This document shows positions 1 through 63,007 of a stretch of 63,007 nucleotides of DNA, piece after piece. A program made the translations under genes and the position numbers. Within the stretch, counting starts at the first letter, position 1. The number at the start of each line of letters is the position of its first letter. The notes beneath the pieces are model-generated. The model did not search any database and was not told the DNA's origin. It worked only from the letters and a program-made list of their open reading frames with translations. Source of the DNA: Gammaproteobacteria bacterium (GTDB lineage: Bacteria > Pseudomonadota > Gammaproteobacteria > Ga0077536). The stretch is taken from contig JADLGE010000029.1 in assembly GCA_020849475.1 (NCBI GenBank), positions 1 to 63,007 of the forward strand, read 5' to 3'.

Positions 1-1091
1 GGATCCGGGAAACGCACTTCGATACGACGCGCCTTCGGGCTGAACACCCATGGGATACGCCCCGACGCCGAACGGTTACGCGAAGAATAGGCCAGGAACA
101 CCGGCGCTTCGAAGCCCGGCACCAGGCGCTTGTAGCTGTTGGTGCCCGGATTGGTGAATGCGTTGATGGCCTTGGCATGCTTGATGATGCCGCCGATGTA
201 GTACAGCGCGATATCGGACAGGCCGCCGTAACCGTCGCCGGCGAACAGGTTCTTGCCGTCCTTCGCCAGCGACTGATGCACGTGCATGCCGCTGCCGTTG
301 TCACCGACCAGCGGCTTGGGCATGAAGGTCGCGGTCTTGCCGTAGCCGTGGGCCACGTTATGCACGACGTACTTCAGGATCTGGGTCTGGTCGGCGCGCT
401 TGACCAGGGTGTCGAAACGCGTGCCGATTTCGCACTGGCCGGCGGTCGCCACTTCGTGGTGATGCACTTCGACCGGCACGCCCATCTGCTCGAGCACGAG
501 ACACATGGTGGAGCGGATATCCTGCAGGGAATCGATCGGCGGCACCGGAAAGTAGCCACCCTTCACACCCGGACGATGGCCGATGTTGCCGTCGTCGAAC
601 ACCTTGGCGGAGTTCCACGAGCTTTCGTCGGAATCGATGTGGAAGAACGAGCCCTTCATTTCCACGCCCCAGCGGACGTCGTCGAAAATGAAGAATTCGG
701 GTTCCGGTCCGAAGTAAGCGGTATCGCCCACACCGGACGCCTTGAGATACGCCTCGGCGCGCTTGGCGACCGAACGCGGGCAGCGGATGTAGCCTTCGCC
801 GGTCGCGGGCTCGACCACGTCACAGCGGATGATCAGGGTCTTCTCTTCAAAAAAGGGATCCATGACGGCGGTGGACGCGTCCGGCATGAGAATCATGTCC
901 GATTCGTTGATGCCCTTCCAACCGGCGATGGACGAGCCATCGAACATCTTGCCTTCTTCGAAGAACTCGTCGTTGCATTCGCGCGAAGGTACGGTGAGAT
1001 GCTGCTCCTTGCCCTTGGTATCCGTGAAACGGATATCGACGAATTTGACTTCCTCGTCCTTGATCGTTTGTAGAATGCTCTCGACTGACAT
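1..1091 (-). CDS. glnA: Glutamine synthetase type I, C-terminus cut by window edge
   Basis: ATP-dependent condensation of glutamate and ammonia to glutamine in the cytoplasm. The reading frame runs from ATG at 1091 off the left edge, giving about 363 of the usual 469 residues. It starts [20 protein letters not shown]. Visible family motifs are [33 protein letters not shown] and [13 protein letters not shown], so the metal and substrate ligands in this part are intact. The adenylylation tyrosine region lies outside the window. A GGAGG ribosome site lies just upstream of the ATG. It has its own control region (sigma54 and NtrC-like sites upstream), so it is probably not simply read through from lysA. 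Confidence 0.97.
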
Positions 1092-1213
1092 GGGGTATTC
1101 CTCCAACCATCCACTTCCAGAAATAAAAATTAGGCCTTGCGTAAAAATTCGCTGCAGAAAGCATGCTCGATCATGGAACAGGTGCTCGGTCTGCCGTCCG
1201 TGCGCCAAATGCG

Positions 1214-1229
1214 AGCACATTGTGTGCCA
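1214..1229 (-). promoter_or_regulatory. Sigma54 (-24/-12) promoter of glnA
   Basis: On the minus strand the site reads TGGCACACAATGTGCT, against the consensus TGGCAC-N5-TTGC. The GG and GC doublets are separated by exactly ten bases, which is the diagnostic RpoN spacing. The only core mismatch is G for the first T of the -12 element. The predicted start near 1203 gives a leader of about 110 nt before glnA. Sigma54 control of glnA is established in enteric bacteria and pseudomonads; its use here is inferred. Confidence 0.7.
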
Positions 1230-1308
1230 ATGCTAAGCCATTGAATCTTCGAAAACTAGCAAAGAATTCAGCCGCTTGCGCACCAAAACGAGACGCCTCG
1301 GCCGCGAC

Positions 1309-1327
1309 TTGCACCAAAATCGCGCAA
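1309..1327 (-). promoter_or_regulatory. Probable NtrC-binding dyad upstream of glnA
   Basis: On the minus strand the 19-mer is TTGCGCGATTTTGGTGCAA, with TTGC and GCAA ends and the TTGGTGCAA half found in classical NtrC sites. It lies about 110 bp upstream of the predicted glnA start, an enhancer-like position. A second half-site (GCACC on the plus strand, near 1276-1285) lies 31 bp closer to the promoter, about three helical turns, like the paired sites in front of enterobacterial glnA. The site abuts the lysA stop codon. Confidence 0.55.
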
Positions 1328-1328
1328 A

Positions 1329-2576
1329 TCAAGGAATCAGGTGGTTCCGTTCGTTGGCCATGAGGTCGGCAAGCGACTCACGCGCGCGAATGACGGTGAA
1401 CGTATCGCCATCGACCAGCACCTCCGGCGGGCGAGGCCGGGCATTGTAATTAGAAGTCATGGCGAAGCCGTAAGCGCCAGCATCGAGGATGGCGAGCACG
1501 CAACCGGGCCTGGCCGGCAAATCGCGGCCGCGGGCCAGCCAGTCGCCACTTTCGCATACCGGCCCCACCACATCACAGTGCACGAGCGCGCCGCCGTCGG
1601 CGGCTGTCTCCAGCGGAACCACACCGTGCCACGCCTCGTAGAGCGCGGGCCGCATCAGGTCGTTCATCGCCGCATCGACAATCGCAAAGGTCTTGACCGG
1701 GGTCTGCTTGAGATACTCGACGGTGGTCAGCAAGGTCCCCGCCGCGCCAATCAATGACCGACCAGGCTCCATCATTACGCCATAACGGGCAGGTACCCGC
1801 TCACACACTGCCGCCACCAGTTTCGCAATCGGCGGCGGAGTTTCGTCCTGGTAGCTGATGCCGAGGCCGCCACCGACATCGATATGTTCCAACTCGATGC
1901 CTTCGGCGCGGAGACTCTCCGCCAGCGTCACGACCTGACTGACGGCGTCCAGCACCGGCTCGATATCGGTGAGTTGCGAGCCGATATGGCTGGCGATACC
2001 CGCCGCACGCAGCAACGGATGCGCAGCGATGATTCGATACAGATCGGCCGCTTCTTCGAGCGGCACACCAAACTTGTTTTCCTTGAGCCCCGTCGAAATA
2101 TACGGATGGGTCTTGGGGTCGACATCGGGGTTGACGCGCAATGCCAGGTTGACCGGCATCCTGAGTTCACTTGCGACCTCGCCGATGCGGTCAAGCTCGC
2201 CGCGCGATTCGATGTTGATGCAGGACACCCCGACGCTGACCGCGCGTACCAATTCCGCACGGGATTTGCCGACGCCCGAGAAGACCACGTCCGCGGCACT
2301 CGCGCCTGCCGCCAGCACGCGCTCGAGTTCGCCCCCCGATACGATGTCAAAGCCCGAACCGAGATGCTTCAGGATGCGCAGGATGGAAAGGTTGTCATTG
2401 GCCGTCACCGCGTAGTGCACACGGTGGCGGCGCGTACCGAAAGCCGTATCGTACGCGCGCCAATTGGCTTCGAGCTGTTGCCGTGAATAGACATAGCAAG
2501 GCGTGCCGAACGCCGTCGCTATGCGTCGCAGATCGACGCCATCGACATGCAAAACCCCGTCGCGATAACCACGCAT
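1329..2576 (-). CDS. lysA: Diaminopimelate decarboxylase, PLP lysine replaced by Thr
   Basis: PLP-dependent fold-III decarboxylase that converts meso-diaminopimelate to lysine, the last step of the pathway. Length (415 aa from ATG 2576; a TTG at 2585 is the alternative) and motifs fit the family: GGGLGISY, EPGRS, CESGD and the terminal NYNARPRPPEV. The anomaly is the cofactor motif, which reads HYAVTANDN. The family has K where this T stands, and the codon at 2403-2405 is ACG instead of AAG. That lysine forms the Schiff base with PLP, so the protein as written should be inactive unless this is a sequence error. It lies downstream of lptM, as in pseudomonads. Confidence 0.95.
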   Translation of the reverse strand: MRGYRDGVLHVDGVDLRRIATAFGTPCYVYSRQQLEANWRAYDTAFGTRRHRVHYAVTANDNLSILRILKHLGSGFDIVSGGELERVLAAGASAADVVFSGVGKSRAELVRAVSVGVSCINIESRGELDRIGEVASELRMPVNLALRVNPDVDPKTHPYISTGLKENKFGVPLEEAADLYRIIAAHPLLRAAGIASHIGSQLTDIEPVLDAVSQVVTLAESLRAEGIELEHIDVGGGLGISYQDETPPPIAKLVAAVCERVPARYGVMMEPGRSLIGAAGTLLTTVEYLKQTPVKTFAIVDAAMNDLMRPALYEAWHGVVPLETAADGGALVHCDVVGPVCESGDWLARGRDLPARPGCVLAILDAGAYGFAMTSNYNARPRPPEVLVDGDTFTVIRARESLADLMANERNHLIP

Positions 2577-2604
2577 ACTGCTCAAGCGCCCCTGATGATT
2601 CTGT

Positions 2605-2721
2605 TCAGCGAGTGACGAAGTCTTGTTTCTTGTCCGTACCGTCAGGCAGGTAGAGGTCGCCCTTCTGTCCGCAACCCGACAGGAGGCACAGCAACATGGC
2701 CGTCAAAACAATCCTGCTCAT
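2605..2721 (-). CDS. lptM: Small lipoprotein LptM (YifL/LppL family)
   Basis: A 38-residue lipoprotein starting [20 protein letters not shown]. It has a short signal sequence, a lipobox (LLSGC) and the family signature [13 protein letters not shown]. LptM is known to associate with the LptD-LptE translocon and assist its oxidative maturation. The gene sits 28 bp ahead of lysA on the same strand, a neighbourhood seen in many gammaproteobacteria. A longer in-frame extension to 2988 has no lipoprotein-like N-terminus and was not used. Confidence 0.85.
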
Positions 2722-3095
2722 CAGCGTCCCCGTTTTCTCGACTTCATGATGGCCGTGCCGGGCGCAGGCCACGCGTACTCTCATGTGTGACTGCGTTGGC
2801 CCTGTTGCTGCGACTCGGTGGCCGCGAATCGCACATTGTAGCGACAGGTGTGGGCATGGGCGAGAATCCGCATCGCACGCCAGACGGTTCAAGTTCGGCC
2901 GAATCATGCCGCCATGGCCAGTTGTGTGCCTGGCTGGCAAGGCTGGCGGAGCGGCCCGGCAAGCGCCCCGCACCGCCCGTTGCTGCAACGCGCACGCCCC
3001 CGCGACACCCCGTCACGAGACCGGTAGTCAGCTTGCAATCGGGCTTAGGATTGTTCAAAAATGAAGTTCTTACCACTCCACAAACTCCATCACCC
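2722..3095. other. Intergenic region between lptM and trxA
   Basis: A 374-bp divergent intergenic stretch that must hold promoters for lptM-lysA and for trxA. Several frames are open across it, but none has a ribosome site or recognisable protein. I see no convincing RNA gene. Confidence 0.5.
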
Positions 3096-3422
3096 ATGAG
3101 CGAACAAATGATCCACGTTACCGATGATTCCTTCGATTCGGACGTTCTCAAATCCGACAAGCCGGTGCTCGTCGATTACTGGGCCGAGTGGTGCGGACCC
3201 TGCAAAATGATCGCACCGATTCTCGAAGAGGTTTCTTCGGAATACTCCGAGCGCGTCAAGATTGCCAAGCTCGATGTCGATCACAACCAGGCAACCTCGA
3301 TGAAATACGGTATCCGCGGTATCCCGACCTTGATGCTGTTCAAGGAAGGCAACATCGTTGCAACCCACGTCGGGGCGCTGACCAAGTCGCAGCTGACGGC
3401 CTTCATCGACAGCAACGTCTGA
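3096..3422 (+). CDS. trxA: Thioredoxin 1
   Basis: Cytoplasmic thiol-disulfide oxidoreductase of 108 aa, the usual length. The redox motif WCGPC has its cysteines at residues 33 and 36, and the cis-proline motif GIPTLM is present. The start [13 protein letters not shown] matches the family, so a longer in-frame extension upstream was rejected. The gene precedes rho, as in E. coli. Confidence 0.97.
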
Positions 3423-3632
3423 CACTATCGGGTAGCTGCGCCACAGGCCCGGCGCAGGTACTTGGGATTTGCCCGCGATAGGTAGACGACACCCATTGAG
3501 CGTGCTATTTTCCTGACTACGGATCTTGGCGGCCTGCCCTGATCCGACCTCCACTGAATCATTTTCTTTTGGCACCTCATCGCGCCGCGCGCATGCGTCA
3601 CGCGATTCAATCCCACACGCGACTCTTAAACG

Positions 3633-4889
<1,257 letters not shown>

Positions 4890-4903
4890 CGAGAACCGTT
4901 CAA

Positions 4904-4931
4904 GCATGTGCCGGGCGCGCCCGGCACATGC
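4904..4931. terminator. Perfect 28-bp palindrome between convergent rho and hinT
   Basis: Self-complementary sequence beginning GCATGTGCCGGGCG and mirrored exactly, 15 bp after the rho stop and 61 bp beyond the hinT stop. It could act as a bidirectional terminator or RNA-stabilising hairpin. There is no clear T-tract on either strand, so classical intrinsic termination is uncertain. Confidence 0.55.
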
Positions 4932-4991
4932 GCAATCCCCTGCCCCTCAGGCGTTCACGCCGCTCTCGAATCAAACCACCGAATCAAACAA

Positions 4992-5336
4992 TCAGCCTGG
5001 CGGCCAGCTGAAACGTCGGCCGCCCAGCACGTGCAAATGGAGATGGAAGACTGACTGCCCGACCGCGGCGCCATTATTGATGGCAACCCGGAACGCGTCT
5101 CCGTAACCTTGGCTGGCGGCTATGGTGGCCGATGTCACCAGCAAATGCCCAAGCAGCGCGTTGTCCGCCGGTGTCGCATCCGACAGCATCGGCATGGGCT
5201 TCTTCGGACAGACCAGGATATGCATTGGCGCCTGCGGGTTGATGTCGCGAAAGGCAATACACTGGTCATCTTCGAAGACGATGTCGGCCGGAATCTCGCG
5301 CGCGATGATTTTCTCGAACAGCGTTTTATCGCTCAT
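4992..5336 (-). CDS. hinT: HIT-family purine nucleoside phosphoramidase HinT
   Basis: A 114-aa histidine-triad protein that hydrolyses adenosine phosphoramidates and acyl-AMP conjugates. The active-site motif SVFHLHLHVLGG has histidines at residues 98, 100 and 102. The N-terminal HIT helices and the PKKP loop match the family. It is last in the minus-strand group tesA-nudix-hinT, with a 36-bp gap to the nudix gene. Confidence 0.93.
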   Translation of the reverse strand: MSDKTLFEKIIAREIPADIVFEDDQCIAFRDINPQAPMHILVCPKKPMPMLSDATPADNALLGHLLVTSATIAASQGYGDAFRVAINNGAAVGQSVFHLHLHVLGGRRFSWPPG

Positions 5337-5372
5337 ATCATTTCCTGGGCTATCGGTTCGGCGGCTAAGGTT

Positions 5373-5954
5373 TCAGGTTTCGGTAACGACACGACGCGGC
5401 ACCATCACCGAGTGATGTCCTTCACGCACGATATCGCCGAAGTGCAACTCGTATCGGCCGCGCGCACGGTCTTCAAAATAGTAACGCAGGGTGTGGGTGA
5501 TGGTCGGAAACGCCAGCTCTGTCCACGGGATCTCGTGCTCATGGTAGAGCTTGCATTCGAGACTCTCGGTGCCCGGCGCGAATTCCAGCACGGGAAGATG
5601 GGCGCGGAACATCATGTAGATCTGATTGATCTGCGGCAGGTTGAACACCGCATAAAGTTCTTGGACCTCGACCCGCGAACAGGCTTCTTCCCAGGTTTCA
5701 CGTGCGGCGGCTTCAGCCGTCGTCTCGCCGTTTTCCATGAATCCCGCCGGCAGGGTCCACCATCCATAACGCGGCTCGATGGCGCGCTTGCACAACAGGA
5801 TCTGCTCGCCCCAGACCGGGATGCAGCCGGCCACAATCTTGGGGTTCTCATAGAAGATTTCGCCGCATGAATCGCAGATGTGCCGGGGACGGTTGTCGCC
5901 ATCGGGCACTCGCCACACCATCTGCTTGGAACCGCATCGACTGCAGAAATTCAC
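5373..5954 (-). CDS. Nudix hydrolase with N-terminal zinc ribbon
   Basis: A 193-aa Nudix hydrolase. The N-terminus begins NFCSRCGSK and is followed by HICDSCGE, giving two CxxC pairs that form a zinc ribbon as in NudC-like and related gammaproteobacterial Nudix proteins. The Nudix box runs from GFMENGE to RETWEEAC, with both catalytic glutamates. I chose the GTG at 5954 because it overlaps the tesA stop (GTGA), suggesting translational coupling, and places the zinc ribbon at the N-terminus. Substrate unknown; NADH-type or nucleoside diphosphate derivatives are likely. Confidence 0.88.
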   Translation of the reverse strand: MNFCSRCGSKQMVWRVPDGDNRPRHICDSCGEIFYENPKIVAGCIPVWGEQILLCKRAIEPRYGWWTLPAGFMENGETTAEAAARETWEEACSRVEVQELYAVFNLPQINQIYMMFRAHLPVLEFAPGTESLECKLYHEHEIPWTELAFPTITHTLRYYFEDRARGRYELHFGDIVREGHHSVMVPRRVVTET

Positions 5955-6616
5955 GGATTTTCTTTCCTGTGCTTGACGACATCCATGGCATTGACGAGCG
6001 CTGGCCACAGCGTGGTCAGGATGCGCGGCTCCATGGCAGCCACCGGATGCAGGCCGTCCGCCTGAAACGCGCTGGCATCGGCGGCAAAGCCTTCCAGCAG
6101 AAAAGGGCCGGGTACCACATCAGGGCGGGCGAAAAATTCGCCGAACACGGCCTCGAAGCTGGCAGTGTATTGCGGGCCGTAATTGGGTGGAACTCGTACC
6201 TGTAATAAAACCGGCACGGCGTGTGCGGCCAGCGCCGCCTCCAGCATGCTCGCAAGATTTTTGCGCACCTCCGCTGCCGGCAAGCCACGCAGGCCGTCGT
6301 TGGCGCCGAGAGCCACCACCACGATCGCGGGTTGATGCTCTGTGAGCAGCGCCGGCAACCGGCGCCCACCACCAACGGTGGTCTCGCCACTGATGCTGGC
6401 GTTGACGACTCGATACGGATAGCCTTCTAGCCGGAGACGTGAGTCCAACAAGCTTGGCCACGCTTGCGCCAAGTCAATGCCATAGCCTGCGCTCAGGCTG
6501 TCACCGAGGACGAGAATGGGGCGCCGCGCGCCATCGTCGGCTGCGCGGCTCGGCCCGGCCACCAGCATGCACAACGCCAAGCACAGCAGAGCCGACCACG
6601 CCGCAGGCCCAGTCAT
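5951..6616 (-). CDS. tesA: Arylesterase / acyl-CoA thioesterase I (TesA-like, SGNH hydrolase)
   Basis: Periplasmic multifunctional esterase of the SGNH/GDSL family, about 221 aa. A signal peptide (from MTGPAAWSALL to PSRAAD) precedes block I GDSLSAGYG with the catalytic Ser. Block II has the oxyanion Gly in NASISGETT, block III is LGANDG, and block V DGLHP carries the Asp-His pair. It is divergent to ybbA, as in E. coli. ATG 6616 is chosen for the compact signal peptide; an ATG at 6646 is possible. Either start overlaps the ybbA N-terminus on the opposite strand. Confidence 0.93.
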   Translation of the reverse strand: MTGPAAWSALLCLALCMLVAGPSRAADDGARRPILVLGDSLSAGYGIDLAQAWPSLLDSRLRLEGYPYRVVNASISGETTVGGGRRLPALLTEHQPAIVVVALGANDGLRGLPAAEVRKNLASMLEAALAAHAVPVLLQVRVPPNYGPQYTASFEAVFGEFFARPDVVPGPFLLEGFAADASAFQADGLHPVAAMEPRILTTLWPALVNAMDVVKHRKENP

Positions 6617-7271
6617 ACGCGCGCGGCAGTTGAGTCGGGAAGTCATCGGTCCGCAGGGTGCGATACGCATACTCGATGATATCAATTTTAGCCTCAACGC
6701 TCGCGAAAGAGTGGCGATCACTGGGGTGTCCGGCTCGGGCAAGTCGACCTTGCTCGGGCTGCTGGCCGGTCTTGATACACCCAGCCATGGGGATGTCGAA
6801 ATCCTCGGCCACTCCCTGGCCGCATTGGACGAGGATCAGCGCGCGGAACTGCGCCGCGATCACATCGGTTTCGTGTTTCAGGCCTTTCATCTGGTGGCGA
6901 GCTTTTCGGCGCTGGAAAACGTCATGCTGCCCTTGGAGTTGAAGGGTGACCACGACGCCCGGCAGCGCGCACGTGCCATGCTTGCGCGCGTTGGCCTTCA
7001 AGACCGTCTTGAACATTTTCCGCGCCAGCTGTCGGGTGGCGAGCAACAACGTGTGGCGCTGGCGCGCGCCTTTTGCACCGCCCCCGCCATCCTGTTCGCC
7101 GACGAACCGACCGGCAATCTCGACGCCGCCAATGCCGCGGCCGTCACCGAACTGCTGTTTGGTTTGAACGCCGAGAGCGGCACCACGCTCGTCATCGTTA
7201 CCCACGACCCGGCGCTCGCGGCGAGTTGCGAGCGGCGTCTGGCGCTGGCCGGCGGTCGCCTGCTTGAGTGA
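6567..7271 (+). CDS. ybbA: ABC transporter ATP-binding protein YbbA (LolD-like)
   Basis: ATPase of a MacB/Lol-type ABC complex, 234 aa from ATG 6567. Walker A GVSGSGKST, signature LSGGEQQRVALA, Walker B ILFADEPTGNLD and the H-loop VTHD are all present and intact. It is followed immediately, with an 8-bp overlap, by its permease. The gene pair next to tesA matches the E. coli tesA/ybbA-ybbP locus. The actual transported molecule is not established for this family. Confidence 0.92.
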   Translation: MHNAKHSRADHAAGPVIRARQLSREVIGPQGAIRILDDINFSLNARERVAITGVSGSGKSTLLGLLAGLDTPSHGDVEILGHSLAALDEDQRAELRRDHIGFVFQAFHLVASFSALENVMLPLELKGDHDARQRARAMLARVGLQDRLEHFPRQLSGGEQQRVALARAFCTAPAILFADEPTGNLDAANAAAVTELLFGLNAESGTTLVIVTHDPALAASCERRLALAGGRLLE

Positions 7272-9768
7272 TTCGGGTTTGAGCGCGCTGCCGCTGTGGC
7301 GCCTGGCGTGGCGCCTGCTGTGCCGCGATCTCGCCAGCGGTCGTCTCGCCGTGATGCTGGCGGCGACCGTCATCGCGGTGGCAAGCACCGTCGCCGTCAG
7401 TCTGCTGGTGACGCGTGTCGACCGCGCGCTGGTGGCCGAATCCAGCGCCTTGCTGGCAGCCGACCTTGCGCTTTTGAGCAGCGCCCCACCGCCGGAAAAA
7501 TATGTAAGCGACGCCACTGCGCTCGGCCTCGAACATGCGCGCGTGGCGGCCATGCGCAGCGTGGTGGGCAAAGGCGAACAGTTGCAGTTGGTACAGTTGA
7601 AGGCGGTCGACGACGCCTATCCCTTGCGCGGGCAATTGTTGATTGCCGATGCCAGCGACGCGCCACCGCAGGCGGTCGCCCACGGCCCGGCGCGCGGCGA
7701 AGCATGGGCCGAGGCCAAGCTCACGGGCCTGCTGCAACTCAAGCTCGGCGATACGCTGACGGTCGGCAGCGCCCGCCTGCGCCTGTCGCGCATCCTGGTG
7801 CTGGAACCCGATCGGGGCAGCGATCTGTTTTCCATCGCGCCGCGGGTGCTCATGCACTATGCGGACCTCGCCGCCACCGGCCTCGTGGTGCCCGGCAGTC
7901 GCGTGAGTTACGCCACCCTGCTGGCGGGTCGCGCCGAGTCCATCAGTCAATATCGTGCGGCCCTGCACCTGCAGCGCGGCGACAGTGTGCAGGATCCGCG
8001 CAGCGCGCGACCCGAAATGCGCGCGGCCTTAAGCCAGGCCGAACGCTTCCTGAGTCTGGCCGCGTTTGCCGGCGTGATGCTGGCGACCATCGGTATCGCA
8101 TTGGCGGCGGCAGGCTATGCCGACATGCACGAAAGCACGGTGGCCATTCTCAAGACCCTGGGCCTGACGCGACGCGCCGTGGTGCTGCTGTTGTGCTGTG
8201 AGACGCTCTATCTCGCGCTTGCCGCAACACTGCTTGGCGATGGCATCGCGCTGTTGCTCGAACGGGTGCTGGTGCAACGCCTGGTGCCGGTCGCTGAATT
8301 CGCCGGCGGCGCGCCCTCGCCCTTCGCGCTCGCGCATGGCGCCTGGGTCGCGATAGTCGCGCTGTGTGGCTTTGCGATTCCCGCGCTGGCGCGCTTGAGC
8401 CGCCTGCCGGTGACCGCCATCCTGGCGCGTGACCGCGCCGGCCTGCCCGAAGCACGCGCATGGCGTGTGCTCGGCATGCTGCTGGCGTTCGCCGCGATTG
8501 CGCCCTGGCACAGCGGCAATCCTCGCCTGGTGCTGTACGCGCTGGCCGGCATGCTGGCCTCGGCCTTGGTGCTGGCGGCGGCTGGCTGGACGCTGGTGCG
8601 CGTGCTGGGCGGACTGCGCAGGCAGACGCGCATGAGTTGGCGTTTCGGCCTCGCCAGCGTGGCGCGTCGCGCGCGCCTGTCGGTGCTGCAGACCACCGCG
8701 ATTGGTTTGGGACTGGCGGTCATTCTGCTGCTCGGACTCGTGCGCAATGATTTATTTCGCCAGTGGACCGCGCACCTGCCGCCCGACGCGCCCAATCAAT
8801 TTCTGATCAACATCCAAAGCGATGAAGTCGACGCGCTGCGCGATTTTCTGCACGCGCATGCCAAGCTCACGGCGCATTTCTATCCCATGGTGCGCGGCCG
8901 CCTGACGGCCATCAACGGCGCGCCAGTCATTCTCGACAATTACACCGACCAGCGCGCGCGGCGCCTGGCCGATCGCGAATTCAATCTGTCGTCCGCCGAT
9001 TCCCTCAAACCCGACAACCGCATCGTCGCCGGCCGCTGGTGGACAGCGCAGGCCAGGTCGGAACTGTCGGTCGAGCAAGGCATCGCCGACACGCTGGGAC
9101 TCAAGCTCGGCGATGATTTGAGCTTCCTCGTGGCCGACCGCGAAGTGCACGGTCGCATCACCAGTCTGCGCAAGGTCGATTGGGAAAATTTCCAGGTCAA
9201 TTTCTTCGTCGTCACCACGCCCGACATGCTGGCCGCCGCGCCCGCCACCTACATCACCAGCTTTCGTCTCGACGGCGCCGAACCTGCGCTCATGGCAGAA
9301 CTTGTGGCTCGCTTTCCAAGCGTGACCGTGATCGATATCGACGCCTTGATGCGCCAAGTGCGGCAGGTCATGGATCGCGTCGCGCAGGCTTTGACCTGGG
9401 TGTTTGTGTGCGCCTTGGCGGCTGGCGGCCTGGTGCTCGCCGCGGCCGTGCAGGCGAGTCAGAAGGAACGGCTGAAAGACACTGTCCTGCTGCGCACGCT
9501 CGGCGCCTCGCGACATTTCGTACGCAGCGCGGTGCTGAGTGAATTCATTACCATCGGCATGGTGTCAGGCACCCTCGCGAGCGCCGGCGCGCTGCTCACC
9601 GCCGGCCTGCTCGCCGGCCAGGTGCTGGATATTCCCTACCGACCGGACTGGCGCATTCCCGTGGTCGGTATCGTGGTGGCGGTCGCCGCGCTGGCCTTGA
9701 TCGGTTGGCGCGTGGCGGAAAAAATTCTGCGCGAGCCGGTCGTGCATGGCCTGCGTGAATCACAGTGA
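7264..9768 (+). CDS. ybbP: ABC transporter permease YbbP (FtsX/MacB-like)
   Basis: Large inner-membrane permease, 834 aa, starting with TTG at 7264 inside the end of ybbA. An N-terminal transmembrane helix (residues about 22-45) and a periplasmic domain are followed by two FtsX-type transmembrane blocks, roughly residues 255-430 and 690-820, each with three to four hydrophobic helices. Translational overlap with ybbA implies stoichiometric production. It probably couples ATP hydrolysis to an envelope lipid or lipoprotein process; the substrate is unknown. Confidence 0.9.
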   Translation: MSDSGLSALPLWRLAWRLLCRDLASGRLAVMLAATVIAVASTVAVSLLVTRVDRALVAESSALLAADLALLSSAPPPEKYVSDATALGLEHARVAAMRSVVGKGEQLQLVQLKAVDDAYPLRGQLLIADASDAPPQAVAHGPARGEAWAEAKLTGLLQLKLGDTLTVGSARLRLSRILVLEPDRGSDLFSIAPRVLMHYADLAATGLVVPGSRVSYATLLAGRAESISQYRAALHLQRGDSVQDPRSARPEMRAALSQAERFLSLAAFAGVMLATIGIALAAAGYADMHESTVAILKTLGLTRRAVVLLLCCETLYLALAATLLGDGIALLLERVLVQRLVPVAEFAGGAPSPFALAHGAWVAIVALCGFAIPALARLSRLPVTAILARDRAGLPEARAWRVLGMLLAFAAIAPWHSGNPRLVLYALAGMLASALVLAAAGWTLVRVLGGLRRQTRMSWRFGLASVARRARLSVLQTTAIGLGLAVILLLGLVRNDLFRQWTAHLPPDAPNQFLINIQSDEVDALRDFLHAHAKLTAHFYPMVRGRLTAINGAPVILDNYTDQRARRLADREFNLSSADSLKPDNRIVAGRWWTAQARSELSVEQGIADTLGLKLGDDLSFLVADREVHGRITSLRKVDWENFQVNFFVVTTPDMLAAAPATYITSFRLDGAEPALMAELVARFPSVTVIDIDALMRQVRQVMDRVAQALTWVFVCALAAGGLVLAAAVQASQKERLKDTVLLRTLGASRHFVRSAVLSEFITIGMVSGTLASAGALLTAGLLAGQVLDIPYRPDWRIPVVGIVVAVAALALIGWRVAEKILREPVVHGLRESQ

Positions 9769-9842
9769 TGGACATGCACAGGCTTTCAGCCCGGCGCGCC
9801 ATGGTGTAGCGTCGCGCCCTTCGTCACAGAGAACCAGGATAC

Positions 9843-10937
9843 ATGGCCAATTACTCTGGCACGCCGGATTTCGAGCACGGTCAGCGTCAGCGACTGGGCA
9901 TCCTGGTGTGCAATCTCGGCACCCCCGACGCGCCCACGCCGCGCGCGGTACGGCGTTACCTGGCCGAGTTCCTGAGCGACCCGCGCGTCATTGAAACGCC
10001 GCCACTGCTGTGGTGGCCGATACTGCACGGCGTGATTTTGAACGTGCGTCCGCGCCGTTCCGCCCATGCCTACGCCAAGATCTGGCAGGCCGATGGCTCG
10101 CCGCTGCTGACCCTGTCGCAAAGCTTGAGTGACAAGCTCGGCAGCGCGCTCGCGGGCGAAGGCGACGCCATCATCACCGCACTCGGCATGCGTTACGGTT
10201 CGCCTTCGATTGCCAGCGCGCTCGACGCGCTGCAGGCGCACGGCGCGCGACGCATCTTGGTGCTGCCGCTCTATCCGCAGTACGCGGCGCCCACCACGGC
10301 CTCGGTGATGGATGCAGTGTTCGCCCATTGCGCGCGCTTGCGCTGGGTGCCAGAACTGCGCTTCATCAATGACTACCACGCCGACCCGCGCTACATAAGC
10401 GCGCTCGCCGAGTCGGTGCGCGAGTACTGGGCCGTGCACGGACGCGCTGATCATCTGCTGTTGTCTTTCCATGGCCTGCCGCGAAAATATTTTCTGGCCG
10501 GCGACCCCTATTACTGCCAATGCCAGGCGACCGCACGCCTGCTGCGCGAGTCGCTGGGGCTGGATGGCGACGCCTGCAGCGTGAGCTTTCAATCGCGGGT
10601 CGGCCCGACGCGCTGGCTCGAGCCCTATACCGATCTCACGCTGACCGCGCTTGGCAAGGCCGGCACAGGGCGCGTCGATGTACTGTGCCCGGGCTTCGCC
10701 GTCGACTGCCTGGAGACGCTGGAAGAAATCGCGCTGCAAAATGCAGAAAAATTTCGCGCCGCGGGCGGCGGCGAGATGCATTACATTCCGGCATTGAACG
10801 ACAGCCCGCGCCACGTTGAGCTGCTCGGCGCGCTGGTCGATGAACATCTCGGCGGATGGCGCCAGGCGGTGGTCGATGACCCGGCCGCGCGCGCAGCGGC
10901 AGCAGAGCGGGCTCGGGCAGACGGCGCGGAACGTTAG
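9843..10937 (+). CDS. hemH: Ferrochelatase
   Basis: Inserts ferrous iron into protoporphyrin IX, the last step of protoheme synthesis. It has 364 aa. Diagnostic features are the N-terminal GILVCNLGTPDAP, the catalytic histidine in LLSFHGLP, the PYTD motif and the CPGFAVDCLETLEEI block with the catalytic glutamate. The C-terminus extends about 20 residues beyond the core with Ala/Arg-rich sequence. It lies 74 bp after ybbP and converges with yjbQ. Confidence 0.96.
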   Translation: MANYSGTPDFEHGQRQRLGILVCNLGTPDAPTPRAVRRYLAEFLSDPRVIETPPLLWWPILHGVILNVRPRRSAHAYAKIWQADGSPLLTLSQSLSDKLGSALAGEGDAIITALGMRYGSPSIASALDALQAHGARRILVLPLYPQYAAPTTASVMDAVFAHCARLRWVPELRFINDYHADPRYISALAESVREYWAVHGRADHLLLSFHGLPRKYFLAGDPYYCQCQATARLLRESLGLDGDACSVSFQSRVGPTRWLEPYTDLTLTALGKAGTGRVDVLCPGFAVDCLETLEEIALQNAEKFRAAGGGEMHYIPALNDSPRHVELLGALVDEHLGGWRQAVVDDPAARAAAAERARADGAER

Positions 10938-10951
10938 CCGTCTGCCAGCCC

Positions 10952-11377
10952 TCACTCGCCGAGCAGCGTCACGTCCACCCGTCGCTGCTGGCCACGCACA
11001 CGGTGCTCCCACAGAAACACGCCCTGCCAGGCGCCGAGCGCCAGGCGACCGTCGCGTATCGGCACACTCAAGTCGGTATGGGTCAACACCGCGCGCACGT
11101 GCGCCGGCATGTCGTCATCACCTTCATCGACATGGCGGAACAAGGGATCGCCATCCGGCACCAGGCGCGCCATGAAGCGCTCTAGATCGCGCAGCACTTC
11201 CGGATCGGCATTCTCGCTCACCAGGAGTGCGGCGCTGGTATGGCGTATCCATAGCGAGCACAGGCCAACACGCAGGCCGCTGTCGCGCACCAGGGCATTG
11301 ATATCGTCGGTCAATTCGCGCGCACCCCGCCCACGCGTCATCAGCGACAGCTCGCGCGTCACCACTCTCATCGTCAT
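10952..11377 (-). CDS. yjbQ: YjbQ-family protein (UPF0047)
   Basis: A 141-aa cytoplasmic protein of the UPF0047 family; some members have thiamine phosphate synthase activity in vitro. Conserved blocks are IRHTSAALLVSENADPEV, HVDEGDDDMPAHVRA and RLALGAWQGVFLWEHR. The start MTMRVVTREL lies 4 bp after the nitroreductase stop, so the two genes are probably cotranscribed. The physiological role is uncertain. Confidence 0.88.
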   Translation of the reverse strand: MTMRVVTRELSLMTRGRGARELTDDINALVRDSGLRVGLCSLWIRHTSAALLVSENADPEVLRDLERFMARLVPDGDPLFRHVDEGDDDMPAHVRAVLTHTDLSVPIRDGRLALGAWQGVFLWEHRVRGQQRRVDVTLLGE

Positions 11378-11381
11378 GCAA

Positions 11382-11966
11382 TCACTCGATGCGCGCCAAC
11401 ACCTGCGACAGCGGTCGGCGCTGTTGCTCGACGACGGTCGCGGGGCGCCCATACCAGAACAGGCCGACCACGAACTCGCGCGCCGAATGCAGCCCCAGCA
11501 TGTGAAAGAGTTCCGGGTCGCGCGTGATCGCACCGGTGGTCCATTTACAGCCAACGCCGTCCGCCCATAGCGTCAGCATCATGTTCTGCGCGGCGCAGGC
11601 GCAGGCCGCGTAGTCTTCGCGCTCGCGCTGCGCGTCGTCACTGCGCAGGCAGGTCATGAGCAGCCAGCCCGGCACTTCGAGCCAGCGTTGACGTTTGATT
11701 TCGGCGGCCCGGCCGCCCTTCTCGGCGCGTACCAGCTCAGTATTGCGCGCGATGATCTGCTGGCGCGCCAGCGCACCGAGCACGTAGAAACGCCAAGGCT
11801 CGGTGCGGTGATGGTTGGGCGCCCAACGCGCGACTTCGATGGCGCGCTCAACGATATCGTCGGCGATACGTTCGGGCAGAAAATCATGCACGGTGCGGCG
11901 CCCGCGCAGCAGCGCCGCGGCGGTGTCACTGTCCATCGGAGTACTCATTGGCATCCTGTCGTTCAT
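11382..11966 (-). CDS. Nitroreductase-family flavoprotein (YdjA-like)
   Basis: FMN-dependent oxidoreductase of about 194 aa. The pattern LLRGRRTVHDF at the N-terminus binds FMN phosphate. The RWAPNHHRTEPWRFYVL block and the C-terminal EFVVGLFWYGRP are typical of the small YdjA-type nitroreductases. Start at ATG 11966, because the sequence upstream lacks family similarity. It is divergent from slt, with repeat copy A in between. Substrate unknown. Confidence 0.88.
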   Translation of the reverse strand: MNDRMPMSTPMDSDTAAALLRGRRTVHDFLPERIADDIVERAIEVARWAPNHHRTEPWRFYVLGALARQQIIARNTELVRAEKGGRAAEIKRQRWLEVPGWLLMTCLRSDDAQREREDYAACACAAQNMMLTLWADGVGCKWTTGAITRDPELFHMLGLHSAREFVVGLFWYGRPATVVEQQRRPLSQVLARIE

Positions 11967-12035
11967 CGTAGCTTGGTCCTTCGGGTTAGAATCGAAACCC
12001 GTGCGCGGTCGCGCAGCAGTTCGAACCGATATGTT

Positions 12036-12080
12036 AGAAGTGGTCTCAAATTTTGGCGAGCGCAGCACGATGAGACCGCC
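12036..12080. repeat. Dispersed palindromic repeat, copy A
   Basis: Begins AGAAGTGGTCTCAAA and ends TGAGACCGCC, so GGTCTCA and TGAGACC form an inverted pair around a GCGAGCGCAG core. The same unit occurs at 20995-21042 and 54803-54892. It lies between the nitroreductase gene and slt. This looks like a REP-type intergenic element. Confidence 0.75.
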
Positions 12081-12101
12081 ACCCGCGCCTTCGCTTCGTC
12101 G

Positions 12102-14081
12102 ATGAATCATTGCAAAACTTTGAACCGCACCGCCCCCCGGCGGCACGCCTGGTGGCCTGCGTGGCTGGCCGTGCTGCTGCTGACGAGCGGACTGGCGCGG
12201 GCCGACATCGCCGCCCAACGCGAAGTGTTCAGTCGCGCGCGCCAGGCCCAGAGTCACGGTGATTTCGTGCAGGCGCGGCGCTTGAGCGCCACCCTCGGCG
12301 ATTACCCGCTGCGCGCCTACCTCGAGTACGAAGATTTACGGCAGCGCTTAGCCGTCGCCCCCGACGAGCAGATGAAAGCTTTCATCAAGCGGCATCGCGA
12401 CGGCTATCTCGGTGAACATCTGCGCACGGCGTGGCTGCGCGAACTGGCGCGCAAGGCGCGCTGGTCGATGTTCCTCGACGTTTACCGCCCGCAGGACGAC
12501 ATCGCGCTGCAATGCCAGGCGCTCAGCGCGCGCCTGCAACAGGAGCCGGCGCAGACCGTGCTGCCCGACGTCATCACGCGCTGGCAGGCGGGCGGCGGGC
12601 GCGGCAGCGCCTGCCAGCAGCCCTTCGCGCGGCTTTACGCCAGCGGCCTGTTGAGCGACGCGCAACTGTGGGAGCGCGCTGCCGCCGCCATGGAAAACGG
12701 TGACGTCAGCGCGGCCAAGGACGTCGCCAGCCATTTCAATACGGCGCATTACCGCAGCCTTTTCAGCCTGTGGCTGCGTGCCGTGTCGGCACCGCTCACG
12801 CTGTTGCGCAGCGCCGATATCGACGACAGCGGCGAAGGCCGGCGCGTCGCCTTGCATGCGCTTGCGCGCCTGGCGCGACAGGATGTCGATGGCGCGCGCG
12901 CCGCGTGGCAGGCCATGAGTCAGCGCCTCACGTTTGACGAGCGCGAGCGCGGACGTGCCGCGCGCAGTATCGCGCTGGCCGCGGCGAGCTCCAATCACGC
13001 CGCCCGCATCGCGCTGCTCGACGCGGTGCCAGCGGCGGCCGTGGACGTCGACGTGCAGCGCTACCAGTTGCGCGAAGGCGTGGCCCTCATGGCATGGCAG
13101 GAACTCGCTCGCTGGACGCAGCTTCCGCCCCAGATCCCGGACGAGTCACTGCGCTGGCGCTATTGGCACGCGCGCGCCGTGGGCGAGATCGGACGTCGCG
13201 AGGAATCGATGCAACTGCTGCGCGAACTGGCGACGGAACGGGACTACTACGGATTTCTGGCGGCTGATCGCGCCGGTCTCGAGTATCAGTTTCGCGAAGC
13301 GCCCATCGCGGCGACGCGCGCCGAACTCGACGCACTCGGTGCCCGCGCCGGGCTCATCCGCAGTCGCGAATTCGAGCGCGTCAGCCTGCCGCAACACGCG
13401 GCGCGCGAGTGGAATTTCGAAATGAAACAACTCACGCCCCGCCAACTCGAAGTGGCGGCGGTGCTGGCCTCACAGTGGGGCCGACCCGAGCGGGCCATCT
13501 TCGCGCTCGGCATGGCCAATGCCTACGACGATCTCGAGATTCGATTTCCCCTGCTCTACACCGAACTCGCGCGCAAACACGCCGCACGCCGCAATCTCGA
13601 TGTGGCGCGGGTGATGGCCATCATTCGCTCCGAGAGCGCGTTCAACGCCAGCGCCCGCTCGCCGGTAGGCGCGCTCGGTCTCATGCAACTCATGCCACAG
13701 ACCGCACGTGAAACCGCGCGCAGCGCCGGTGTGCGTTTCGACAACCCCAAGGCCTTGCTCGAAGCCGGCACCAATATCGCGCTGGGCACCACCTATCTCG
13801 CGCAGATGCTGGCGCGTTACGACGGCAATTTCGCAATGGCCGCGGCGGCCTATAATGCGGGACCTGGGCGGGTCAGGCAGTGGCAGGGTGCGCAATGCGT
13901 ACCGAGTGAACGCTGGATTGAGGCCATCCCCTTCACCGAGACGCGCGGCTACGTGCGACGCGCCCTGTTCTATGCCGCCATCTATCAACGTCGACTGAAG
14001 TTGCCCATCATGAAATTGAATCAGGTCATGCCTGCCATACCCGCCCGCGATGGCAGTGCCGCGCAGGGGTGTGCGTCATGA
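12102..14081 (+). CDS. slt: Soluble lytic murein transglycosylase (Slt70-like)
   Basis: Periplasmic enzyme that cleaves peptidoglycan glycan strands with 1,6-anhydro product formation. It has 659 aa. A signal peptide (WLAVLLLTSGLARA) is followed by a long alpha-superhelical U/L domain and a C-terminal catalytic domain. The catalytic glutamate lies in IIRSESAFN; further motifs are GALGLMQLMPQTA and AAYNAGPGRV. ATG 12102 gives a proper signal peptide. It overlaps the next gene by 4 bp (ATGA). Confidence 0.94.
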   Translation: MNHCKTLNRTAPRRHAWWPAWLAVLLLTSGLARADIAAQREVFSRARQAQSHGDFVQARRLSATLGDYPLRAYLEYEDLRQRLAVAPDEQMKAFIKRHRDGYLGEHLRTAWLRELARKARWSMFLDVYRPQDDIALQCQALSARLQQEPAQTVLPDVITRWQAGGGRGSACQQPFARLYASGLLSDAQLWERAAAAMENGDVSAAKDVASHFNTAHYRSLFSLWLRAVSAPLTLLRSADIDDSGEGRRVALHALARLARQDVDGARAAWQAMSQRLTFDERERGRAARSIALAAASSNHAARIALLDAVPAAAVDVDVQRYQLREGVALMAWQELARWTQLPPQIPDESLRWRYWHARAVGEIGRREESMQLLRELATERDYYGFLAADRAGLEYQFREAPIAATRAELDALGARAGLIRSREFERVSLPQHAAREWNFEMKQLTPRQLEVAAVLASQWGRPERAIFALGMANAYDDLEIRFPLLYTELARKHAARRNLDVARVMAIIRSESAFNASARSPVGALGLMQLMPQTARETARSAGVRFDNPKALLEAGTNIALGTTYLAQMLARYDGNFAMAAAAYNAGPGRVRQWQGAQCVPSERWIEAIPFTETRGYVRRALFYAAIYQRRLKLPIMKLNQVMPAIPARDGSAAQGCAS

Positions 14082-15076
14082 GCAAACCCGTCATCGCGCT
14101 GTTCGGCGGCAGTGGGTTCGTCGGCACGGTGCTCGCGAATCAACTCGTGAGGGCGGGCTATGCTCTGCGCGTCTTCACGCGCGACCGTGCACACACCCGC
14201 GCCCTGTGGCTGCTGCCCGACACTGAAATCATCGTGCTGAATGTCGCCGACGAGGAACGTGTCGCGCTTGCTCTCAAGGGGTGCCGGGCGGCCGTCAACC
14301 TCATCGGCATCCTCAACGAGCGGCGCGACGATGGCTCCGATTTCAAGCGCGCGCACGTCGACACCGTGCAGCACCTCATCACAGCCTGCCGGCAGGCGCG
14401 TGTGCCGCATTTGCTGCATATGAGCGCCTTGGCGGCCGATGTCGCCGCGCCCAGTCACTACCTGCGCAGCAAGGGCGTGGCCGAGAAGCTGCTGCGCGAT
14501 GCCAGCGGTCGCCAGCTGCGCACCAGCGTCATACGCCCGTCGGTGATATTCGGGCGCGACGACGACTTTCTGAATCGCTTCGCCGCCCTGTTACGCATCG
14601 CACCGTTGTTGCCGCTGACCGGCGCCGCCGCGCTCCTGCAACCGGTCTACGTGGGTGATGTGGTGGCCATCTTGCTGAGCTTGATAGCGCGGCCCGGCGC
14701 CGCCGCGCACGGGGTGTATGAAATCGGCGGTCCGGCCGTCATGTCCTTGCGCGAAATAGTTGCATACGTTGCGACCCTGCGCGGTCACGCGCCACTCATC
14801 GTGCCCATAGGCGGGCCGTTGGCGACGCTCATGGCATGGTGCATGGAATGGCTGCCGGGCAAGCCGCTGACACGCGACAACCTGCGCTCCTTGTCGGTGC
14901 CGTCGGTGTGCACCGCGCCCAACGCGCTGCTTGAATTCCAACTGCGTCCGACGCCGTTGCACGAAGTCGCGCCGTCTTACCTGGCCGGCCGCAGCATGCG
15001 CGGGCGCTACGATCAGTTTCGCGAAAACGCGCGACGGGTGCGCGGTGCGCGCAAGTCCGGGCAATCACAGGCCTGA
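14078..15076 (+). CDS. NAD(P)-binding epimerase-like protein, complex I NDUFA9 family
   Basis: A 332-aa atypical short-chain dehydrogenase/epimerase fold. The nucleotide-binding loop is [10 protein letters not shown] at the N-terminus. The block [11 protein letters not shown] replaces a classical catalytic triad, and the tyrosine and lysine in [10 protein letters not shown] align with YxxxK. Such proteins are annotated as NDUFA9-like or ubiquinone-associated in proteobacteria, and the gene often lies between slt and cca. Function unproven. The ATG overlaps the slt stop, indicating coupling. Confidence 0.85.
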
Positions 15077-15087
15077 GTCGCCGGCCG

Positions 15088-16296
15088 ATGCAGATCTATC
15101 AAGTCGGTGGCGCGGTACGCGATCGTCTGCTCGGACGCGAAGTGAGCGACCGCGATTGGGTGGTGGTGGGCGCCAGCGCCGAGCAGCTGCTGGCGCTCGG
15201 CTACCGCCAGGTCGGCGCTGATTTCCCGGTCTTCCTGCATCCCGACAGCCACGAGGAATACGCGCTGGCGCGCACCGAGCGCAAGAGCGGACACGGCTAC
15301 AAGGGTTTCATCACCGACGCCACGCCAACTGTCACGCTGGAAGAAGACCTCGCGCGCCGCGATTTCACCATCAACGCCATGGCGAGCGGCGAGGACGGGG
15401 AGCTCATCGACCCTTACGGCGGGCAGCGCGATCTGGCCGCCGGCGTGCTGCGCCACGTCACCGCCGCGTTTGTCGAAGACCCGCTGCGCGTGCTGCGCGG
15501 CGCCCGTTTCGCGGCACGCTTCGGCTTCGCGATTGCTGACGAGACGCAAGCATTGATGCGCGAGCTCAGTGAAGCCGGTGAACTCGCCACGCTCGCGCCC
15601 GAACGGGTGTGGCAGGAACTGCGGCGCGCGCTCAGCGAAGCGCATCCAGAGAAATTCATCGAAGTGCTGCGCGAGTGCGGGGCGTTGCGCGCGCTGCTGC
15701 CGGAAGTCGACGCCTTGTTTGGCGTACCCCAACCGCCGCGCCACCATCCGGAAATCGATACCGGCGTGCACATTCTCATGGTCTTGCAGCAAGCGGTGCG
15801 ACGCAATGCCGACGAGCTGGTGCGCTTTGCGGTGCTGACCCACGATCTCGGCAAGGGCACCACACCCGCCGCCATCCTGCCCTCCCATCACGGTCACGAG
15901 GAACGCAGCGCCGAATTGACCGAAGCGCTGTGCGCGCGTCTGCGCGTGCCACGGGAACACCGCGAACTGGCGGTGCTGGTCGCGCGTCTGCATACCCGCG
16001 TGCACCGTGCGCAGGAATTGAAATCATCGACGACCGTACGCCTGCTGGCCGAAGCCGATGCCTTGCGTCGACCCGCGCGTTTCGAGCAGTTGCTGGAAGC
16101 CTGTGTGATTGATGCGACCGGGCGCCTGGGCCTGGAGCAAATGCCCTATCCGCAGGCCGAGCGCCTGCGCGCTGCGCTCAAGGTGGTGATGGGAGTATCG
16201 CCGCAGCCACTGCTGGCGCGCGGGCTCAAAGGCCCGGCGTTGGCCGCGGCGCTCGAGCAGGCGCGCATCGCGGCGCTTACAGACAGCGGAATTTGA
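15088..16296 (+). CDS. cca: Multifunctional CCA-adding enzyme with HD domain
   Basis: tRNA nucleotidyltransferase that builds or repairs the 3' CCA end. It has 402 aa. The class II polymerase motif GGAVRD is followed by the metal-binding DRDWVVVG, then the [10 protein letters not shown] and [12 protein letters not shown] motifs. A C-terminal HD phosphohydrolase domain contains THDLGKG, as in the E. coli multifunctional enzyme. Its 3' end overlaps the convergent cyclase-FHA gene by 20 bp. Confidence 0.95.
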
Positions 16297-17215
16297 TCGC
16301 GTAGTCTTGTTCTTCCGGCCCAGGCTTGCCGGGAATGATCACGCCCTCGCCGGTCAGGCGCAAAGACTCACGCTTGAATTCCACACGTCGCCCGTCGACG
16401 CCAATCACACACGAACCATTGGTGCTGTTGTCGGTGATGGTGCAGCGGCCGCGACTGAATTGCGCTGACAGGTGCTGGCGCGAAACCAGATCCCTGGCGA
16501 CCACCAGGTCATTCTTGTCGCCGCGGCCGATGGAGATTACCGGCCGCGAACCGTCGACCTGCACGCGGTGTTTGCCGTAGCAGAATTCAACCGCCACGCA
16601 GGTCTGGCTCTCCCGGGTCGGGGCTTCGCCGTTGTAGGCCGTGATCGACTCGACGTCCCAGATGATTTCGTACAGTTCAACGTGTTCGAGCGAAATGAAA
16701 TTCCAGGTTTCATCATCAACATAGCGCGACACCGCCCGGTACATGCGCGGCAGCCTGTCGATGGTGGCCTTGGTGGCCAGCGATTGTTCGGGCTTGGCGT
16801 GGCTGCCGACCCAGTGCGCGACCTTGGCGGTTTCGCCCGACAGCGCATCGGCGTCGCTCTTGACCGGCCCGTAATGCAGGCCGATGCGCAGACGGATACG
16901 CGGGCCTGCTTGGTCGCTGGCGCGTTCATGCATTTCGACATGGACTTCCGATGCAGCGGCCGCCGCTTCGGTGGCCTCATCGAACACCGCCACCACTTGG
17001 TCGCCGACTTCAGCGAGCACGCGGCCATGGTGTTCGGCGCACAGGCGCTTGACCGACTTAAGACACGCGGCGACCAAGGCTTGTGCTTCGCCGTCGCCCA
17101 ACAGCTCATACAACGCGGTGCTGCCGGCAATGTCCGCCGACATGATGACCTGACTGGTCGACTGCACAGTACCGCTCATGGTGCTGAAATCCGTTGCGCT
17201 GCTCGATTGATCCAC
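16277..17215 (-). CDS. Class III cyclase-like domain fused to FHA domain, degenerate active site
   Basis: A 312-aa cytoplasmic protein; the start may be the GTG at 17215 or the ATG at 17179. Residues about 22-190 match the adenylate/guanylate cyclase catalytic fold, with metal aspartates in [11 protein letters not shown] and [10 protein letters not shown]. The segment that normally carries the transition-state Asn and Arg (VNLAARL in active cyclases) reads AKVAHWV, so cyclase activity is doubtful. The C-terminal FHA domain ([30 protein letters not shown]) should bind phosphothreonine. It is probably a signalling or scaffold protein. Confidence 0.85.
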
Positions 17216-17264
17216 GCTCCCTGTAGCGGCGCAGACCGGACCGAATCAAGTTAGCACTTCGAAC

Positions 17265-17284
17265 CGGCGGGCTCCAGCCCGCCG
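17265..17284 (-). terminator. GC hairpin downstream of msrA
   Basis: Perfect 9-bp inverted repeat CGGCGGGCT / AGCCCGCCG with a 2-nt spacer, just past the msrA stop on the minus strand. There is no T-tract, so it may be an end-stabilising hairpin rather than a complete intrinsic terminator. Confidence 0.4.
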
Positions 17285-17297
17285 CTTGCCCCCCCGT

Positions 17298-17951
17298 TCA
17301 GTGCCCCGCGCTGCCCCACAGTTCGACCAGACGCTTGTCGCGTCCGCAGTTGTAGCGATAGAACTTGTAGCGCAGCGGATTCTTTTTGTAATAGTCCTGG
17401 TGGTAGTCCTCTGCCACGTAGAACGGGCCGGCCTTGACCAGCGCGGTCTTGATCGGCGCCTTGAACGGTTTGCTCTGTTCGAGCGCAGCGAGGGAGGCCT
17501 CGGCGGCCTGCTTCTGGGTATCGTTGTGATAGAAAATAGCGGTGCGGTATTGATTGCCGTGGTCACAGAACTGCTGATCGGCGACCGTCGGGTCGATGTT
17601 GTGCCAGAACACCTCGAGCAGCTTCTCATAGCTCACGCGCTGGGGATCGTAAGTCACCTGCACCGATTCGGCGTGGCCGGTGCCACCGGCCGAAACCTGT
17701 TCATAGGTGGGATTGGGCAGCGTGCCGCCGGTGTAGCCGGCCGTGGTGGCGATGACGCCTTCGAGCGCGTCGAATGGCCCTTCCATGCACCAGAAGCAAC
17801 CACCGGCAAAGGTCGCCGTCTCCAACATGGCGGGCTCATCGGCATCGGCGGCCGGCCCGGCGGGCGCCGATGCCTGCTGCGCGAAAGCCGCCAGCGTGAC
17901 GACAGCCAGGAGCACGGCGGTGAGCAAACGTAACGTGGGTGTGGACGGCAT
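17298..17951 (-). CDS. msrA: Peptide methionine sulfoxide reductase MsrA, exported
   Basis: Reduces methionine-S-sulfoxide in proteins. It has 217 aa. An N-terminal signal peptide (from PTLRLLTAVLL to AAFAQQ) and a linker precede the catalytic FAGGCFWCMEGPF, with the active Cys and Glu. GTGHAESVQV and the C-terminal RYNCGRD with a resolving Cys fit the family. Export implies repair of periplasmic or envelope proteins. ATG 17951 was chosen with a GGGAAG ribosome site; a GTG at 17957 is possible. Confidence 0.93.
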   Translation of the reverse strand: MPSTPTLRLLTAVLLAVVTLAAFAQQASAPAGPAADADEPAMLETATFAGGCFWCMEGPFDALEGVIATTAGYTGGTLPNPTYEQVSAGGTGHAESVQVTYDPQRVSYEKLLEVFWHNIDPTVADQQFCDHGNQYRTAIFYHNDTQKQAAEASLAALEQSKPFKAPIKTALVKAGPFYVAEDYHQDYYKKNPLRYKFYRYNCGRDKRLVELWGSAGH

Positions 17952-18043
17952 GGACACTTCCCCTGCTGAGCGATGGCTTCGTTACGACTCACATCACGCA
18001 ATGAAGTTGCAGCACCGGCGCGGCGCCACCAGCGACCGCGCAA

Positions 18044-19210
18044 TCATGCCGTGAAGCCGTCAAGGCGATGGCGCTCGTCATGTCGAAAGCCACGCAGCGG
18101 TGGCTGCTCGCCGACCCCGAGCGCCATGATCTTGAACGTCTGCCCCATGCTGCCCGGCATCAGCAGCAGCTTCGCTTCCTGGGCGAGTCGATAGTGTGCG
18201 GTGGCGTCGCCCGGCGCCGCGGCGAGAATCCCGTCCAGGCCGCAGTCGATGAGAAAGTGCGCCTGGGTGGTGTAGCCCAGGATCTCGAAGCCGGCATCGA
18301 AGGCCTGTTCTGCGACGGCGGTGAAATCGACCGAGGCGGTGATGTCGGTCAGGCCCGGCTGCAGAAACGGATCGTCGTGCACCGAGTGCTGATAATGGCA
18401 TTTCAAGGTGCCGCCGCTGCGCGTCGGGTGCAGGTATTCGTGGCGTGGATAACCATAGTCGACGAGCAACACCAGCGCGTGCGACAGGCGCGCGCGCATG
18501 GCGGTCAGCCACGGGGCGAGCATGGGATTGGTTTCGGTCACGTAGCCTTCCGGCAACTGCGCGGCCCAGGCCGGCTCCAAGGCAGTGCCGGCGTAAGGCC
18601 GCGTGCGCCACACCAGAGTTTCGCCTTGCAGGCCAACCATCATTTCCTGCCAGGCGCCGGCTTGCACGACGCAACGCATGACCGGCATCGCGTCCAGTAC
18701 TTCATTGGCCAGCACGACGCCGCGGCTGTCGTGGGGAGGGTGGTCGCTGCACCAATGCATGCGCGAACGCAGCGCCGCGGGCAATTGCGCGCACGCGGCC
18801 TGCTGACGCGCACGCAGGCTCGCGCTTGGTTCAACGATGCAATAACTGGCGGGCAAACTACCGGCCTCATGCAGGAAACCGAGCAGGTCGCAGGCCAGAC
18901 GGCCGCTGCCGGCGCCGTATTCGATGATGCTGTCGTCGCGATCAAGCACCTCCGCGCATTGGCGCGCGAGACAGGCCGCGAACAGACTGCCGGCTTCGGG
19001 GGCGGTGACGAAATCGCCGAGGCGCCCAAAAATCGCACCGCCGCCGGTGTAGTAACCGAGCCCGGGCTCATAGAGCGCCATGGCCATGTAGGTGTCGAAT
19101 CCGATCATGCCGCCGGCATTGTGAATCGCGGCGTGGATACGCGCGCGAAGTTCGCGCTGTCTTTCTGGCGCCGTGTGATCCGAATCCGGTAAGCTTGAAG
19201 TATCAACCAT
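18044..19210 (-). CDS. SAM-dependent methyltransferase, MidA/NDUFAF7 (DUF185) family
   Basis: A 388-aa methyltransferase. The N-terminal block MIGFDTYMAMALYEPGLGYY is the hallmark of the family, followed by the SAM-binding IIEYGAGSGRLA and ANEVLDAMPV. The eukaryotic homologue NDUFAF7 methylates an arginine of complex I. The bacterial role is unclear but may be a similar respiratory assembly step. ATG 19210 is chosen because the sequence before it lacks family similarity. Divergent to the pteridine-reductase-like gene. Confidence 0.9.
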   Translation of the reverse strand: MVDTSSLPDSDHTAPERQRELRARIHAAIHNAGGMIGFDTYMAMALYEPGLGYYTGGGAIFGRLGDFVTAPEAGSLFAACLARQCAEVLDRDDSIIEYGAGSGRLACDLLGFLHEAGSLPASYCIVEPSASLRARQQAACAQLPAALRSRMHWCSDHPPHDSRGVVLANEVLDAMPVMRCVVQAGAWQEMMVGLQGETLVWRTRPYAGTALEPAWAAQLPEGYVTETNPMLAPWLTAMRARLSHALVLLVDYGYPRHEYLHPTRSGGTLKCHYQHSVHDDPFLQPGLTDITASVDFTAVAEQAFDAGFEILGYTTQAHFLIDCGLDGILAAAPGDATAHYRLAQEAKLLLMPGSMGQTFKIMALGVGEQPPLRGFRHDERHRLDGFTA

Positions 19211-19274
19211 ATGCCGTGCCGGCTTCGTTGCGCGGCGCCTGCTCTGCTGCCTTTTGCCGATATCGACGACGAGC

Positions 19275-20015
19275 GTGACTTCCACCAACGCACCCCCCGT
19301 AGCGCTCATCACTGGCGCCGCCAAACGCCTGGGCGCCTGCACCGCGCGCGCGCTGCATAATCTCGGCTACGACATCGTCATTCATCACCATACCTCGGTT
19401 GACGAGGCACACGCGCTCGCCGGCGAACTGAATGCGCTGCGCGCGGCCTCGGCGGTCACACTGTGTCATGACCTTGCCACTGTCGATGCCGGCACGGCCA
19501 TCATCAAAGCCTTGCTCGATGTGCGCGCGCGTCTCGATGTGCTGGTCAACAATGCTTCGGTCTTCGACCGCACACCCATCGCCAGCGTCGATGTCGCGGC
19601 TTGGGATCGCATCCACGCCATCAACGTACGCACACCCTACTTCCTGAGTCTCGCGGCCGCGCCGCTGCTGCGCGCCAGCCATGGCGCCATCGTCAACATC
19701 ACCGACATCCACAGTGAACGACCGCGGGCCGAATACAGCGCCTACTGCGCATCCAAGTCGGGCCTGGTGGCGGTGACGCGTGGACTCGCACTGGAGCTCG
19801 CGCCGCAGGTGCGCGTCAACGCCATCGCCCCCGGCCCCATCCTGTGGGCAGCCAGTGAAGACGCGGCCTTACAGTCGGCGACCCTTGCCGGCACACCGCT
19901 CGCTCGGCGCGGCGATCCGCAGGACATCGCCGAGGCGGTGTGCTATCTCGTTCGCGCTCCATTCGTCACCGGCCACGTGCTCGACGTCGACGGCGGCCGT
20001 CACCTGGTGCTGTAA
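19275..20015 (+). CDS. Pteridine reductase-like short-chain dehydrogenase
   Basis: NADPH-dependent SDR of about 246 aa. The nucleotide motif TGAAKRLGA, with the KR pair typical of PTR1/FolM-type pteridine reductases, is followed by NNASVFDR, the TDIHSERP loop and the catalytic YSAYCASK (YxxxK). The C-terminal VTGHVLDVDGGRHL is standard. It probably reduces dihydro- or quinonoid pterins; folB nearby fits a pterin or folate context. The start is uncertain: GTG 19275 or TTG 19254. Confidence 0.85.
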   Translation: MTSTNAPPVALITGAAKRLGACTARALHNLGYDIVIHHHTSVDEAHALAGELNALRAASAVTLCHDLATVDAGTAIIKALLDVRARLDVLVNNASVFDRTPIASVDVAAWDRIHAINVRTPYFLSLAAAPLLRASHGAIVNITDIHSERPRAEYSAYCASKSGLVAVTRGLALELAPQVRVNAIAPGPILWAASEDAALQSATLAGTPLARRGDPQDIAEAVCYLVRAPFVTGHVLDVDGGRHLVL

Positions 20016-20022
20016 GCGCCGC

Positions 20023-20553
20023 TCAACGGCGGCTGACAGGCGGCGCACTGGACGCCGGCGGGGTGTTGTGGGTCGGCGGCACGACTGGCGCTGCCGGCGC
20101 TATCGCTGTGGGTGGCGGCATGTCTTCATCTTCCACGCCAAAATGCGGCAGCGGCGAGGCCAGGTACCAACGTTTACCGGTGGCGTCGTACCACCACATC
20201 TGTGCATCGTGCAGCAGGTGGATGACGCCCGAATCGAGTTCGTAGTACTCGATGGCGGCAATCACGCGCGCTTCCTTGTTGTCATCGGCGACTATCGAAT
20301 TGCTGACCGTGTAGTTGGTGACGCGATAGCGCGCGGCGGTCTTTAGATCAGCCGCTATCGGCTGGCCGTCGGGCGTGCGCAAGTACTTGGCGGCCTCGTC
20401 GTAATAGCCCCAGCGGATGAGCTTGCGGTAATTGTTGAGGGCGGCTTCAAGCACGGTGCCACGATCCGCCTTGCCGAGCGGCATGGAACCGCAACCGGCC
20501 AATGCGCCAAGCAACAACACGGCCAGCAAGCTTCGAATGATGTTCATGCGCAT
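20023..20553 (-). CDS. Lipoprotein of unknown function
   Basis: A 176-aa protein starting MRMNIIRSLLAVLLLGALAG, followed by the lipobox Cys. It should be anchored in the envelope. The mature part has a mixed alpha/beta domain (residues about 30-135) with many aromatic residues, then a Pro/Ala-rich tail rich in PPP and APP. No named family is recognised with certainty. It lies 41 bp after folB on the same strand and converges with the SDR gene. Confidence 0.75.
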   Translation of the reverse strand: MRMNIIRSLLAVLLLGALAGCGSMPLGKADRGTVLEAALNNYRKLIRWGYYDEAAKYLRTPDGQPIAADLKTAARYRVTNYTVSNSIVADDNKEARVIAAIEYYELDSGVIHLLHDAQMWWYDATGKRWYLASPLPHFGVEDEDMPPPTAIAPAAPVVPPTHNTPPASSAPPVSRR

Positions 20554-20594
20554 GGCAAAGGTTTCATCGGTTGAGAGCAAGTCTGGGAATGATT

Positions 20595-20951
20595 TCACGC
20601 GCGCGTGCCGCGTTCGATGATCACGCACACGTCGCGCACGTGGCGCACCACGCCTTGCTTGTTGATCTGCAAGCGCACCCAATGCACGGGAAATTCCGCC
20701 AATAGGATGCGCGTAATGTTCTCGCCCAGGGCTTCGATGAGTTTGAATTGACTGTCGCGCGCGTAATCGCGCACGCGGTCGGTGACGGCCTTGTAGTCGA
20801 CGGTGTACTGAAGATCGTCCGTCTCGCCCGCCTGACGGGTATCGAGGCCCAATTCAAGATCGAGAATGAGAGTCTGGCGTATGCGGCGTTCCCATTCCCA
20901 AACGCCGATGACGGTGTCGACCGTCAGATGCTTGAGGTAAATGATATCCAT
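20595..20951 (-). CDS. folB: Dihydroneopterin aldolase
   Basis: Folate biosynthesis enzyme that cleaves 7,8-dihydroneopterin to 6-hydroxymethyl-dihydropterin. It has 118 aa. The sequence starts MDIIYLKHLTVDTVIGVWEW, with the conserved glutamate of the pterin pocket. The catalytic lysine lies in INKQGVVRHV, and the terminal VIIERG is typical. Divergent from plsY, the standard gammaproteobacterial arrangement, with repeat copy B in the shared upstream region. Confidence 0.93.
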   Translation of the reverse strand: MDIIYLKHLTVDTVIGVWEWERRIRQTLILDLELGLDTRQAGETDDLQYTVDYKAVTDRVRDYARDSQFKLIEALGENITRILLAEFPVHWVRLQINKQGVVRHVRDVCVIIERGTRA

Positions 20952-20994
20952 GCAAAACGATGCCGCAGAACGTGAGTGGCGATGGTAGCAGAGT

Positions 20995-21042
20995 AGAAGC
21001 GGTCTCAAAATCAAGCGCGGGCCGCGCGATGAGACCGCTTCC
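20995..21042. repeat. Dispersed palindromic repeat, copy B
   Basis: Perfect 12-bp inverted arms GAAGCGGTCTCA / TGAGACCGCTTC around a GC-rich centre. It sits in the folB-plsY divergent intergenic region and shares its left arm with the copies at 12036 and 54803. Confidence 0.8.
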
Positions 21043-21087
21043 ACCGCGCGCCTTGATCGGCGCTGCACCATCGGTTGCAATACCGGC

Positions 21088-21681
21088 ATGATGATTCCCT
21101 TGGCCATGCTGCTGGGCGCCTACCTGTTAGGTTCGCTATCGACCGCCATCGTGGTGTGCCGCGTAATTGGCGCCACCGATCCCCGTGAAGCCGGTTCGCG
21201 CAATCCCGGCGCGACCAATGTGCTGCGCATCGCCGGCAAGGGGCCAGCGGCGGTGACCCTGCTGGGCGATTCCGCCAAGGGTCTGATACCGGTGTTGATT
21301 GGCCACGCTCTCGGTCTCGATGCGACCTGGCTGGCGGCGATTGCGCTGGCGGCCTTTCTCGGCCACCTGTATCCCGTCTATTACGGCTTCGAAGGCGGCA
21401 AGGGTGTCGCGACATTCATCGGCGTGACCCTCGCCCTGAATCCCTTGCTCGGCGCGAGCTTCGTCGCCATCTGGCTGCTGGTGGCCGTGGCGCTGCGCTG
21501 GTCGTCGCTGGCGGCGCTGGTCGCGACCGCCTGCATGCCGCTGGTATCGTGGTATCTCAAGGCGCCGCCAGCGGCGGTGGCGCTGGTCGGCGTGATGGCG
21601 GTGCTGGTGTTCTGGCGCCACCAGGGCAATATCCGCAATCTTCTGAACGGCACTGAGAAAAAAATCGGCCAGAAGGCCTGA
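21088..21681 (+). CDS. plsY: Glycerol-3-phosphate acyltransferase PlsY
   Basis: Inner-membrane enzyme that transfers an acyl group from acyl-phosphate to glycerol-3-phosphate, starting phospholipid synthesis. It has 197 aa with about five transmembrane helices. The three PlsY motifs are present: GSRNPGATNVLR, GHLYPVYYGFEGGKGVAT, and the C-terminal HQGNIRNLLNGTEKKIG. Start at the first of two tandem ATG codons. Confidence 0.95.
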   Translation: MMIPLAMLLGAYLLGSLSTAIVVCRVIGATDPREAGSRNPGATNVLRIAGKGPAAVTLLGDSAKGLIPVLIGHALGLDATWLAAIALAAFLGHLYPVYYGFEGGKGVATFIGVTLALNPLLGASFVAIWLLVAVALRWSSLAALVATACMPLVSWYLKAPPAAVALVGVMAVLVFWRHQGNIRNLLNGTEKKIGQKA

Positions 21682-21685
21682 GGAC

Positions 21686-22726
21686 TCAGCCCGCTGCCTT
21701 GCCCTCGCCCAGCGCCCCCAGCGTGGTCATGGGCCAACGCGGCAAGACCTTGAACGGCGAGCCGTCATGCTCACCCGCCGCCAGGCGCAAATACCCGACG
21801 AAGGCAATCATGGCGCCGTTGTCCGTCGCGTAGCGCAGGCGCGGAAAGGCCGCGGTCGCGCCGAGACCGGCGCACAATTCATTGAGTTTCGCCCGCAGCG
21901 CCTGGTTGGCGCTGACCCCGCCCGCCACCACCAGGGTCTTCATACCAGTCTGCTTGAGCGCGCGTCGAATCTTGATGGCGAAGGTGTCGACCACCGCGTC
22001 GCTGAAGCCGCGCGCGATATCGGCATTGAGATTGGGCGCGGGCGCCGCGCCGCGCAAAGTATTGACCACATGGGTCTTGAGCCCGCTGAAGCTCATGTCC
22101 AGCCCCGGCCTGTCGGTCATGGGTCGCGGGAATTGGAAGCGCGCCGGGTCGCCCTCCCGCGCCAGCGCCTCGACCGCCGGCCCACCGGGATAGCCGAGGT
22201 TGAGCATCTTGGCGACCTTGTCGAAAGCCTCGCCGGCGGCGTCGTCCACCGATTCACCGATGATTTCGTAACGGCCGTAAGCGGCCACGCTCACCAGGAG
22301 GGTATGCCCGCCGGAGACCAGCAGCGCCAGGAACGGCGGCTGCGGCCCACCCGGCTCGAGCAATGGCGCGAGCAAATGGCCTTCCATGTGATGCACGCCG
22401 AGCGCCGGAATGCCGAGCCCCCAGGCGAAGCCGCGCGCAAAACCGGCGCCGACCAGCAGTGCGCCCGCCAGGCCCGGCCCGGCGGTATAGGCCACCCCAT
22501 CGAGGTCCGAGGCGGCCAGGCCGGCCTCGACCAGCACCGCCGCGACCATCGGCGCGAGCTTGCGCACGTGGTCGCGCGAGGCAATTTCAGGCACCACGCC
22601 GCCATATTGGCGATGGGCGTCGACCTGGCTGTAGAGATGGTCGGCAAGGATGCCCCGCTCGCCGTCGTAAATCGCCACCCCGGTTTCGTCGCAGGAGGTT
22701 TCAATGCCCAGAATACGCAAATTCAT
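21686..22726 (-). CDS. tsaD: tRNA N6-threonylcarbamoyladenosine transferase TsaD
   Basis: Transfers the threonylcarbamoyl group to A37 of ANN-decoding tRNAs. It has 346 aa. Metal-binding histidines lie in [15 protein letters not shown]-fold motifs are [47 protein letters not shown] and ATDNGAMIA. Divergent to rpsU, as in E. coli and relatives, and only 4 bp from the convergent plsY stop. Confidence 0.97.
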
Positions 22727-22828
22727 TGCTCCAATGGCGCTCGGTGGTCTCGACTTCGGGAATGATCATGGCTATATTTCGCGGTTCCCGCCGTGCTGGC
22801 TGTAATCACTTAAGGAACTCAACAAGGT

Positions 22829-23044
22829 ATGCCTAGCGTTCGCGTTCGCGAGAATGAACCTTTCGATATCGCCATGCGGCGGTTCAAACGGGCCTGTGAA
22901 AAAGCCGGCGTGCTTGCAGAAGTACATCGCCGCGAATTCTACGAGAAGCCCACTCAGGTAAGAAAGCGCAAAGCCGCTGCCGCCGTGAAGCGCTGGCAGA
23001 AGAAGGCCGCCCGCCAGACCCTGCGTCGTACGCGCCCGTTCTGA
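22829..23044 (+). CDS. rpsU: 30S ribosomal protein bS21
   Basis: A 71-aa basic ribosomal protein. It starts [20 protein letters not shown], with the Lys/Arg-rich C-terminus typical of bS21. It is the first gene of the macromolecular-synthesis group rpsU-yqeY-dnaG-rpoD, with a 4-bp gap to the next gene. Confidence 0.97.
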
Positions 23045-23048
23045 ACGA

Positions 23049-23501
23049 GTGAGCGGGTCGTTCAAAGAACGGCTCACTGAAGACGTCAAAGCCGCCATGC
23101 GCGCGGGCGAAAAGCCCAAGCTCGCGGCGCTCAGACTGATCTCGGCGGCCGTCAAACAGTACGAAGTCGATCACCGTGTCTCCCTTGAGGAGGGTGCGGC
23201 GCTGGAGTTGCTGACCAAGATGGCCAAGCAACGCCGCGAATCGATCAGCCAGTTCCAGTCCGCCGGCCGTGACGACCTCGTCACCCAAGAGGAATTCGAA
23301 CTGGCGTTGATTCTGGATTACCTGCCGCAACCGCTCAGCGACGCCGAAGTCGAGCGATTGGTGGCCGACGCCATTGCCACCAGCGGCGCCACCGGTGTGC
23401 GCGACATGGGCAAGGTGATGGGCGTGTTGAACGCCAAGATGAAAGGCCGCGCCGACATGGCAGCGGTCAGCGCCATGGTCAAGGGCAAGCTGGCCGGCTA
23501 G
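23049..23501 (+). CDS. yqeY: GatB/YqeY-domain protein
   Basis: A 150-aa protein related to the tRNA-binding tail of the GatB amidotransferase subunit. It starts GTG at 23049 (SGSFKERLTEDVKAAMRAGE), 4 bp after rpsU. The motif LRLISAAVKQYEVD and the C-terminal GVLNAKMKGRADM fit the family. It is common between rpsU and dnaG. Its function is poorly known; tRNA binding is inferred from the fold. Confidence 0.93.
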   Translation: MSGSFKERLTEDVKAAMRAGEKPKLAALRLISAAVKQYEVDHRVSLEEGAALELLTKMAKQRRESISQFQSAGRDDLVTQEEFELALILDYLPQPLSDAEVERLVADAIATSGATGVRDMGKVMGVLNAKMKGRADMAAVSAMVKGKLAG

Positions 23502-23580
23502 CCCTCGCCAGCGGGAGCCGCTATCGGCCGCTCCCATCGCTGCATACAATCCCCCTTCCCTAGCCTCCGCGCCGACATCC

Positions 23581-25317
23581 ATGGCTGGCCGTATCCCCGA
23601 ACAATTCATTGCCGACCTCCTGGCCCGCGTCGATATCGTCGAGCTGGTCGAGGGCTACATGCCGCTGCGCAAGGCGGGCAAGGACTTCCAGGGCCTGTGC
23701 CCCTTCCACGGCGAAAAGACCCCGTCGTTCACCGTCAGCCGCGACAAGCAGTTCTTCCATTGCTTCGGCTGTGGCGCCCACGGCAGCGCGATTGGTTTTC
23801 TCATGAAGCACCGCAACCTCGAATTCGTCGAGGCGGTGGAGGAGCTGGCCGGCGTGGCCGGCATGGAAGTCCCGCGCGAAGCGCGCAGCCAACGTAGCAG
23901 CGGCAGCCGCGACCTGTTCACCATCCTCGAGCACGCCCGCGCTTTCTACGAGGCGCAGCTGCGCCAGAGCAGCGAAAAGCAGCTCGCCGTGGACTACCTC
24001 AAGAAGCGCGGCCTGTCCGGCGAAATCGCCAAGGCCTTTCGGCTCGGCTTCGCGCCGTCTGGCTGGCGCAACCTGCTCGACACCCTGAACGCCGCCGGCA
24101 TCAGCGAAGAGCAGGCGGAACGGGCCGGACTTGCCATCAAGCGCGAGCGCGGCGGCTACTACGACCGCTTCCGCGAGCGGGTGATGTTCCCGATACACGA
24201 CCGTCGCGGCCGCGTGATCGGTTTCGGCGGACGCGTCATCGAAAACGGCGAGCCGAAATACCTCAATTCCCCCGAAACCGAAGTCTTCCACAAAGGCCGC
24301 GAACTCTATGGCCTGCACGAGGCCCTGGCCGCCAACCGTAAGCTCGGCAGCCTGCTGGTGGTGGAAGGCTACATGGACGTGGTCGCGCTCCATCAGTTCG
24401 GTCTGCCCAACGTGGTGGCGACCCTCGGCACGGCGGTCACTCGCGAACATCTGGACCTTTTGTTCCGCCAGGTGCCCGAAGTGGTGTTCTGCTTCGATGG
24501 CGATGCGGCCGGCAAGCGCGCGGCCTGGCGCGCACTGGAAAATGCCCTGCCGCTGGTGGAAGGCAACCGCGCGGTGCGCTTCGCCTTCCTGCCCGAGGGC
24601 CACGACCCGGACAGCGCGGTGCGCGAGTTTGGCGCCGAGGGCTTCCTGAAGGCCGCCCGCCAGTTCGGCCTCGCCGATTACCTGCTCGACACACTCAAGC
24701 TGGAAGTCGACCTTACCACCGGCGACGGCCGCGCGCGGCTGATTGAACGGGCCAAGCCCTACCTCACCCAGATCCCGAGCCAGAGCCACCGCGCCGGGGC
24801 GGTGCGCACGCTTGCCGACTTGAGTAAATTCGACGAAGACCTCATCCGTCGTGAACTCGGCCTCAATCCCGACCGCGGCTTCACGCCGCGCCGCGCGCCG
24901 GTGCTGAACCGCTTCACCAGCCGCTCACTGGAAGAGCAGGCGCTCGCCATGCTGTTGCAGATGCCGAGCCTGGCCGCTCAACTCGATGAGGAACTGGTGG
25001 GCTTTTGCCGCCAGGAACTGCGCGACGGCCTGACCTTGCTGGAAGTCTGGACTTCAATCCAGGCGCGGCCGCCCACCTCCACCGCCGCCCTGCTGGAACG
25101 CTGGCGCGACGACCCGCTGGAAGAGCCGTTGGCGGCGCTCGCGACCCTTGACCTCGGCATCCCCGACAGCGCCTTCGAGAGCCAGTTCGCGGGCGCCCTG
25201 GCACGCTTGCGGTCCAAGGCCGAGGAGCAGCGCTTCGCGCGCATCAAGTCCATTCCCTTCGAACAATGGACCGACGAGCAGCGCGACATCGTGCGCAATT
25301 ACAAGCGCGCCCGTTGA
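23581..25317 (+). CDS. dnaG: DNA primase
   Basis: Synthesises RNA primers for replication. It has 578 aa. The N-terminal CHC2 zinc finger has ligands C40, H43, C61 and C64 (CPFHGEK, HCFGCGAHG). The TOPRIM catalytic core has the glutamate in LLVVEGYMD (near residue 262) and the aspartates in FCFDGDAAGKR (near 306-308). The C-terminal helicase-binding domain is helical. All catalytic residues are present, unlike the altered lysA and rho. Confidence 0.97.
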   Translation: MAGRIPEQFIADLLARVDIVELVEGYMPLRKAGKDFQGLCPFHGEKTPSFTVSRDKQFFHCFGCGAHGSAIGFLMKHRNLEFVEAVEELAGVAGMEVPREARSQRSSGSRDLFTILEHARAFYEAQLRQSSEKQLAVDYLKKRGLSGEIAKAFRLGFAPSGWRNLLDTLNAAGISEEQAERAGLAIKRERGGYYDRFRERVMFPIHDRRGRVIGFGGRVIENGEPKYLNSPETEVFHKGRELYGLHEALAANRKLGSLLVVEGYMDVVALHQFGLPNVVATLGTAVTREHLDLLFRQVPEVVFCFDGDAAGKRAAWRALENALPLVEGNRAVRFAFLPEGHDPDSAVREFGAEGFLKAARQFGLADYLLDTLKLEVDLTTGDGRARLIERAKPYLTQIPSQSHRAGAVRTLADLSKFDEDLIRRELGLNPDRGFTPRRAPVLNRFTSRSLEEQALAMLLQMPSLAAQLDEELVGFCRQELRDGLTLLEVWTSIQARPPTSTAALLERWRDDPLEEPLAALATLDLGIPDSAFESQFAGALARLRSKAEEQRFARIKSIPFEQWTDEQRDIVRNYKRAR

Positions 25318-25565
25318 ACTCATCACCTCTTCGCCGCTCATTGCCATTGCAAGCTGAGACGTCTGGCCCAAGATAGCCGTAAGGCCCGCACACCCGACGG
25401 CCGATAAGCAGCCTTCGCAGGCCAGCGCGGGCTAGGCAAAAGCCCCGGCCCACACCTATACTACGCGGCTATTTTGCTGCCCAGCGCACCTGGCGGATCC
25501 ACCGCCCTATACTAGAATTTCAACGATCCATCCCACGGATCGACGGACTACGAGGCACGTGGAAG
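25318..25565 (+). promoter_or_regulatory. rpoD upstream region with two TATACT -10 candidates
   Basis: Two TATACT hexamers at 25457-25462 and 25508-25513 lie in front of rpoD. Neither has a good TTGACA partner at 17 bp. Separate promoters inside the dnaG-rpoD gap are typical of this operon, but the exact start is a guess. Confidence 0.3.
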
Positions 25566-27443
25566 TTGACCAAAGCCAAACAAGATTCGGTCGAACCGGT
25601 AGAAGAACTTGATACCGCCGACCAGCAGTCGCAACTCAAGCTACTCATTTCGAAAGGCAAGGAGCAGGGCTTCCTGACCTATCACGAGGTCAATGATCAC
25701 CTGCCGAACGATATCGTCGATCCCGAGCAGATCGAAGATATCATCAACATGATCAATGACATGGGCATCGCGGTCCACGAGACTCCGCCGGACCTCGACG
25801 CCATGCTGCTGAACGACAACGACGTCGACGAAGAAGCGGCTGAAGAAGCCGCGGCCGCGCTGGCGGCGGTCGACAACGAGTTCGGCCGCACCACCGACCC
25901 GGTGCGCATGTACATGCGCGAAATGGGCACGGTCGACCTTCTGACCCGCGAGGGTGAAATCAAGATCGCCAAGCGCATCGAAGACGGCCTCAACCAGGTC
26001 CTGTCCGCGCTGGCTGATTTCCCGACCGTCTCCGAGTTGTTCCTGAGTGAATACGGGCGCACCGTCAGCGGCGACATCAAGATTACCGACGTGATCTCGG
26101 GCTTCATCGACTACAGCGAAGCCGCGGCCATGCCGCCGCCGGTGGTGGTGGTGCCTGAAGAAGCTGCCGCTGCGGTCGGCGACGAAGAAGAAGAAGTCGA
26201 AGGCGCGAGTGAAGACGAAGAGGCCGTCGGACCGACGCTCGATCCGGAAGAAGTCATCCGTCGCTTCGACGAATACAGCAAGCTGTTCAAGAAAGTGCAG
26301 GCCGCGACCAAGCGCAACGGCCGCGAGCATCCGAAGACCGAACAGGTGCGCAAAGAGCTGCAGGAGCGCTTCCTCGAATTCAAGCTGGTGCCCAAACTCA
26401 CCGAGAAGCTCGCCGAGCATGTGCGCCTGGTGGTGGAAGAGATCCGCAAGCAGGAAAAGGCGATCATGGACGTGTGCGTCAAGTACTGCCGCATGCCGCG
26501 CAAGGATTTCCTCGCCGTGTTCGTCGATGCCGAAACCGACGACAAGTGGGTCAAGACCCTGGTGCGGGCCAAGAAGCCCTACGCCGCCGCCATCAAGGAA
26601 CGCCAGGACGAAATCGAGCACGCGCAGAAGCGTCTGCTCGAAATGGAAGAAGCGCACGCCATCACCATCGGCGCGATCAAGGACATTAACCGTCGCATGT
26701 CGATTGGTGAAGCCAAAGCGCGGCGCGCCAAGAAGGAAATGGTCGAGGCCAACCTGCGTCTCGTGATCTCGATTGCGAAGAAGTACACCAACCGCGGCCT
26801 GTTGTTCCTCGATCTCATCCAGGAAGGCAACATCGGCCTCATGAAGGCGGTGGACAAATTCGAATACCGTCGCGGTTACAAGTTCTCGACCTATGCCACC
26901 TGGTGGATTCGTCAGGCCATCACCCGCTCGATCGCCGACCAGGCGCGCACCATCCGTATTCCGGTGCACATGATCGAGACCATCAACAAGCTCAACCGCA
27001 TCTCGCGCCAGATCCTGCAGGAGAAGGGCCGCGAACCGACGCCGGAAGAGCTGGCTGATCGCATGGAGATGCCGGAAGACAAGATCCGCAAGGTGCTCAA
27101 CATCGCCAAAGAGCCGATCTCGATGGAAACCCCGATAGGTGACGACGAAGACTCGCATCTCGGTGACTTCATCGAAGACACCAACATCCAGGCGCCGATA
27201 GATTCGGCCACCTTCGAAGGCCTGTGCCGCAGCACGCGCGAAGTTCTCGCCGGGCTCACGCAACGGGAAGCGAAAGTGCTGCGCATGCGCTTCGGCATCG
27301 ACATGAATACCGACCACACCCTGGAAGAAGTCGGCAAGCAGTTCGATGTCACGCGCGAACGCATCCGTCAGATCGAAGCGAAGGCGCTGCGCAAGCTGCG
27401 TCACCCGTCGCGTTCTGAGCGCCTGCGTACGTTCCTGGATTGA
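25566..27443 (+). CDS. rpoD: RNA polymerase primary sigma factor RpoD (sigma70)
   Basis: A 625-aa housekeeping sigma factor. Region 1.1 (residues about 20-85) includes [20 protein letters not shown]. Region 1.2 reads [15 protein letters not shown]. An acidic stretch follows ([14 protein letters not shown]). Regions 2.3-2.4 include [20 protein letters not shown], and region 4.2 has [20 protein letters not shown]. Only a TTG at 25566 serves as start, preceded by GAGG. In-frame ATG codons lie too far inside region 1.1. Confidence 0.97.
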
Positions 27444-27505
27444 TCACACGGCTATCGGTCTGTCGCGTCATCGCGACGCGACAGACCTCTCTCAGCAAGT
27501 CTCGC

Positions 27506-27582
27506 GGGCCTGTAGCTCAGTTGGTTAGAGCAGGGGACTCATAATCCTTTGGTCGTAGGTTCAAGTCCTACCGGGCCCACCA
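27506..27582 (+). tRNA. tRNA with CAT anticodon, probably tRNA-Ile2 (or elongator Met)
   Basis: A 77-nt cloverleaf. The acceptor stem GGGCCTG pairs with CGGGCCC, CCA is encoded, the D-arm contains AGCTCAGTTGGTTAGAGC and the T-arm GGTTCAAGTCC. The anticodon CAT is at 27540-27542 in the loop CTCATAA. Its arm GGGGACTCATAATCC resembles Ile2 tRNAs of gammaproteobacteria, whose C34 is modified to lysidine by TilS. Elongator Met cannot be excluded by sequence alone. Its 3' end is the left attachment site of the island. Confidence 0.93.
27568..27582. repeat. attL core (tRNA 3' end)
   Basis: CTACCGGGCCCACCA, the T-arm end plus acceptor strand and CCA of the tRNA. It is identical to the sequence at 53199-53213. 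Integration here keeps the tRNA whole. Confidence 0.9.
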
Positions 27583-27696
27583 TTCACCCTTCCAGCACCC
27601 TCCAGCGCAGTCCAGCTTCTTCCGAAATCTTTCTATTTTTCGCCAAGTTACGTGCCCATGCCTTCCGACGCGATCTGTTGACAGCCTGACCCGGCT

Positions 27697-27730
27697 GACG
27701 GTAGCTTGAACGGTAACTGCCCCAGTTACC
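27697..27730. promoter_or_regulatory. Candidate arm-type integrase or operator sites, left
   Basis: Two GACGGTA / ACGGTAA direct repeats with 13-14 bp phasing, and a perfect inverted repeat GGTAACT-gcccc-AGTTACC (27712-27730), directly upstream of the integrase. A near copy of the direct-repeat pair occurs inside the right end at 53117-53136. This suggests integrase arm sites that may also autoregulate int. Confidence 0.45.
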
Positions 27731-27756
27731 GCCAAAACGCTACAGGAGTTACCGTC

Positions 27757-29010
27757 ATGGCAGGCAAACTCTCCGCGACCAAGATCGAAAACGCAAAGGC
27801 GAGCGACAAGCCCTATAAGCTCACCGACGGGGACGGCATGTACTTGCTGATCACGCAGGGCAAAGCGTCGCAGGATGGCAAATTTAAGCCTGGATCCCAG
27901 AAATGGTGGCGTTTCGATTACCGCTTCCATGGCACCCGACGGACCTTGTCGCTCGGTGTCTACCCGGACGTTTCGCTAAAGGAAGCTCGCGATCGGCTCC
28001 GAAAGGCTCGCGAAGTGCTGGCATCGGGTCGCGACCCGTCCGCCGAACGGCAGCGGGAAAAGGCGAGCCATGAGAAAACCAATACTTTTGAAGCGGTCAC
28101 CAATGAATGGCTCGATAAGTATCGCCCGACCTGGGCGCCAAAGCACACAGAAAAAGTCGAAGGCCGTTTCAAGCAATACGTTTACCCCTGGCTGGGGGCG
28201 CTGCCTGTCAACGGCATCACGGCTGCCGATCTGCTCCGCATTCTGCGCCGGATAGAAGAGCGTGGGGCCAATGAGACCGCCCATCGCGTTCGCCAACATT
28301 GCGGGCAGGTCTTTCGCTACGCCATTGCGACGGGACGCATGGAGACTGACCCGACGCATGGACTACGCGGCGCGCTCGCACCCGCTCAGGTCAAGCACCA
28401 TGCCAGTATCACCGAGCCCAAAGCGATTGGCTTGTTGTTGCATGCCATCGATGCGTACACGGGCTATTTCGTCACCCGCTGCGCACTCAGGCTGGCACCG
28501 CTCGTATTCGTTCGACCCGGCGAACTGCGGAATGCCGAATGGAAGGAATTTGATCTCGAGGCCGCCGAGTGGCGGATCCCGGCAGAGAAAATGAAAATGA
28601 GCCGGCCGCACATTGTGCCGCTGTCGACTCAGGCAGTCGAAATCTTGAAGGAACTCCAGGCGCTGAACGGCACTGGTCGATACACGTTTCCAAGCGTTCG
28701 CAGCCGACTCAAACCCATGAGCGATGCCACCCTCACCAACGCCCTGCGCAGCCTGGGGTATTCGGGCGATCAAATGACTGTGCACGGCTTTCGCAGCATG
28801 GCGAGCACGCGCTTGAACGAACTGGGTTGGCATCGCGATGCTATAGAACGACAGCTCGCGCACATCGAAGGCAATGCGGTGCGTGCAGCCTACAACTATG
28901 CCGAACATTTACCTGAACGCCGCCGCATGATGCAGGTGTGGGCAGATTACCTCGGTGGGTTGCGCAAGAGCGCAAATTTGACGCCCATTTCGCGCATTCG
29001 CGCGGCCTGA
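27757..29010 (+). CDS. Tyrosine-type site-specific integrase (P4-like, DUF4102)
   Basis: A 417-aa recombinase responsible for integration into the adjacent tRNA gene. An N-terminal DUF4102 arm-binding domain (LSATKIENAKASDKPYKLTD) is followed by a core-binding domain (FEAVTNEWLDKY) and the catalytic domain. Catalytic residues are Arg in VRPGELRN, Lys in EKMKMSRP, His-x-x-Arg in VHGFRSMA, His in QLAHIEG and the nucleophile Tyr in AAYNYAEHL. A CAGGAG ribosome site precedes ATG 27757. It appears functional. Confidence 0.95.
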   Translation: MAGKLSATKIENAKASDKPYKLTDGDGMYLLITQGKASQDGKFKPGSQKWWRFDYRFHGTRRTLSLGVYPDVSLKEARDRLRKAREVLASGRDPSAERQREKASHEKTNTFEAVTNEWLDKYRPTWAPKHTEKVEGRFKQYVYPWLGALPVNGITAADLLRILRRIEERGANETAHRVRQHCGQVFRYAIATGRMETDPTHGLRGALAPAQVKHHASITEPKAIGLLLHAIDAYTGYFVTRCALRLAPLVFVRPGELRNAEWKEFDLEAAEWRIPAEKMKMSRPHIVPLSTQAVEILKELQALNGTGRYTFPSVRSRLKPMSDATLTNALRSLGYSGDQMTVHGFRSMASTRLNELGWHRDAIERQLAHIEGNAVRAAYNYAEHLPERRRMMQVWADYLGGLRKSANLTPISRIRAA

Positions 29011-29518
29011 GCGCTGAAACACGGTCGCGATGAGGTGCGGGTAGAAATTTTTTTCTCGCAGCGGCTTCGATACAAAGTGAGCCGCTGGATTCCGTAGACT
29101 TCCGCGATTACGAATATCGCCGTTTTGAGGCGATACGAACTCAAAAAAGCCCCATTGCAATCACAATTCCGGATGGTAACGTTGCGCCCAGTATCGCCTT
29201 GCAGGACCTCTTTTTGTCTTATGCGAATGCAAGACAAACAAGGGTTCTAAAAGTCGGCACAGCGATGTAACCGCGTTGCTGCTTCACAAATAAAAAGGCC
29301 CCGTCAGTGTTGGCGCACTGACAGGGCCGGGTGCCAGAGTTAGGGCTTGGCAGGCCGCTGTAAATTGTCCGTGCCATCCCCTTGACGCTGGGGTGGAAAC
29401 ACGAAGGTATCGATGCCGCGCATGTTGAGATGTGCCCAGTCACAAGTCAACACCGAGTACCGATGTCCGGTAGTTCTCCACCTGGAGCAGCTTTTTTCAC
29501 CAACAGGAGAAAAAAGCC
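29011..29518. other. Non-coding gap after the integrase
   Basis: A 508-bp stretch without a convincing gene. It contains a minus-strand intrinsic terminator (29289-29328) and the ribosome site of the following AlpA-like gene. A minus-strand transcript, perhaps a small RNA, could end here. Confidence 0.45.
29289..29328 (-). terminator. Rho-independent terminator on the minus strand
   Basis: On the minus strand a 13-bp stem GGCCCTGTCAGTG / CACTGACGGGGCC (one mismatch) is followed by TTTTTATTTG. No minus-strand protein gene lies immediately upstream, so the transcript it ends is unknown. Confidence 0.6.
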
Positions 29519-29731
29519 TTGAGTCACTCCAACAGATTGCCGGTTCCCGGCTATTCGCGCGTCCGTGAAATCCTCGATGTATTCCCAGTCAGCCGCAGTC
29601 GTTGGTATGCCGCTGTTGCGGAAGGCCGTATCGCTCCGCCGACCAAACTCGGCGTGCGTACGGCCGCGTGGTCAAACGCCTATCTGAACGAACTGCTCAC
29701 TCGCCTAGAGGCGGGTGAGCACATTCTTTGA
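29519..29731 (+). CDS. AlpA-like excisionase/regulator (left copy)
   Basis: A 70-aa winged-helix protein. The core GYSRVREILDVFPVSRSRWY and the following AVAEGRIAPPTKLGVRTAAW have the AlpA/excisionase layout: a helix-turn-helix followed by a wing, then WSNAYLNELLTRL. Start TTG 29519, preceded by AGGAG. AlpA proteins control integrase expression or excision of P4-like elements. It directly precedes the primase-like gene. Confidence 0.8.
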   Translation: MSHSNRLPVPGYSRVREILDVFPVSRSRWYAAVAEGRIAPPTKLGVRTAAWSNAYLNELLTRLEAGEHIL

Positions 29732-29739
29732 GGCCTGCC

Positions 29740-30189
29740 ATGACTACGCCTGGTCGCGGGTCTGCGAGAGCCTCGCATGCCCGTCCATTGCTTGATCGAT
29801 TGGAAAAAGTGACCGACCGCGGTGGTGGCCACTTTATGGCTTGTTGTCCAGCCCACGATGACCGAAATCCAAGTCTATCGGTGCGTGAAACAAACGACCG
29901 CGTGCTCGTGCACTGCTTCGCGGGATGTAGCGCCGGGCAGGTCGTCGCAGCAGCCGGTCTGTCCCTGGCCGATTTGTATCCCAACTCACCCCCTGCTCAC
30001 GTGTCACCAGTCCCGAAGTCACGACGATTTGATGCACGCGCGCTGCTGCTCATGCTGGCGCACGAAGCGCTCGTCGTCGCCATTGCGGCTGACGACCTCG
30101 CGAGCGGCGAACCCCTATCAGATCTTGACCGGTCCCATCTCAAGGCCGCTGCGGTCCGGATCCGGAAAACCGTAGGGCTCGTGAGATGA
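29740..30189 (+). CDS. CHC2-type zinc-finger protein, primase-like
   Basis: A 149-aa protein. The N-terminal half has a CHC2-like zinc motif, with CCPAHDDR and later HCFAGCSAG supplying Cys, His and the CxxC pair, as in the zinc-binding domain of DnaG-type primases. No TOPRIM catalytic core follows, so it is only the DNA-recognition half. It overlaps the DUF3987 gene by 4 bp (ATGA), suggesting that the two proteins act together in element replication. Confidence 0.8.
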   Translation: MTTPGRGSARASHARPLLDRLEKVTDRGGGHFMACCPAHDDRNPSLSVRETNDRVLVHCFAGCSAGQVVAAAGLSLADLYPNSPPAHVSPVPKSRRFDARALLLMLAHEALVVAIAADDLASGEPLSDLDRSHLKAAAVRIRKTVGLVR

Positions 30190-31775
30190 GCCTGACTGAA
30201 CGCGCGAACGCAGACCTTGCCCGCATCGACCGAGCTTCACGAATGTTGGATGAGGCCAATTTAGAATGCGCGAAATCAAAAGCGCTATCCAAGCCATTTG
30301 CGACAGCGACAGTTGCGACATCTGCGACAGATTGGCCGGCTCCGCTGCCGCTCGAGCGCCACGCCGAGCAACAGTCGCCTTACCCGCTGGATGCGTTGCC
30401 AGACGGCATCGGGGCAGCGGTGCGCGAGTATCAGTCCTACGGACAGCAACCTATGGCACTCGTGGCTTCGTCGGCCTTGGCCGTAGTGTCGCTGGCCGCA
30501 CAAGGTCTCGCCGATGTGGCTCGCGACGATCACCTCACGGGACCGCTATCGTTGAACTTCCTGATGGTCGCCCAGAGCGGCGAACGCAAGACAGCTGCGG
30601 ACAAGACACTAGGTCAGGTCCTCGGCGAATGGGAACGCGAGCGCGCCGACGTCCTGCGACAGGACATCAAACAAAGCCGCGCGTCACTAGAAGCCTGGTC
30701 GACCGAGCAGGAGGGGCTCAAAGCGGCACTCAAAGCAACTTTCCACAGGAAGCCTCAGGAGGCCGAAAAACTGCGCGCCGAACTTGCCGCCCATGCACTG
30801 CAGAAACCACTGGAAGTTTTCGCTCCCAGGCTCCGCTACGAGGACGTGAACCCGCAGTCGCTGGCGTTTCTCTTAGCCACCGGATATCCCTCGGCGGCCC
30901 TGTGGAGCGACGAAGGCGGCATGGTCACCGGCAGTCTCGGCATGGGAAAGGACTCGTTGGTGGGCTTCCTGGCCGCGCTCAATCGGCTGTGGGACGGCGG
31001 CGCCATTCGTCACGACCGCAAGCAGGCGCAGTCCGTCCATCTCGAAGGCCGACGCTTGACCGTCAGTCTCATGGTCCAGCCCGCAGTGCTGGGAGAATTA
31101 TTCGAGCGCAGCGGCGGACTGACCCGTGGCAGCGGCTTTCTCGCGCGATACCTGGTCGCAGCGCCAAGTTCGACGATGGGTACGCGGTTCTATCAGCCAC
31201 CGCCCCATGGAATGCCAGCGCTTGCTGAATTCCATCGAAGAATTCGGGCACTGTTGGATTCGAACTTGCCCGTGGACTTCCTGGGCCGTCTCGCCCCGCC
31301 CATGTTACGCATGTCCCCGGACGCTTTCGCACAGTGGCGTAAGTATCACGATGAAACTGAACGCGAGCTACGACCGCTAGGCGAATTTTCGAGCGTCCGC
31401 GACTTTGCCGCCAAGAGCGCCGAGAACGCCGCGCGTATCGCCGGATGTCTGCACTTGTTCGAAGGTATTCAGGGAGCAATCCAACCGCGAACAATGGACC
31501 AGGGAACTCGTCTGGCCCGCTGGTATTTGCACGAGGCACTGCGCGTACTAAATGCCTTGGATGAACCGCAGGCGTCGAGCGACGCGCGCCTGCTCGACGC
31601 CTGGCTGGCGAAGGTCGGCAATGTTTCGACTCGCGACGTCCTGCGAAACGGACCGAATCCGCTGCGCGACAAACATCGCCGTAATGCCGCAATCGAAACT
31701 CTCTTCGAACATGGTCGAGTGCGTATTGATCGCGACGGGAAATCAGAGAAAATTTTGCGCAATCCTGCGTTGTGA
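30186..31775 (+). CDS. DUF3987 (YfjI-like) helicase/primase-associated protein
   Basis: A 529-aa protein of a family common on mobile elements beside CHC2 primase fragments. The nucleotide-binding loop reads VAQSGERKTAADK, the usual form in this family. A central coiled region (residues about 155-200) and ATPase-like segments (LWSDEGGMVTGS, LTVSLMVQPAVLGE, RGSGFLARYLV) follow. Near the N-terminus a low-complexity ATATVATSAT segment is encoded by TTGCGAC repeats. It is likely the replication initiator or helicase of the island; the activity is inferred. Confidence 0.8.
   Translation: MSLTERANADLARIDRASRMLDEANLECAKSKALSKPFATATVATSATDWPAPLPLERHAEQQSPYPLDALPDGIGAAVREYQSYGQQPMALVASSALAVVSLAAQGLADVARDDHLTGPLSLNFLMVAQSGERKTAADKTLGQVLGEWERERADVLRQDIKQSRASLEAWSTEQEGLKAALKATFHRKPQEAEKLRAELAAHALQKPLEVFAPRLRYEDVNPQSLAFLLATGYPSAALWSDEGGMVTGSLGMGKDSLVGFLAALNRLWDGGAIRHDRKQAQSVHLEGRRLTVSLMVQPAVLGELFERSGGLTRGSGFLARYLVAAPSSTMGTRFYQPPPHGMPALAEFHRRIRALLDSNLPVDFLGRLAPPMLRMSPDAFAQWRKYHDETERELRPLGEFSSVRDFAAKSAENAARIAGCLHLFEGIQGAIQPRTMDQGTRLARWYLHEALRVLNALDEPQASSDARLLDAWLAKVGNVSTRDVLRNGPNPLRDKHRRNAAIETLFEHGRVRIDRDGKSEKILRNPAL
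30297..30330. repeat. 34-bp inverted repeat, left arm (in DUF3987 gene)
   Basis: A run of TGCGACA-type units whose reverse complement is found at 31825-31858 with 32 of 34 bases identical. This arm is translated within the DUF3987 protein. Confidence 0.85.
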
Positions 31776-31779
31776 CGCG

Positions 31780-31858
31780 TTGCGACGGCGATACTTGCGA
31801 CAGAACGCAATAGCGGATTTGCAGCTGTCGCAGGAGTCGCAACTGTCGCTGTCGCAAA
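31780..31858. repeat. TTGCGAC iteron-like cluster, candidate replication origin
   Basis: Two forward TTGCGAC units (31780, 31795) and at least three reverse GTCGCA units (31827, 31836, 31851) lie in 79 bp directly after the DUF3987 stop. The 31825-31858 part forms a 34-bp inverted repeat with 30297-30330. A repeat array beside a primase/helicase pair resembles origin regions of P4-like satellites and integrative elements. Origin function is inferred. Confidence 0.55.
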
Positions 31859-31937
31859 GTTCTGGTTTCGCAATATCAGCGTCGCTAACTAAAGTAGGAT
31901 TCGATTCAACTGCGGCTTTGGCCGTCGATTTCAGTCG

Positions 31938-32861
31938 CTAGCGCGCCCTTGCGGCCCTGCGAGGGAACGCCCCTGGCTCATTGAGGATTGCCACAAGCCG
32001 CGCAATCAGAAGTTCAGCAGCCGCCGAAAGCGGACGACGCACTTGATGAATGGCGTAGTAGTCGAAGGTAGTGACTGGCGCCCGTATTGGCGACATGCTG
32101 AGCCGCGGATCATCGAGTTCGTCCGCAATCGTGGTCAGCGGCAGCAACGCGGACCATCGCGAATTTCGTAAGAACTGCAAAGTCCCATACAGGCCATCGA
32201 TTTCCATCGTCCGTGCGACGGCAAGTTCCCCTCTATCGATTAATCTTTCGATGAGTTCGCGCAGACTGTGGCGAGTCGAAGGGATCACCAGATTGAGTGG
32301 CGCAACCTTGCCGAGCACGACCGCCTGCTCAGGTTTGAAACCACTCGCGCGCCCAGAGATCACAACCAATCTGTCGGTAAAGAGCTTGCGACTCATGAGT
32401 GACGAGTCTTTGCGTGGCTTGATGACGATGGCGAAATCAAGCTCGTCGGCCAGCACGGCCTCCACCAGCGTGCCGCTGTAGGCCTCGACAATACGCAGAT
32501 CGACACGCGGAAACTCGTCGGCAAAGGCGGGCAGCACGCGTGGCAGCACGCCCTTCGAGAGAGTCGGGATGATGCCGGCGGCGACCGTGCCCGACAATAC
32601 GCCGGCCCAGCCCTGCATCGCTTCCCGGGTATGTTCGACGCGCCCCAAGATGTCGACCGCCATTTCGTATAAGCGGCTGCCAGCTGCTGTCGGTACCACG
32701 CCTCGCGGCTGACGACGCAGCAGTTCCACACCCAATTCGCTTTCGAGTTGTTTGACCTGCGCGCTCAAACTCGGCTGAGCGCAGCGCACGCGCCGCGCAG
32801 CGGCATTCATGCTGCCGCTCTCGCATATTGCCGCAAACGAACGAAGTTGCCGCAGGTCCAT
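31938..32861 (-). CDS. LysR-family transcriptional regulator
   Basis: A 307-aa regulator. The N-terminal winged helix-turn-helix reads MDLRQLRSFAAICESGSMNA, with helix residues QPSLSAQVKQLE. A C-terminal periplasmic-binding-protein-like effector domain follows. Divergent from the luciferase-like monooxygenase gene, it probably controls that gene and the following aldehyde dehydrogenase. The effector is unknown. Confidence 0.93.
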   Translation of the reverse strand: MDLRQLRSFAAICESGSMNAAARRVRCAQPSLSAQVKQLESELGVELLRRQPRGVVPTAAGSRLYEMAVDILGRVEHTREAMQGWAGVLSGTVAAGIIPTLSKGVLPRVLPAFADEFPRVDLRIVEAYSGTLVEAVLADELDFAIVIKPRKDSSLMSRKLFTDRLVVISGRASGFKPEQAVVLGKVAPLNLVIPSTRHSLRELIERLIDRGELAVARTMEIDGLYGTLQFLRNSRWSALLPLTTIADELDDPRLSMSPIRAPVTTFDYYAIHQVRRPLSAAAELLIARLVAILNEPGAFPRRAARAR

Positions 32862-32903
32862 ATCTCCCTCTCAGGCGGGGCGAATGAGCTATAGGTACGA
32901 AGT

Positions 32904-32924
32904 ATAGGATTTATAGATTCCTAT
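32904..32924. promoter_or_regulatory. Candidate LysR operator
   Basis: Partly palindromic AT-rich site with arms ATAGGA and TCCTAT, containing a T-N11-A pattern, in the 136-bp region between the divergent LysR and monooxygenase genes. The location fits a LysR binding site. Confidence 0.45.
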
Positions 32925-32997
32925 TATTAGCGGGGATAACCAGGCTGCTCTAGACTCGGGCCGACCTCACTTCCAGCCACGACCCGGAGACGACCGC

Positions 32998-34215
32998 ATG
33001 GCCCTTCCCAAAGTCATCATTCAGCTCTACCCGATGATGCCATCGGGCGGGGAAGAGGGACGCAAAGCGAAACGGCCGTTGGGAGCGAATGTCGAGCTCT
33101 ACCACCAGATCGTCCACGAGTGGACCGACATCGCCAAGGAAGCGGACGCCATGGGGGTGTGGGGCCTGTCGACCATCGAACACCACCTTCATTCCGAGGG
33201 CTACGAAGTCGGGCCCAATCCTGGCGTGCTGAACGCTTATTGGGCAGGCCAGGTCAAGAACGCGCGGGTGGGCGCGCTCGGTTATGTAGCGGCTACCCAG
33301 GACCCAATCCGGGTCGCCGAAGAGACGGCGATCATCGACCACCTTTCGCGGGGCAAGTATTTCGTCGGCTTCGCGCGCGGCTATCAGTCACGCTGGACCA
33401 ATATCATCGGACAGTTCACCGGCACCGCGGCCACGGTCTCCGACGGCAGCGCTGAGGACAAGCGCAATCGCGAAATTTTCGAAGAACGCGTCGAGATGAT
33501 CCTGGACTGCTGGCAGAACGAATCTACAGTGCTCGACGGCAAGTACTATCAGGCGCCCTTTCCGCTCGAAACTGGAGTGCAAGGCTATCCGGCGGCAGCG
33601 ATCACGGCGAGCGCCGGGGCCATCGGAGAAATTGGCGCCGACGGTGCTACGCGGAGCATATGCGTGGTGCCCAAACCATTTCAGAAACCTTATCCGCCGG
33701 TATTCATCGCTGCGAGCAAGAGCCGAGAATCCATCGAGTTCTGCGCCAAGCACGGTTTTCGTCCCACTTACTTCATGCCGAATCAGGGAATTTTCGACCT
33801 GTCGCGCCTGTACGTCGAAGTCGCACGCAACTACGGTCACGAGTTCGCGCTCGGCGAACGCCAGAACATCGTGCGCTGGCCGCACATCACAAAGAGCGCA
33901 GCCGAGTACGACGACAAGCTGCGCCGCTACGATCTCGATATCTATAAGAATTTTTACGGACCGTTCGTCCCACAATTCCCGCAGGGCGACGAACACACCA
34001 TCCTCGATGGCATGAAGAGATCGGAGATTTTCATCGGCGGTACGGTCGACGAATCCATTCGCCAGTGGCGGGTGATTTACGACGAGTGCCCTGCCGAATA
34101 CATCACCTTGATCTGGCATTGGGCAGAGCAGCCGAAGGACGACATGATGGAAGAGATGCGCCTGTTTATGGAAAAGGTGCTACCTGAGTTGGAAATACCC
34201 GACTATCCGGTGTGA
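32998..34215 (+). CDS. Luciferase-like flavin monooxygenase (LLM family)
   Basis: A 405-aa TIM-barrel flavin-dependent monooxygenase. Typical blocks are WGLSTIEHHLHSEGYEV, VGALGYVAATQDPIRVAEE, GKYFVGFARGYQ and PYPPVFIAASKS. It uses reduced FMN from a reductase to oxidise an aldehyde, ketone or similar substrate. A CCCGGAGACGACC ribosome site precedes ATG 32998, and a very similar one precedes the ALDH gene. Adjacent LysR and ALDH genes suggest a small catabolic operon. Substrate unknown. Confidence 0.9.
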   Translation: MALPKVIIQLYPMMPSGGEEGRKAKRPLGANVELYHQIVHEWTDIAKEADAMGVWGLSTIEHHLHSEGYEVGPNPGVLNAYWAGQVKNARVGALGYVAATQDPIRVAEETAIIDHLSRGKYFVGFARGYQSRWTNIIGQFTGTAATVSDGSAEDKRNREIFEERVEMILDCWQNESTVLDGKYYQAPFPLETGVQGYPAAAITASAGAIGEIGADGATRSICVVPKPFQKPYPPVFIAASKSRESIEFCAKHGFRPTYFMPNQGIFDLSRLYVEVARNYGHEFALGERQNIVRWPHITKSAAEYDDKLRRYDLDIYKNFYGPFVPQFPQGDEHTILDGMKRSEIFIGGTVDESIRQWRVIYDECPAEYITLIWHWAEQPKDDMMEEMRLFMEKVLPELEIPDYPV

Positions 34216-34242
34216 TCGGGGAAGCTTAGTCGTGATATTCCA

Positions 34243-34265
34243 GCTGCCGTTGCATTAACGGCAGC
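34243..34265 (+). terminator. Hairpin between LLM and ALDH genes
   Basis: Perfect 9-bp inverted repeat GCTGCCGTT / AACGGCAGC with a 5-nt loop, 28 bp after the monooxygenase stop. There is no T-tract. It may attenuate or stabilise the transcript rather than end it fully. Confidence 0.35.
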
Positions 34266-34360
34266 GGTGGCGCCACGCTACGAGCGGAGATATGACGGTT
34301 CGCGCTGTGGTGGCGCTCAGACCGGTAGAATCCTGTTTCCACCAAGCCCGGAGACCCACC

Positions 34361-35842
34361 ATGGGTAATCACGACAGCGCACCTATCCAACTGACCGACA
34401 CGCATCTGTTCCGTCAGCAAAGCTATATCGATGGCAAGTGGTTTGACGCCGATGACGGCCGGACTGTCGATGTTACCAATCCGGCGACTGGCGGAATTCT
34501 TGGAACTGTCCCGCTCATGGGAGCCAACGAGACGCGACGTGCGATCGCTGCCGCCCAGCGTGCCTGGCCGGCGTGGCGGGCGCGGACGGCGAAGGAACGG
34601 GCAGGCGTGCTGCGCAGGTGGTTCGACCTCATGCTTGCTCATCAAGAAGATCTGGCACGGCTGCTTACCGCTGAACAAGGCAAGCCTCTCGCTGAAGCAC
34701 GCGGCGAGATCGTGTACGGCGCATCGTTCATCGAGTGGTTTGCGGAGGAAGCCAAGCGCATTTACGGCGACACCATCCCAGCCCATCAAGCCGACAAGCG
34801 AATCGTCGTGATCAAGGAAGGTATCGGCGTCTGTGCGGCGATCACGCCATGGAATTTCCCGAACGCCATGATTACGCGCAAATGCGGACCCGCCCTCGCT
34901 GCTGGCTGTCCAATGGTCCTGAAACCGGCCACGGCCACGCCGTACTCAGCCCTGGCAATTGCAGAACTCGGCGAGCGGGCTGGCATTCCGCCCGGTATTT
35001 TCAATGTCGTCACAGGCTCGGCTGCCGCCATCGGTGGCGAGATGACAACCAATCCCATTGTACGCAAGCTGACCTTCACCGGTTCGACCGAAATTGGCAG
35101 AATGTTGATGGAGCAATGCGCGCGCACGGTGAAAAAGACCTCAATGGAGTTGGGAGGTAATGCACCGTTCATTGTGTTCGACGATGCCGACATCGATGCC
35201 GCCGTCGAGGGCGCCATCCTGTCCAAATACCGTAACACCGGCCAGACCTGCGTATGCGCCAATCGACTGCTGGTTCAAGACAGCATATATGTCGAATTTG
35301 CCGCCAAGCTTGCGCAGAAGGTTGCCGGGATGACGGTGGGCAATGGCATGGACCCTGGCGTGGTGGTCGGTCCGCTGATCGATACCAAGGCGGTTGCGAA
35401 AATCGAAGAGCATATCGCCGACGCCGTTGCCAAGGGTGCCAGGATCACCACGGGCGGCAAACGTCATGCATTGGGCGGCTTGTTCTTCGAGCCGACTGTG
35501 CTGACCGAAGTCACACCGGCAATGAAAGTCGCGAGGGAAGAAACCTTCGGTCCCCTCGCACCTTTGTTCCGCTTCAAGGATGAGGCGCAAGCTATTCACA
35601 TGGCCAACGATACCGAGTTTGGTCTTGCCGCTTATTTCTATTCGCGAGATATCGGTCGCATTTGGCGCGTCGCCGAGGGCATCGAGTACGGCATCGTCGG
35701 CATCAATACCGGCATCATTTCAACGGAGGTCGCGCCTTTCGGCGGGGTCAAGGAATCGGGGCTCGGGCGTGAGGGTTCCAAATACGGTATCGAAGACTAT
35801 CTGGAGATCAAATATCTCTGTCTAGGTGGCATCGACAAGTAA
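34361..35842 (+). CDS. NAD(P)-dependent aldehyde dehydrogenase, GabD-like
   Basis: A 493-aa aldehyde dehydrogenase with strong overall similarity to succinate-semialdehyde dehydrogenases. Catalytic residues are Asn165 in TPWNFPN, Glu263 in SMELGGNAP and Cys297 in GQTCVCANR; the second Cys at 299 matches the GabD C-x-C pair. Other motifs are [15 protein letters not shown] and [11 protein letters not shown]. The start at ATG 34361 has a CCCGGAGAC site. It probably oxidises the aldehyde generated by the LLM pathway; the specific substrate is inferred, not shown. Confidence 0.9.
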
Positions 35843-35934
35843 GCCCTGATCGCGCCGCACTAAGCGAACGGCTCGTGCGCGGACGAAATGGGTACCGGCA
35901 ATATCCGCACAGCCGCCTGGTCCTCTGTATGCAA

Positions 35935-35972
35935 GGTCGCACTTCCCGCGAGATGCGCGGGAAGTGCCGACC
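35935..35972 (+). terminator. Long hairpin downstream of the ALDH gene
   Basis: Arms GGTCGCACTTCCCGCG and CGCGGGAAGTGCCGACC pair with one bulged G around a 5-nt loop, 93 bp after the ALDH stop. The following bases (AATATTGATC) are not a clear T-tract. It probably ends or protects the operon transcript. Confidence 0.5.
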
Positions 35973-36654
35973 AATATTGATCGAGCTCATTTAGCCGGCA
36001 CGCTGGTCACGGGTTGGTAGAACGGCTTCAATCATCCCGTTCACGGAGGGAGATGTTTTGTTCGCCATGCTCCGCGAACGTTGGCCACTGACACCAACGC
36101 GAAGTAGCCCCGACTCCTCCGGCTTTGCACTCACCGCGCAAACTTCATGCCGGAATGCCATGCCGACAAGCTGCGGTCTCATCGCGCGAACCGCAGATTT
36201 TTTTGGTCAGTTATTGCAGTACGCACCTCCCCGGAGGGAAACTCCTTCCGTTATCTTGTCTATCTTCAGCGTCATCCAAGATGCAACGAATGATTGAGCG
36301 ATCTTGCGCAATCCACTCGAAAACAACTCGATCCCCCCTACCGGTGGCGCCGTCAGAGCAGCTGCAGTAAATCGGCGTCCAATGTGGTCGCGCGGCACCC
36401 GCGCGGGGCACGGTTAGGCTGCGTGCAACCAGTGGATTACGGCCCGTCGACTAATTGGCTCGTTGCACATCTCTCAGCGATTCGGGTCGCACGCCGGCGT
36501 TTCTCGGCGCTAAGGCTGATAGCTCTCATGTACATCGTAAAGAATGCGTAACAGTTGGATCGAACCATTCGGCACGCCCCTTGTGATACTGCATCCAAAG
36601 CAAGCTTGCCGGCGTAGTTCGCCATACTCGGAAATTGAGCCCTGGAGTCCTGTT
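35973..36654. other. Gap with no recognised gene before the HupE-TonB gene
   Basis: About 680 bp. Only short frames without ribosome sites or family similarity are present. It may hold the promoter of the HupE-TonB gene. Confidence 0.5.
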
Positions 36655-39243
36655 GTGTACAGACCAACACTAAATGCGTGTGTCTCACTAGCCATACTTG
36701 CACTGACGCCGGCCATCGCCCACGCGCATTCCGCCGGCGCGGCTGTCGTAAGCTGGCAGGACGGATTCAGCCATCCGCTCCACGGCTGGGACCATTTGGC
36801 AGCCATGGTCGCGGTCGGTTGGTGGGCAGCGCGCCACCCTGGCAGTGCGCGCTGGCAGATCCCTTTGAACTTTGTTGTGGTCATGGCACTGGGTGGCCTG
36901 GTCGGTTTCAGTGGCGCCAAGCTGCCTGGGGTCGAATGGGTGATTGCGGGCTCTGTTGTCGTCTTTGGCCTGCTGGCAGCACGAGCGGTGCGCATGTTGC
37001 CCGCGATGTCGGTCGCGACGGTGAGCTTCTTCGCGTTCTTCCACGGCTTCGCCCATGGTCAGGAAATGCCTGGAACCGGCAGCCTCGTCCTGTTCGGCAC
37101 CGGCTTCATGCTGGCGACCATGCTCCTCCACGGCGCCGGCTTTTTCACCGCGCGCGTGGCCGCACTCAGCATCGCGTGCCTGGCAGTCAATGCGGTGGCG
37201 GACGATAGCGAACTGGTGTCTATGAGTGCCGCAGGGAATAACGGCGACAGTGACCCATCGCAAGTGCCAGAGATCGTAGTAACCGGACGCAGCGACTCAC
37301 AGGTCGGCATCGCAACTTCTGCGTCACAGGGCAATGTCGGCGCGGCCGAGCTGCAATATCGTCCGCTGGTGCGGCCCGGCGAGTTGCTGGAGACCGTACC
37401 CGGCCTCGTCGTCAGCCAGCACAGTGGCGAGGGCAAGGCCAACCAGTACTACCTGCGCGGCTTCAATCTCGATCACGGCACCGACTTCCTTACCCAGGTC
37501 GATGGCGTGCCGGTCAATCTCGCCACCCACGCCCATGGCCAGGGCTGGACCGATACTGGCTTTCTCATTCCGGAGTTGGTGCGAACCATCAGCTATCAGA
37601 AGGGCGTCTACTACGCCGAGAACGGCGACTTCTCCAGCGCCGGCGCGGCCAACATCCAGTACGTAAACGAACTACCGGCGAGCCTCGCGTCCTTCGAAGG
37701 CGGCAACCTCGATTTCTATCGCGCTCTATATGCGTCCTCACGTCCGCTCGGTGATGGCACCCTGCTCTATGCGATGGAAGGCGAATACAACGACGGCCCG
37801 TGGCAGCGTGGTGACCATTACCGCAAGGCTAACGGCGTGCTGCGCTACAGCCAGGAAAGCGGGGAATCGGGCTGGTCGGCAACTTTCATGGGCTACAAGG
37901 CGGACTGGGATTCGACTGATCGAATCGCGCAGCGCGCCGTTGAGCGTGGTGATATCGACAGATTCGGCCTTATCGACCCCTCCGATGGCGGCGACAGCCA
38001 ACGCTACAGCCTGACCGGTGAATGGCATCGCCGCAGTAGCACCAGCGCGACCAAGCTCATGGCCTATGGCTATTACTACGACCTCGATCTCTACTCAAAC
38101 TTCACCTATGTGCTGAGCGACCCCGTGCATGGCGACCAGTTCGAGCAGCCCGATCAGCGCGCGGTGTCGGGGTTCAAGTTCTCGCACACGTTTTTTCATG
38201 CCTTTGGTGCAATGTCGATGGAAACCACCTTCGGCCTGCGGAACCGCAACGATGTCATCAAGAATGGTCTGTTTCTGACAGAGCGTCGTAATCGACACGC
38301 GACGGTGCGCGAGGACGACACGCTCGAAAGCAGCATTTCACCTTACGTCGACAACAATACGCGCTGGACAGACTGGCTGCGCACCACGGCCGGCGTGCGT
38401 TTCGATGCGTTCCGCTTCGATGTCGCGAGCGATCGTGCGGCCAACAGCGGCGCGCGCTGGGCCACCATTGTCAGTCCCAAGGGCGGCATCGTGCTCGGGC
38501 CATGGGCCGCAACCGAGGTGTACCTGAACGCAGGTCTCGGCTTCCACAGTAATGACGGGCGCGGCGTCAACACGGTGGTCGATCCGAATACCGGCACCGC
38601 CGTTGATCGCGCCGTGCCGCTGGTACGCACCTACGGCGCGGAAGTTGGTGCGCGCACCACCTGGCTGCCGGGCTTGCAGAGCACCGTTGCGTTGTGGGGT
38701 CTCGACAGCGATTCAGAGCTGGTCTTCGTCGGCGATGCCGGCACCACCGAAGCCGGCCGGCCGAGCCGGCGTTATGGCGTGGAGTTCGCCAACTACTACG
38801 CCGCGACCGAATGGCTCAAGCTCGACGCGGACTTGAGCTTCTCGAAGTCGCGCTTCCGCGAACATTCGATAGAGGGTGACCACATCCCCGGCTCGGTCGA
38901 GACCGTCATCGCCGCCGGCGCGACGATACACGACCTGCATGGCTTCTTCGGCTCGTTGCGACTGCGCTACTTCGGGCCACGTCCCCTCATCGAGGACGAC
39001 AGCGTGCGCTCCAAGGAGACCCTACTGATCAGTGCCCAACTCGGTTATCAGGTCAACAAGACCTGGAAGGTGGTGGCCGATGTGTTCAATCTGCTTAATC
39101 GCCGCGACAGTGCCATCGACTACTACTACGCGTCGCGACTGCCGGGCGAAGCACCGGGGCCGGACGATGGCGGATACAACGATATCCACTTCCATCCGGT
39201 CGAGCCGCTCAGCTTTCGGCTTGGAGTGCGTGCGACATTCTGA
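36655..39243 (+). CDS. Fusion of HupE-type Ni/Co permease and TonB-dependent receptor
   Basis: An 862-aa fusion. GTG 36655 has a GGAG site and gives a signal peptide ending near PAIAHAHS; ATG 36544 would add 37 residues. Residues about 25-180 carry HupE/UreJ motifs: HPLHGWDHLAAM (HX5DH), FFHGFAHGQEMPG and ATMLLHGAGFF, with about six hydrophobic helices. The last helix, ending NAVA before DDSE (residues 182/183), resembles a signal-peptidase site. A TonB-box-like EIVVTG (206-211), a plug (PGELLETVPGLVVSQH, YYLRGFNLDHGTDF) and a beta-barrel ending in Phe follow. An inner-membrane permease fused to an outer-membrane receptor is topologically odd. Probable nickel or cobalt uptake. Confidence 0.88.
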   Translation: MYRPTLNACVSLAILALTPAIAHAHSAGAAVVSWQDGFSHPLHGWDHLAAMVAVGWWAARHPGSARWQIPLNFVVVMALGGLVGFSGAKLPGVEWVIAGSVVVFGLLAARAVRMLPAMSVATVSFFAFFHGFAHGQEMPGTGSLVLFGTGFMLATMLLHGAGFFTARVAALSIACLAVNAVADDSELVSMSAAGNNGDSDPSQVPEIVVTGRSDSQVGIATSASQGNVGAAELQYRPLVRPGELLETVPGLVVSQHSGEGKANQYYLRGFNLDHGTDFLTQVDGVPVNLATHAHGQGWTDTGFLIPELVRTISYQKGVYYAENGDFSSAGAANIQYVNELPASLASFEGGNLDFYRALYASSRPLGDGTLLYAMEGEYNDGPWQRGDHYRKANGVLRYSQESGESGWSATFMGYKADWDSTDRIAQRAVERGDIDRFGLIDPSDGGDSQRYSLTGEWHRRSSTSATKLMAYGYYYDLDLYSNFTYVLSDPVHGDQFEQPDQRAVSGFKFSHTFFHAFGAMSMETTFGLRNRNDVIKNGLFLTERRNRHATVREDDTLESSISPYVDNNTRWTDWLRTTAGVRFDAFRFDVASDRAANSGARWATIVSPKGGIVLGPWAATEVYLNAGLGFHSNDGRGVNTVVDPNTGTAVDRAVPLVRTYGAEVGARTTWLPGLQSTVALWGLDSDSELVFVGDAGTTEAGRPSRRYGVEFANYYAATEWLKLDADLSFSKSRFREHSIEGDHIPGSVETVIAAGATIHDLHGFFGSLRLRYFGPRPLIEDDSVRSKETLLISAQLGYQVNKTWKVVADVFNLLNRRDSAIDYYYASRLPGEAPGPDDGGYNDIHFHPVEPLSFRLGVRATF

Positions 39244-39534
39244 ATGCAAGGCTTGCAGAGTGACGCCCTTGACAACATTCAAGCGACCGTCGTGCGCGAC
39301 CAGATCCTGAAAGATCCCTCGTAGCGGGTCGCCTTGCCGCTTCGGCAGCCTGCTGCAGGCCGGCCGTTTGGAACTGGCACGGGCACCTTCAGGAAATTTC
39401 CATGCCAAATACAGGAATTCTTCTCTGGTCCTCGTAGTTATTGCGTCGATAGACTCACGCTGCCTGCAACTGAGTCTTCATGTTGCGCACCTCGGAACAC
39501 TACAGTTCGACTTATGTGCCGGAGCGCCAGATTA

Positions 39535-40044
39535 ATGCGAAATCTTCTCGCGCCTCTCTTGATGCTATTGCCAGCACTCGCGCTCGCCGATGCGTCCATC
39601 CAGGACTGTCTGCATGCGGTGACCGCGATTCGACCCGGGAAATTCGTCAAAGTCGAATACCTTGGTGTGACTGACGAGCGCCAAGCGGCCTACGAGATTG
39701 AAGTCAAACCGGCCCGCGGGCGCCACTGGGAATTTGAATGCAGCGCCCGCAGTGGCGCCATTATTGAGATGGAGCAAGAAGTTGAATCGGTCGATGATCC
39801 GCTGTTCAAGGCCACGATGAAGGTCGATGAAAAGCAGGCCGTCGCGACAGCTACCAACCTTTACCCGGGCGAGGTGCAGGAAATCGAATACGAAATCGAT
39901 GCCAACGGGTCACCACGCTACGAAGTAGACGTCATTGATCTGGATTCCATCCAGTTGAAAATCGAGGTCAGCGCAGTGACGGGGAAAATTGAAGAAGTGC
40001 AGATAGAGATGTGGGAGATTGGCGAGGAAGGCACGAGAAAATGA
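39535..40044 (+). CDS. Secreted PepSY-domain protein
   Basis: A 169-aa exported protein. The signal peptide MRNLLAPLLMLLPALALADA is followed by two acidic PepSY-like repeats (about residues 25-95 and 96-165) with the pattern of a charged strand plus SGAIIEME / TGKIEEVQ. PepSY proteins are found near metallopeptidases and TonB-linked metal systems. It is about 290 bp downstream of the HupE-TonB gene on the same strand and may act in the same periplasmic pathway. Confidence 0.8.
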   Translation: MRNLLAPLLMLLPALALADASIQDCLHAVTAIRPGKFVKVEYLGVTDERQAAYEIEVKPARGRHWEFECSARSGAIIEMEQEVESVDDPLFKATMKVDEKQAVATATNLYPGEVQEIEYEIDANGSPRYEVDVIDLDSIQLKIEVSAVTGKIEEVQIEMWEIGEEGTRK

Positions 40045-40250
40045 GATCACAGCGATGTTCCAACGCCATGCGCGAGTTGGTTGAGCCGGTGGCTTTTCGG
40101 GACCACAGCAGAACGGCCGGATAGCAGAGTTTTCCGCGAGAGGGCCGTGTAAATTTCCTGAGTTGCTCCTCTCGGCTAGTCATCGCTACTCCACCTGCAA
40201 GACAATCCCCAACGGTCTAAGGACCCTTCCATCACACGAAGCTTTTGTTC

Positions 40251-40283
40251 GGTGCCGCTCATGTTGAGCGGCACCCTTTTTTT
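40251..40283 (+). terminator. Rho-independent terminator after the PepSY gene
   Basis: Perfect 11-bp stem GGTGCCGCTCA / TGAGCGGCACC with a 3-nt loop, followed by CTTTTTTT. It is the clearest intrinsic terminator in the island, 207 bp after the PepSY stop. Confidence 0.88.
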
Positions 40284-40839
40284 GGGCAGTCCACCGGATG
40301 GCTTGCCTGGCAATGCTTCGCGGCGCGGCCTTGATAGGCTGCGGGCCAGCCCGTCCTGCATCGCGCTTTCCCACCAGATTCGAAGCCATCAAGGGTGCTG
40401 TGCTCCACGACGCTCAAGTTATCGACTCGCTTCCGTTGTTGTCGCGGCCGACCATCAGACCCTTCGCATTCCGATTGCTCTTATCGATTTATTCCTCATT
40501 CGCGACAGATACCGCTGCGAGCGCCGCGCCAATGTTGCGCAATCTCACCGTTGCATGCCGCCCCAGCCATCATCCGCCCGCGCCGTGTATCCGTTGTGGC
40601 ATGCACTTCCTCCTGCAGCGAGAACGTCTCGGCTTTGCCGGAGTTCGGGACGCTCTTGCATGTGTACGGTCGCGGGATATTTGCACGCATTTCGCAGGTT
40701 AAATTCCTGATTGTCTTCCACCGTCTTACCTGGCGACGCGGAGTAATTTAGCTTTCAAGTTGGACCTTCGGTTTCTCATCCATATTCAAACTGGTCTATT
40801 GCAATCGATCTCAGCGCAAGGCGATAAGGACATTCCTGC
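40284..40839. other. Gap without recognised gene
   Basis: A 556-bp stretch between the terminator and the second TonB receptor. Overlapping open frames of moderate length exist in two phases, but none shows family similarity or a good start. It probably contains the receptor promoter. Confidence 0.5.
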
Positions 40840-43800
40840 TTGGACATCGACATCTGTGGTTGGCTCGCGGCATCTCATTACGTAAACGAGCTTCTGATCG
40901 GTGGCGCGCGCCGACCATGGCTGCGGCTTGGCGGGTTGCTGGCTATGGCCGTCATCGCAGGCGCGGCCGTTGCGAGTGACGGCAGCATCGCCCCGCAGCC
41001 CCCCGATGCGCTGCGCGCCGGTGGAGAATCCGTGAACGCCGATATCGACGAAATCCTGGTCTCTGGCATCCGACCCGCCTCTGCCAGTCCTTACGGCAAC
41101 CTGACACTGCCCGCCAACGCTAGTCCGTCGCACACCCAACACGTGTCAGGGCAGGAGATCCGTGATTCCCATGCAACCAGCCTCACCGACTTCATGCGCG
41201 ACCATCTGCAGTCGATCTCGGTCAGCGATTATCAGGGCAATCCGTTTCAGGCCGATGTGCAATACCGCGGATTTTCCGCCTCGCCACAGATTGGCTCGCC
41301 CCAGGGCTTGTCCGTATTTCTCGACGGCATCCGGGTCAACGAACCCTTTGGCGATGTGGTGAACTGGGATCTGCTGCCGCTCAATGCGATGCGCAGTCTC
41401 GACCTCGTACCCGGCAATCCGCTGTTCGGTCGCAATACCTTGGGCGGCGCGCTCAATCTGCGCACTCGCAATGGCTTCGAGGACGAAGGCGTGCAAGCGA
41501 GCGTGTCCGGTGGTTCGTGGGGACGCATTCACGGCCAGCTTGCGCTGGGCGGTCAGCAGGGCGCATTGGCCGGCTTTCTGGCCCTTTCCGATTTTCACGA
41601 GGAAGGCTGGCGCGATGATTCGCCGAGCGATGTACGTCAGGGATTCGCCAAGGTCTCACTGCAGCAAGGGCGGCTGAAGGCGGATTTGAGCAGCCTGGTG
41701 GCGGAGAACCGTCTGGTCGGCAATGGTCTGGTGCCCCTTGGGTTGGCCCGCGATGACTACAGCGCGGTCTTTACCTCACCCGACCGCAGCGATATGGCTC
41801 TGCGCCAGGTCAATCTCGAAGGCTTGTTGAGTTTCACCGACCAACTCGCACTCGGTGGCCAGATCTACCGACGCCAGAGCGTGCGCCGAGGACGGAACGG
41901 CGACATCTATCGTGCCTTTGATGACATGAGTTCGACCGTGCGGGGCGCGGAAGCGGGCACCGTAGAGATCACCAATGCGTTGCCGCTGTGCCAGTTCGTC
42001 GATGCGAATCACAATGGCGTGCCAGACGCGGGCGCGCCGCTCAATAATCCGGGCAATGGCGTGGGCATTTGCGACCGTACCGTTGCGGTCGGCGGCGGGC
42101 CGTTTCGCCCGCGCAATGGCAAGGCCGACGGCACCACGCATGTGGCCCAGGACGGCCCCGGTATCGTTACCGGCACGCCGATAGGGACCCTCAACCGCCT
42201 CGATCTCGATCAGCGTGCCAGCGGCGGCAATATTCATTTCGACGTCAACAGCGAACACCACCATGCCATGCTCGGGCTCGCGCTCGATGTGGAATCCGCG
42301 CGCTATTTCAGTCGCTCACGCTTGGCCGATATCAATGCCGCCCATGAGGTCGTGCCCTTCGCGCAGGAGAGTCTCATCGACCCGCTGAACTTCAATCGCT
42401 TCTATGCCGCTTACAACGATGTCACCAACAATCGGTTTCGCGGCACTTCCTCGACCAGTAGCGTGTTCCTGAGTGAAACTTTTTCACCGATCGCCGCCCT
42501 GCATTTCAATCTTGGACTGCGCTACAACTACACCCGGGTGAAGAACAATCTCGGCACACGATTACAATCCGGTTTGCGCGAACTGCACCAGATTAATCCC
42601 TTCGACCCGCGCATGTTCCCGTTCGATATGGTGCTGTGCCCGAGCGCCGATCCTGCCAGCTGCCCGCGCGTACCCAATACAAGTTCCGTTGCCGTGGCAG
42701 TCCGAGACGGCACCGTCGTTATCCCGCCGGACGATCCTACGCAGCATGTGACGGACCTCGGCGGCCATGGCGAGAAGTTTCGTTATCACGCGCTGAACCC
42801 GAACTTCGGGGTGAGCTTCATTCCGATAGAGGGTATGGATCTCTTCGCCAACTACAGCGAGGGCAGCCGCACGCCCTCGGTCGTCGAACTGGGGTGCGCC
42901 CTCGATTCCAAGCCTGCCCATCTCAATCCGAATGAACCGTCGTCGCCGGTAGTGCCGGTGAGTCTTTTGCAGGATCAAGGCGGCTCGTGCACTCTGCCGA
43001 CCGCGCTGTCGGGCGATCCCTATCTGCCACAGATCCGCTCGGTGTCCGGCGAGCTCGGTATACGTGGCTCTACCCGTAATGGCTGGGATTGGAATCTGGT
43101 CGGCTACCGCACCGATATTCACAACGACATCTATTTTGTCGGGGTCACCCAGGAGCGCAGCTTTTTCGACACCATCGACAAGACCCGTCGCGAGGGGCTG
43201 GAACTGGGATTCGGCGGCAAGCGCGGACGCCTCGGCATGCGCTTCAATTACAGTTTCGTGAGCGCGACGTTTGAATCGCCGTTCCACCTTTTCGGTCTGC
43301 GCAACAGTTCTGCGGATTTCGATATCAATGGTGGCGTGCGTCCTGACGTGGTCTATCCCATCGAGCGATTCCTGGAGCCCGATGGCAATCTCACCATTTC
43401 AGTCGACAAGGTCATTCAAACCGACCACCTGACAAAATACGGCTTGTCCACCTATCGCTTCATTAAGGTTGAACCGGGCGACCGCATGCCGGGCGTGCCC
43501 GCGCACAACTTCAATGCCAACCTCGATTTCGATATTACGCCCCGTTGGCGTCTGGGCCTGACCGTCCTGGCCCGCTCATCATCCATTCTTCGCGGCAACG
43601 AAAACAACGATCATCGCGCCGGAGCCGCTGCCCAGGAACCACCGACGCTGTTTGGTGATCTGGTATTCGACAACACTGGCAACGTGGTGGGGGTCCGATT
43701 CAATCCCGACGCGGGCTTTCGTAATCGCCAGCCCTTCGATGCCAAGGGCCAGGTCGGCGGCTACTTCATCTTCAATCTCGAAACAGCCTTCGAGCTGCGT

Positions 43801-44013
43801 AAGGGCTGGACGTTGTCAGCGCGCATCGACAACCTGCTCGACCGGCGCTACTACTCCGCCGGACGTCTTGATGCCAATCCCTTCTCGCCGTCAATCTTCG
43901 GCGCCGTTGGACCTAGTGGCTGGAACTACAATTCCAAGGACTGGAAGCAGACCAGCCTTGTCGCACCCGGCGCACCGCGCGCGGCGTGGTTGGGGCTCGA
44001 CTACCGATATTGA
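40840..44013 (+). CDS. TonB-dependent outer-membrane receptor
   Basis: About 1057 aa from TTG 40840; the exact start is uncertain. A signal-like helix (LRLGGLLAMAVIAGAAVAS) precedes a TonB-box-like DEILVSGIR, a plug domain (SLTDFMRDHLQSISVSD, QYRGFSASPQIG, IRVNEPFGDVVNWDLLP) and a large beta-barrel ending in a Tyr. It is clearly a paralogue of the receptor at 47235: RVNEP-GD-VNWDLLP and NTLGGAL are shared. Its 3' end overlaps the convergent response-regulator gene by 13 bp. Substrate unknown; a cofactor or metal is plausible. Confidence 0.93.
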   Translation: MDIDICGWLAASHYVNELLIGGARRPWLRLGGLLAMAVIAGAAVASDGSIAPQPPDALRAGGESVNADIDEILVSGIRPASASPYGNLTLPANASPSHTQHVSGQEIRDSHATSLTDFMRDHLQSISVSDYQGNPFQADVQYRGFSASPQIGSPQGLSVFLDGIRVNEPFGDVVNWDLLPLNAMRSLDLVPGNPLFGRNTLGGALNLRTRNGFEDEGVQASVSGGSWGRIHGQLALGGQQGALAGFLALSDFHEEGWRDDSPSDVRQGFAKVSLQQGRLKADLSSLVAENRLVGNGLVPLGLARDDYSAVFTSPDRSDMALRQVNLEGLLSFTDQLALGGQIYRRQSVRRGRNGDIYRAFDDMSSTVRGAEAGTVEITNALPLCQFVDANHNGVPDAGAPLNNPGNGVGICDRTVAVGGGPFRPRNGKADGTTHVAQDGPGIVTGTPIGTLNRLDLDQRASGGNIHFDVNSEHHHAMLGLALDVESARYFSRSRLADINAAHEVVPFAQESLIDPLNFNRFYAAYNDVTNNRFRGTSSTSSVFLSETFSPIAALHFNLGLRYNYTRVKNNLGTRLQSGLRELHQINPFDPRMFPFDMVLCPSADPASCPRVPNTSSVAVAVRDGTVVIPPDDPTQHVTDLGGHGEKFRYHALNPNFGVSFIPIEGMDLFANYSEGSRTPSVVELGCALDSKPAHLNPNEPSSPVVPVSLLQDQGGSCTLPTALSGDPYLPQIRSVSGELGIRGSTRNGWDWNLVGYRTDIHNDIYFVGVTQERSFFDTIDKTRREGLELGFGGKRGRLGMRFNYSFVSATFESPFHLFGLRNSSADFDINGGVRPDVVYPIERFLEPDGNLTISVDKVIQTDHLTKYGLSTYRFIKVEPGDRMPGVPAHNFNANLDFDITPRWRLGLTVLARSSSILRGNENNDHRAGAAAQEPPTLFGDLVFDNTGNVVGVRFNPDAGFRNRQPFDAKGQVGGYFIFNLETAFELRKGWTLSARIDNLLDRRYYSAGRLDANPFSPSIFGAVGPSGWNYNSKDWKQTSLVAPGAPRAAWLGLDYRY

Positions 44014-44708
44014 TCTGCCGGTAACACATCAATAATGCCATGACGTATGGCGAGTTTGGTGAGTTCGGTTGCGTTGGCCACATTCAACTTGCGCTTGGTC
44101 TGGGTCAGATAATTGACCACTGTCTTATAGTGGATGGACAGCCGCGCGGCGATTTCGCGCGGATCGACACCGCTGGTCGCCAGCGACACGATCTCGAATT
44201 CCCGCGACGACAAATGCTCGAATGGATTCGATTCGCCGCGAAACTGCGTGATCACCATGCGTTGCGCCATGCCGTTGCTGATGTAGGGCTTGCCGTCGGC
44301 AACGGTGCGGACCGCAACGACCAGCTCCTCAGGGGCCGACGCTTTGGAAACGTAGCCCGCTGCGCCTGCCTTCATCGCCTGCATGACGAACACGGTCTCA
44401 TCATGAACGCTGACGACCAGAATGCGCGCTTCTGCACTCACCGCCTTGATACGCTGGATAGCGGTGATGCCCGACATCTTCGGCATGGTCAGATCCATCA
44501 CGATGACGTCTGGATTCAGTTCACGAAAACAGTGGTAGCCGGCTTCGCCGTTGTCGGCTTCAGTGATAGTGCCGCACCAGTCTTGCTGGGCCAGCAAGGT
44601 CTTGAAGCCCACGCGTACGATGGCGTGGTCGTCTATGAGCAGGATACTGATAGGGTTGTGGTTCGACACGGACAAGTAGGCGGGCGCTGGAGCAAGAGTG
44701 GCATTCAT
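44001..44708 (-). CDS. LuxR/NarL-type response regulator
   Basis: A 235-aa two-component regulator. The receiver domain has the acidic pair in LLIDDHAIV, phospho-acceptor Asp in VIVMDLTMP, Thr/Ser in VVSVHDE and Lys in GYVSKASA. The C-terminal LuxR helix-turn-helix reads LSSREFEIVSLA, then REIAARLSIHYKTVVNYL. The nearby NarX-like kinase (49906-51264, same strand) is the likely partner. The setting is like ExaD-ExaE regulation of a PQQ ethanol dehydrogenase. Confidence 0.92.
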   Translation of the reverse strand: MNATLAPAPAYLSVSNHNPISILLIDDHAIVRVGFKTLLAQQDWCGTITEADNGEAGYHCFRELNPDVIVMDLTMPKMSGITAIQRIKAVSAEARILVVSVHDETVFVMQAMKAGAAGYVSKASAPEELVVAVRTVADGKPYISNGMAQRMVITQFRGESNPFEHLSSREFEIVSLATSGVDPREIAARLSIHYKTVVNYLTQTKRKLNVANATELTKLAIRHGIIDVLPADQYR

Positions 44709-44796
44709 TCTAGCGCCTTCCCATCGCGCTGCGGATGGGAAAGCTGCCTGTGAAATCAGGGATAAACTCCTGCCTTGCGAGTCGCTGGCGCAGGGT

Positions 44797-46917
44797 TCAA
44801 GGCCGGCTCAAGGCCTTGGCGCGACTGAGTACATATTGGCGGACCATCTCCGTCTGCTTGGGATCCAGCCATTTCGCGAATGCCATCATGCCGTTCGCAA
44901 CCAGGGCGCCATCGTGCACGATCCCTTGCCACTGCTCGGGAGCGGTAAGCGCGGCCGCATAGCGCAGGTCTGGAATGACATTGCCACTGACCGAATTCTC
45001 GCCGTGGCAACGGGCGCAATGAGTGAGAAAGTGCTGTTTGCCGAGCTCTAGAGCGGCTTCGTCTGCTGTGACCGCCGGGAGATGGGCAGGTGCCGCTCGC
45101 GCCACCGTGGGCGCGGGTGGCAGTGTCGCTTTGCCATCGAGGGCGAACACCAACATGCGACTGCGATTCGGCGCAAGACTATGCGACGCCAACTGCCCGG
45201 CAGCCAGGCCCAGGGCTGTACCTGAACCGGCGCTCACCGCGATGAACTGGCGGCCCGCCACCGCATAGCTTATCGGTGGCGCATGCACACCCGTCTGAAC
45301 ATCCGAACTCCACAGCTTCTCGCCCGTGTCCGCGCGATAGGCGTTTAACTGACCTCGGTTGGTACCCTGCAAGACCAGATTGCCTGCGGTCGCCAGCGCG
45401 CCGCCATTCCATACGTCGTCGAGATGAACGCGCCAGCGCGGCGCCTGGGCGACGGGATCCCAGGCCGTCAGGCTGCCACTGAAAGCTTTGATGACCTTGG
45501 CGGCATCGGCATCATTGGCCGGCAAGGCGCCAGCATGGAAATTGATGCCCAGATTGAAATTCGAATCAGAACGCTTGAACTGCTTTTCGTCCTCATACAG
45601 AAACGCCAATTCCTGGGTCGGCACATAGACCAGTCCGGTCTTCGGACTGAAAGCCATGGGATGCCAGTTGTGTCCGCCGAAAGGTCCGGGCTGCACGACC
45701 TGGCGATCGATATCGTAGCGAGCATTCGGTGTCTCTACCGGGCGACCGCTTTCCAAATCCACATGGCTGGCCCAGGTGGTCTTGACGTAGGCGTCGGCGC
45801 CCAGCAGTTTGCCGGTTTCACGATCGATGACGTAGAAAAAGCCGTTCTTTGGCGCCTGCATGAGCACCTTGCGCGTTTTCCCCCGCCAATTGAGATCGGC
45901 CAACATGATGTGCTGGGTGGAGGTGAAGTCCCAGGTCTCGCCCGGGGTGGTCTGATAGTGCCAGACGTATTCGCCGGTATCCGGTCGCAGCGCAACGATG
46001 GAACTCAAGAACAGATTGTCGCCGCCGCCGGGACTGCGCAGCCGCTGGTTCCACGGCGAGCCATTGCCGGTGCCGATGTACAGCAGGTCGAGCTCAGGGT
46101 CGAAAGCCATCGAATCCCAGACCGTGCCGCCACCGCCGCCTTTCCACCATTCTCCATGCCAGGTCGCGGCGGCTTTCTGCATTTCCGGTGACTCGAAGCC
46201 ATCGGCCGGATTACCCGGCACGGTGTAGAAGCGCCACACCATCTTGCCGCTCTCGGCATCGTAGGCACTGATATAGCCCCGCACGCCGAACTCCGCGCCG
46301 CCATTGCCGATGATCACTTTTCCTTTCACGACCCGCGGCGCACCGGTGATTGTATAGGGCTTGCTCTGATCGACTGTGACGGTCTCCCACACGAGTTTGC
46401 CGGTCTTGGCATCCAGCGCGATAAGGCGGCCATCGATGACACCGACATAAACCTTGTCGCCCCAAACCGCCGCGCCGCGATTGACGACATCGCAGCAGGC
46501 GTAAAAGCCCTGCTTGCGATCGGCCTTGGGATCGTATTTCCACAATAGCTTGCCGCTCGCGGCATCTATCGCATAAACGATGCTCCACGCTGCGGTGGTG
46601 TACATGACACCGTCGACGACGATGGGCGTTGCTTCGACACCGCGCTTGGAATCGAGATCGACGTACCACGCAAGCTTGAGACGGTCGATGTTTTCCACAT
46701 TGATCTGGTCAAGTGGACTGAAGCGCTGTTCGCTGTAAGTACGGCCATAACTCAGCCAATTCGCGGGCTCACTGTCTGCGCCTGCAATCCGTTCGTCAGT
46801 GACCGGGTGGGTCGCGGACTCGCCGGACGCAGGCTGAGCCGACAGCCTGTCGCCATGGCATATCGCCACAATCAAAACGACAAATAGAACAAACACGCGT
46901 TGGCAGGCGTAGAACAC
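44797..46917 (-). CDS. PQQ-dependent quinohemoprotein alcohol dehydrogenase (type II)
   Basis: Periplasmic enzyme that oxidises alcohols with pyrroloquinoline quinone and passes electrons to its own heme c. It has 706 aa from GTG 46917 (GGGGAG site, signal peptide FVLFVVLIVAICHG); an upstream ATG at 47022 is less likely. PQQ-domain marks are the vicinal disulfide CC in FYACCDVVNRG (141-142), Glu209, Asn285 and catalytic Asp330 in ETWDFT. Two residues later there is Thr, not Asp, which suggests calcium rather than lanthanide. The C-terminal cytochrome c domain has CARCH near residue 634, with a probable Met ligand in ANGMMAF. Confidence 0.95.
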   Translation of the reverse strand: MFYACQRVFVLFVVLIVAICHGDRLSAQPASGESATHPVTDERIAGADSEPANWLSYGRTYSEQRFSPLDQINVENIDRLKLAWYVDLDSKRGVEATPIVVDGVMYTTAAWSIVYAIDAASGKLLWKYDPKADRKQGFYACCDVVNRGAAVWGDKVYVGVIDGRLIALDAKTGKLVWETVTVDQSKPYTITGAPRVVKGKVIIGNGGAEFGVRGYISAYDAESGKMVWRFYTVPGNPADGFESPEMQKAAATWHGEWWKGGGGGTVWDSMAFDPELDLLYIGTGNGSPWNQRLRSPGGGDNLFLSSIVALRPDTGEYVWHYQTTPGETWDFTSTQHIMLADLNWRGKTRKVLMQAPKNGFFYVIDRETGKLLGADAYVKTTWASHVDLESGRPVETPNARYDIDRQVVQPGPFGGHNWHPMAFSPKTGLVYVPTQELAFLYEDEKQFKRSDSNFNLGINFHAGALPANDADAAKVIKAFSGSLTAWDPVAQAPRWRVHLDDVWNGGALATAGNLVLQGTNRGQLNAYRADTGEKLWSSDVQTGVHAPPISYAVAGRQFIAVSAGSGTALGLAAGQLASHSLAPNRSRMLVFALDGKATLPPAPTVARAAPAHLPAVTADEAALELGKQHFLTHCARCHGENSVSGNVIPDLRYAAALTAPEQWQGIVHDGALVANGMMAFAKWLDPKQTEMVRQYVLSRAKALSRP

Positions 46918-47234
46918 TGACGACTCTCCCCGGGTTAATCGATTCGCTCTGCAAGTCCGGATCACAAAACGGCGATCGTTCCTTGCACAGCGAGAAAGCC
47001 GCGCCATGCTTTCATTGCGCACTAGGCATCGACAAGTGTCGATTCACCACTCGTGGATTATTCCTGGGGAGAAACTCACCAAATTCCTGATGCGACGGAA
47101 TGTCGCACTAGAACATTACGGTAAGAAAGAAACATGGCAGGCGCTGACGAAACGAACTGCGCGGCGCAGGCGTTGGCCTGGGATGCGCCGGCCGCACTGA
47201 CTAACTTGCTGCTGGCGAGCGTGATCGCTTGTGC
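46918..47234. other. Intergenic gap between TonB receptor and PQQ dehydrogenase genes
   Basis: 317 bp in front of the dehydrogenase on the minus strand. An ATG at 47022 is in frame with the dehydrogenase, but the segment it adds is not hydrophobic. A promoter controlled by the neighbouring two-component system is likely; I cannot point to its elements. Confidence 0.4.
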
Positions 47235-49721
47235 TTACAAGCGCAGTCGCACACCGACCCAAGCGGCTCGCGGTGCGCCAGCACCAATGAACAGCGGACG
47301 CTGATCGGCGAGCCCAGGCAACACCTCCTCAGGAGATTCGCCCAGCAATCCAAAACTTTCGTAGTCGGTGTCAAACACATTGCTGACGCGAGTGAATACA
47401 TCAAGATGCTTGTTTACTGCGTAAGACGCGCGCAGGTTGACCAGCGCATAGCCGTCGAGCTGCGCGAGCTGGTTGGACTCGTCGCCTCGCAGATATTGTC
47501 CCGAGAAATATTGCAAATCGAGGCCAAGGGTGAGCTGCCACGGTGTCCGGTAATCGGTGCTGAATTTGAATTGGTGAGCAGGAATGCCGGGAATGCGATC
47601 GCCGGACCGCACCGCCAACTCACCGTTGGCATCGGCCAAGGGATGATTCGGGCTTTGGACCTTGAAATTGTCCTCGAAGGTGGCGAGCACGTAGCTGTAG
47701 GCGATCGCGTAATCGAGCGCACCAAGGGTGACCGCGAAAGCCGATTCAAATCCCTCCCGTTTCGTTTTATCGACGTTTGCAAAGAGCCCCGTGCCGCGGC
47801 CCGTGGTCTGGAAGATGATGTCGTCATGATTGACGGTGCGGAAATACCCTAGACGATGACGAACGACACCGAGTTCCCCGCGTACGCCAAACTCGACGCT
47901 CTTCGCTACTACCTGCTTGAGTTCGGGATCGGCCAGGAAGGCATTCGGAAGCCGGCACTCGAAATTGACGTCCTCCGGATCTTCACCGCGCGCGATAGCA
48001 GCAGCCCGCGCGCGGTCGAATATCTGGTCATTACACGACAACTCAATCGGCGTCGGCGCACGCGAGGACTCGCTGTAGTTCGCATAGACGCTATTCCTGT
48101 CGGCGATTTCAAATGTTGCACCGGCACTGGGGTTGAAACGCGAATAGCCGTGGCTACCGTTCAATTCCGGTCGCGCCGCCGAGCGGTCGCTGATCTTGAC
48201 CCGCGTGTCGTTATAGCGTCCGCCGGCTGTCACGGTAAGACGCGAGGTCAGATTGAACGAGTCCAGCAGATAGATACTCCAGGTGCCGTTGCTGGTGTCG
48301 ACATTGGTTGCTTCACGGCTTAAGAATGAGCCCAGACCGAGGCCCGCCGTGCTGCGTGTCACCGGGTCGATTTCGGATAACTCGGTGGCCGAATTGAAGC
48401 GCGCTTCGCCGCGCGCATAGCCCGCACCGACGATCAGGAAATTACCGCGGCCGAACAAATCCCGTTGGACCGAGCCTTGCACGTCGAGGCCATAACTTTG
48501 CTGACTGCGCGAACTGATGTTGTTGATGGCGGCGTCGCTTATACGGCGCGTGCCGGTCAGACTCGAGGTCAGGTCGTCCAGATTAAACGGTTCGCCGCCG
48601 GGCCCTACCAGACCATTCAGCGCGGCCTGGAGTGCCGCCGGGTTGGCTGCGCCCAGCGCATTGTTCGCGCAAATATCCTCGTCGTCCAAGCCGACCGCAC
48701 CGAGCGCGTCCTCGTCGATTCCTTCCAGCAGGAATTGCCCACTGCCAAGTTGGCAGGCCAGAAAATCGGATGCGTCACCGTTGAACGACGAAGTCTCGAC
48801 ATCGCGATAAAAGCCGGTGGTCGCGAGTTTGATGCCTTCTCCGACATCATGCCCACCGTTTAGCGTGAATCCATACACCTCGTTCTCGGTGATGTCCGGC
48901 GCAGTAAAAATAGCCTCGCGATCAACCGCCACCAAGCCAATGGGCGACGATCCATTGCCAGTCAAATCGGTGTTGCCGTATTGAAAACCCAAATCCAGAG
49001 TCGTTCCGGCGCCACGATAGCTGGCAGCGCCGTAGACATTCACCGCATTCGAGTCCGAGAGATCGCGCCAGCCGTCTTCGCCGAAATAATCAACGTTGAC
49101 GTAGTAGCCCAGGGTGCCGTTGTTGCCGCCACTCTCGGCGGAAGTCTCTGCACGCCCCCACGAGCCACCCGACGCTTCTGCTTCCTGACCCGTGTAATTG
49201 AAGCCATTCTTCATTTCTATCGAAAGAGCACCGCCCAAGGTATTGAGACCGTAGAGCGGATTACTGCCGCCGATCATTGTCATGCTGTGTACTGCCGACT
49301 CTGGGAGCAAATCCCAGTTGACCGCGTCGCCGAGCGGTTCGTTGACGCGGACGCCGTTCTGGAAGACCGCGATGCCCTGCGCGAGACCGAGTAGCGGCGA
49401 GGCGGTGTAGCCACGATATTGCACGTCGGGCTGCAGGGGATTGCCCTGTGCGGAATTGATGCTGACGCTGCCGAGATGCGCGCCGAGATAGTCGGTCAGA
49501 TCGCTGGACTGGGCACGCGACAGTGCGTCCGCATCGGTGGACTGAACGGTAAACGGCAGGGTATCGGCCTTGAGGCGCGCAGCGGCCCCGGGTGCCGGCG
49601 CCACCACCACGATTTCATCGTCAAATCCCGCGCCTTCGGCCGCGTAAACCGCTCCAGCGCTGATTCCACAGGACAGGCCACTGGCCGCCACGACGATGAG
49701 AACGCGCCAGTTCGAAACCAT
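47235..49721 (-). CDS. TonB-dependent outer-membrane receptor, paralogue next to PQQ dehydrogenase
   Basis: 828 aa from ATG 49721, which gives a signal peptide (VSNWRVLIVVAASG to AVYAAEG). A TonB-box-like DDEIVVVAP is followed by a plug (DLTDYLGAHLGSVSINSAQG, VQYRGYTASPLLG, VRVNEPLGDAVNWDLLP) and a beta-barrel ending VRLRL. It is paralogous to the receptor at 40840. It lies between the kinase and dehydrogenase genes on the same strand. Uptake of PQQ, a metal or the alcohol substrate is possible; none is shown. Confidence 0.93.
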   Translation of the reverse strand: MVSNWRVLIVVAASGLSCGISAGAVYAAEGAGFDDEIVVVAPAPGAAARLKADTLPFTVQSTDADALSRAQSSDLTDYLGAHLGSVSINSAQGNPLQPDVQYRGYTASPLLGLAQGIAVFQNGVRVNEPLGDAVNWDLLPESAVHSMTMIGGSNPLYGLNTLGGALSIEMKNGFNYTGQEAEASGGSWGRAETSAESGGNNGTLGYYVNVDYFGEDGWRDLSDSNAVNVYGAASYRGAGTTLDLGFQYGNTDLTGNGSSPIGLVAVDREAIFTAPDITENEVYGFTLNGGHDVGEGIKLATTGFYRDVETSSFNGDASDFLACQLGSGQFLLEGIDEDALGAVGLDDEDICANNALGAANPAALQAALNGLVGPGGEPFNLDDLTSSLTGTRRISDAAINNISSRSQQSYGLDVQGSVQRDLFGRGNFLIVGAGYARGEARFNSATELSEIDPVTRSTAGLGLGSFLSREATNVDTSNGTWSIYLLDSFNLTSRLTVTAGGRYNDTRVKISDRSAARPELNGSHGYSRFNPSAGATFEIADRNSVYANYSESSRAPTPIELSCNDQIFDRARAAAIARGEDPEDVNFECRLPNAFLADPELKQVVAKSVEFGVRGELGVVRHRLGYFRTVNHDDIIFQTTGRGTGLFANVDKTKREGFESAFAVTLGALDYAIAYSYVLATFEDNFKVQSPNHPLADANGELAVRSGDRIPGIPAHQFKFSTDYRTPWQLTLGLDLQYFSGQYLRGDESNQLAQLDGYALVNLRASYAVNKHLDVFTRVSNVFDTDYESFGLLGESPEEVLPGLADQRPLFIGAGAPRAAWVGVRLRL

Positions 49722-49905
49722 AGGGGTCTTGCCACACTTGGAAATGGAGGCTGGAATTGTAGTGCCGGTTGGCGCCACAACGATCAGGACTTTTCCCTCT
49801 TTATGACGGGATAAATTCCCGTCGCAGAGATTGCGTCAAAGAGCATTCCTAGCGATGCCATCACCGCCCGCAGCCTTGCTCCTTGCAGGGTTCGTGGACA
49901 ACTTC

Positions 49906-51264
49906 TTAGTCAGTGAGCCGGACAGTCTCTATCAACATTGTGAGCGGCAGACGGACGAGCACACGGAGACCATGACCTGGTGAGCTATCGATCTGCAGGT
50001 GTCCACCCAAAGCCTCGGTCCTTTCCTGCATACCCATGAGCCCAAGCCCCTGGCGCAGGCAAGCAGGATCAACGCCTCGGCCATTATCACTGACCTCTAG
50101 CGTCAGAATGCTTGCCCCCTGCTCGTCCGTGCCGAGCTTGATCTCAATTGATGCCTCGTTCGCTTCGGCGTGGCGAGCGATATTGGTCAATCCTTCCTGG
50201 GCTATCCGATACACGCTGATGAGCGCCAAGGCGGTCAAGGGCGGCAGATCACGGCTGGCATCGAAGCCGCAAAAGCAGTCCTCATGATGTGTGTTCCATT
50301 CGTCGACCATTGTTTCGACGGCGGCGATAAGCCCCAGTTCGTCGAGCACCACCGGGTGTAGACGCGCCATCATGCGGCGCACCCGCGCATAAATATCACT
50401 GGAAACATCGCATATCGTGTCGGCGCGCTCGGCGAGTGAAGCATCACTGCCCTCCAGGCGTTCACGTATCGACACCGCCAGGGCCTTGATCGCGCTTATC
50501 GATTGCCCCATCTCGTCGTGCAACTCATGGGCGAGATAACGACGTTCCTGTTCCTGAATCTTAAGCGAGCGCTGCGCCAGCTGGGCGTTCTCCGCGTGAC
50601 TTTGCGCCAGCGCGCTCGCCATATGGTTGTAGCGCGCGGTAATTGCGTCGATATCGGTCAGGCCGATGAGCGGCACGCGCGCCGCAAACTTGCCACGTTC
50701 GATGCCCTCCAGCGCCAGTGCAAGTTCGCCCAGCGGCCGCAAGGCTCGACCGAGAAAGATATAGACCATCCCGACGGCACCCGCGCAGAGCGCGAAGAGG
50801 AGCGCCATAGTGGTCTTGGTTTCACGCCACGCTTCAGCTACCTCATCGTCCGGGTCAGCTACCACCATGATGCGACCGTGTTTATACGGAACCGCGTGGA
50901 CAAGTTGGGTCGGGTCAGGGCGCGCAAGGGTCGCGAACCAGTCGGGGGCGCCATTTTTTGGACTGCGCAACACTACACTGGCGGTGGCCGCAGCTTGGGC
51001 ATTGTTTGTTACTTCGAAGCGTAAATGGCGGATGGCGGCGTCGTGCGTCAGGCGCCCGGCGAGTTTCGTCAACCGGCTTTCGCTGCCTGCCGCATCGGAC
51101 ATGTCGACGATGCCGTGCAGTAAAGTGATAGCGAGATCGCTCGAGGCATTGAGTTCGTCCAACACCGCCTGACGAACGTCGGCAAGCAGAAACCCGATGG
51201 CTACCGCAAGCGTGGCGCCGAATACCAGGGCCAAAAGAAGGGTGAGTCGTATACGTAAGTCCAT
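49906..51264 (-). CDS. NarX-type sensor histidine kinase (HisKA_3)
   Basis: A 452-aa membrane kinase. Two transmembrane helices (LTLLLALVFGATLAVAIG and MALLFALCAGAVGMVYI) flank a periplasmic sensor of about 120 residues, followed by a HAMP linker (LGRALRPLGEL), the HisKA_3 motif YLAHELHDEMGQSISAIKAL with the phospho-accepting His, and the ATP-binding domain (TNIARHAEANE, DNGRGVD, GLMGMQERTEALGG). ATG 51264 is favoured; GTG 51273 is possible. It probably phosphorylates the response regulator encoded at 44001. Confidence 0.92.
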   Translation of the reverse strand: MDLRIRLTLLLALVFGATLAVAIGFLLADVRQAVLDELNASSDLAITLLHGIVDMSDAAGSESRLTKLAGRLTHDAAIRHLRFEVTNNAQAAATASVVLRSPKNGAPDWFATLARPDPTQLVHAVPYKHGRIMVVADPDDEVAEAWRETKTTMALLFALCAGAVGMVYIFLGRALRPLGELALALEGIERGKFAARVPLIGLTDIDAITARYNHMASALAQSHAENAQLAQRSLKIQEQERRYLAHELHDEMGQSISAIKALAVSIRERLEGSDASLAERADTICDVSSDIYARVRRMMARLHPVVLDELGLIAAVETMVDEWNTHHEDCFCGFDASRDLPPLTALALISVYRIAQEGLTNIARHAEANEASIEIKLGTDEQGASILTLEVSDNGRGVDPACLRQGLGLMGMQERTEALGGHLQIDSSPGHGLRVLVRLPLTMLIETVRLTD

Positions 51265-51273
51265 ATCTCGCAC

Positions 51274-52558
51274 CGGTGTACGTCAAGTTGTGTTCGACAG
51301 GTGCCAGCCACCTCGAATCAGGAGTTTGTGATTTCTCAATCACCCCGATTCGTGAATCGTAGGCGACCTATCGGCCGTTGCAGCAGGTGCGCAAATACTC
51401 GCACAGTGGCGAGTGCATGACCGCCGCAACCTTGCTAACAGTGTTCAGTTGCAGTCGCCTGAGATCAATCGAACCCCACGACCTATGTCATTGGTCAGTA
51501 ATACGAACCGCGTCGCTGACAGTTCAGTCGGCGATGTCGTGAAGGCTCGTAACGCAGGAGATACCCAGGTTCAATACCCCCACCCCGACTCGTACCGAGG
51601 GCAGCGCTGTAATTGATTCGTGTCGCATGGTGTTGGCTGTCTCCTACTGCTGTATCTGAGAGATTTCTTTGTTCATTGTCGCTGGTGTATCGCTGCTCTG
51701 GTAAGTGTTTCTGTCCGTCCCGAACGCCTCGGCGCTGCGGGAACTGCGGGGAACACGGGACACCACGCCCGTTTCGTGCCGAATCTCTATCTCATTTGCC
51801 TGCCGCGGCACGCGGCATTGGCTTCGATGGTCCTTCCCGTCGAAGACCTTCCATCGAATTAAGCCATTCTCCCAAGGCTCGGGGATGCGCCTTGATGACG
51901 CGTTGCTTGAGGGCACCTGCGGCTGCAGGTAAAGACAAACCGCATTGCGCGATTCGGTGAGAACGATGCGCCAGTGAGCCCGTCACTTGGGTCCGTCACT
52001 TGCGACTGTGCCCGTCAAACCCTTGCGGGCTGGGGCTTAGAGCGCGTCGTCACTACTGGCTGGCGCCGCGTAGTGACGACGCAGATGGCGCAGCTCAGGG
52101 CTGCTAACGATAGGCGCAGAACGCTGAAGAACAGACTGGCGCAGACGCGCTTGATGACGATGGCGAAAAAAGACTGACGAAGATCTCCAGCCTTGCGGCT
52201 GCCGGCTTGCGGGAGATGAGGCCGGCTTGGGCGCTCGCGTAAGCGAGCTGGGCGATGCGTTAACGGGCATCAATCGGGCTGACTCAGCCAGCGTGAAATC
52301 CGTTGACAAAATAGTGCGACAGGCAGCGCCTGGTGGCAAGTCCTGCGCACACGTTTGCTATTGTTCAATGCTGGTTGCGCCAGCATTCAATCCAAAAAGT
52401 GTCCGACCAGATCCCATTGCTCTTGGCACACGCCACGCGCGCACGAGCGAGGTCGACACTTTTCGTTGCGATTCCGTATCTCCACAGATGGCCGTCGCGT
52501 CGCCTAGATGACGGCGCCGGTCTTTCCAACGTCCAAACAGTTCCAGGAGATGACGATA
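51274..52558. other. Island right-end region without recognised genes
   Basis: Nearly 1.3 kb of mostly short overlapping frames. It includes a strong inverted repeat at 52044-52082 and a smaller GCTCGC-GTAA-GCGAGC hairpin near 52234. It may contain remnants of deleted genes or structural elements of the mobile element. Confidence 0.5.
52044..52082. repeat. 12-bp perfect inverted repeat, 15-nt loop
   Basis: Arms GCGTCGTCACTA and TAGTGACGACGC in the non-coding right end of the island. No T-tract follows. Role unknown; it could be a protein-binding site or a stem-loop involved in element processing. Confidence 0.65.
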
Positions 52559-52786
52559 ATGCAACAGAAGAACCATGGAGAGCCGGCCATCCTGCGCCGT
52601 CCGCAAGTTCAGCAACGCACCGGTCTGTCGAGGAGCACCTTGTACCAATACATCAAGAAAGGTGAGTTTCCGAAATCTATCGCACTTGGCCCGCGCTCCG
52701 TGGGCTGGCTCGAATCTGACATCACCGATTGGATAACCGAGCGCGTCAGGATCTCGCGCGGCGGTGATGGCCAGCGAGCGAGGTAA
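52559..52786 (+). CDS. AlpA-like regulator/excisionase (right copy)
   Basis: A 75-aa protein starting MQQKNHGEPAILRRPQVQQR. The AlpA pattern is clear: TGLSRSTLYQYIKKGEFPKS (helix-turn-helix) followed by IALGPRSVGWLESDITDWI. ATG 52559 has AGGAG at good spacing; ATG 52550 would sit too close to it. It may regulate excision of the island or be a relic of a second element. Confidence 0.85.
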   Translation: MQQKNHGEPAILRRPQVQQRTGLSRSTLYQYIKKGEFPKSIALGPRSVGWLESDITDWITERVRISRGGDGQRAR

Positions 52787-52893
52787 AACCGCGTCTGCTC
52801 CAACCGGCTTGCTTGCTACCTGCAATCTCACAGGCTTCGAGCGAAGTAAGAGAATGGAAGCCTTCGCGCTGAATCAACAGCACTGACGCAGAC

Positions 52894-52946
52894 CGGCAGC
52901 GTTGGAGTTGAGTGGCTATGTGTCACTCAACTCCAACGCCCTGCCG
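52894..52946. repeat. Long hairpin near the right end
   Basis: Arms CGTTGGAGTTGAGTG / CACTCAACTCCAACG are perfect over 15 bp and extend with CGGCAG / CTGCCG after a 2-nt bulge; the loop is 9 nt. It lies 250-305 bp from the right attachment core. Confidence 0.8.
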
Positions 52947-52955
52947 ATACCGCCC

Positions 52956-52987
52956 GATGCCACGCTAAAGTGAGTGAGCGTGGCATC
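52956..52987. repeat. Second hairpin near the right end
   Basis: Perfect 11-bp arms GATGCCACGCT and AGCGTGGCATC with a 10-nt loop, 9 bp after the previous hairpin. The tandem arrangement suggests a functional structured region. Confidence 0.75.
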
Positions 52988-53116
52988 CAGTTACTGACCA
53001 TCGGTCGATAGCAAGCTGTCGTCACCAGCATCGAATTGACGTATTCCGGTCGCTCAACAAAGCCTGATTACCATCGCGGTTATTCAGCCCTTGAACCCCA
53101 GTAACGACTTGGTCCC

Positions 53117-53136
53117 GACGGTAGATTTGACGGTAC
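53117..53136. promoter_or_regulatory. Candidate arm-type integrase sites, right
   Basis: GACGGTAGATTTGACGGTAC resembles the paired GACGGTA units at 27697-27717. It lies 63 bp inside the right attachment core. A further inverted repeat AGGATTTC / GAAATCCT at 53153-53174 lies between it and the core. Confidence 0.45.
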
Positions 53137-53198
53137 GCTAAATTTTCACCTGAGGATTTCTCTCGTGAAATCCTTGGGATACGGCGCAATTAAAAATG

Positions 53199-53213
53199 CT
53201 ACCGGGCCCACCA
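53199..53213. repeat. attR core
   Basis: CTACCGGGCCCACCA, identical to the tRNA 3' end at 27568-27582. The bases after it (AATCAAATCAAACGTTTGGTTTTT) look like the original tRNA downstream region with a short CAAACGTTTG palindrome and T-run, displaced by the insertion. Confidence 0.9.
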
Positions 53214-53409
53214 ATCAAATCAAACGTTTGGTTTTTCCGCTCTCGGCGCTGATCTGCCAAAAGGCACACAGCAACACATTGGCCGGGCGCGGAGGGTCTT
53301 TTGGCGCTTCTGTTCAACTTCGCTGTTGACTATCTCTCGCCCGCACTTGGCTCACTGTGGCGCCTGCAGCGTGGCTTGCTCCGCGGATCCCTGTGAGGGT
53401 GCCTTACCC

Positions 53410-53784
53410 TTACTTGAACTCCAGCAGGATCATCTGCAAGGGCGTTTGCCCTTCGTTCAGCGCGATGTGGCAGGTGCCACCAGCCGGCACGCTCGAACGC
53501 ACGATGGTGCCCGGCGTGATGGAGAACCGGGCGCGGCCCTCGGTCGTGGGCAAAGGTTCCATTGCGCCGTGCAGCAAGCTGTAGGTCTCGAGTTCGCCAG
53601 CAACGTGGGTGATCGTCAGTTCCCCGCCGCCGGGGAAGGTCGCCACATAATCGCGCCTATGGCGATGCGGGGGTGTGGCGATGCCGGGCATGAAAAACTC
53701 CTCCCACACGAAGCAACGCGCGTCTTCCTCGACAAGGCGCACGCCGGGGTTCGGAAACGGTGTTTCTTTGTTCGTATCAGTCAT
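53410..53784 (-). CDS. Cupin-domain protein
   Basis: A 124-aa single-domain cupin. The metal-binding motif TPPHRHRRDYVATFPGGGE is near residue 40, and the second motif (MEPLPTTEGRARFSI with GTCHIALNEG) follows. ATG 53784 is chosen because upstream sequence is unlike cupins. First chromosomal gene right of the island. Substrate unknown. Confidence 0.82.
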   Translation of the reverse strand: MTDTNKETPFPNPGVRLVEEDARCFVWEEFFMPGIATPPHRHRRDYVATFPGGGELTITHVAGELETYSLLHGAMEPLPTTEGRARFSITPGTIVRSSVPAGGTCHIALNEGQTPLQMILLEFK

Positions 53785-53892
53785 GAACGCACTCCTGTCA
53801 TTGCGGGCGTGATCGCATCTCGTGCAGGTGAGCGAGTCACGCGCCACTTCAAGTAGCCCATCGGCTCAAGCCTCGGAACGCTGCCTACCCAT

Positions 53893-54756
53893 TCAAATAA
53901 GTTCAACAGCATCGCCGACGGCGATTTCACCGGCTGCCGCAACGTTGCAATAGACGCCGCAGTTCTGGCCAGACTCCCGGACTATCGTTCGCAACACGCT
54001 GGTATCCCTGGGAAGATCGCCAGTCGCATGGGTGGTCATTGAACAACGAACGCTTGGAATCACGATATCTATCGCCGCAGTGCCGATACGGGCGGTCCTT
54101 CCGCACCAGTCAAATTCGGCGAAGCCCGTTACGTCGCCAGTATCGATAACAAGATTGGGGCGGAATCGCGCGGCTTCGAAACGCGCGGTGCGATTTCGTC
54201 GCCCGAGTTCCTCCATCATGGCCGTGGTGACGATGGTAAGCGGAAAGGCGTCGAAGTAAGTGCCTAGCGGCGAGGTGTATTCAAGGAGTTCCTGTAGCAG
54301 TGGTGCGGGAACATTCGAGAGATCAGGCTGCGACTCGCCTTCTACCCGTCCAAACGCGAACCGGAACTCTTCTTCAATCTTCACCTGCGGCCCCCGCCGG
54401 TAGTGATCGAGACGAGATTTCGGCTGACGCGGCCAGAGCGTCAGAGTGCGGCCTAGAAACTTGGAAATCCTGTCCGCCGCGGAGGGATCGGAAGTCAAGA
54501 CACGCTCACCCGAGGGCAAACTCATCTCGGCCGCCGGGATGAACCCGGCGCGAGGTTCTTCAACATATCGAGCCTGGCATTGCATAAGCTGCGGCAGCCG
54601 CTTGGCACCGCGAATTTCACCCGCTTCTTCGTCCCGGCAAGCCCAGCCTCTATCGCCTGCGAGTCCCAATTCACCGAACACTCCTCGGGTAATGAGTTCG
54701 CCAGCCATCGACTTGACAGGGTATCTCCAGATGGCTTTTACCGTTCCAATACGCAT
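53893..54756 (-). CDS. MOSC-domain protein
   Basis: A 287-aa protein with a MOSC N-terminal beta-barrel (MRIGTVKAIWRYPVKSM) and the catalytic MOSC domain carrying the invariant Cys in IPSVRCSMTTHA. RPNLVIDTGDVTGFAEFDW is typical. Members act in molybdenum-cofactor sulfur transfer or N-hydroxylated base detoxification (YcbX/YiiM-like). ATG 54756 gives the canonical N-terminus. Confidence 0.9.
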   Translation of the reverse strand: MRIGTVKAIWRYPVKSMAGELITRGVFGELGLAGDRGWACRDEEAGEIRGAKRLPQLMQCQARYVEEPRAGFIPAAEMSLPSGERVLTSDPSAADRISKFLGRTLTLWPRQPKSRLDHYRRGPQVKIEEEFRFAFGRVEGESQPDLSNVPAPLLQELLEYTSPLGTYFDAFPLTIVTTAMMEELGRRNRTARFEAARFRPNLVIDTGDVTGFAEFDWCGRTARIGTAAIDIVIPSVRCSMTTHATGDLPRDTSVLRTIVRESGQNCGVYCNVAAAGEIAVGDAVELI

Positions 54757-54802
54757 GTGGCCTCCTCCTGGTTTGATAGACGACTGCCGAAGCCCCGCGA
54801 CT

Positions 54803-54892
54803 AGAAGCGGTCTCAAAATTAAGCGAGCGCAGTCAGTTCGGGCGCCGCCGGAGCGGAGAAACGGCAAGCGCAGCAATTTTGAGACTGCTTCT
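54803..54892. repeat. Dispersed palindromic repeat, copy C (composite)
   Basis: A 90-bp element with 18-bp terminal arms beginning AGAAGCGGTCTCAAAATT and mirrored with one mismatch, around a centre containing GCGAGCGCAG and GCAAGCGCAG. It is the longest of the three copies in the window and lies between the MOSC and SnoaL-like genes. Confidence 0.8.
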
Positions 54893-54917
54893 AATAAAAA
54901 CGAGGTGTCTCGCCCCT

Positions 54918-55316
54918 TTAGCCGCGACCGAACACCTTGGTAACGAGCTCGCTGTCGAGGTATTCGCGAACGTGCTGAATCTTGCCCGCCTTTACATCAA
55001 AGGCCAGGCAATAGTCGTTGTTGTAGTCGAGACCCGCCTTGGAGCGCGCCTGCCCCTTGCCCTCTACGATGACGCGCCCGCCGTCGGCAACAATTGAATG
55101 CACATGGAGTTTGATTCCGTCTTCGAGCACATCGCCGATCACGGCAAACAATCCATTCATCAACTCGTCTTTGCCTTTGAAGGTGCCGGCAAAGCGATGG
55201 CTACCGAAAAAAGTCCAGGTGACGTCGTCGGCCAAGGATCTCAACAACTTTTCACCATCGCTGTTTGCGATGGCATCAATCAGCTCTTCGACAACTTCTG
55301 TACTGGAACGGGTCAT
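54918..55316 (-). CDS. SnoaL-like (NTF2-fold) protein
   Basis: A 132-aa NTF2-superfamily protein: VVEELIDAIANSDGEKLL, then a strand region (VTWTFFGSHRFAGTFKGKDE) and a C-terminal sheet (RVIVEGKGQARSKAG, DYCLAFDVKAGKIQHVREYL). Such proteins are small isomerases, hydrolases or ligand binders. ATG 55316 is chosen because upstream residues lack the fold. Function unassigned. Confidence 0.82.
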   Translation of the reverse strand: MTRSSTEVVEELIDAIANSDGEKLLRSLADDVTWTFFGSHRFAGTFKGKDELMNGLFAVIGDVLEDGIKLHVHSIVADGGRVIVEGKGQARSKAGLDYNNDYCLAFDVKAGKIQHVREYLDSELVTKVFGRG

Positions 55317-55580
55317 GGGATTCTCTCTTGAAGTTAACGTTTGGGATCTGAGTCTCTCGACTGACGACGGCATGGGCTGTGGTTTGATGACGAGGATAGC
55401 AGGCAGATTAGCGCATCGCATTCGTCAATCACCCCTGCCCTTCCACGAGTTTCGTACACGAGCACCGGCGCTTTCACCGCGCAATTATTGGCCCAATGTT
55501 CACTGAAGTTGTCCCGCCCTGCTCTGTTCCACTTCTGATCGGGCACCTACGATGTATTTCCATTTTGAGAAGGTATCGCC

Positions 55581-56351
55581 ATGAACATCCGCCAGATCAG
55601 AAACGCCACGCTTGTCATCGACTACGGCGGCAAGCGTTTCCTCACTGACCCCTGGTTTGGTCCCAAGGGCGATTTCCCTGGCTTTGATGGCACGCCCAAT
55701 AGTCACCTGCGCAATCCCACCGTCGATTTGCCGGTGCCCATCGACGAACTTCTGGGCGTGGATGCGGTAATCCTGACCCACGTTCATCCTGATCATTGGG
55801 ACGACCATGCCGCTCGCGCCCTGCCCAAGGACATCCCGTTCTTTGTGCAACATGCCGGTGACCGCGAAATCATCAGAGCTGCGGGCTTTACCGACGTACG
55901 CGTGCTCACCGGTAATCCGGTGTTTGATGGCGTGAAAATCATCAAGACGCCGGGACAACACGGCTCCGACGAATGCGTCACCGCCATCTACGATCTGCTC
56001 GGCGAAGTGTGCGGACTGGTACTCAGGCACCCTTCCGAACCCACCCTTTACCTCGCAGGCGATACGGTATTCAACGACTATGTCGAAGCCAACCTTCGCA
56101 GCTTCTCGCCTGATGTCATCGTGCTCAACTGCTGCGATGCCCAGGTGACAGGGCTTGGCTCGATCATCATGAACAAGGAAGACGTGCGCGAAGTCTATCG
56201 GCTCGCGCCCCATGCCCGCATCGTCGCCAGCCATATGGAGGCCGTGAACCACGCCACGCTCACCCGCGCAGCCCTGCGCGGCTTCCTGACCGAGCATGGG
56301 ATGACTGATCGTGTGCTGGTGCCTGAAGACGGCGAGACCTGCGTGCTGTAA
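55581..56351 (+). CDS. MBL-fold metallohydrolase
   Basis: A 256-aa metallo-beta-lactamase-fold protein resembling UlaG-type hydrolases: IRNATLVIDYGGKRFLTDPW at the N-terminus, the metal motif THVHPDHWDDH, TPGQHGS, LAGDTVF and a C-terminal SHMEAVNH. Start ATG 55581 with AGAAGG upstream. It is followed 39 bp later by a second SnoaL-like gene, probably cotranscribed. Substrate unknown. Confidence 0.9.
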   Translation: MNIRQIRNATLVIDYGGKRFLTDPWFGPKGDFPGFDGTPNSHLRNPTVDLPVPIDELLGVDAVILTHVHPDHWDDHAARALPKDIPFFVQHAGDREIIRAAGFTDVRVLTGNPVFDGVKIIKTPGQHGSDECVTAIYDLLGEVCGLVLRHPSEPTLYLAGDTVFNDYVEANLRSFSPDVIVLNCCDAQVTGLGSIIMNKEDVREVYRLAPHARIVASHMEAVNHATLTRAALRGFLTEHGMTDRVLVPEDGETCVL

Positions 56352-56390
56352 ACACCGGACGAAACGACGACCTCGGCCCCATCGGAGCAA

Positions 56391-56804
56391 ATGAAAATGT
56401 CACTCGAAGCCAACAAGCAACTCGTACGACGGTTCTACGCCGCGATTGAAAAAGGAGATTTCGACGCACTGCACGACATGGTGCATGAGGACTTCGTGTT
56501 CTACAGCCAGATTGATACGCCAAAGCCTGGTGTTCAGGGGCTGATGGAATCCGAGAAGCCAAGTTTCGATGCCTTTGAAAGCTTCATCTTCCCCATCGAC
56601 ATGCTGGTGGCGGAAGGCGACAAGGTCGCGGCCTACATGCGCTTCGAGGGCACGGGGTACCGAACAGCGAGTTTCGGCGTAGAGCCTCGCGGCCAGAACG
56701 TGCGCATTTCGTTGATGATGCTGCTGACCTTCAAGGACGGAAAAATCATCGAGAAGCGCGCGCACTTCGACACCGGGGATGTCATGCGACAGCTTGCTGC
56801 CTGA
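56391..56804 (+). CDS. SnoaL-like polyketide cyclase-family protein
   Basis: A 137-aa NTF2-fold protein. LVRRFYAAIEKGDFDALHDM is the family N-terminal helix pair, followed by the strand block AAYMRFEGTGYRTASFG and a C-terminal LTFKDGKIIEKRAHFDTGD. It is in an apparent operon with the MBL-fold gene. The family includes isomerases and small-molecule hydrolases; the role here is unknown. ATG 56397 is an alternative start. Confidence 0.85.
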   Translation: MKMSLEANKQLVRRFYAAIEKGDFDALHDMVHEDFVFYSQIDTPKPGVQGLMESEKPSFDAFESFIFPIDMLVAEGDKVAAYMRFEGTGYRTASFGVEPRGQNVRISLMMLLTFKDGKIIEKRAHFDTGDVMRQLAA

Positions 56805-56823
56805 GTTTCGTGGCCGGGCCGAA

Positions 56824-57873
56824 TTAATGGGAGCCGTGAGGCGCTTGGCGGTGTAAACCGGCATGCGCTTCGCGCTTGATTGAAGCAGGGCGGGACGGCG
56901 TCGGCGCCGTTTCCGGCGCCCCGAATCGTTTGCGCCAGACGCTGGGTGTGACGCCTAAGGCCGCACGAAAGTGCATACGCATGGCCGCGACTGAGCTGAA
57001 GCCCGCCGTATCTGCGATGACCTCGATCGATTCATCGGACGATTCCAGCAAGCGCTGGCCGAAGAGCAGGCGCTCTTTCAACAGCCAGGCCGCCGGGCTT
57101 GTACCCGTCACCGCCTTGAAGTGTCGCGTGAAGCTGCGACGACTCATGCGCGCCTCGTCGGCGAGCGTGTCCACGCTATGCGGCTCCTTCAAACGCGTGC
57201 GCACGGAGTTCATCAATGCGGTGAGCCGGCAGTCGCCCGATGCTTGAGGCAAGGGTTGTTCGATGAATTGCGCCTGGCCGCCGTCGCGATGCGGGGCAAA
57301 AACCAGCCGTCGCGCGGTTTTATTGGCCTCAGTGGCGCCTAATCGCGTGCGCAGCATGTGCAGGCAGACGTCCAGGCTGGCAGCAGTGCCCGCCGACGTG
57401 AGCACATTGTTGTGCTCGACGTAGAGCACATCGGGCTCGAGATCCATGGTCGGAAAACGTGCGGCGATACGATCTGCAAACTCCCAGTGGGTTGTGGCAC
57501 GCCCACCATCCAGTAAGCCTGCCGCGGCAAGAACGTAGGTGCCAAGGCACAGGCCGACTATCTGGGCGCCGCGCTCGTGGGCACGCCGCAACGCCGACAG
57601 GAGCCGCTCGGGTGGCTCATCGAGCTCATCCCGCCATCCCGGCATGACCACCACATCGGCCTTATCGATGGCACTCAAGGGCGCGAGGTTGGTGAGGCCA
57701 AATCCGGACGAAGTCATGATCCGCCCCGGCTCGCCAGCACAGACAGTCACCTGGAAGCGCGCGGGGTCCTGGGTGGTCGCAGCGAAGACGATGCACGGCA
57801 CCGAGAGATGGAATGGAATGACTTGCTGGAAGGCCACGACGACAATGGAGCATGGCGGGCGTTTTGAAATCAT
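56824..57873 (-). CDS. GlxA-family AraC regulator with DJ-1/PfpI domain
   Basis: A 349-aa transcription factor. The N-terminal DJ-1/PfpI-like domain has the cysteine loop IVGLCLGTYVLAAAG. The C-terminal AraC domain has two helix-turn-helices (TLADEARMSRRSFTRHF and VIADTAGFSSVAAMRMHF). ATG 57873 is chosen to begin the PfpI domain. It converges with the MBL-SnoaL operon and may regulate it. Effector unknown. Confidence 0.9.
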   Translation of the reverse strand: MISKRPPCSIVVVAFQQVIPFHLSVPCIVFAATTQDPARFQVTVCAGEPGRIMTSSGFGLTNLAPLSAIDKADVVVMPGWRDELDEPPERLLSALRRAHERGAQIVGLCLGTYVLAAAGLLDGGRATTHWEFADRIAARFPTMDLEPDVLYVEHNNVLTSAGTAASLDVCLHMLRTRLGATEANKTARRLVFAPHRDGGQAQFIEQPLPQASGDCRLTALMNSVRTRLKEPHSVDTLADEARMSRRSFTRHFKAVTGTSPAAWLLKERLLFGQRLLESSDESIEVIADTAGFSSVAAMRMHFRAALGVTPSVWRKRFGAPETAPTPSRPASIKREAHAGLHRQAPHGSH

Positions 57874-58285
57874 GAACGGACAGGCCACGGAACCCAATGT
57901 GGCCCAAGGTTATCGCCAAATTTTAATCGGGCCAACGGCGAGAGCATGGTCGGGCGAGCATTGGTCGGCGTCCACAGTAAATTGGCCCAATGGTTACGAG
58001 GTATGGCCTGATTACTACGTGGGCGTTGGAACGGATGTGGATTCACGCCTGGCGCACCGAAGCGCGCCCACATGGGTTTCCCTGAGCCGCCTGGCGTGGG
58101 GGAGCATTGGTCAAGTCATGAATCAAGCGGCTCCCCGCTTGCTCGAGCACTCGCCCAGCGCCGCTCATGAACCGGTCGCGGCAAACATCAAGTCTGCCAC
58201 GAACCGCCGAAACGACTGGTTCTCGACGAACTGCTCGGCGACCCACCACGAGCCCGCCGCAGCGGGCTCGAATTCCCACAATGAA
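57874..58285. other. Intergenic region with hairpin
   Basis: 412 bp between the GlxA-type regulator start and the radical-SAM stop. I see no convincing gene. It contains the regulator promoter and the hairpin at 58249-58270. Confidence 0.5.
58249..58270 (-). terminator. Hairpin downstream of the radical-SAM gene
   Basis: Perfect 9-bp arms CGAGCCCGC / GCGGGCTCG with a 4-nt loop, starting 16 bp after the radical-SAM stop on the minus strand. There is no T-tract, so termination is possible but not certain. Confidence 0.5.
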
Positions 58286-59839
58286 TTACAGCGACGCCAC
58301 CGCCAACGAGCTGTCGTTGGTTTCCACGCGTTGACGAATCTTGTATTCAACGTAGTCGCGGCGATTGACCGTCAACCAGGCGACCTGCCGCACGCGCTCC
58401 AGCGATTCGGCGGGCATGGCCAGACCGCGCAGTATCGATTTGGTCCAACGCATGGTGTCGGGATCGAACTCGGCGTCGAGCTGACCATTCGCTATCACCA
58501 TGTCGTACAGGCGCGAACCGGGAAACGGCACGACGCTGAAGAACAGGGCGTGATTCAAGCCCTCTTCGATATGGCGTTTGGCCATGAGAATGGTTTCCTG
58601 AATCTCCATCTCGGTTTCGTCAGGGTAACCAATCATGTAGTTGCCGGCCGCGCGGATGTTGTGCCGGGCCAGGGACTCGAGCAGCTGCTGGGTGTTGGTC
58701 AGGCGCACCTGCCACTTTGAAGTGGAGTATTTGTCGAGCAGGCGCTGGCTCGAAGACTCGAACGGCAAGGTCAGGAAGCTGAAACCGGCGTCGGCAAGCA
58801 CGCCGATGAATTCGTCATCGGCGCCGAGCTTGCCGCCGAAATTCTTCTGCATGTGCGCGATGTTGATGCCGTTGACGTCCAGCAGCTTCATGCCCATGGA
58901 CTTGACCAGCTCGAACAGCTTGTAGGCGCGATGCTTCTTGGCGAACAGGCTGTCGTCTTCAAAGAACACATACTCGACGCCGAGGTTCTTCAGGTACTCG
59001 AGTTCCTGGATGACGCGGTCTATCGATTTGAGACGGTACTTGCCGATGTTGCCGGACACACCGTGCTCGTCTTCCTTGGAGATGTGGCAGTACAGGCACT
59101 GGTACGGACATCCACGCGAGGTCTGCAGCGACGCATATTGAATGCGCTCGCCCTCGGGGAACTGGCCGCCGTGCGGGCGGGAGATGTCCCAGTACTTCTT
59201 CATCGGCAACATGTCCCAGGCCGGCATTGGCAATTCGTCGAGATTCATCACCGGCGGTGCACTGGGGTTGACGACTTCGTTGCCCTGCTCGTCGAGAAAG
59301 GCGATGCCGGGGGTCTGAGTCAGTGCGCGTTTGCCGCGTACGGCGTCGGCGATTTCGAGAATGGTGCGTTCCGCCTCCGTCAGCGAAATGATGTCGGCGC
59401 CATTGCGATAGAACAGGGCGCGCAAGCTGCGCGCGTTGACACCGCCGGCGATCACGAGCTTGCCAGGGTCGACCTGTTTGGCCAGTCGAATCACTTCGAG
59501 CACCATGGTCGTCTGCGGGCAGAAGATCGACGACACACCGATGACGTCGTATTGGGCAATCTTCGCCGCTATCGCGTCGGGGGACATGCCGACCCGGTAG
59601 AGGCCGCTGGGCAGCAGCGTGGAACGGAAGAAGGTGTCCTTGAGATCATCGTTCTCACCGCCCACTGAGCAATCGAGCACTTCGACTTCGAAGCCGGCCG
59701 CGCGCAGCGACCCGGCGACATACGCCAGGCTCAGCGAACCGTCGGGCTTGGCGATTTCGTTCTCGCCAAACTGCAGCGGCGAATAGAGCAGGAGGAAACG
59801 CGGATTCGCGTGGCGGATGGCATCGAGTCGGTGTGACAT
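58286..59839 (-). CDS. B12-binding-like radical SAM protein (BchE-like)
   Basis: A 517-aa protein. The N-terminal Rossmann-like domain (residues about 15-165) has the position of a cobalamin-binding domain but lacks the DxHxxG histidine motif. The radical SAM core has the iron-sulfur Cys triad at 244, 248 and 251 in SRGCPYQCLYC. The C-terminal part (FLTLPFESSSQRLL, GNYMIGYPDET) fits the BchE/class-B layout. Substrate unknown. Divergent from the B12 mutase operon with a 393-bp shared upstream region, so a related role is possible. Confidence 0.88.
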   Translation of the reverse strand: MSHRLDAIRHANPRFLLLYSPLQFGENEIAKPDGSLSLAYVAGSLRAAGFEVEVLDCSVGGENDDLKDTFFRSTLLPSGLYRVGMSPDAIAAKIAQYDVIGVSSIFCPQTTMVLEVIRLAKQVDPGKLVIAGGVNARSLRALFYRNGADIISLTEAERTILEIADAVRGKRALTQTPGIAFLDEQGNEVVNPSAPPVMNLDELPMPAWDMLPMKKYWDISRPHGGQFPEGERIQYASLQTSRGCPYQCLYCHISKEDEHGVSGNIGKYRLKSIDRVIQELEYLKNLGVEYVFFEDDSLFAKKHRAYKLFELVKSMGMKLLDVNGINIAHMQKNFGGKLGADDEFIGVLADAGFSFLTLPFESSSQRLLDKYSTSKWQVRLTNTQQLLESLARHNIRAAGNYMIGYPDETEMEIQETILMAKRHIEEGLNHALFFSVVPFPGSRLYDMVIANGQLDAEFDPDTMRWTKSILRGLAMPAESLERVRQVAWLTVNRRDYVEYKIRQRVETNDSSLAVASL

Positions 59840-60232
59840 TGTGGCCCTTGCTAATGCGCTGAAAAACGGCGTAATCCCGCAACATGGCGCGGGTCAATAC
59901 GGAATAGGATGAGGCGGGAACGCGCGCGGCGGTCGCACGCTGCCCCGCGGATTGGCCGCGATGTCGCCAAGCCCCTTGCTTCATCCGGCTGCCGTTGCCG
60001 ACTCTAGCCAACTCGGCCGCGGATTTATAGTCGGCTGGCTCGCGCCGGCAGCTTCCCGTCTGCAAGGATGCGGAAGTACGTCACATTCCAATCTTAATTG
60101 AACATTGAACCCAATCCGCTGCTATCGGCCTGGGTTCAATGTCCATGCTGTCCGCACCGGGATGACCCAGATCAATCGAGCGCACGACCGCGCACCCTAG
60201 TCTCGATCACAGACTGGGTTGGAGAGGCGACC
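59840..60232. promoter_or_regulatory. Shared upstream region of radical-SAM and mutase operons
   Basis: 393 bp between divergent genes. It should hold promoters in both directions. I see no cobalamin riboswitch: no clear B12-box (GCCACTG) was found. An in-frame extension of the mutase to 60098 is open but lacks family similarity. Confidence 0.45.
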
Positions 60233-61861
60233 ATGGCAGCGCACGATCATCGGTCACACTGCACGATTTCGGGCATTCCACTCGCGGCATGCTACGGCGC
60301 GGACGACATTCCGCCGACCGCGCGTGCCGCGGTCGCCAGCAGCCCCGGCGCGGCGCCGTACCTGCGCGGTGCCTATCCCGCGATGTACCGCGAGCGCCCG
60401 TGGCGCATCTTCCAGCTGAGCGGTTTCGGCAACCCGGCCGACGAGAACCAGCGCATCCGCTTTCTGCTTGGCCAGGGCGAGCACGGCTTCATCATGGAGC
60501 ACGACCGCAACACGGCCGATCATCTCTACGATGTCGATCATCCGGAAGTGCTGGCGCGCCGCGAGGACGTCGGCCTGACGGGCGCGGTGATCATGGGCGT
60601 GCGCGACTATGAAACGGTGCTGGACGGCATCGCGCTCGACAAGACCTACGGCCACCCCGGCGGCGGCGTGGTTCAGCACGCGCCGTTCGCGCTGTCCTGC
60701 TACTGGACGGTGGCGAGGCGTCGCGGCATTCCGTTCGACCAGTTGTCCGGCACCGGCCAGAGCGACTACTTCTTGACTTACTTAGGCTGCATTCCCAAAC
60801 AACAGGTGCCGACCCGCGCCGGCCTGCGTCTGTGTTCCGACATCATCGAGTTCTGCGCCGAACACCTGCCGCGCTGGGTGCCGGTGTCCATCGCCGGCTA
60901 CAACGGCGCCGACACCGGGCTCAATGCCTGGCAGGAATTGGGCGCGACCTTCGCCAATGCCATCGAGTTTCTGGACGACGTGCGCGCGCGCGGACGCATT
61001 CCTCTCGAACAGGCCGCGCGCGGCGTCGGTGGCGTGAGTTTTCGCGTGGCGATGGACTTCTTCGAGGAAATCGCCAAGCTGCGCGTGGCGCGCAAGCTGT
61101 GGAGCTGCCTGCTGCGTGAGCGTTACGGCATCACCGACGAGCGCGCGGCGCGGCTGCGCATTCATGTCGTCACCGCCGGTTCGGCCATGACCTACCAGCA
61201 ACCACTGAACAATCTCGTGCGCGGCACCTTGATGGGTCTGGCGGCGGTGTTGGGCGGCGTGCAGTCGCTCGGCGTGTCGGGCTATGACGAAGCGCTATCT
61301 ATTCCCTCCGAGCACGCGCACCAGATGTCGCTGCGCATCCAGCAGGTGATGCAGCACGAAGCCAATCTCACCGCCGTCGCCGACCCGCTCGGCGGCTCTT
61401 ATTTCATCGAAAGCCTGGGCGCGGCGCTGGAAGAGAAAGCGCGCGGCTTCATTGCCGAGATTGAGGCCCAGGGCGGCTTCCTGGCCAGTCTCGACAGCGG
61501 CTGGCTGCACAAGCGCGCCGAACAAAACCAGCTCGCGCTGTTCGACGACATCGAAAGCGGCGCGCGCACCGTGGTCGGCGTGAATGACTTCAAGCACGAC
61601 CAAAGCCCGTTCGCCATCGACGGCTTTCGCGGCAGCAGCGACGCTTTCGAGCAGGCCAGCCGGCGTCTCGCCGAGCTGCGCCGCACGCGCCATCAGCGCG
61701 CCACCGACTGCGCCCTAAAGGCCTTGGCCAGCACCTGTCGGGGCGACGGCAATGTGATGCCGGCCATGATGGCCGCGGTCGATGCCGACGCCACCGTCGG
61801 CGAAATCGGCGCGGTGTTCCGCGACTGTTTCGGTGATTGGCACATCCCGATAGCGATGTGA
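60233..61861 (+). CDS. Methylmalonyl-CoA mutase-like large subunit, atypical active site
   Basis: A 542-aa acyl-CoA mutase-type protein starting MAAHDHRSHC with a GGAGAGG site. The TIM-barrel fold is recognisable by the linear motifs GAYPAMYRERPWRIFQLSGF, LSGTGQSDYF, DIIEFCAEHLPRW and ADPLGGSYFIESL. Several residues differ from methylmalonyl-CoA mutase: Leu62 stands where the substrate tyrosine of RQY is found, and Asn224 (GYNGADTG) where the catalytic His of GYH is found. The C-terminal B12 domain is absent here and encoded by the next gene. A related acyl-CoA is the likely substrate; identity unknown. Confidence 0.85.
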   Translation: MAAHDHRSHCTISGIPLAACYGADDIPPTARAAVASSPGAAPYLRGAYPAMYRERPWRIFQLSGFGNPADENQRIRFLLGQGEHGFIMEHDRNTADHLYDVDHPEVLARREDVGLTGAVIMGVRDYETVLDGIALDKTYGHPGGGVVQHAPFALSCYWTVARRRGIPFDQLSGTGQSDYFLTYLGCIPKQQVPTRAGLRLCSDIIEFCAEHLPRWVPVSIAGYNGADTGLNAWQELGATFANAIEFLDDVRARGRIPLEQAARGVGGVSFRVAMDFFEEIAKLRVARKLWSCLLRERYGITDERAARLRIHVVTAGSAMTYQQPLNNLVRGTLMGLAAVLGGVQSLGVSGYDEALSIPSEHAHQMSLRIQQVMQHEANLTAVADPLGGSYFIESLGAALEEKARGFIAEIEAQGGFLASLDSGWLHKRAEQNQLALFDDIESGARTVVGVNDFKHDQSPFAIDGFRGSSDAFEQASRRLAELRRTRHQRATDCALKALASTCRGDGNVMPAMMAAVDADATVGEIGAVFRDCFGDWHIPIAM

Positions 61862-61877
61862 AGACGGGAGACTGGAT

Positions 61878-62273
61878 ATGAGCAATGCCCCATCCCCGCG
61901 CGTGCTGCTGGCCAAGACCGGACTCGACGGCCATTGGCGTGGCGTCACCCTGGTCGCGCAGGCGCTGCGCGATGCCGGCTTCGAAGTGGTGCTGGCCGGC
62001 ATGGCCCGCGCCGAGCAGATAGCACGCATGGCGGCAGACGAAGACGTCGCCCTCATCGGTCTGAACATCGGCGGCCACATCGAAGTGGTGGAGCGCATTC
62101 TCGACGCGCTCGCGGCCGAGGTGCCGGACATCCCAGTCTTCGCCGGCGGCATCATTCCGCCGTGGATGGTCGAGCGCCTCGCCACGCGCGGCGTCGAAGC
62201 CTATCCGCCTGGTTCATCACTCGCCGACATCGTCACCGCCGCCACGCGGCTGACCGCGACGGCCGCGGCCTGA
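61878..62273 (+). CDS. B12-binding small subunit of acyl-CoA mutase
   Basis: A 131-aa cobalamin-binding domain. It carries the base-on motif KTGLDGHWRG with His19 as lower cobalt ligand, followed by LNIGGHIEVV and GGIIPPWMVER. It starts 17 bp after the large subunit with a GGGAG site. It supplies the AdoCbl part of a two-subunit mutase, as in Mut/Icm/Hcm small subunits. Confidence 0.92.
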   Translation: MSNAPSPRVLLAKTGLDGHWRGVTLVAQALRDAGFEVVLAGMARAEQIARMAADEDVALIGLNIGGHIEVVERILDALAAEVPDIPVFAGGIIPPWMVERLATRGVEAYPPGSSLADIVTAATRLTATAAA

Positions 62274-62296
62274 ACGCCCACCATGAGGACCTCCCC

Positions 62297-62707
62297 ATGC
62301 TCGAACGAATCAGTCACATCGGCGTACTGGTGCACGACCTCGAAGCCGCGGCGCGCTTCTGGTGTGAAACCTATGGTTTGAAGCGCTATCTCGACTACGT
62401 CGCCGAGTGCGAGGGCTTGAAGGCCTGCCTGCTGTCGCCCGGCGGCACGCGTGACGAGATGTCCATCGAAATCATCGAGCCGCTGGACAAGACCGACATG
62501 GGCAATGCCCTCGCCCGCCGCCTCGCCACCGAGGGCGAGGGCTTCTTTCATCTTGCCGTGATAGCCCGCGACGTCCCGTCCTCGGCCGCGGCCCTCGAAG
62601 CCGGTGGCCTCACGGTCATGCACCGACCGCCGGTGCCAGGCGTCACCGGCCAGCGCTGGGTGGTGCATCCGCGCTCCTCCAACGGCGTGCTGGTCGAGGG
62701 CGTATAG
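62297..62707 (+). CDS. VOC-fold protein, methylmalonyl-CoA epimerase-like
   Basis: A 136-aa vicinal-oxygen-chelate protein. Metal ligands are present as in methylmalonyl-CoA epimerases: His in ISHIGVLVHD, His in GFFHLAVIA and the terminal Glu in NGVLVEGV; IEIIEP carries a further Glu. ATG 62297, 23 bp after the small subunit. In this operon it may epimerise the mutase product or substrate. Confidence 0.85.
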   Translation: MLERISHIGVLVHDLEAAARFWCETYGLKRYLDYVAECEGLKACLLSPGGTRDEMSIEIIEPLDKTDMGNALARRLATEGEGFFHLAVIARDVPSSAAALEAGGLTVMHRPPVPGVTGQRWVVHPRSSNGVLVEGV

Positions 62708-62922
62708 GGCCTTGCTTGCCGGAGTTATCAACACTCGCGCGCTTGGAAGCAAGAGAGCGATACGGCGCATTCGCCAGGCATGCTGCGGCAGGCCGACGGC
62801 AGAGGTTAGACAGCCGCCATGGCCGTGGTGCATGCTCGCGGCAATTTGATCCTGTCTGTCACGCCGACCGACGTTCGACCGTTGCGGCGCGCCTCGTCCG
62901 CTCTTCCTTGGCAAGACCTTGA

Positions 62923-63007
62923 ATGTTCAAATTCCTCCGCATCGTCGTGCTCGCCTTCATCCTGGTCAACGTCGCCTTGAGCGCCTGGTTGACGCGCGCG
63001 CGCAGCA
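62923..63007 (+). CDS. Partial membrane-anchored protein, truncated by window edge
   Basis: 28 codons of a protein starting MFKFLRIVVLAFILVNVALS, a typical single N-terminal transmembrane anchor. The rest is outside the window, so the family cannot be assigned. It lies about 215 bp after the VOC gene. Confidence 0.6.
   Translation, partial: MFKFLRIVVLAFILVNVALSAWLTRARS

What the first reader, a model, noticed from the sequence alone, without database searches (positions are those of the whole stretch)
36655..39243. Inner-membrane HupE permease fused to a TonB outer-membrane receptor
One continuous frame joins a HupE/UreJ domain with its metal-binding motifs (HX5DH, FHGxAHGxE) to a full TonB receptor. 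The two halves belong in different membranes. The last HupE helix ends NAVA-DDSE, a good signal-peptidase I site. An N-out arrangement with six helices puts this C-terminus in the periplasm. A testable model is that the sixth helix doubles as the receptor's signal peptide and that cleavage separates a permease from the receptor, giving coupled synthesis of two layers of one nickel/cobalt uptake route.
Basis: partly seen in the sequence, partly recalled or inferred. Interest (0 to 1): 0.82.

Follow-up and report, generated by a model that had tools for sequence, protein, structure and literature searches.

The report
Two-membrane metal transporter in one gene
One bacterial gene joins an inner-membrane metal permease to an outer-membrane receptor, and a predicted cutting site kept between the halves in 125 of 130 compared versions likely lets the cell split the product so that each half would reach its own membrane.

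Summary
An 862-residue frame (GTG 36655, stop 39243) joins a HupE/UreJ permease to a TonB-dependent receptor. It is not an error: 112 of the 120 best listed matches (query included) carry HupE plus the plug domain, and a congener has the same junction. The permease's last helix has been replaced by a signal-peptide-like segment ending AVA|DD. Ala at -1 is kept in 125 of 130 distinct junctions; 0 of 34 standalone HupEs fit the rule there, and all 44 fusions without any N-terminal AxA keep this one. Permeases with this segment form one clade (100/100), which also precedes a second receptor clade and a small MetA-like barrel whose standalone relatives begin their mature sequence in register with the predicted cut. 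Linkers of 9-38 residues seem too short to span the periplasm. So the gene most likely makes a polyprotein cut by signal peptidase I. Nickel or cobalt is the likely metal: receptor relatives adjoin nikR, urease or hydrogenase genes, and one fusion follows a cobalamin riboswitch. Cleavage and transport are untested.

The parts
36644..36647 (+). GGAG, likely ribosome-binding site, 7 nt before GTG 36655
   Evidence: read from the sequence
36655..36726 (+). N-terminal signal peptide, residues 1-24, predicted cut AHA|H25
   Evidence: sequence; in 30 aligned standalone HupEs H25 is invariant and A22, A24 nearly so
36727..37200 (+). HupE/UreJ permease half after predicted processing, residues 25-182
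   Evidence: PF04955 152.6 bits over residues 15-171; AF2 helices 45-58, 65-85, 93-110, 116-137, 144-180
36772..36795 (+). HX5DH motif, residues 40-47
   Evidence: H40, D46, H47 invariant in 31 fusions
37039..37065 (+). FHGxAHGxE motif, residues 129-137
   Evidence: H130, H134, E137 invariant in 31 fusions
37147..37200 (+). last permease helix = predicted internal signal peptide, residues 165-182 (TAR + h-region + AVA)
   Evidence: Arg in 126 of 130, Ala at -1 in 125 of 130; fusion matches end at Pfam position 159-160 of 179, most standalone HupEs listed reach 174-179
37192..37203 (+). predicted signal peptidase I site A180-V181-A182|D183
37201..37290 (+). acidic linker and TonB-box-like stretch (VPEIVVTG from residue 204), start of the predicted mature receptor
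   Evidence: linker 9-38 residues in 127 fusions
37315..37647 (+). receptor plug domain, residues 221-331
   Evidence: PF07715 45.9 bits; H256, H274, H294 the same in 105 of 105 receptors
37819..39240 (+). receptor beta-barrel, ending RATF
   Evidence: PF00593 66 bits over residues 389-813; AF2 barrel; closest solved fold PqqU 9c4o, 18% identity
39535..40044 (+). acidic PepSY protein with a signal-like N-terminus downstream (291 nt after the stop); possible partner, membership in the system unproven
   Evidence: PF03413, start; a homologue lies 67 nt after the fusion in Methylobacter L004

Best explanation
The gene encodes a HupE-type metal permease fused in frame to a TonB-dependent receptor, and the permease's last helix is likely the receptor's signal peptide, which signal peptidase I would cut after Ala182 to give one inner-membrane and one outer-membrane protein. 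Inferred steps: (1) the N-terminal signal peptide targets the chain to Sec and is cut before His25; (2) five helices insert and helix 6 (TAR-VAALSIACLAVN-AVA) re-opens the translocon, sending the rest to the periplasm; (3) LepB cuts at AVA|DD, leaving HupE with its C-terminus at the periplasmic face and freeing the receptor for the BAM machinery; (4) the receptor brings Ni(II) or Co(II), perhaps chelated, into the periplasm with TonB energy, and HupE passes it to the cytoplasm. In this genome the likely user is nickel urease. Shown here: the frame, the motifs, the conserved site, one clade for permeases with this helix, the exchangeable cargo and the nickel/cobalt neighbours of relatives. Not shown: cleavage, localisation, transport.
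For: Architecture. Junction: Arg in 126 of 130, Q/E/D at +1 in 119 of 130; Ala -1 in 125 of 130 against shuffles of mean 25.3, max 35; 0 of 34 standalone HupEs fit. Of 125 fusions whose N-terminus could be judged, 47 lack AxA-His there and 44 of these lack any AxA; all 47 keep the junction Ala. Fusion matches to PF04955 stop at position 159-160 of 179. AF2: the last helix is confident in a standalone HupE (residues 172-196, block pLDDT 90-97), poor in the fusion (62 falling to 25 over residues 161-190). Linker 9-38 residues, about 133 angstroms at most if stretched. 28 fused and 3 HupE-X permeases form one clade against 34 standalones, 100/100. Receptors of L019, L147, L148 belong to another clade, their permeases to the fused clade. 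P0137 and P0243 carry a MetA-like barrel; aligned with 13 of the 22 HupE-free relatives listed, the mature start is in register (Q at that place in 11 of 13). Metal: nikR beside 11 of 80 receptor loci; hydrogenase L030, L072 and urease genes L036, L076; separate HupE beside the receptor in L022, L062; cobalamin riboswitch before the fusion in L144; H256, H274, H294, H631 the same in 105 of 105 receptors; urease with its own UreJ in this genome, no match to CobN or CbiC.
Against: No protein data. The 130 junctions are related, and the fusions without an N-terminal site are largely kin, so counts are not independent events. In the receptor tree, standalone receptors nest among fusions (8 changes of the fused label, at least 5 forced), so the join has been lost or re-made. 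No nikR in this genome, no riboswitch in the window; a riboswitch precedes only 1 of 26 scanned fusion loci. None of the ten fused loci among the 80 has nikR, urease or hydrogenase nearby. CopC lies near 3 of those ten (L006, L009, L010) and near L143, PepSY near L004 and the window, a methanol-dehydrogenase-family gene near L142: copper or lanthanide are not excluded. Genome G562 has a TAG inside the matched stretch.
Confidence: 0.7

Rival explanations
1. The fusion is cleaved as proposed, but the metal is not nickel or cobalt: it is a lanthanide (feeding XoxF-type dehydrogenases, with the PepSY protein as a LanP-like carrier) or copper.
For: PepSY gene downstream here and in L004; three dehydrogenase genes of this genome read WDYD (meaning of the motif recalled); fusion beside a methanol/ethanol-family PQQ dehydrogenase in L142; CopC near L006, L009, L010, L143; DUF6702 beside 19 of 80 receptors, and passages of PMC12537917 treat a DUF6702 domain as a metal binder.
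Against: HupE's reported substrates are Ni/Co (PMC2667541 passages); nikR, urease, hydrogenase and cobalamin-riboswitch links; the histidine set is the same in nikR-linked and fused receptors. The PQQ dehydrogenase in the window reads WDFT, not WDYD. The LanA paper was not held, so identity with LanA could not be tested.
Confidence: 0.2
2. No cleavage: the protein stays one chain, either bridging both membranes or kept in the inner membrane.
For: One open frame with no stop.
Against: Linkers of 9-38 residues, about 32-133 angstroms fully stretched, are shorter than a periplasm (150-200 angstroms, recalled); without cleavage no reason is seen to conserve the -3/-1 rule.
Confidence: 0.07
3. The HupE half is a spent permease kept only as an export leader for barrels.
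For: Cargo changes while the HupE-signal unit stays; the canonical last helix is lost.
Against: HX5DH and FHGxAHGxE residues are invariant in 31 fusions; a plain signal peptide would do the same work, as in P0048 and P0067.
Confidence: 0.1
4. The receptor is made separately from an internal start, and the long product is incidental.
For: An in-frame ATG lies before the last helix in the window (MLLHGAGFFTAR, read).
Against: Most of the 31 aligned fusions have no Met at that place (alignment); other internal starts were not sought.
Confidence: 0.03

Closest known systems
HupE/UreJ nickel permease (Rhizobium leguminosarum HupE; PF04955)
   Same: Pfam match well above cut-off, both metal motifs (names recalled), signal peptide with His next
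   Different: the canonical last helix is replaced by a signal-peptide-like segment followed by a receptor; separate long-stem clade
TonB-dependent receptors linked to NikR (predicted nickel receptors)
   Same: same receptor family; E243, E246, H256, D273, H274, D277, H294, H631 the same in 105 of 105 rows, 11 of them nikR-linked
   Different: those are separate genes; no nikR in this genome
FbcH of Bradyrhizobium (cytochrome b/c1 precursor cut by signal peptidase; recalled, not found by searches)
   Same: works alike: polytopic membrane protein and exported protein in one chain, separated at an internal signal
   Different: both FbcH products stay in the inner membrane; here one half is an outer-membrane barrel
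Anglerase-HupE/UreJ-2 proteins (PMC12537917, passages read)
   Same: a HupE-type permease fused to an exported metal-binding part, with N-terminal His after the signal
   Different: exported part is N-terminal, not a receptor, and no cleavage between the parts is described in the passages read; PF13795 rather than PF04955
Lanthanide receptor LanA of Methylotuvimicrobium buryatense 5GB1C
   Same: TonB receptor; M. buryatense 5G carries the fusion (L011)
   Different: sequence not available here, so not compared; the main text of PMC12482762 holds no mention of HupE

Membership tests
HupE/UreJ permease (PF04955) | profile score above curated cut-off | tested here: met
   152.6 bits against 23
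HupE/UreJ permease (PF04955) | HX5DH and FHGx[AV]HGxE (motif names recalled) | tested here: met
   residues 40-47 and 129-137, key residues invariant in 31
HupE/UreJ permease (PF04955) | Ni or Co transport | not testable with these tools
   needs an uptake assay
TonB-dependent receptor | plug and barrel domains above cut-off | tested here: met
   PF07715 45.9 bits, PF00593 66 bits; the 50 listed fold matches are TonB-type receptors
TonB-dependent receptor | TonB box near the mature N-terminus | tested here: inconclusive
   VPEIVVTG starts 21 residues after the predicted cut; consensus recalled, no interaction test
NikR-regulated nickel receptor | adjacent or genomic nikR | tested here: not met
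   no NikR_C match in the genome, 95.8% complete; 11 of 80 receptor loci have it nearby
Signal-peptidase-processed polyprotein | signal-peptide-like segment with -3/-1 small residues between the parts | tested here: met
   A180-V181-A182; -1 Ala in 125 of 130
Signal-peptidase-processed polyprotein | cleavage in the cell | not testable with these tools
   needs N-terminal sequencing or mass spectrometry
LanA lanthanide receptor | orthology with LanA of strain 5GB1C | not tested
   LanA sequence and paper not available

The most novel reading that the evidence does not exclude
A metal permease has evolved a self-contained launcher: once, its last helix was replaced by a cleavable signal peptide, and this permease-signal unit has since been placed before two receptor clades, a small non-TonB barrel and an unknown exported domain. 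One gene thereby makes matched inner- and outer-membrane layers of a nickel/cobalt import route, a bacterial polyprotein divided between the two membranes by signal peptidase I.
Probability: 0.6. Interest if true: 0.87.

Novelty: new variant of a known kind. Interest (0 to 1): 0.78.

Why it matters
If cut as predicted, it is a bacterial polyprotein whose products go to different membranes, giving fixed 1:1 synthesis of two layers of one import route. It shows how a transmembrane helix can turn into a signal peptide, and it gives annotators a way to recognise hidden outer-membrane cargo behind permeases. It also ties a large family of unassigned TonB receptors to nickel or cobalt. The test is simple: find the N-terminus of one receptor. 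The names given by sources (HupE, TonB-dependent receptor, in one case HupE with 'cobalamin receptor') do not say that one gene may give two proteins.

Tried and rejected
Lanthanide reading: suggested by the PepSY gene, the MoxY-like kinase and the PQQ dehydrogenase. Weakened because the window's dehydrogenase reads WDFT rather than WDYD (motif meaning recalled) and because relatives point to nickel or cobalt; kept as a rival. LanA could not be compared.

Copper reading: CopC occurs in a few fused loci, DUF6702 in one receptor subclade outside the fusions; kept within the same rival.

G202 seemed a second kind of HupE fusion (984-residue frame); the sequence shows a chance long frame upstream of a standalone HupE next to urease genes (urease read by eye).

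G174 seemed to have HupE and receptor apart; its HupE runs off a contig end after ...SSADAQQ, so it is most likely a truncated fusion, with exbD and tonB just upstream.

Papers: in the listings of searches (some capped) I saw no title or abstract start that describes this fusion; the library lacks most subscription journals. PMC12482762, PMC12537917, PMC2667541, PMC8788690, PMC10728633, PMC5018670, PMC9360617: passages only. Brito 2010 (HupE), Groom 2019 (LanA) and the FbcH work: recalled, not read.

Full report
Observation. The frame 36544..39243 (+) is open. GTG 36655 has GGAG seven bases upstream, giving 862 residues. Pfam finds HupE_UreJ (152.6 bits), Plug (45.9) and the TonB barrel (66), all above cut-off. 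Residues 1-24 form a predicted signal peptide ending AHA|H25. The HupE motifs are at residues 40-47 and 129-137, and the junction reads TAR-VAALSIACLAVN-AVA|DD at 165-184.

Not an artefact. The search scored a capped set of 7995 candidates, 7994 of them significant; the best 120 are listed, of which 112 (query included) carry PF04955 plus Plug and 8 are receptors alone. A species of the same genus (G384) reads through the junction to its contig end. Two of 36 genomes of the order have the fusion; two others have only the receptor. In the order of G249 (contig length and place equal to those of M. buryatense 5G, L011) 124 of 201 genomes have a match, and at least 21 match over nearly the full fusion, one of them (G562) with a TAG inside. 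The 80 best loci in named genomes (ranked by likeness, so not a prevalence) include ten fusions: seven Methylococcaceae, two Nitrosomonas, one Verrucomicrobiia.

The junction. From 158 fused frames I took 130 distinct junctions, the window included. The n-region Arg is present in 126 and Q, E or D at +1 in 119. Under an explicit -3/-1 rule 125 of 130 have Ala at -1, 2 have G or S, and 3 fail. By eye the three failures and one of the two G/S cases (P0011) still have Ala at that place but hold a charged residue before it; L003 ends in Gly. Shuffled segments reach 25.3 on average, 35 at most; of 34 standalone HupEs none fits. The N-terminal signal is a natural control: 78 fusions have AxA-His there (the window set by hand), 47 do not, and 5 could not be judged. 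Of the 47, 44 have no AxA there at all; all 47 keep the junction Ala. Many of these are kin, so this is not 47 events. Fusion matches to PF04955 end at position 159-160 of 179, most listed standalone HupEs at 174-179. AlphaFold2 gives a confident last helix to a standalone HupE (residues 172-196) but a low-confidence tail in the fusion; the two alignments differ, so this is only suggestive.

Geometry. From cut to receptor model there are 9 to 38 residues, median 28, in the 127 fusions measured, at most about 133 angstroms if fully stretched. A periplasm is usually wider (150-200 angstroms, recalled), so an uncut chain could hardly hold both halves in their membranes.

Origin and cargo. In a careful tree of HupE domains, 28 fused and 3 HupE-X permeases form one clade against 34 standalones (100/100); the simplest reading is that this form arose once. 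In the receptor tree the fused label needs 8 changes among 86 rows (at least 5 forced), with standalone receptors nested inside: receptors have been freed or re-joined. Some of these (P0048, P0067, P0087) start with signal peptides that resemble the fused helix (FNAAAFALACAICSAAQA against RLAALAFACLLGSSADA). In L019, L147 and L148 the receptor belongs to a different clade, while the permease is in the fused clade. P0137 and P0243 place a MetA-like barrel (PF13557, 16.8 and 18.2 bits, below its cut-off of 22) behind the same helix; their permeases are in the fused clade. I aligned them with 13 of the 22 HupE-free relatives listed: the mature start is in register (Q at that place in 11 of 13), and the helix lies where those proteins have their signal-like N-terminus. 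In Methylomonas-type loci the permease carries an unknown, apparently exported domain instead. The unit therefore looks like a permease with a built-in launcher for exported cargo. I find this the strongest evidence for cleavage short of an experiment.

The metal. Among the 80 receptor loci, nikR lies near 11 (ten within 222 bases or overlapping as stop-to-stop frames, one at 1659; Pfam-confirmed for L080, others by similarity), hydrogenase large subunit near L030 and L072, urease accessory genes near L036 and L076, and a separate HupE directly beside the receptor in L022 and L062. None of these is among the ten fusions. One fusion, L144, has a cobalamin riboswitch directly upstream; it is the only one of 26 scanned fusion loci, some with little upstream sequence, two cut by contig ends, and two (L010, L145) from one genome. 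Residues H256, H274, H294 and H631 are the same in all 105 receptors compared, H847 in 104, which suggests one kind of ligand. The window's genome (95.8% complete) has a urease cluster with its own UreJ, no match to NiFe hydrogenase, NikR, CobN or CbiC, so nickel for urease is the likelier use here. Copper (CopC near several fusions) and lanthanides (PepSY, methanol dehydrogenases) remain possible.

Literature. PMC2667541 reports HupE/UreJ as Ni and Co transporters with two subgroups (passages). PMC12537917 describes N-terminal metal-binding domains fused to HupE/UreJ-2 (passages). I saw no search listing that describes the present fusion (and others), but most subscription papers are not held.

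Verdict. Real, conserved and informative: most likely a two-membrane transport polyprotein with an internal signal peptide. The mechanism is inferred from comparison; cleavage, location and metal are for experiment.

Noticed in passing
L007:9836-11308, L010:8505-9959; also P0171, P0266: Permeases of the fused type carry, after the same signal-like helix, about 200-280 residues of unknown sequence with a recurring PDIN(H/Q/N)(T/S)PG...GVG(L/V)TSPP motif; in L007 this frame overlaps the receptor gene.
   Followed up: partly
P0137, P0243: HupE fused to a MetA-like outer-membrane barrel; relatives without HupE (P0244, P0245 and others) begin their mature sequence in register with the predicted cut.
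   Followed up: yes
L144:5654-5842 (-), 2397-2601 (-), 1-102 (-): Three cobalamin riboswitches, one directly before a fusion and one before a second receptor of the same family.
   Followed up: partly
window 39535-40044 (+): Acidic PepSY protein after the fusion; a homologue follows the fusion in L004 (67 nt). PepSY proteins include a lanthanide binder (LanP, passages).
   Followed up: partly
window 40840-51273: Two further TonB receptors, a quinohaem PQQ alcohol dehydrogenase (WDFT), a LuxR-type regulator and a histidine kinase with a LapD/MoxY domain; L142 has a fusion beside a similar regulator and a methanol-dehydrogenase-family gene.
   Followed up: partly
window 27506-31775: tRNA gene followed by a tyrosine integrase, a DnaG-type zinc ribbon and DUF3987: probably an integrative element; no flanking repeat of 20 or more found.
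   Followed up: partly
19 of 80 loci, e.g. L048, L050: In Oxalobacteraceae the standalone receptor sits with a DUF6702 protein and in 18 loci an M1 peptidase, a compact cluster that may be a different metal route.
   Followed up: no
window 58286-61861: B12-dependent genes (methylmalonyl-CoA mutase, B12-binding radical SAM) in a genome where neither CobN nor CbiC was found: it probably imports corrinoids.
   Followed up: no
P0246, P0247: Proteins with two HupE domains in one chain, joined by a long linker.
   Followed up: no
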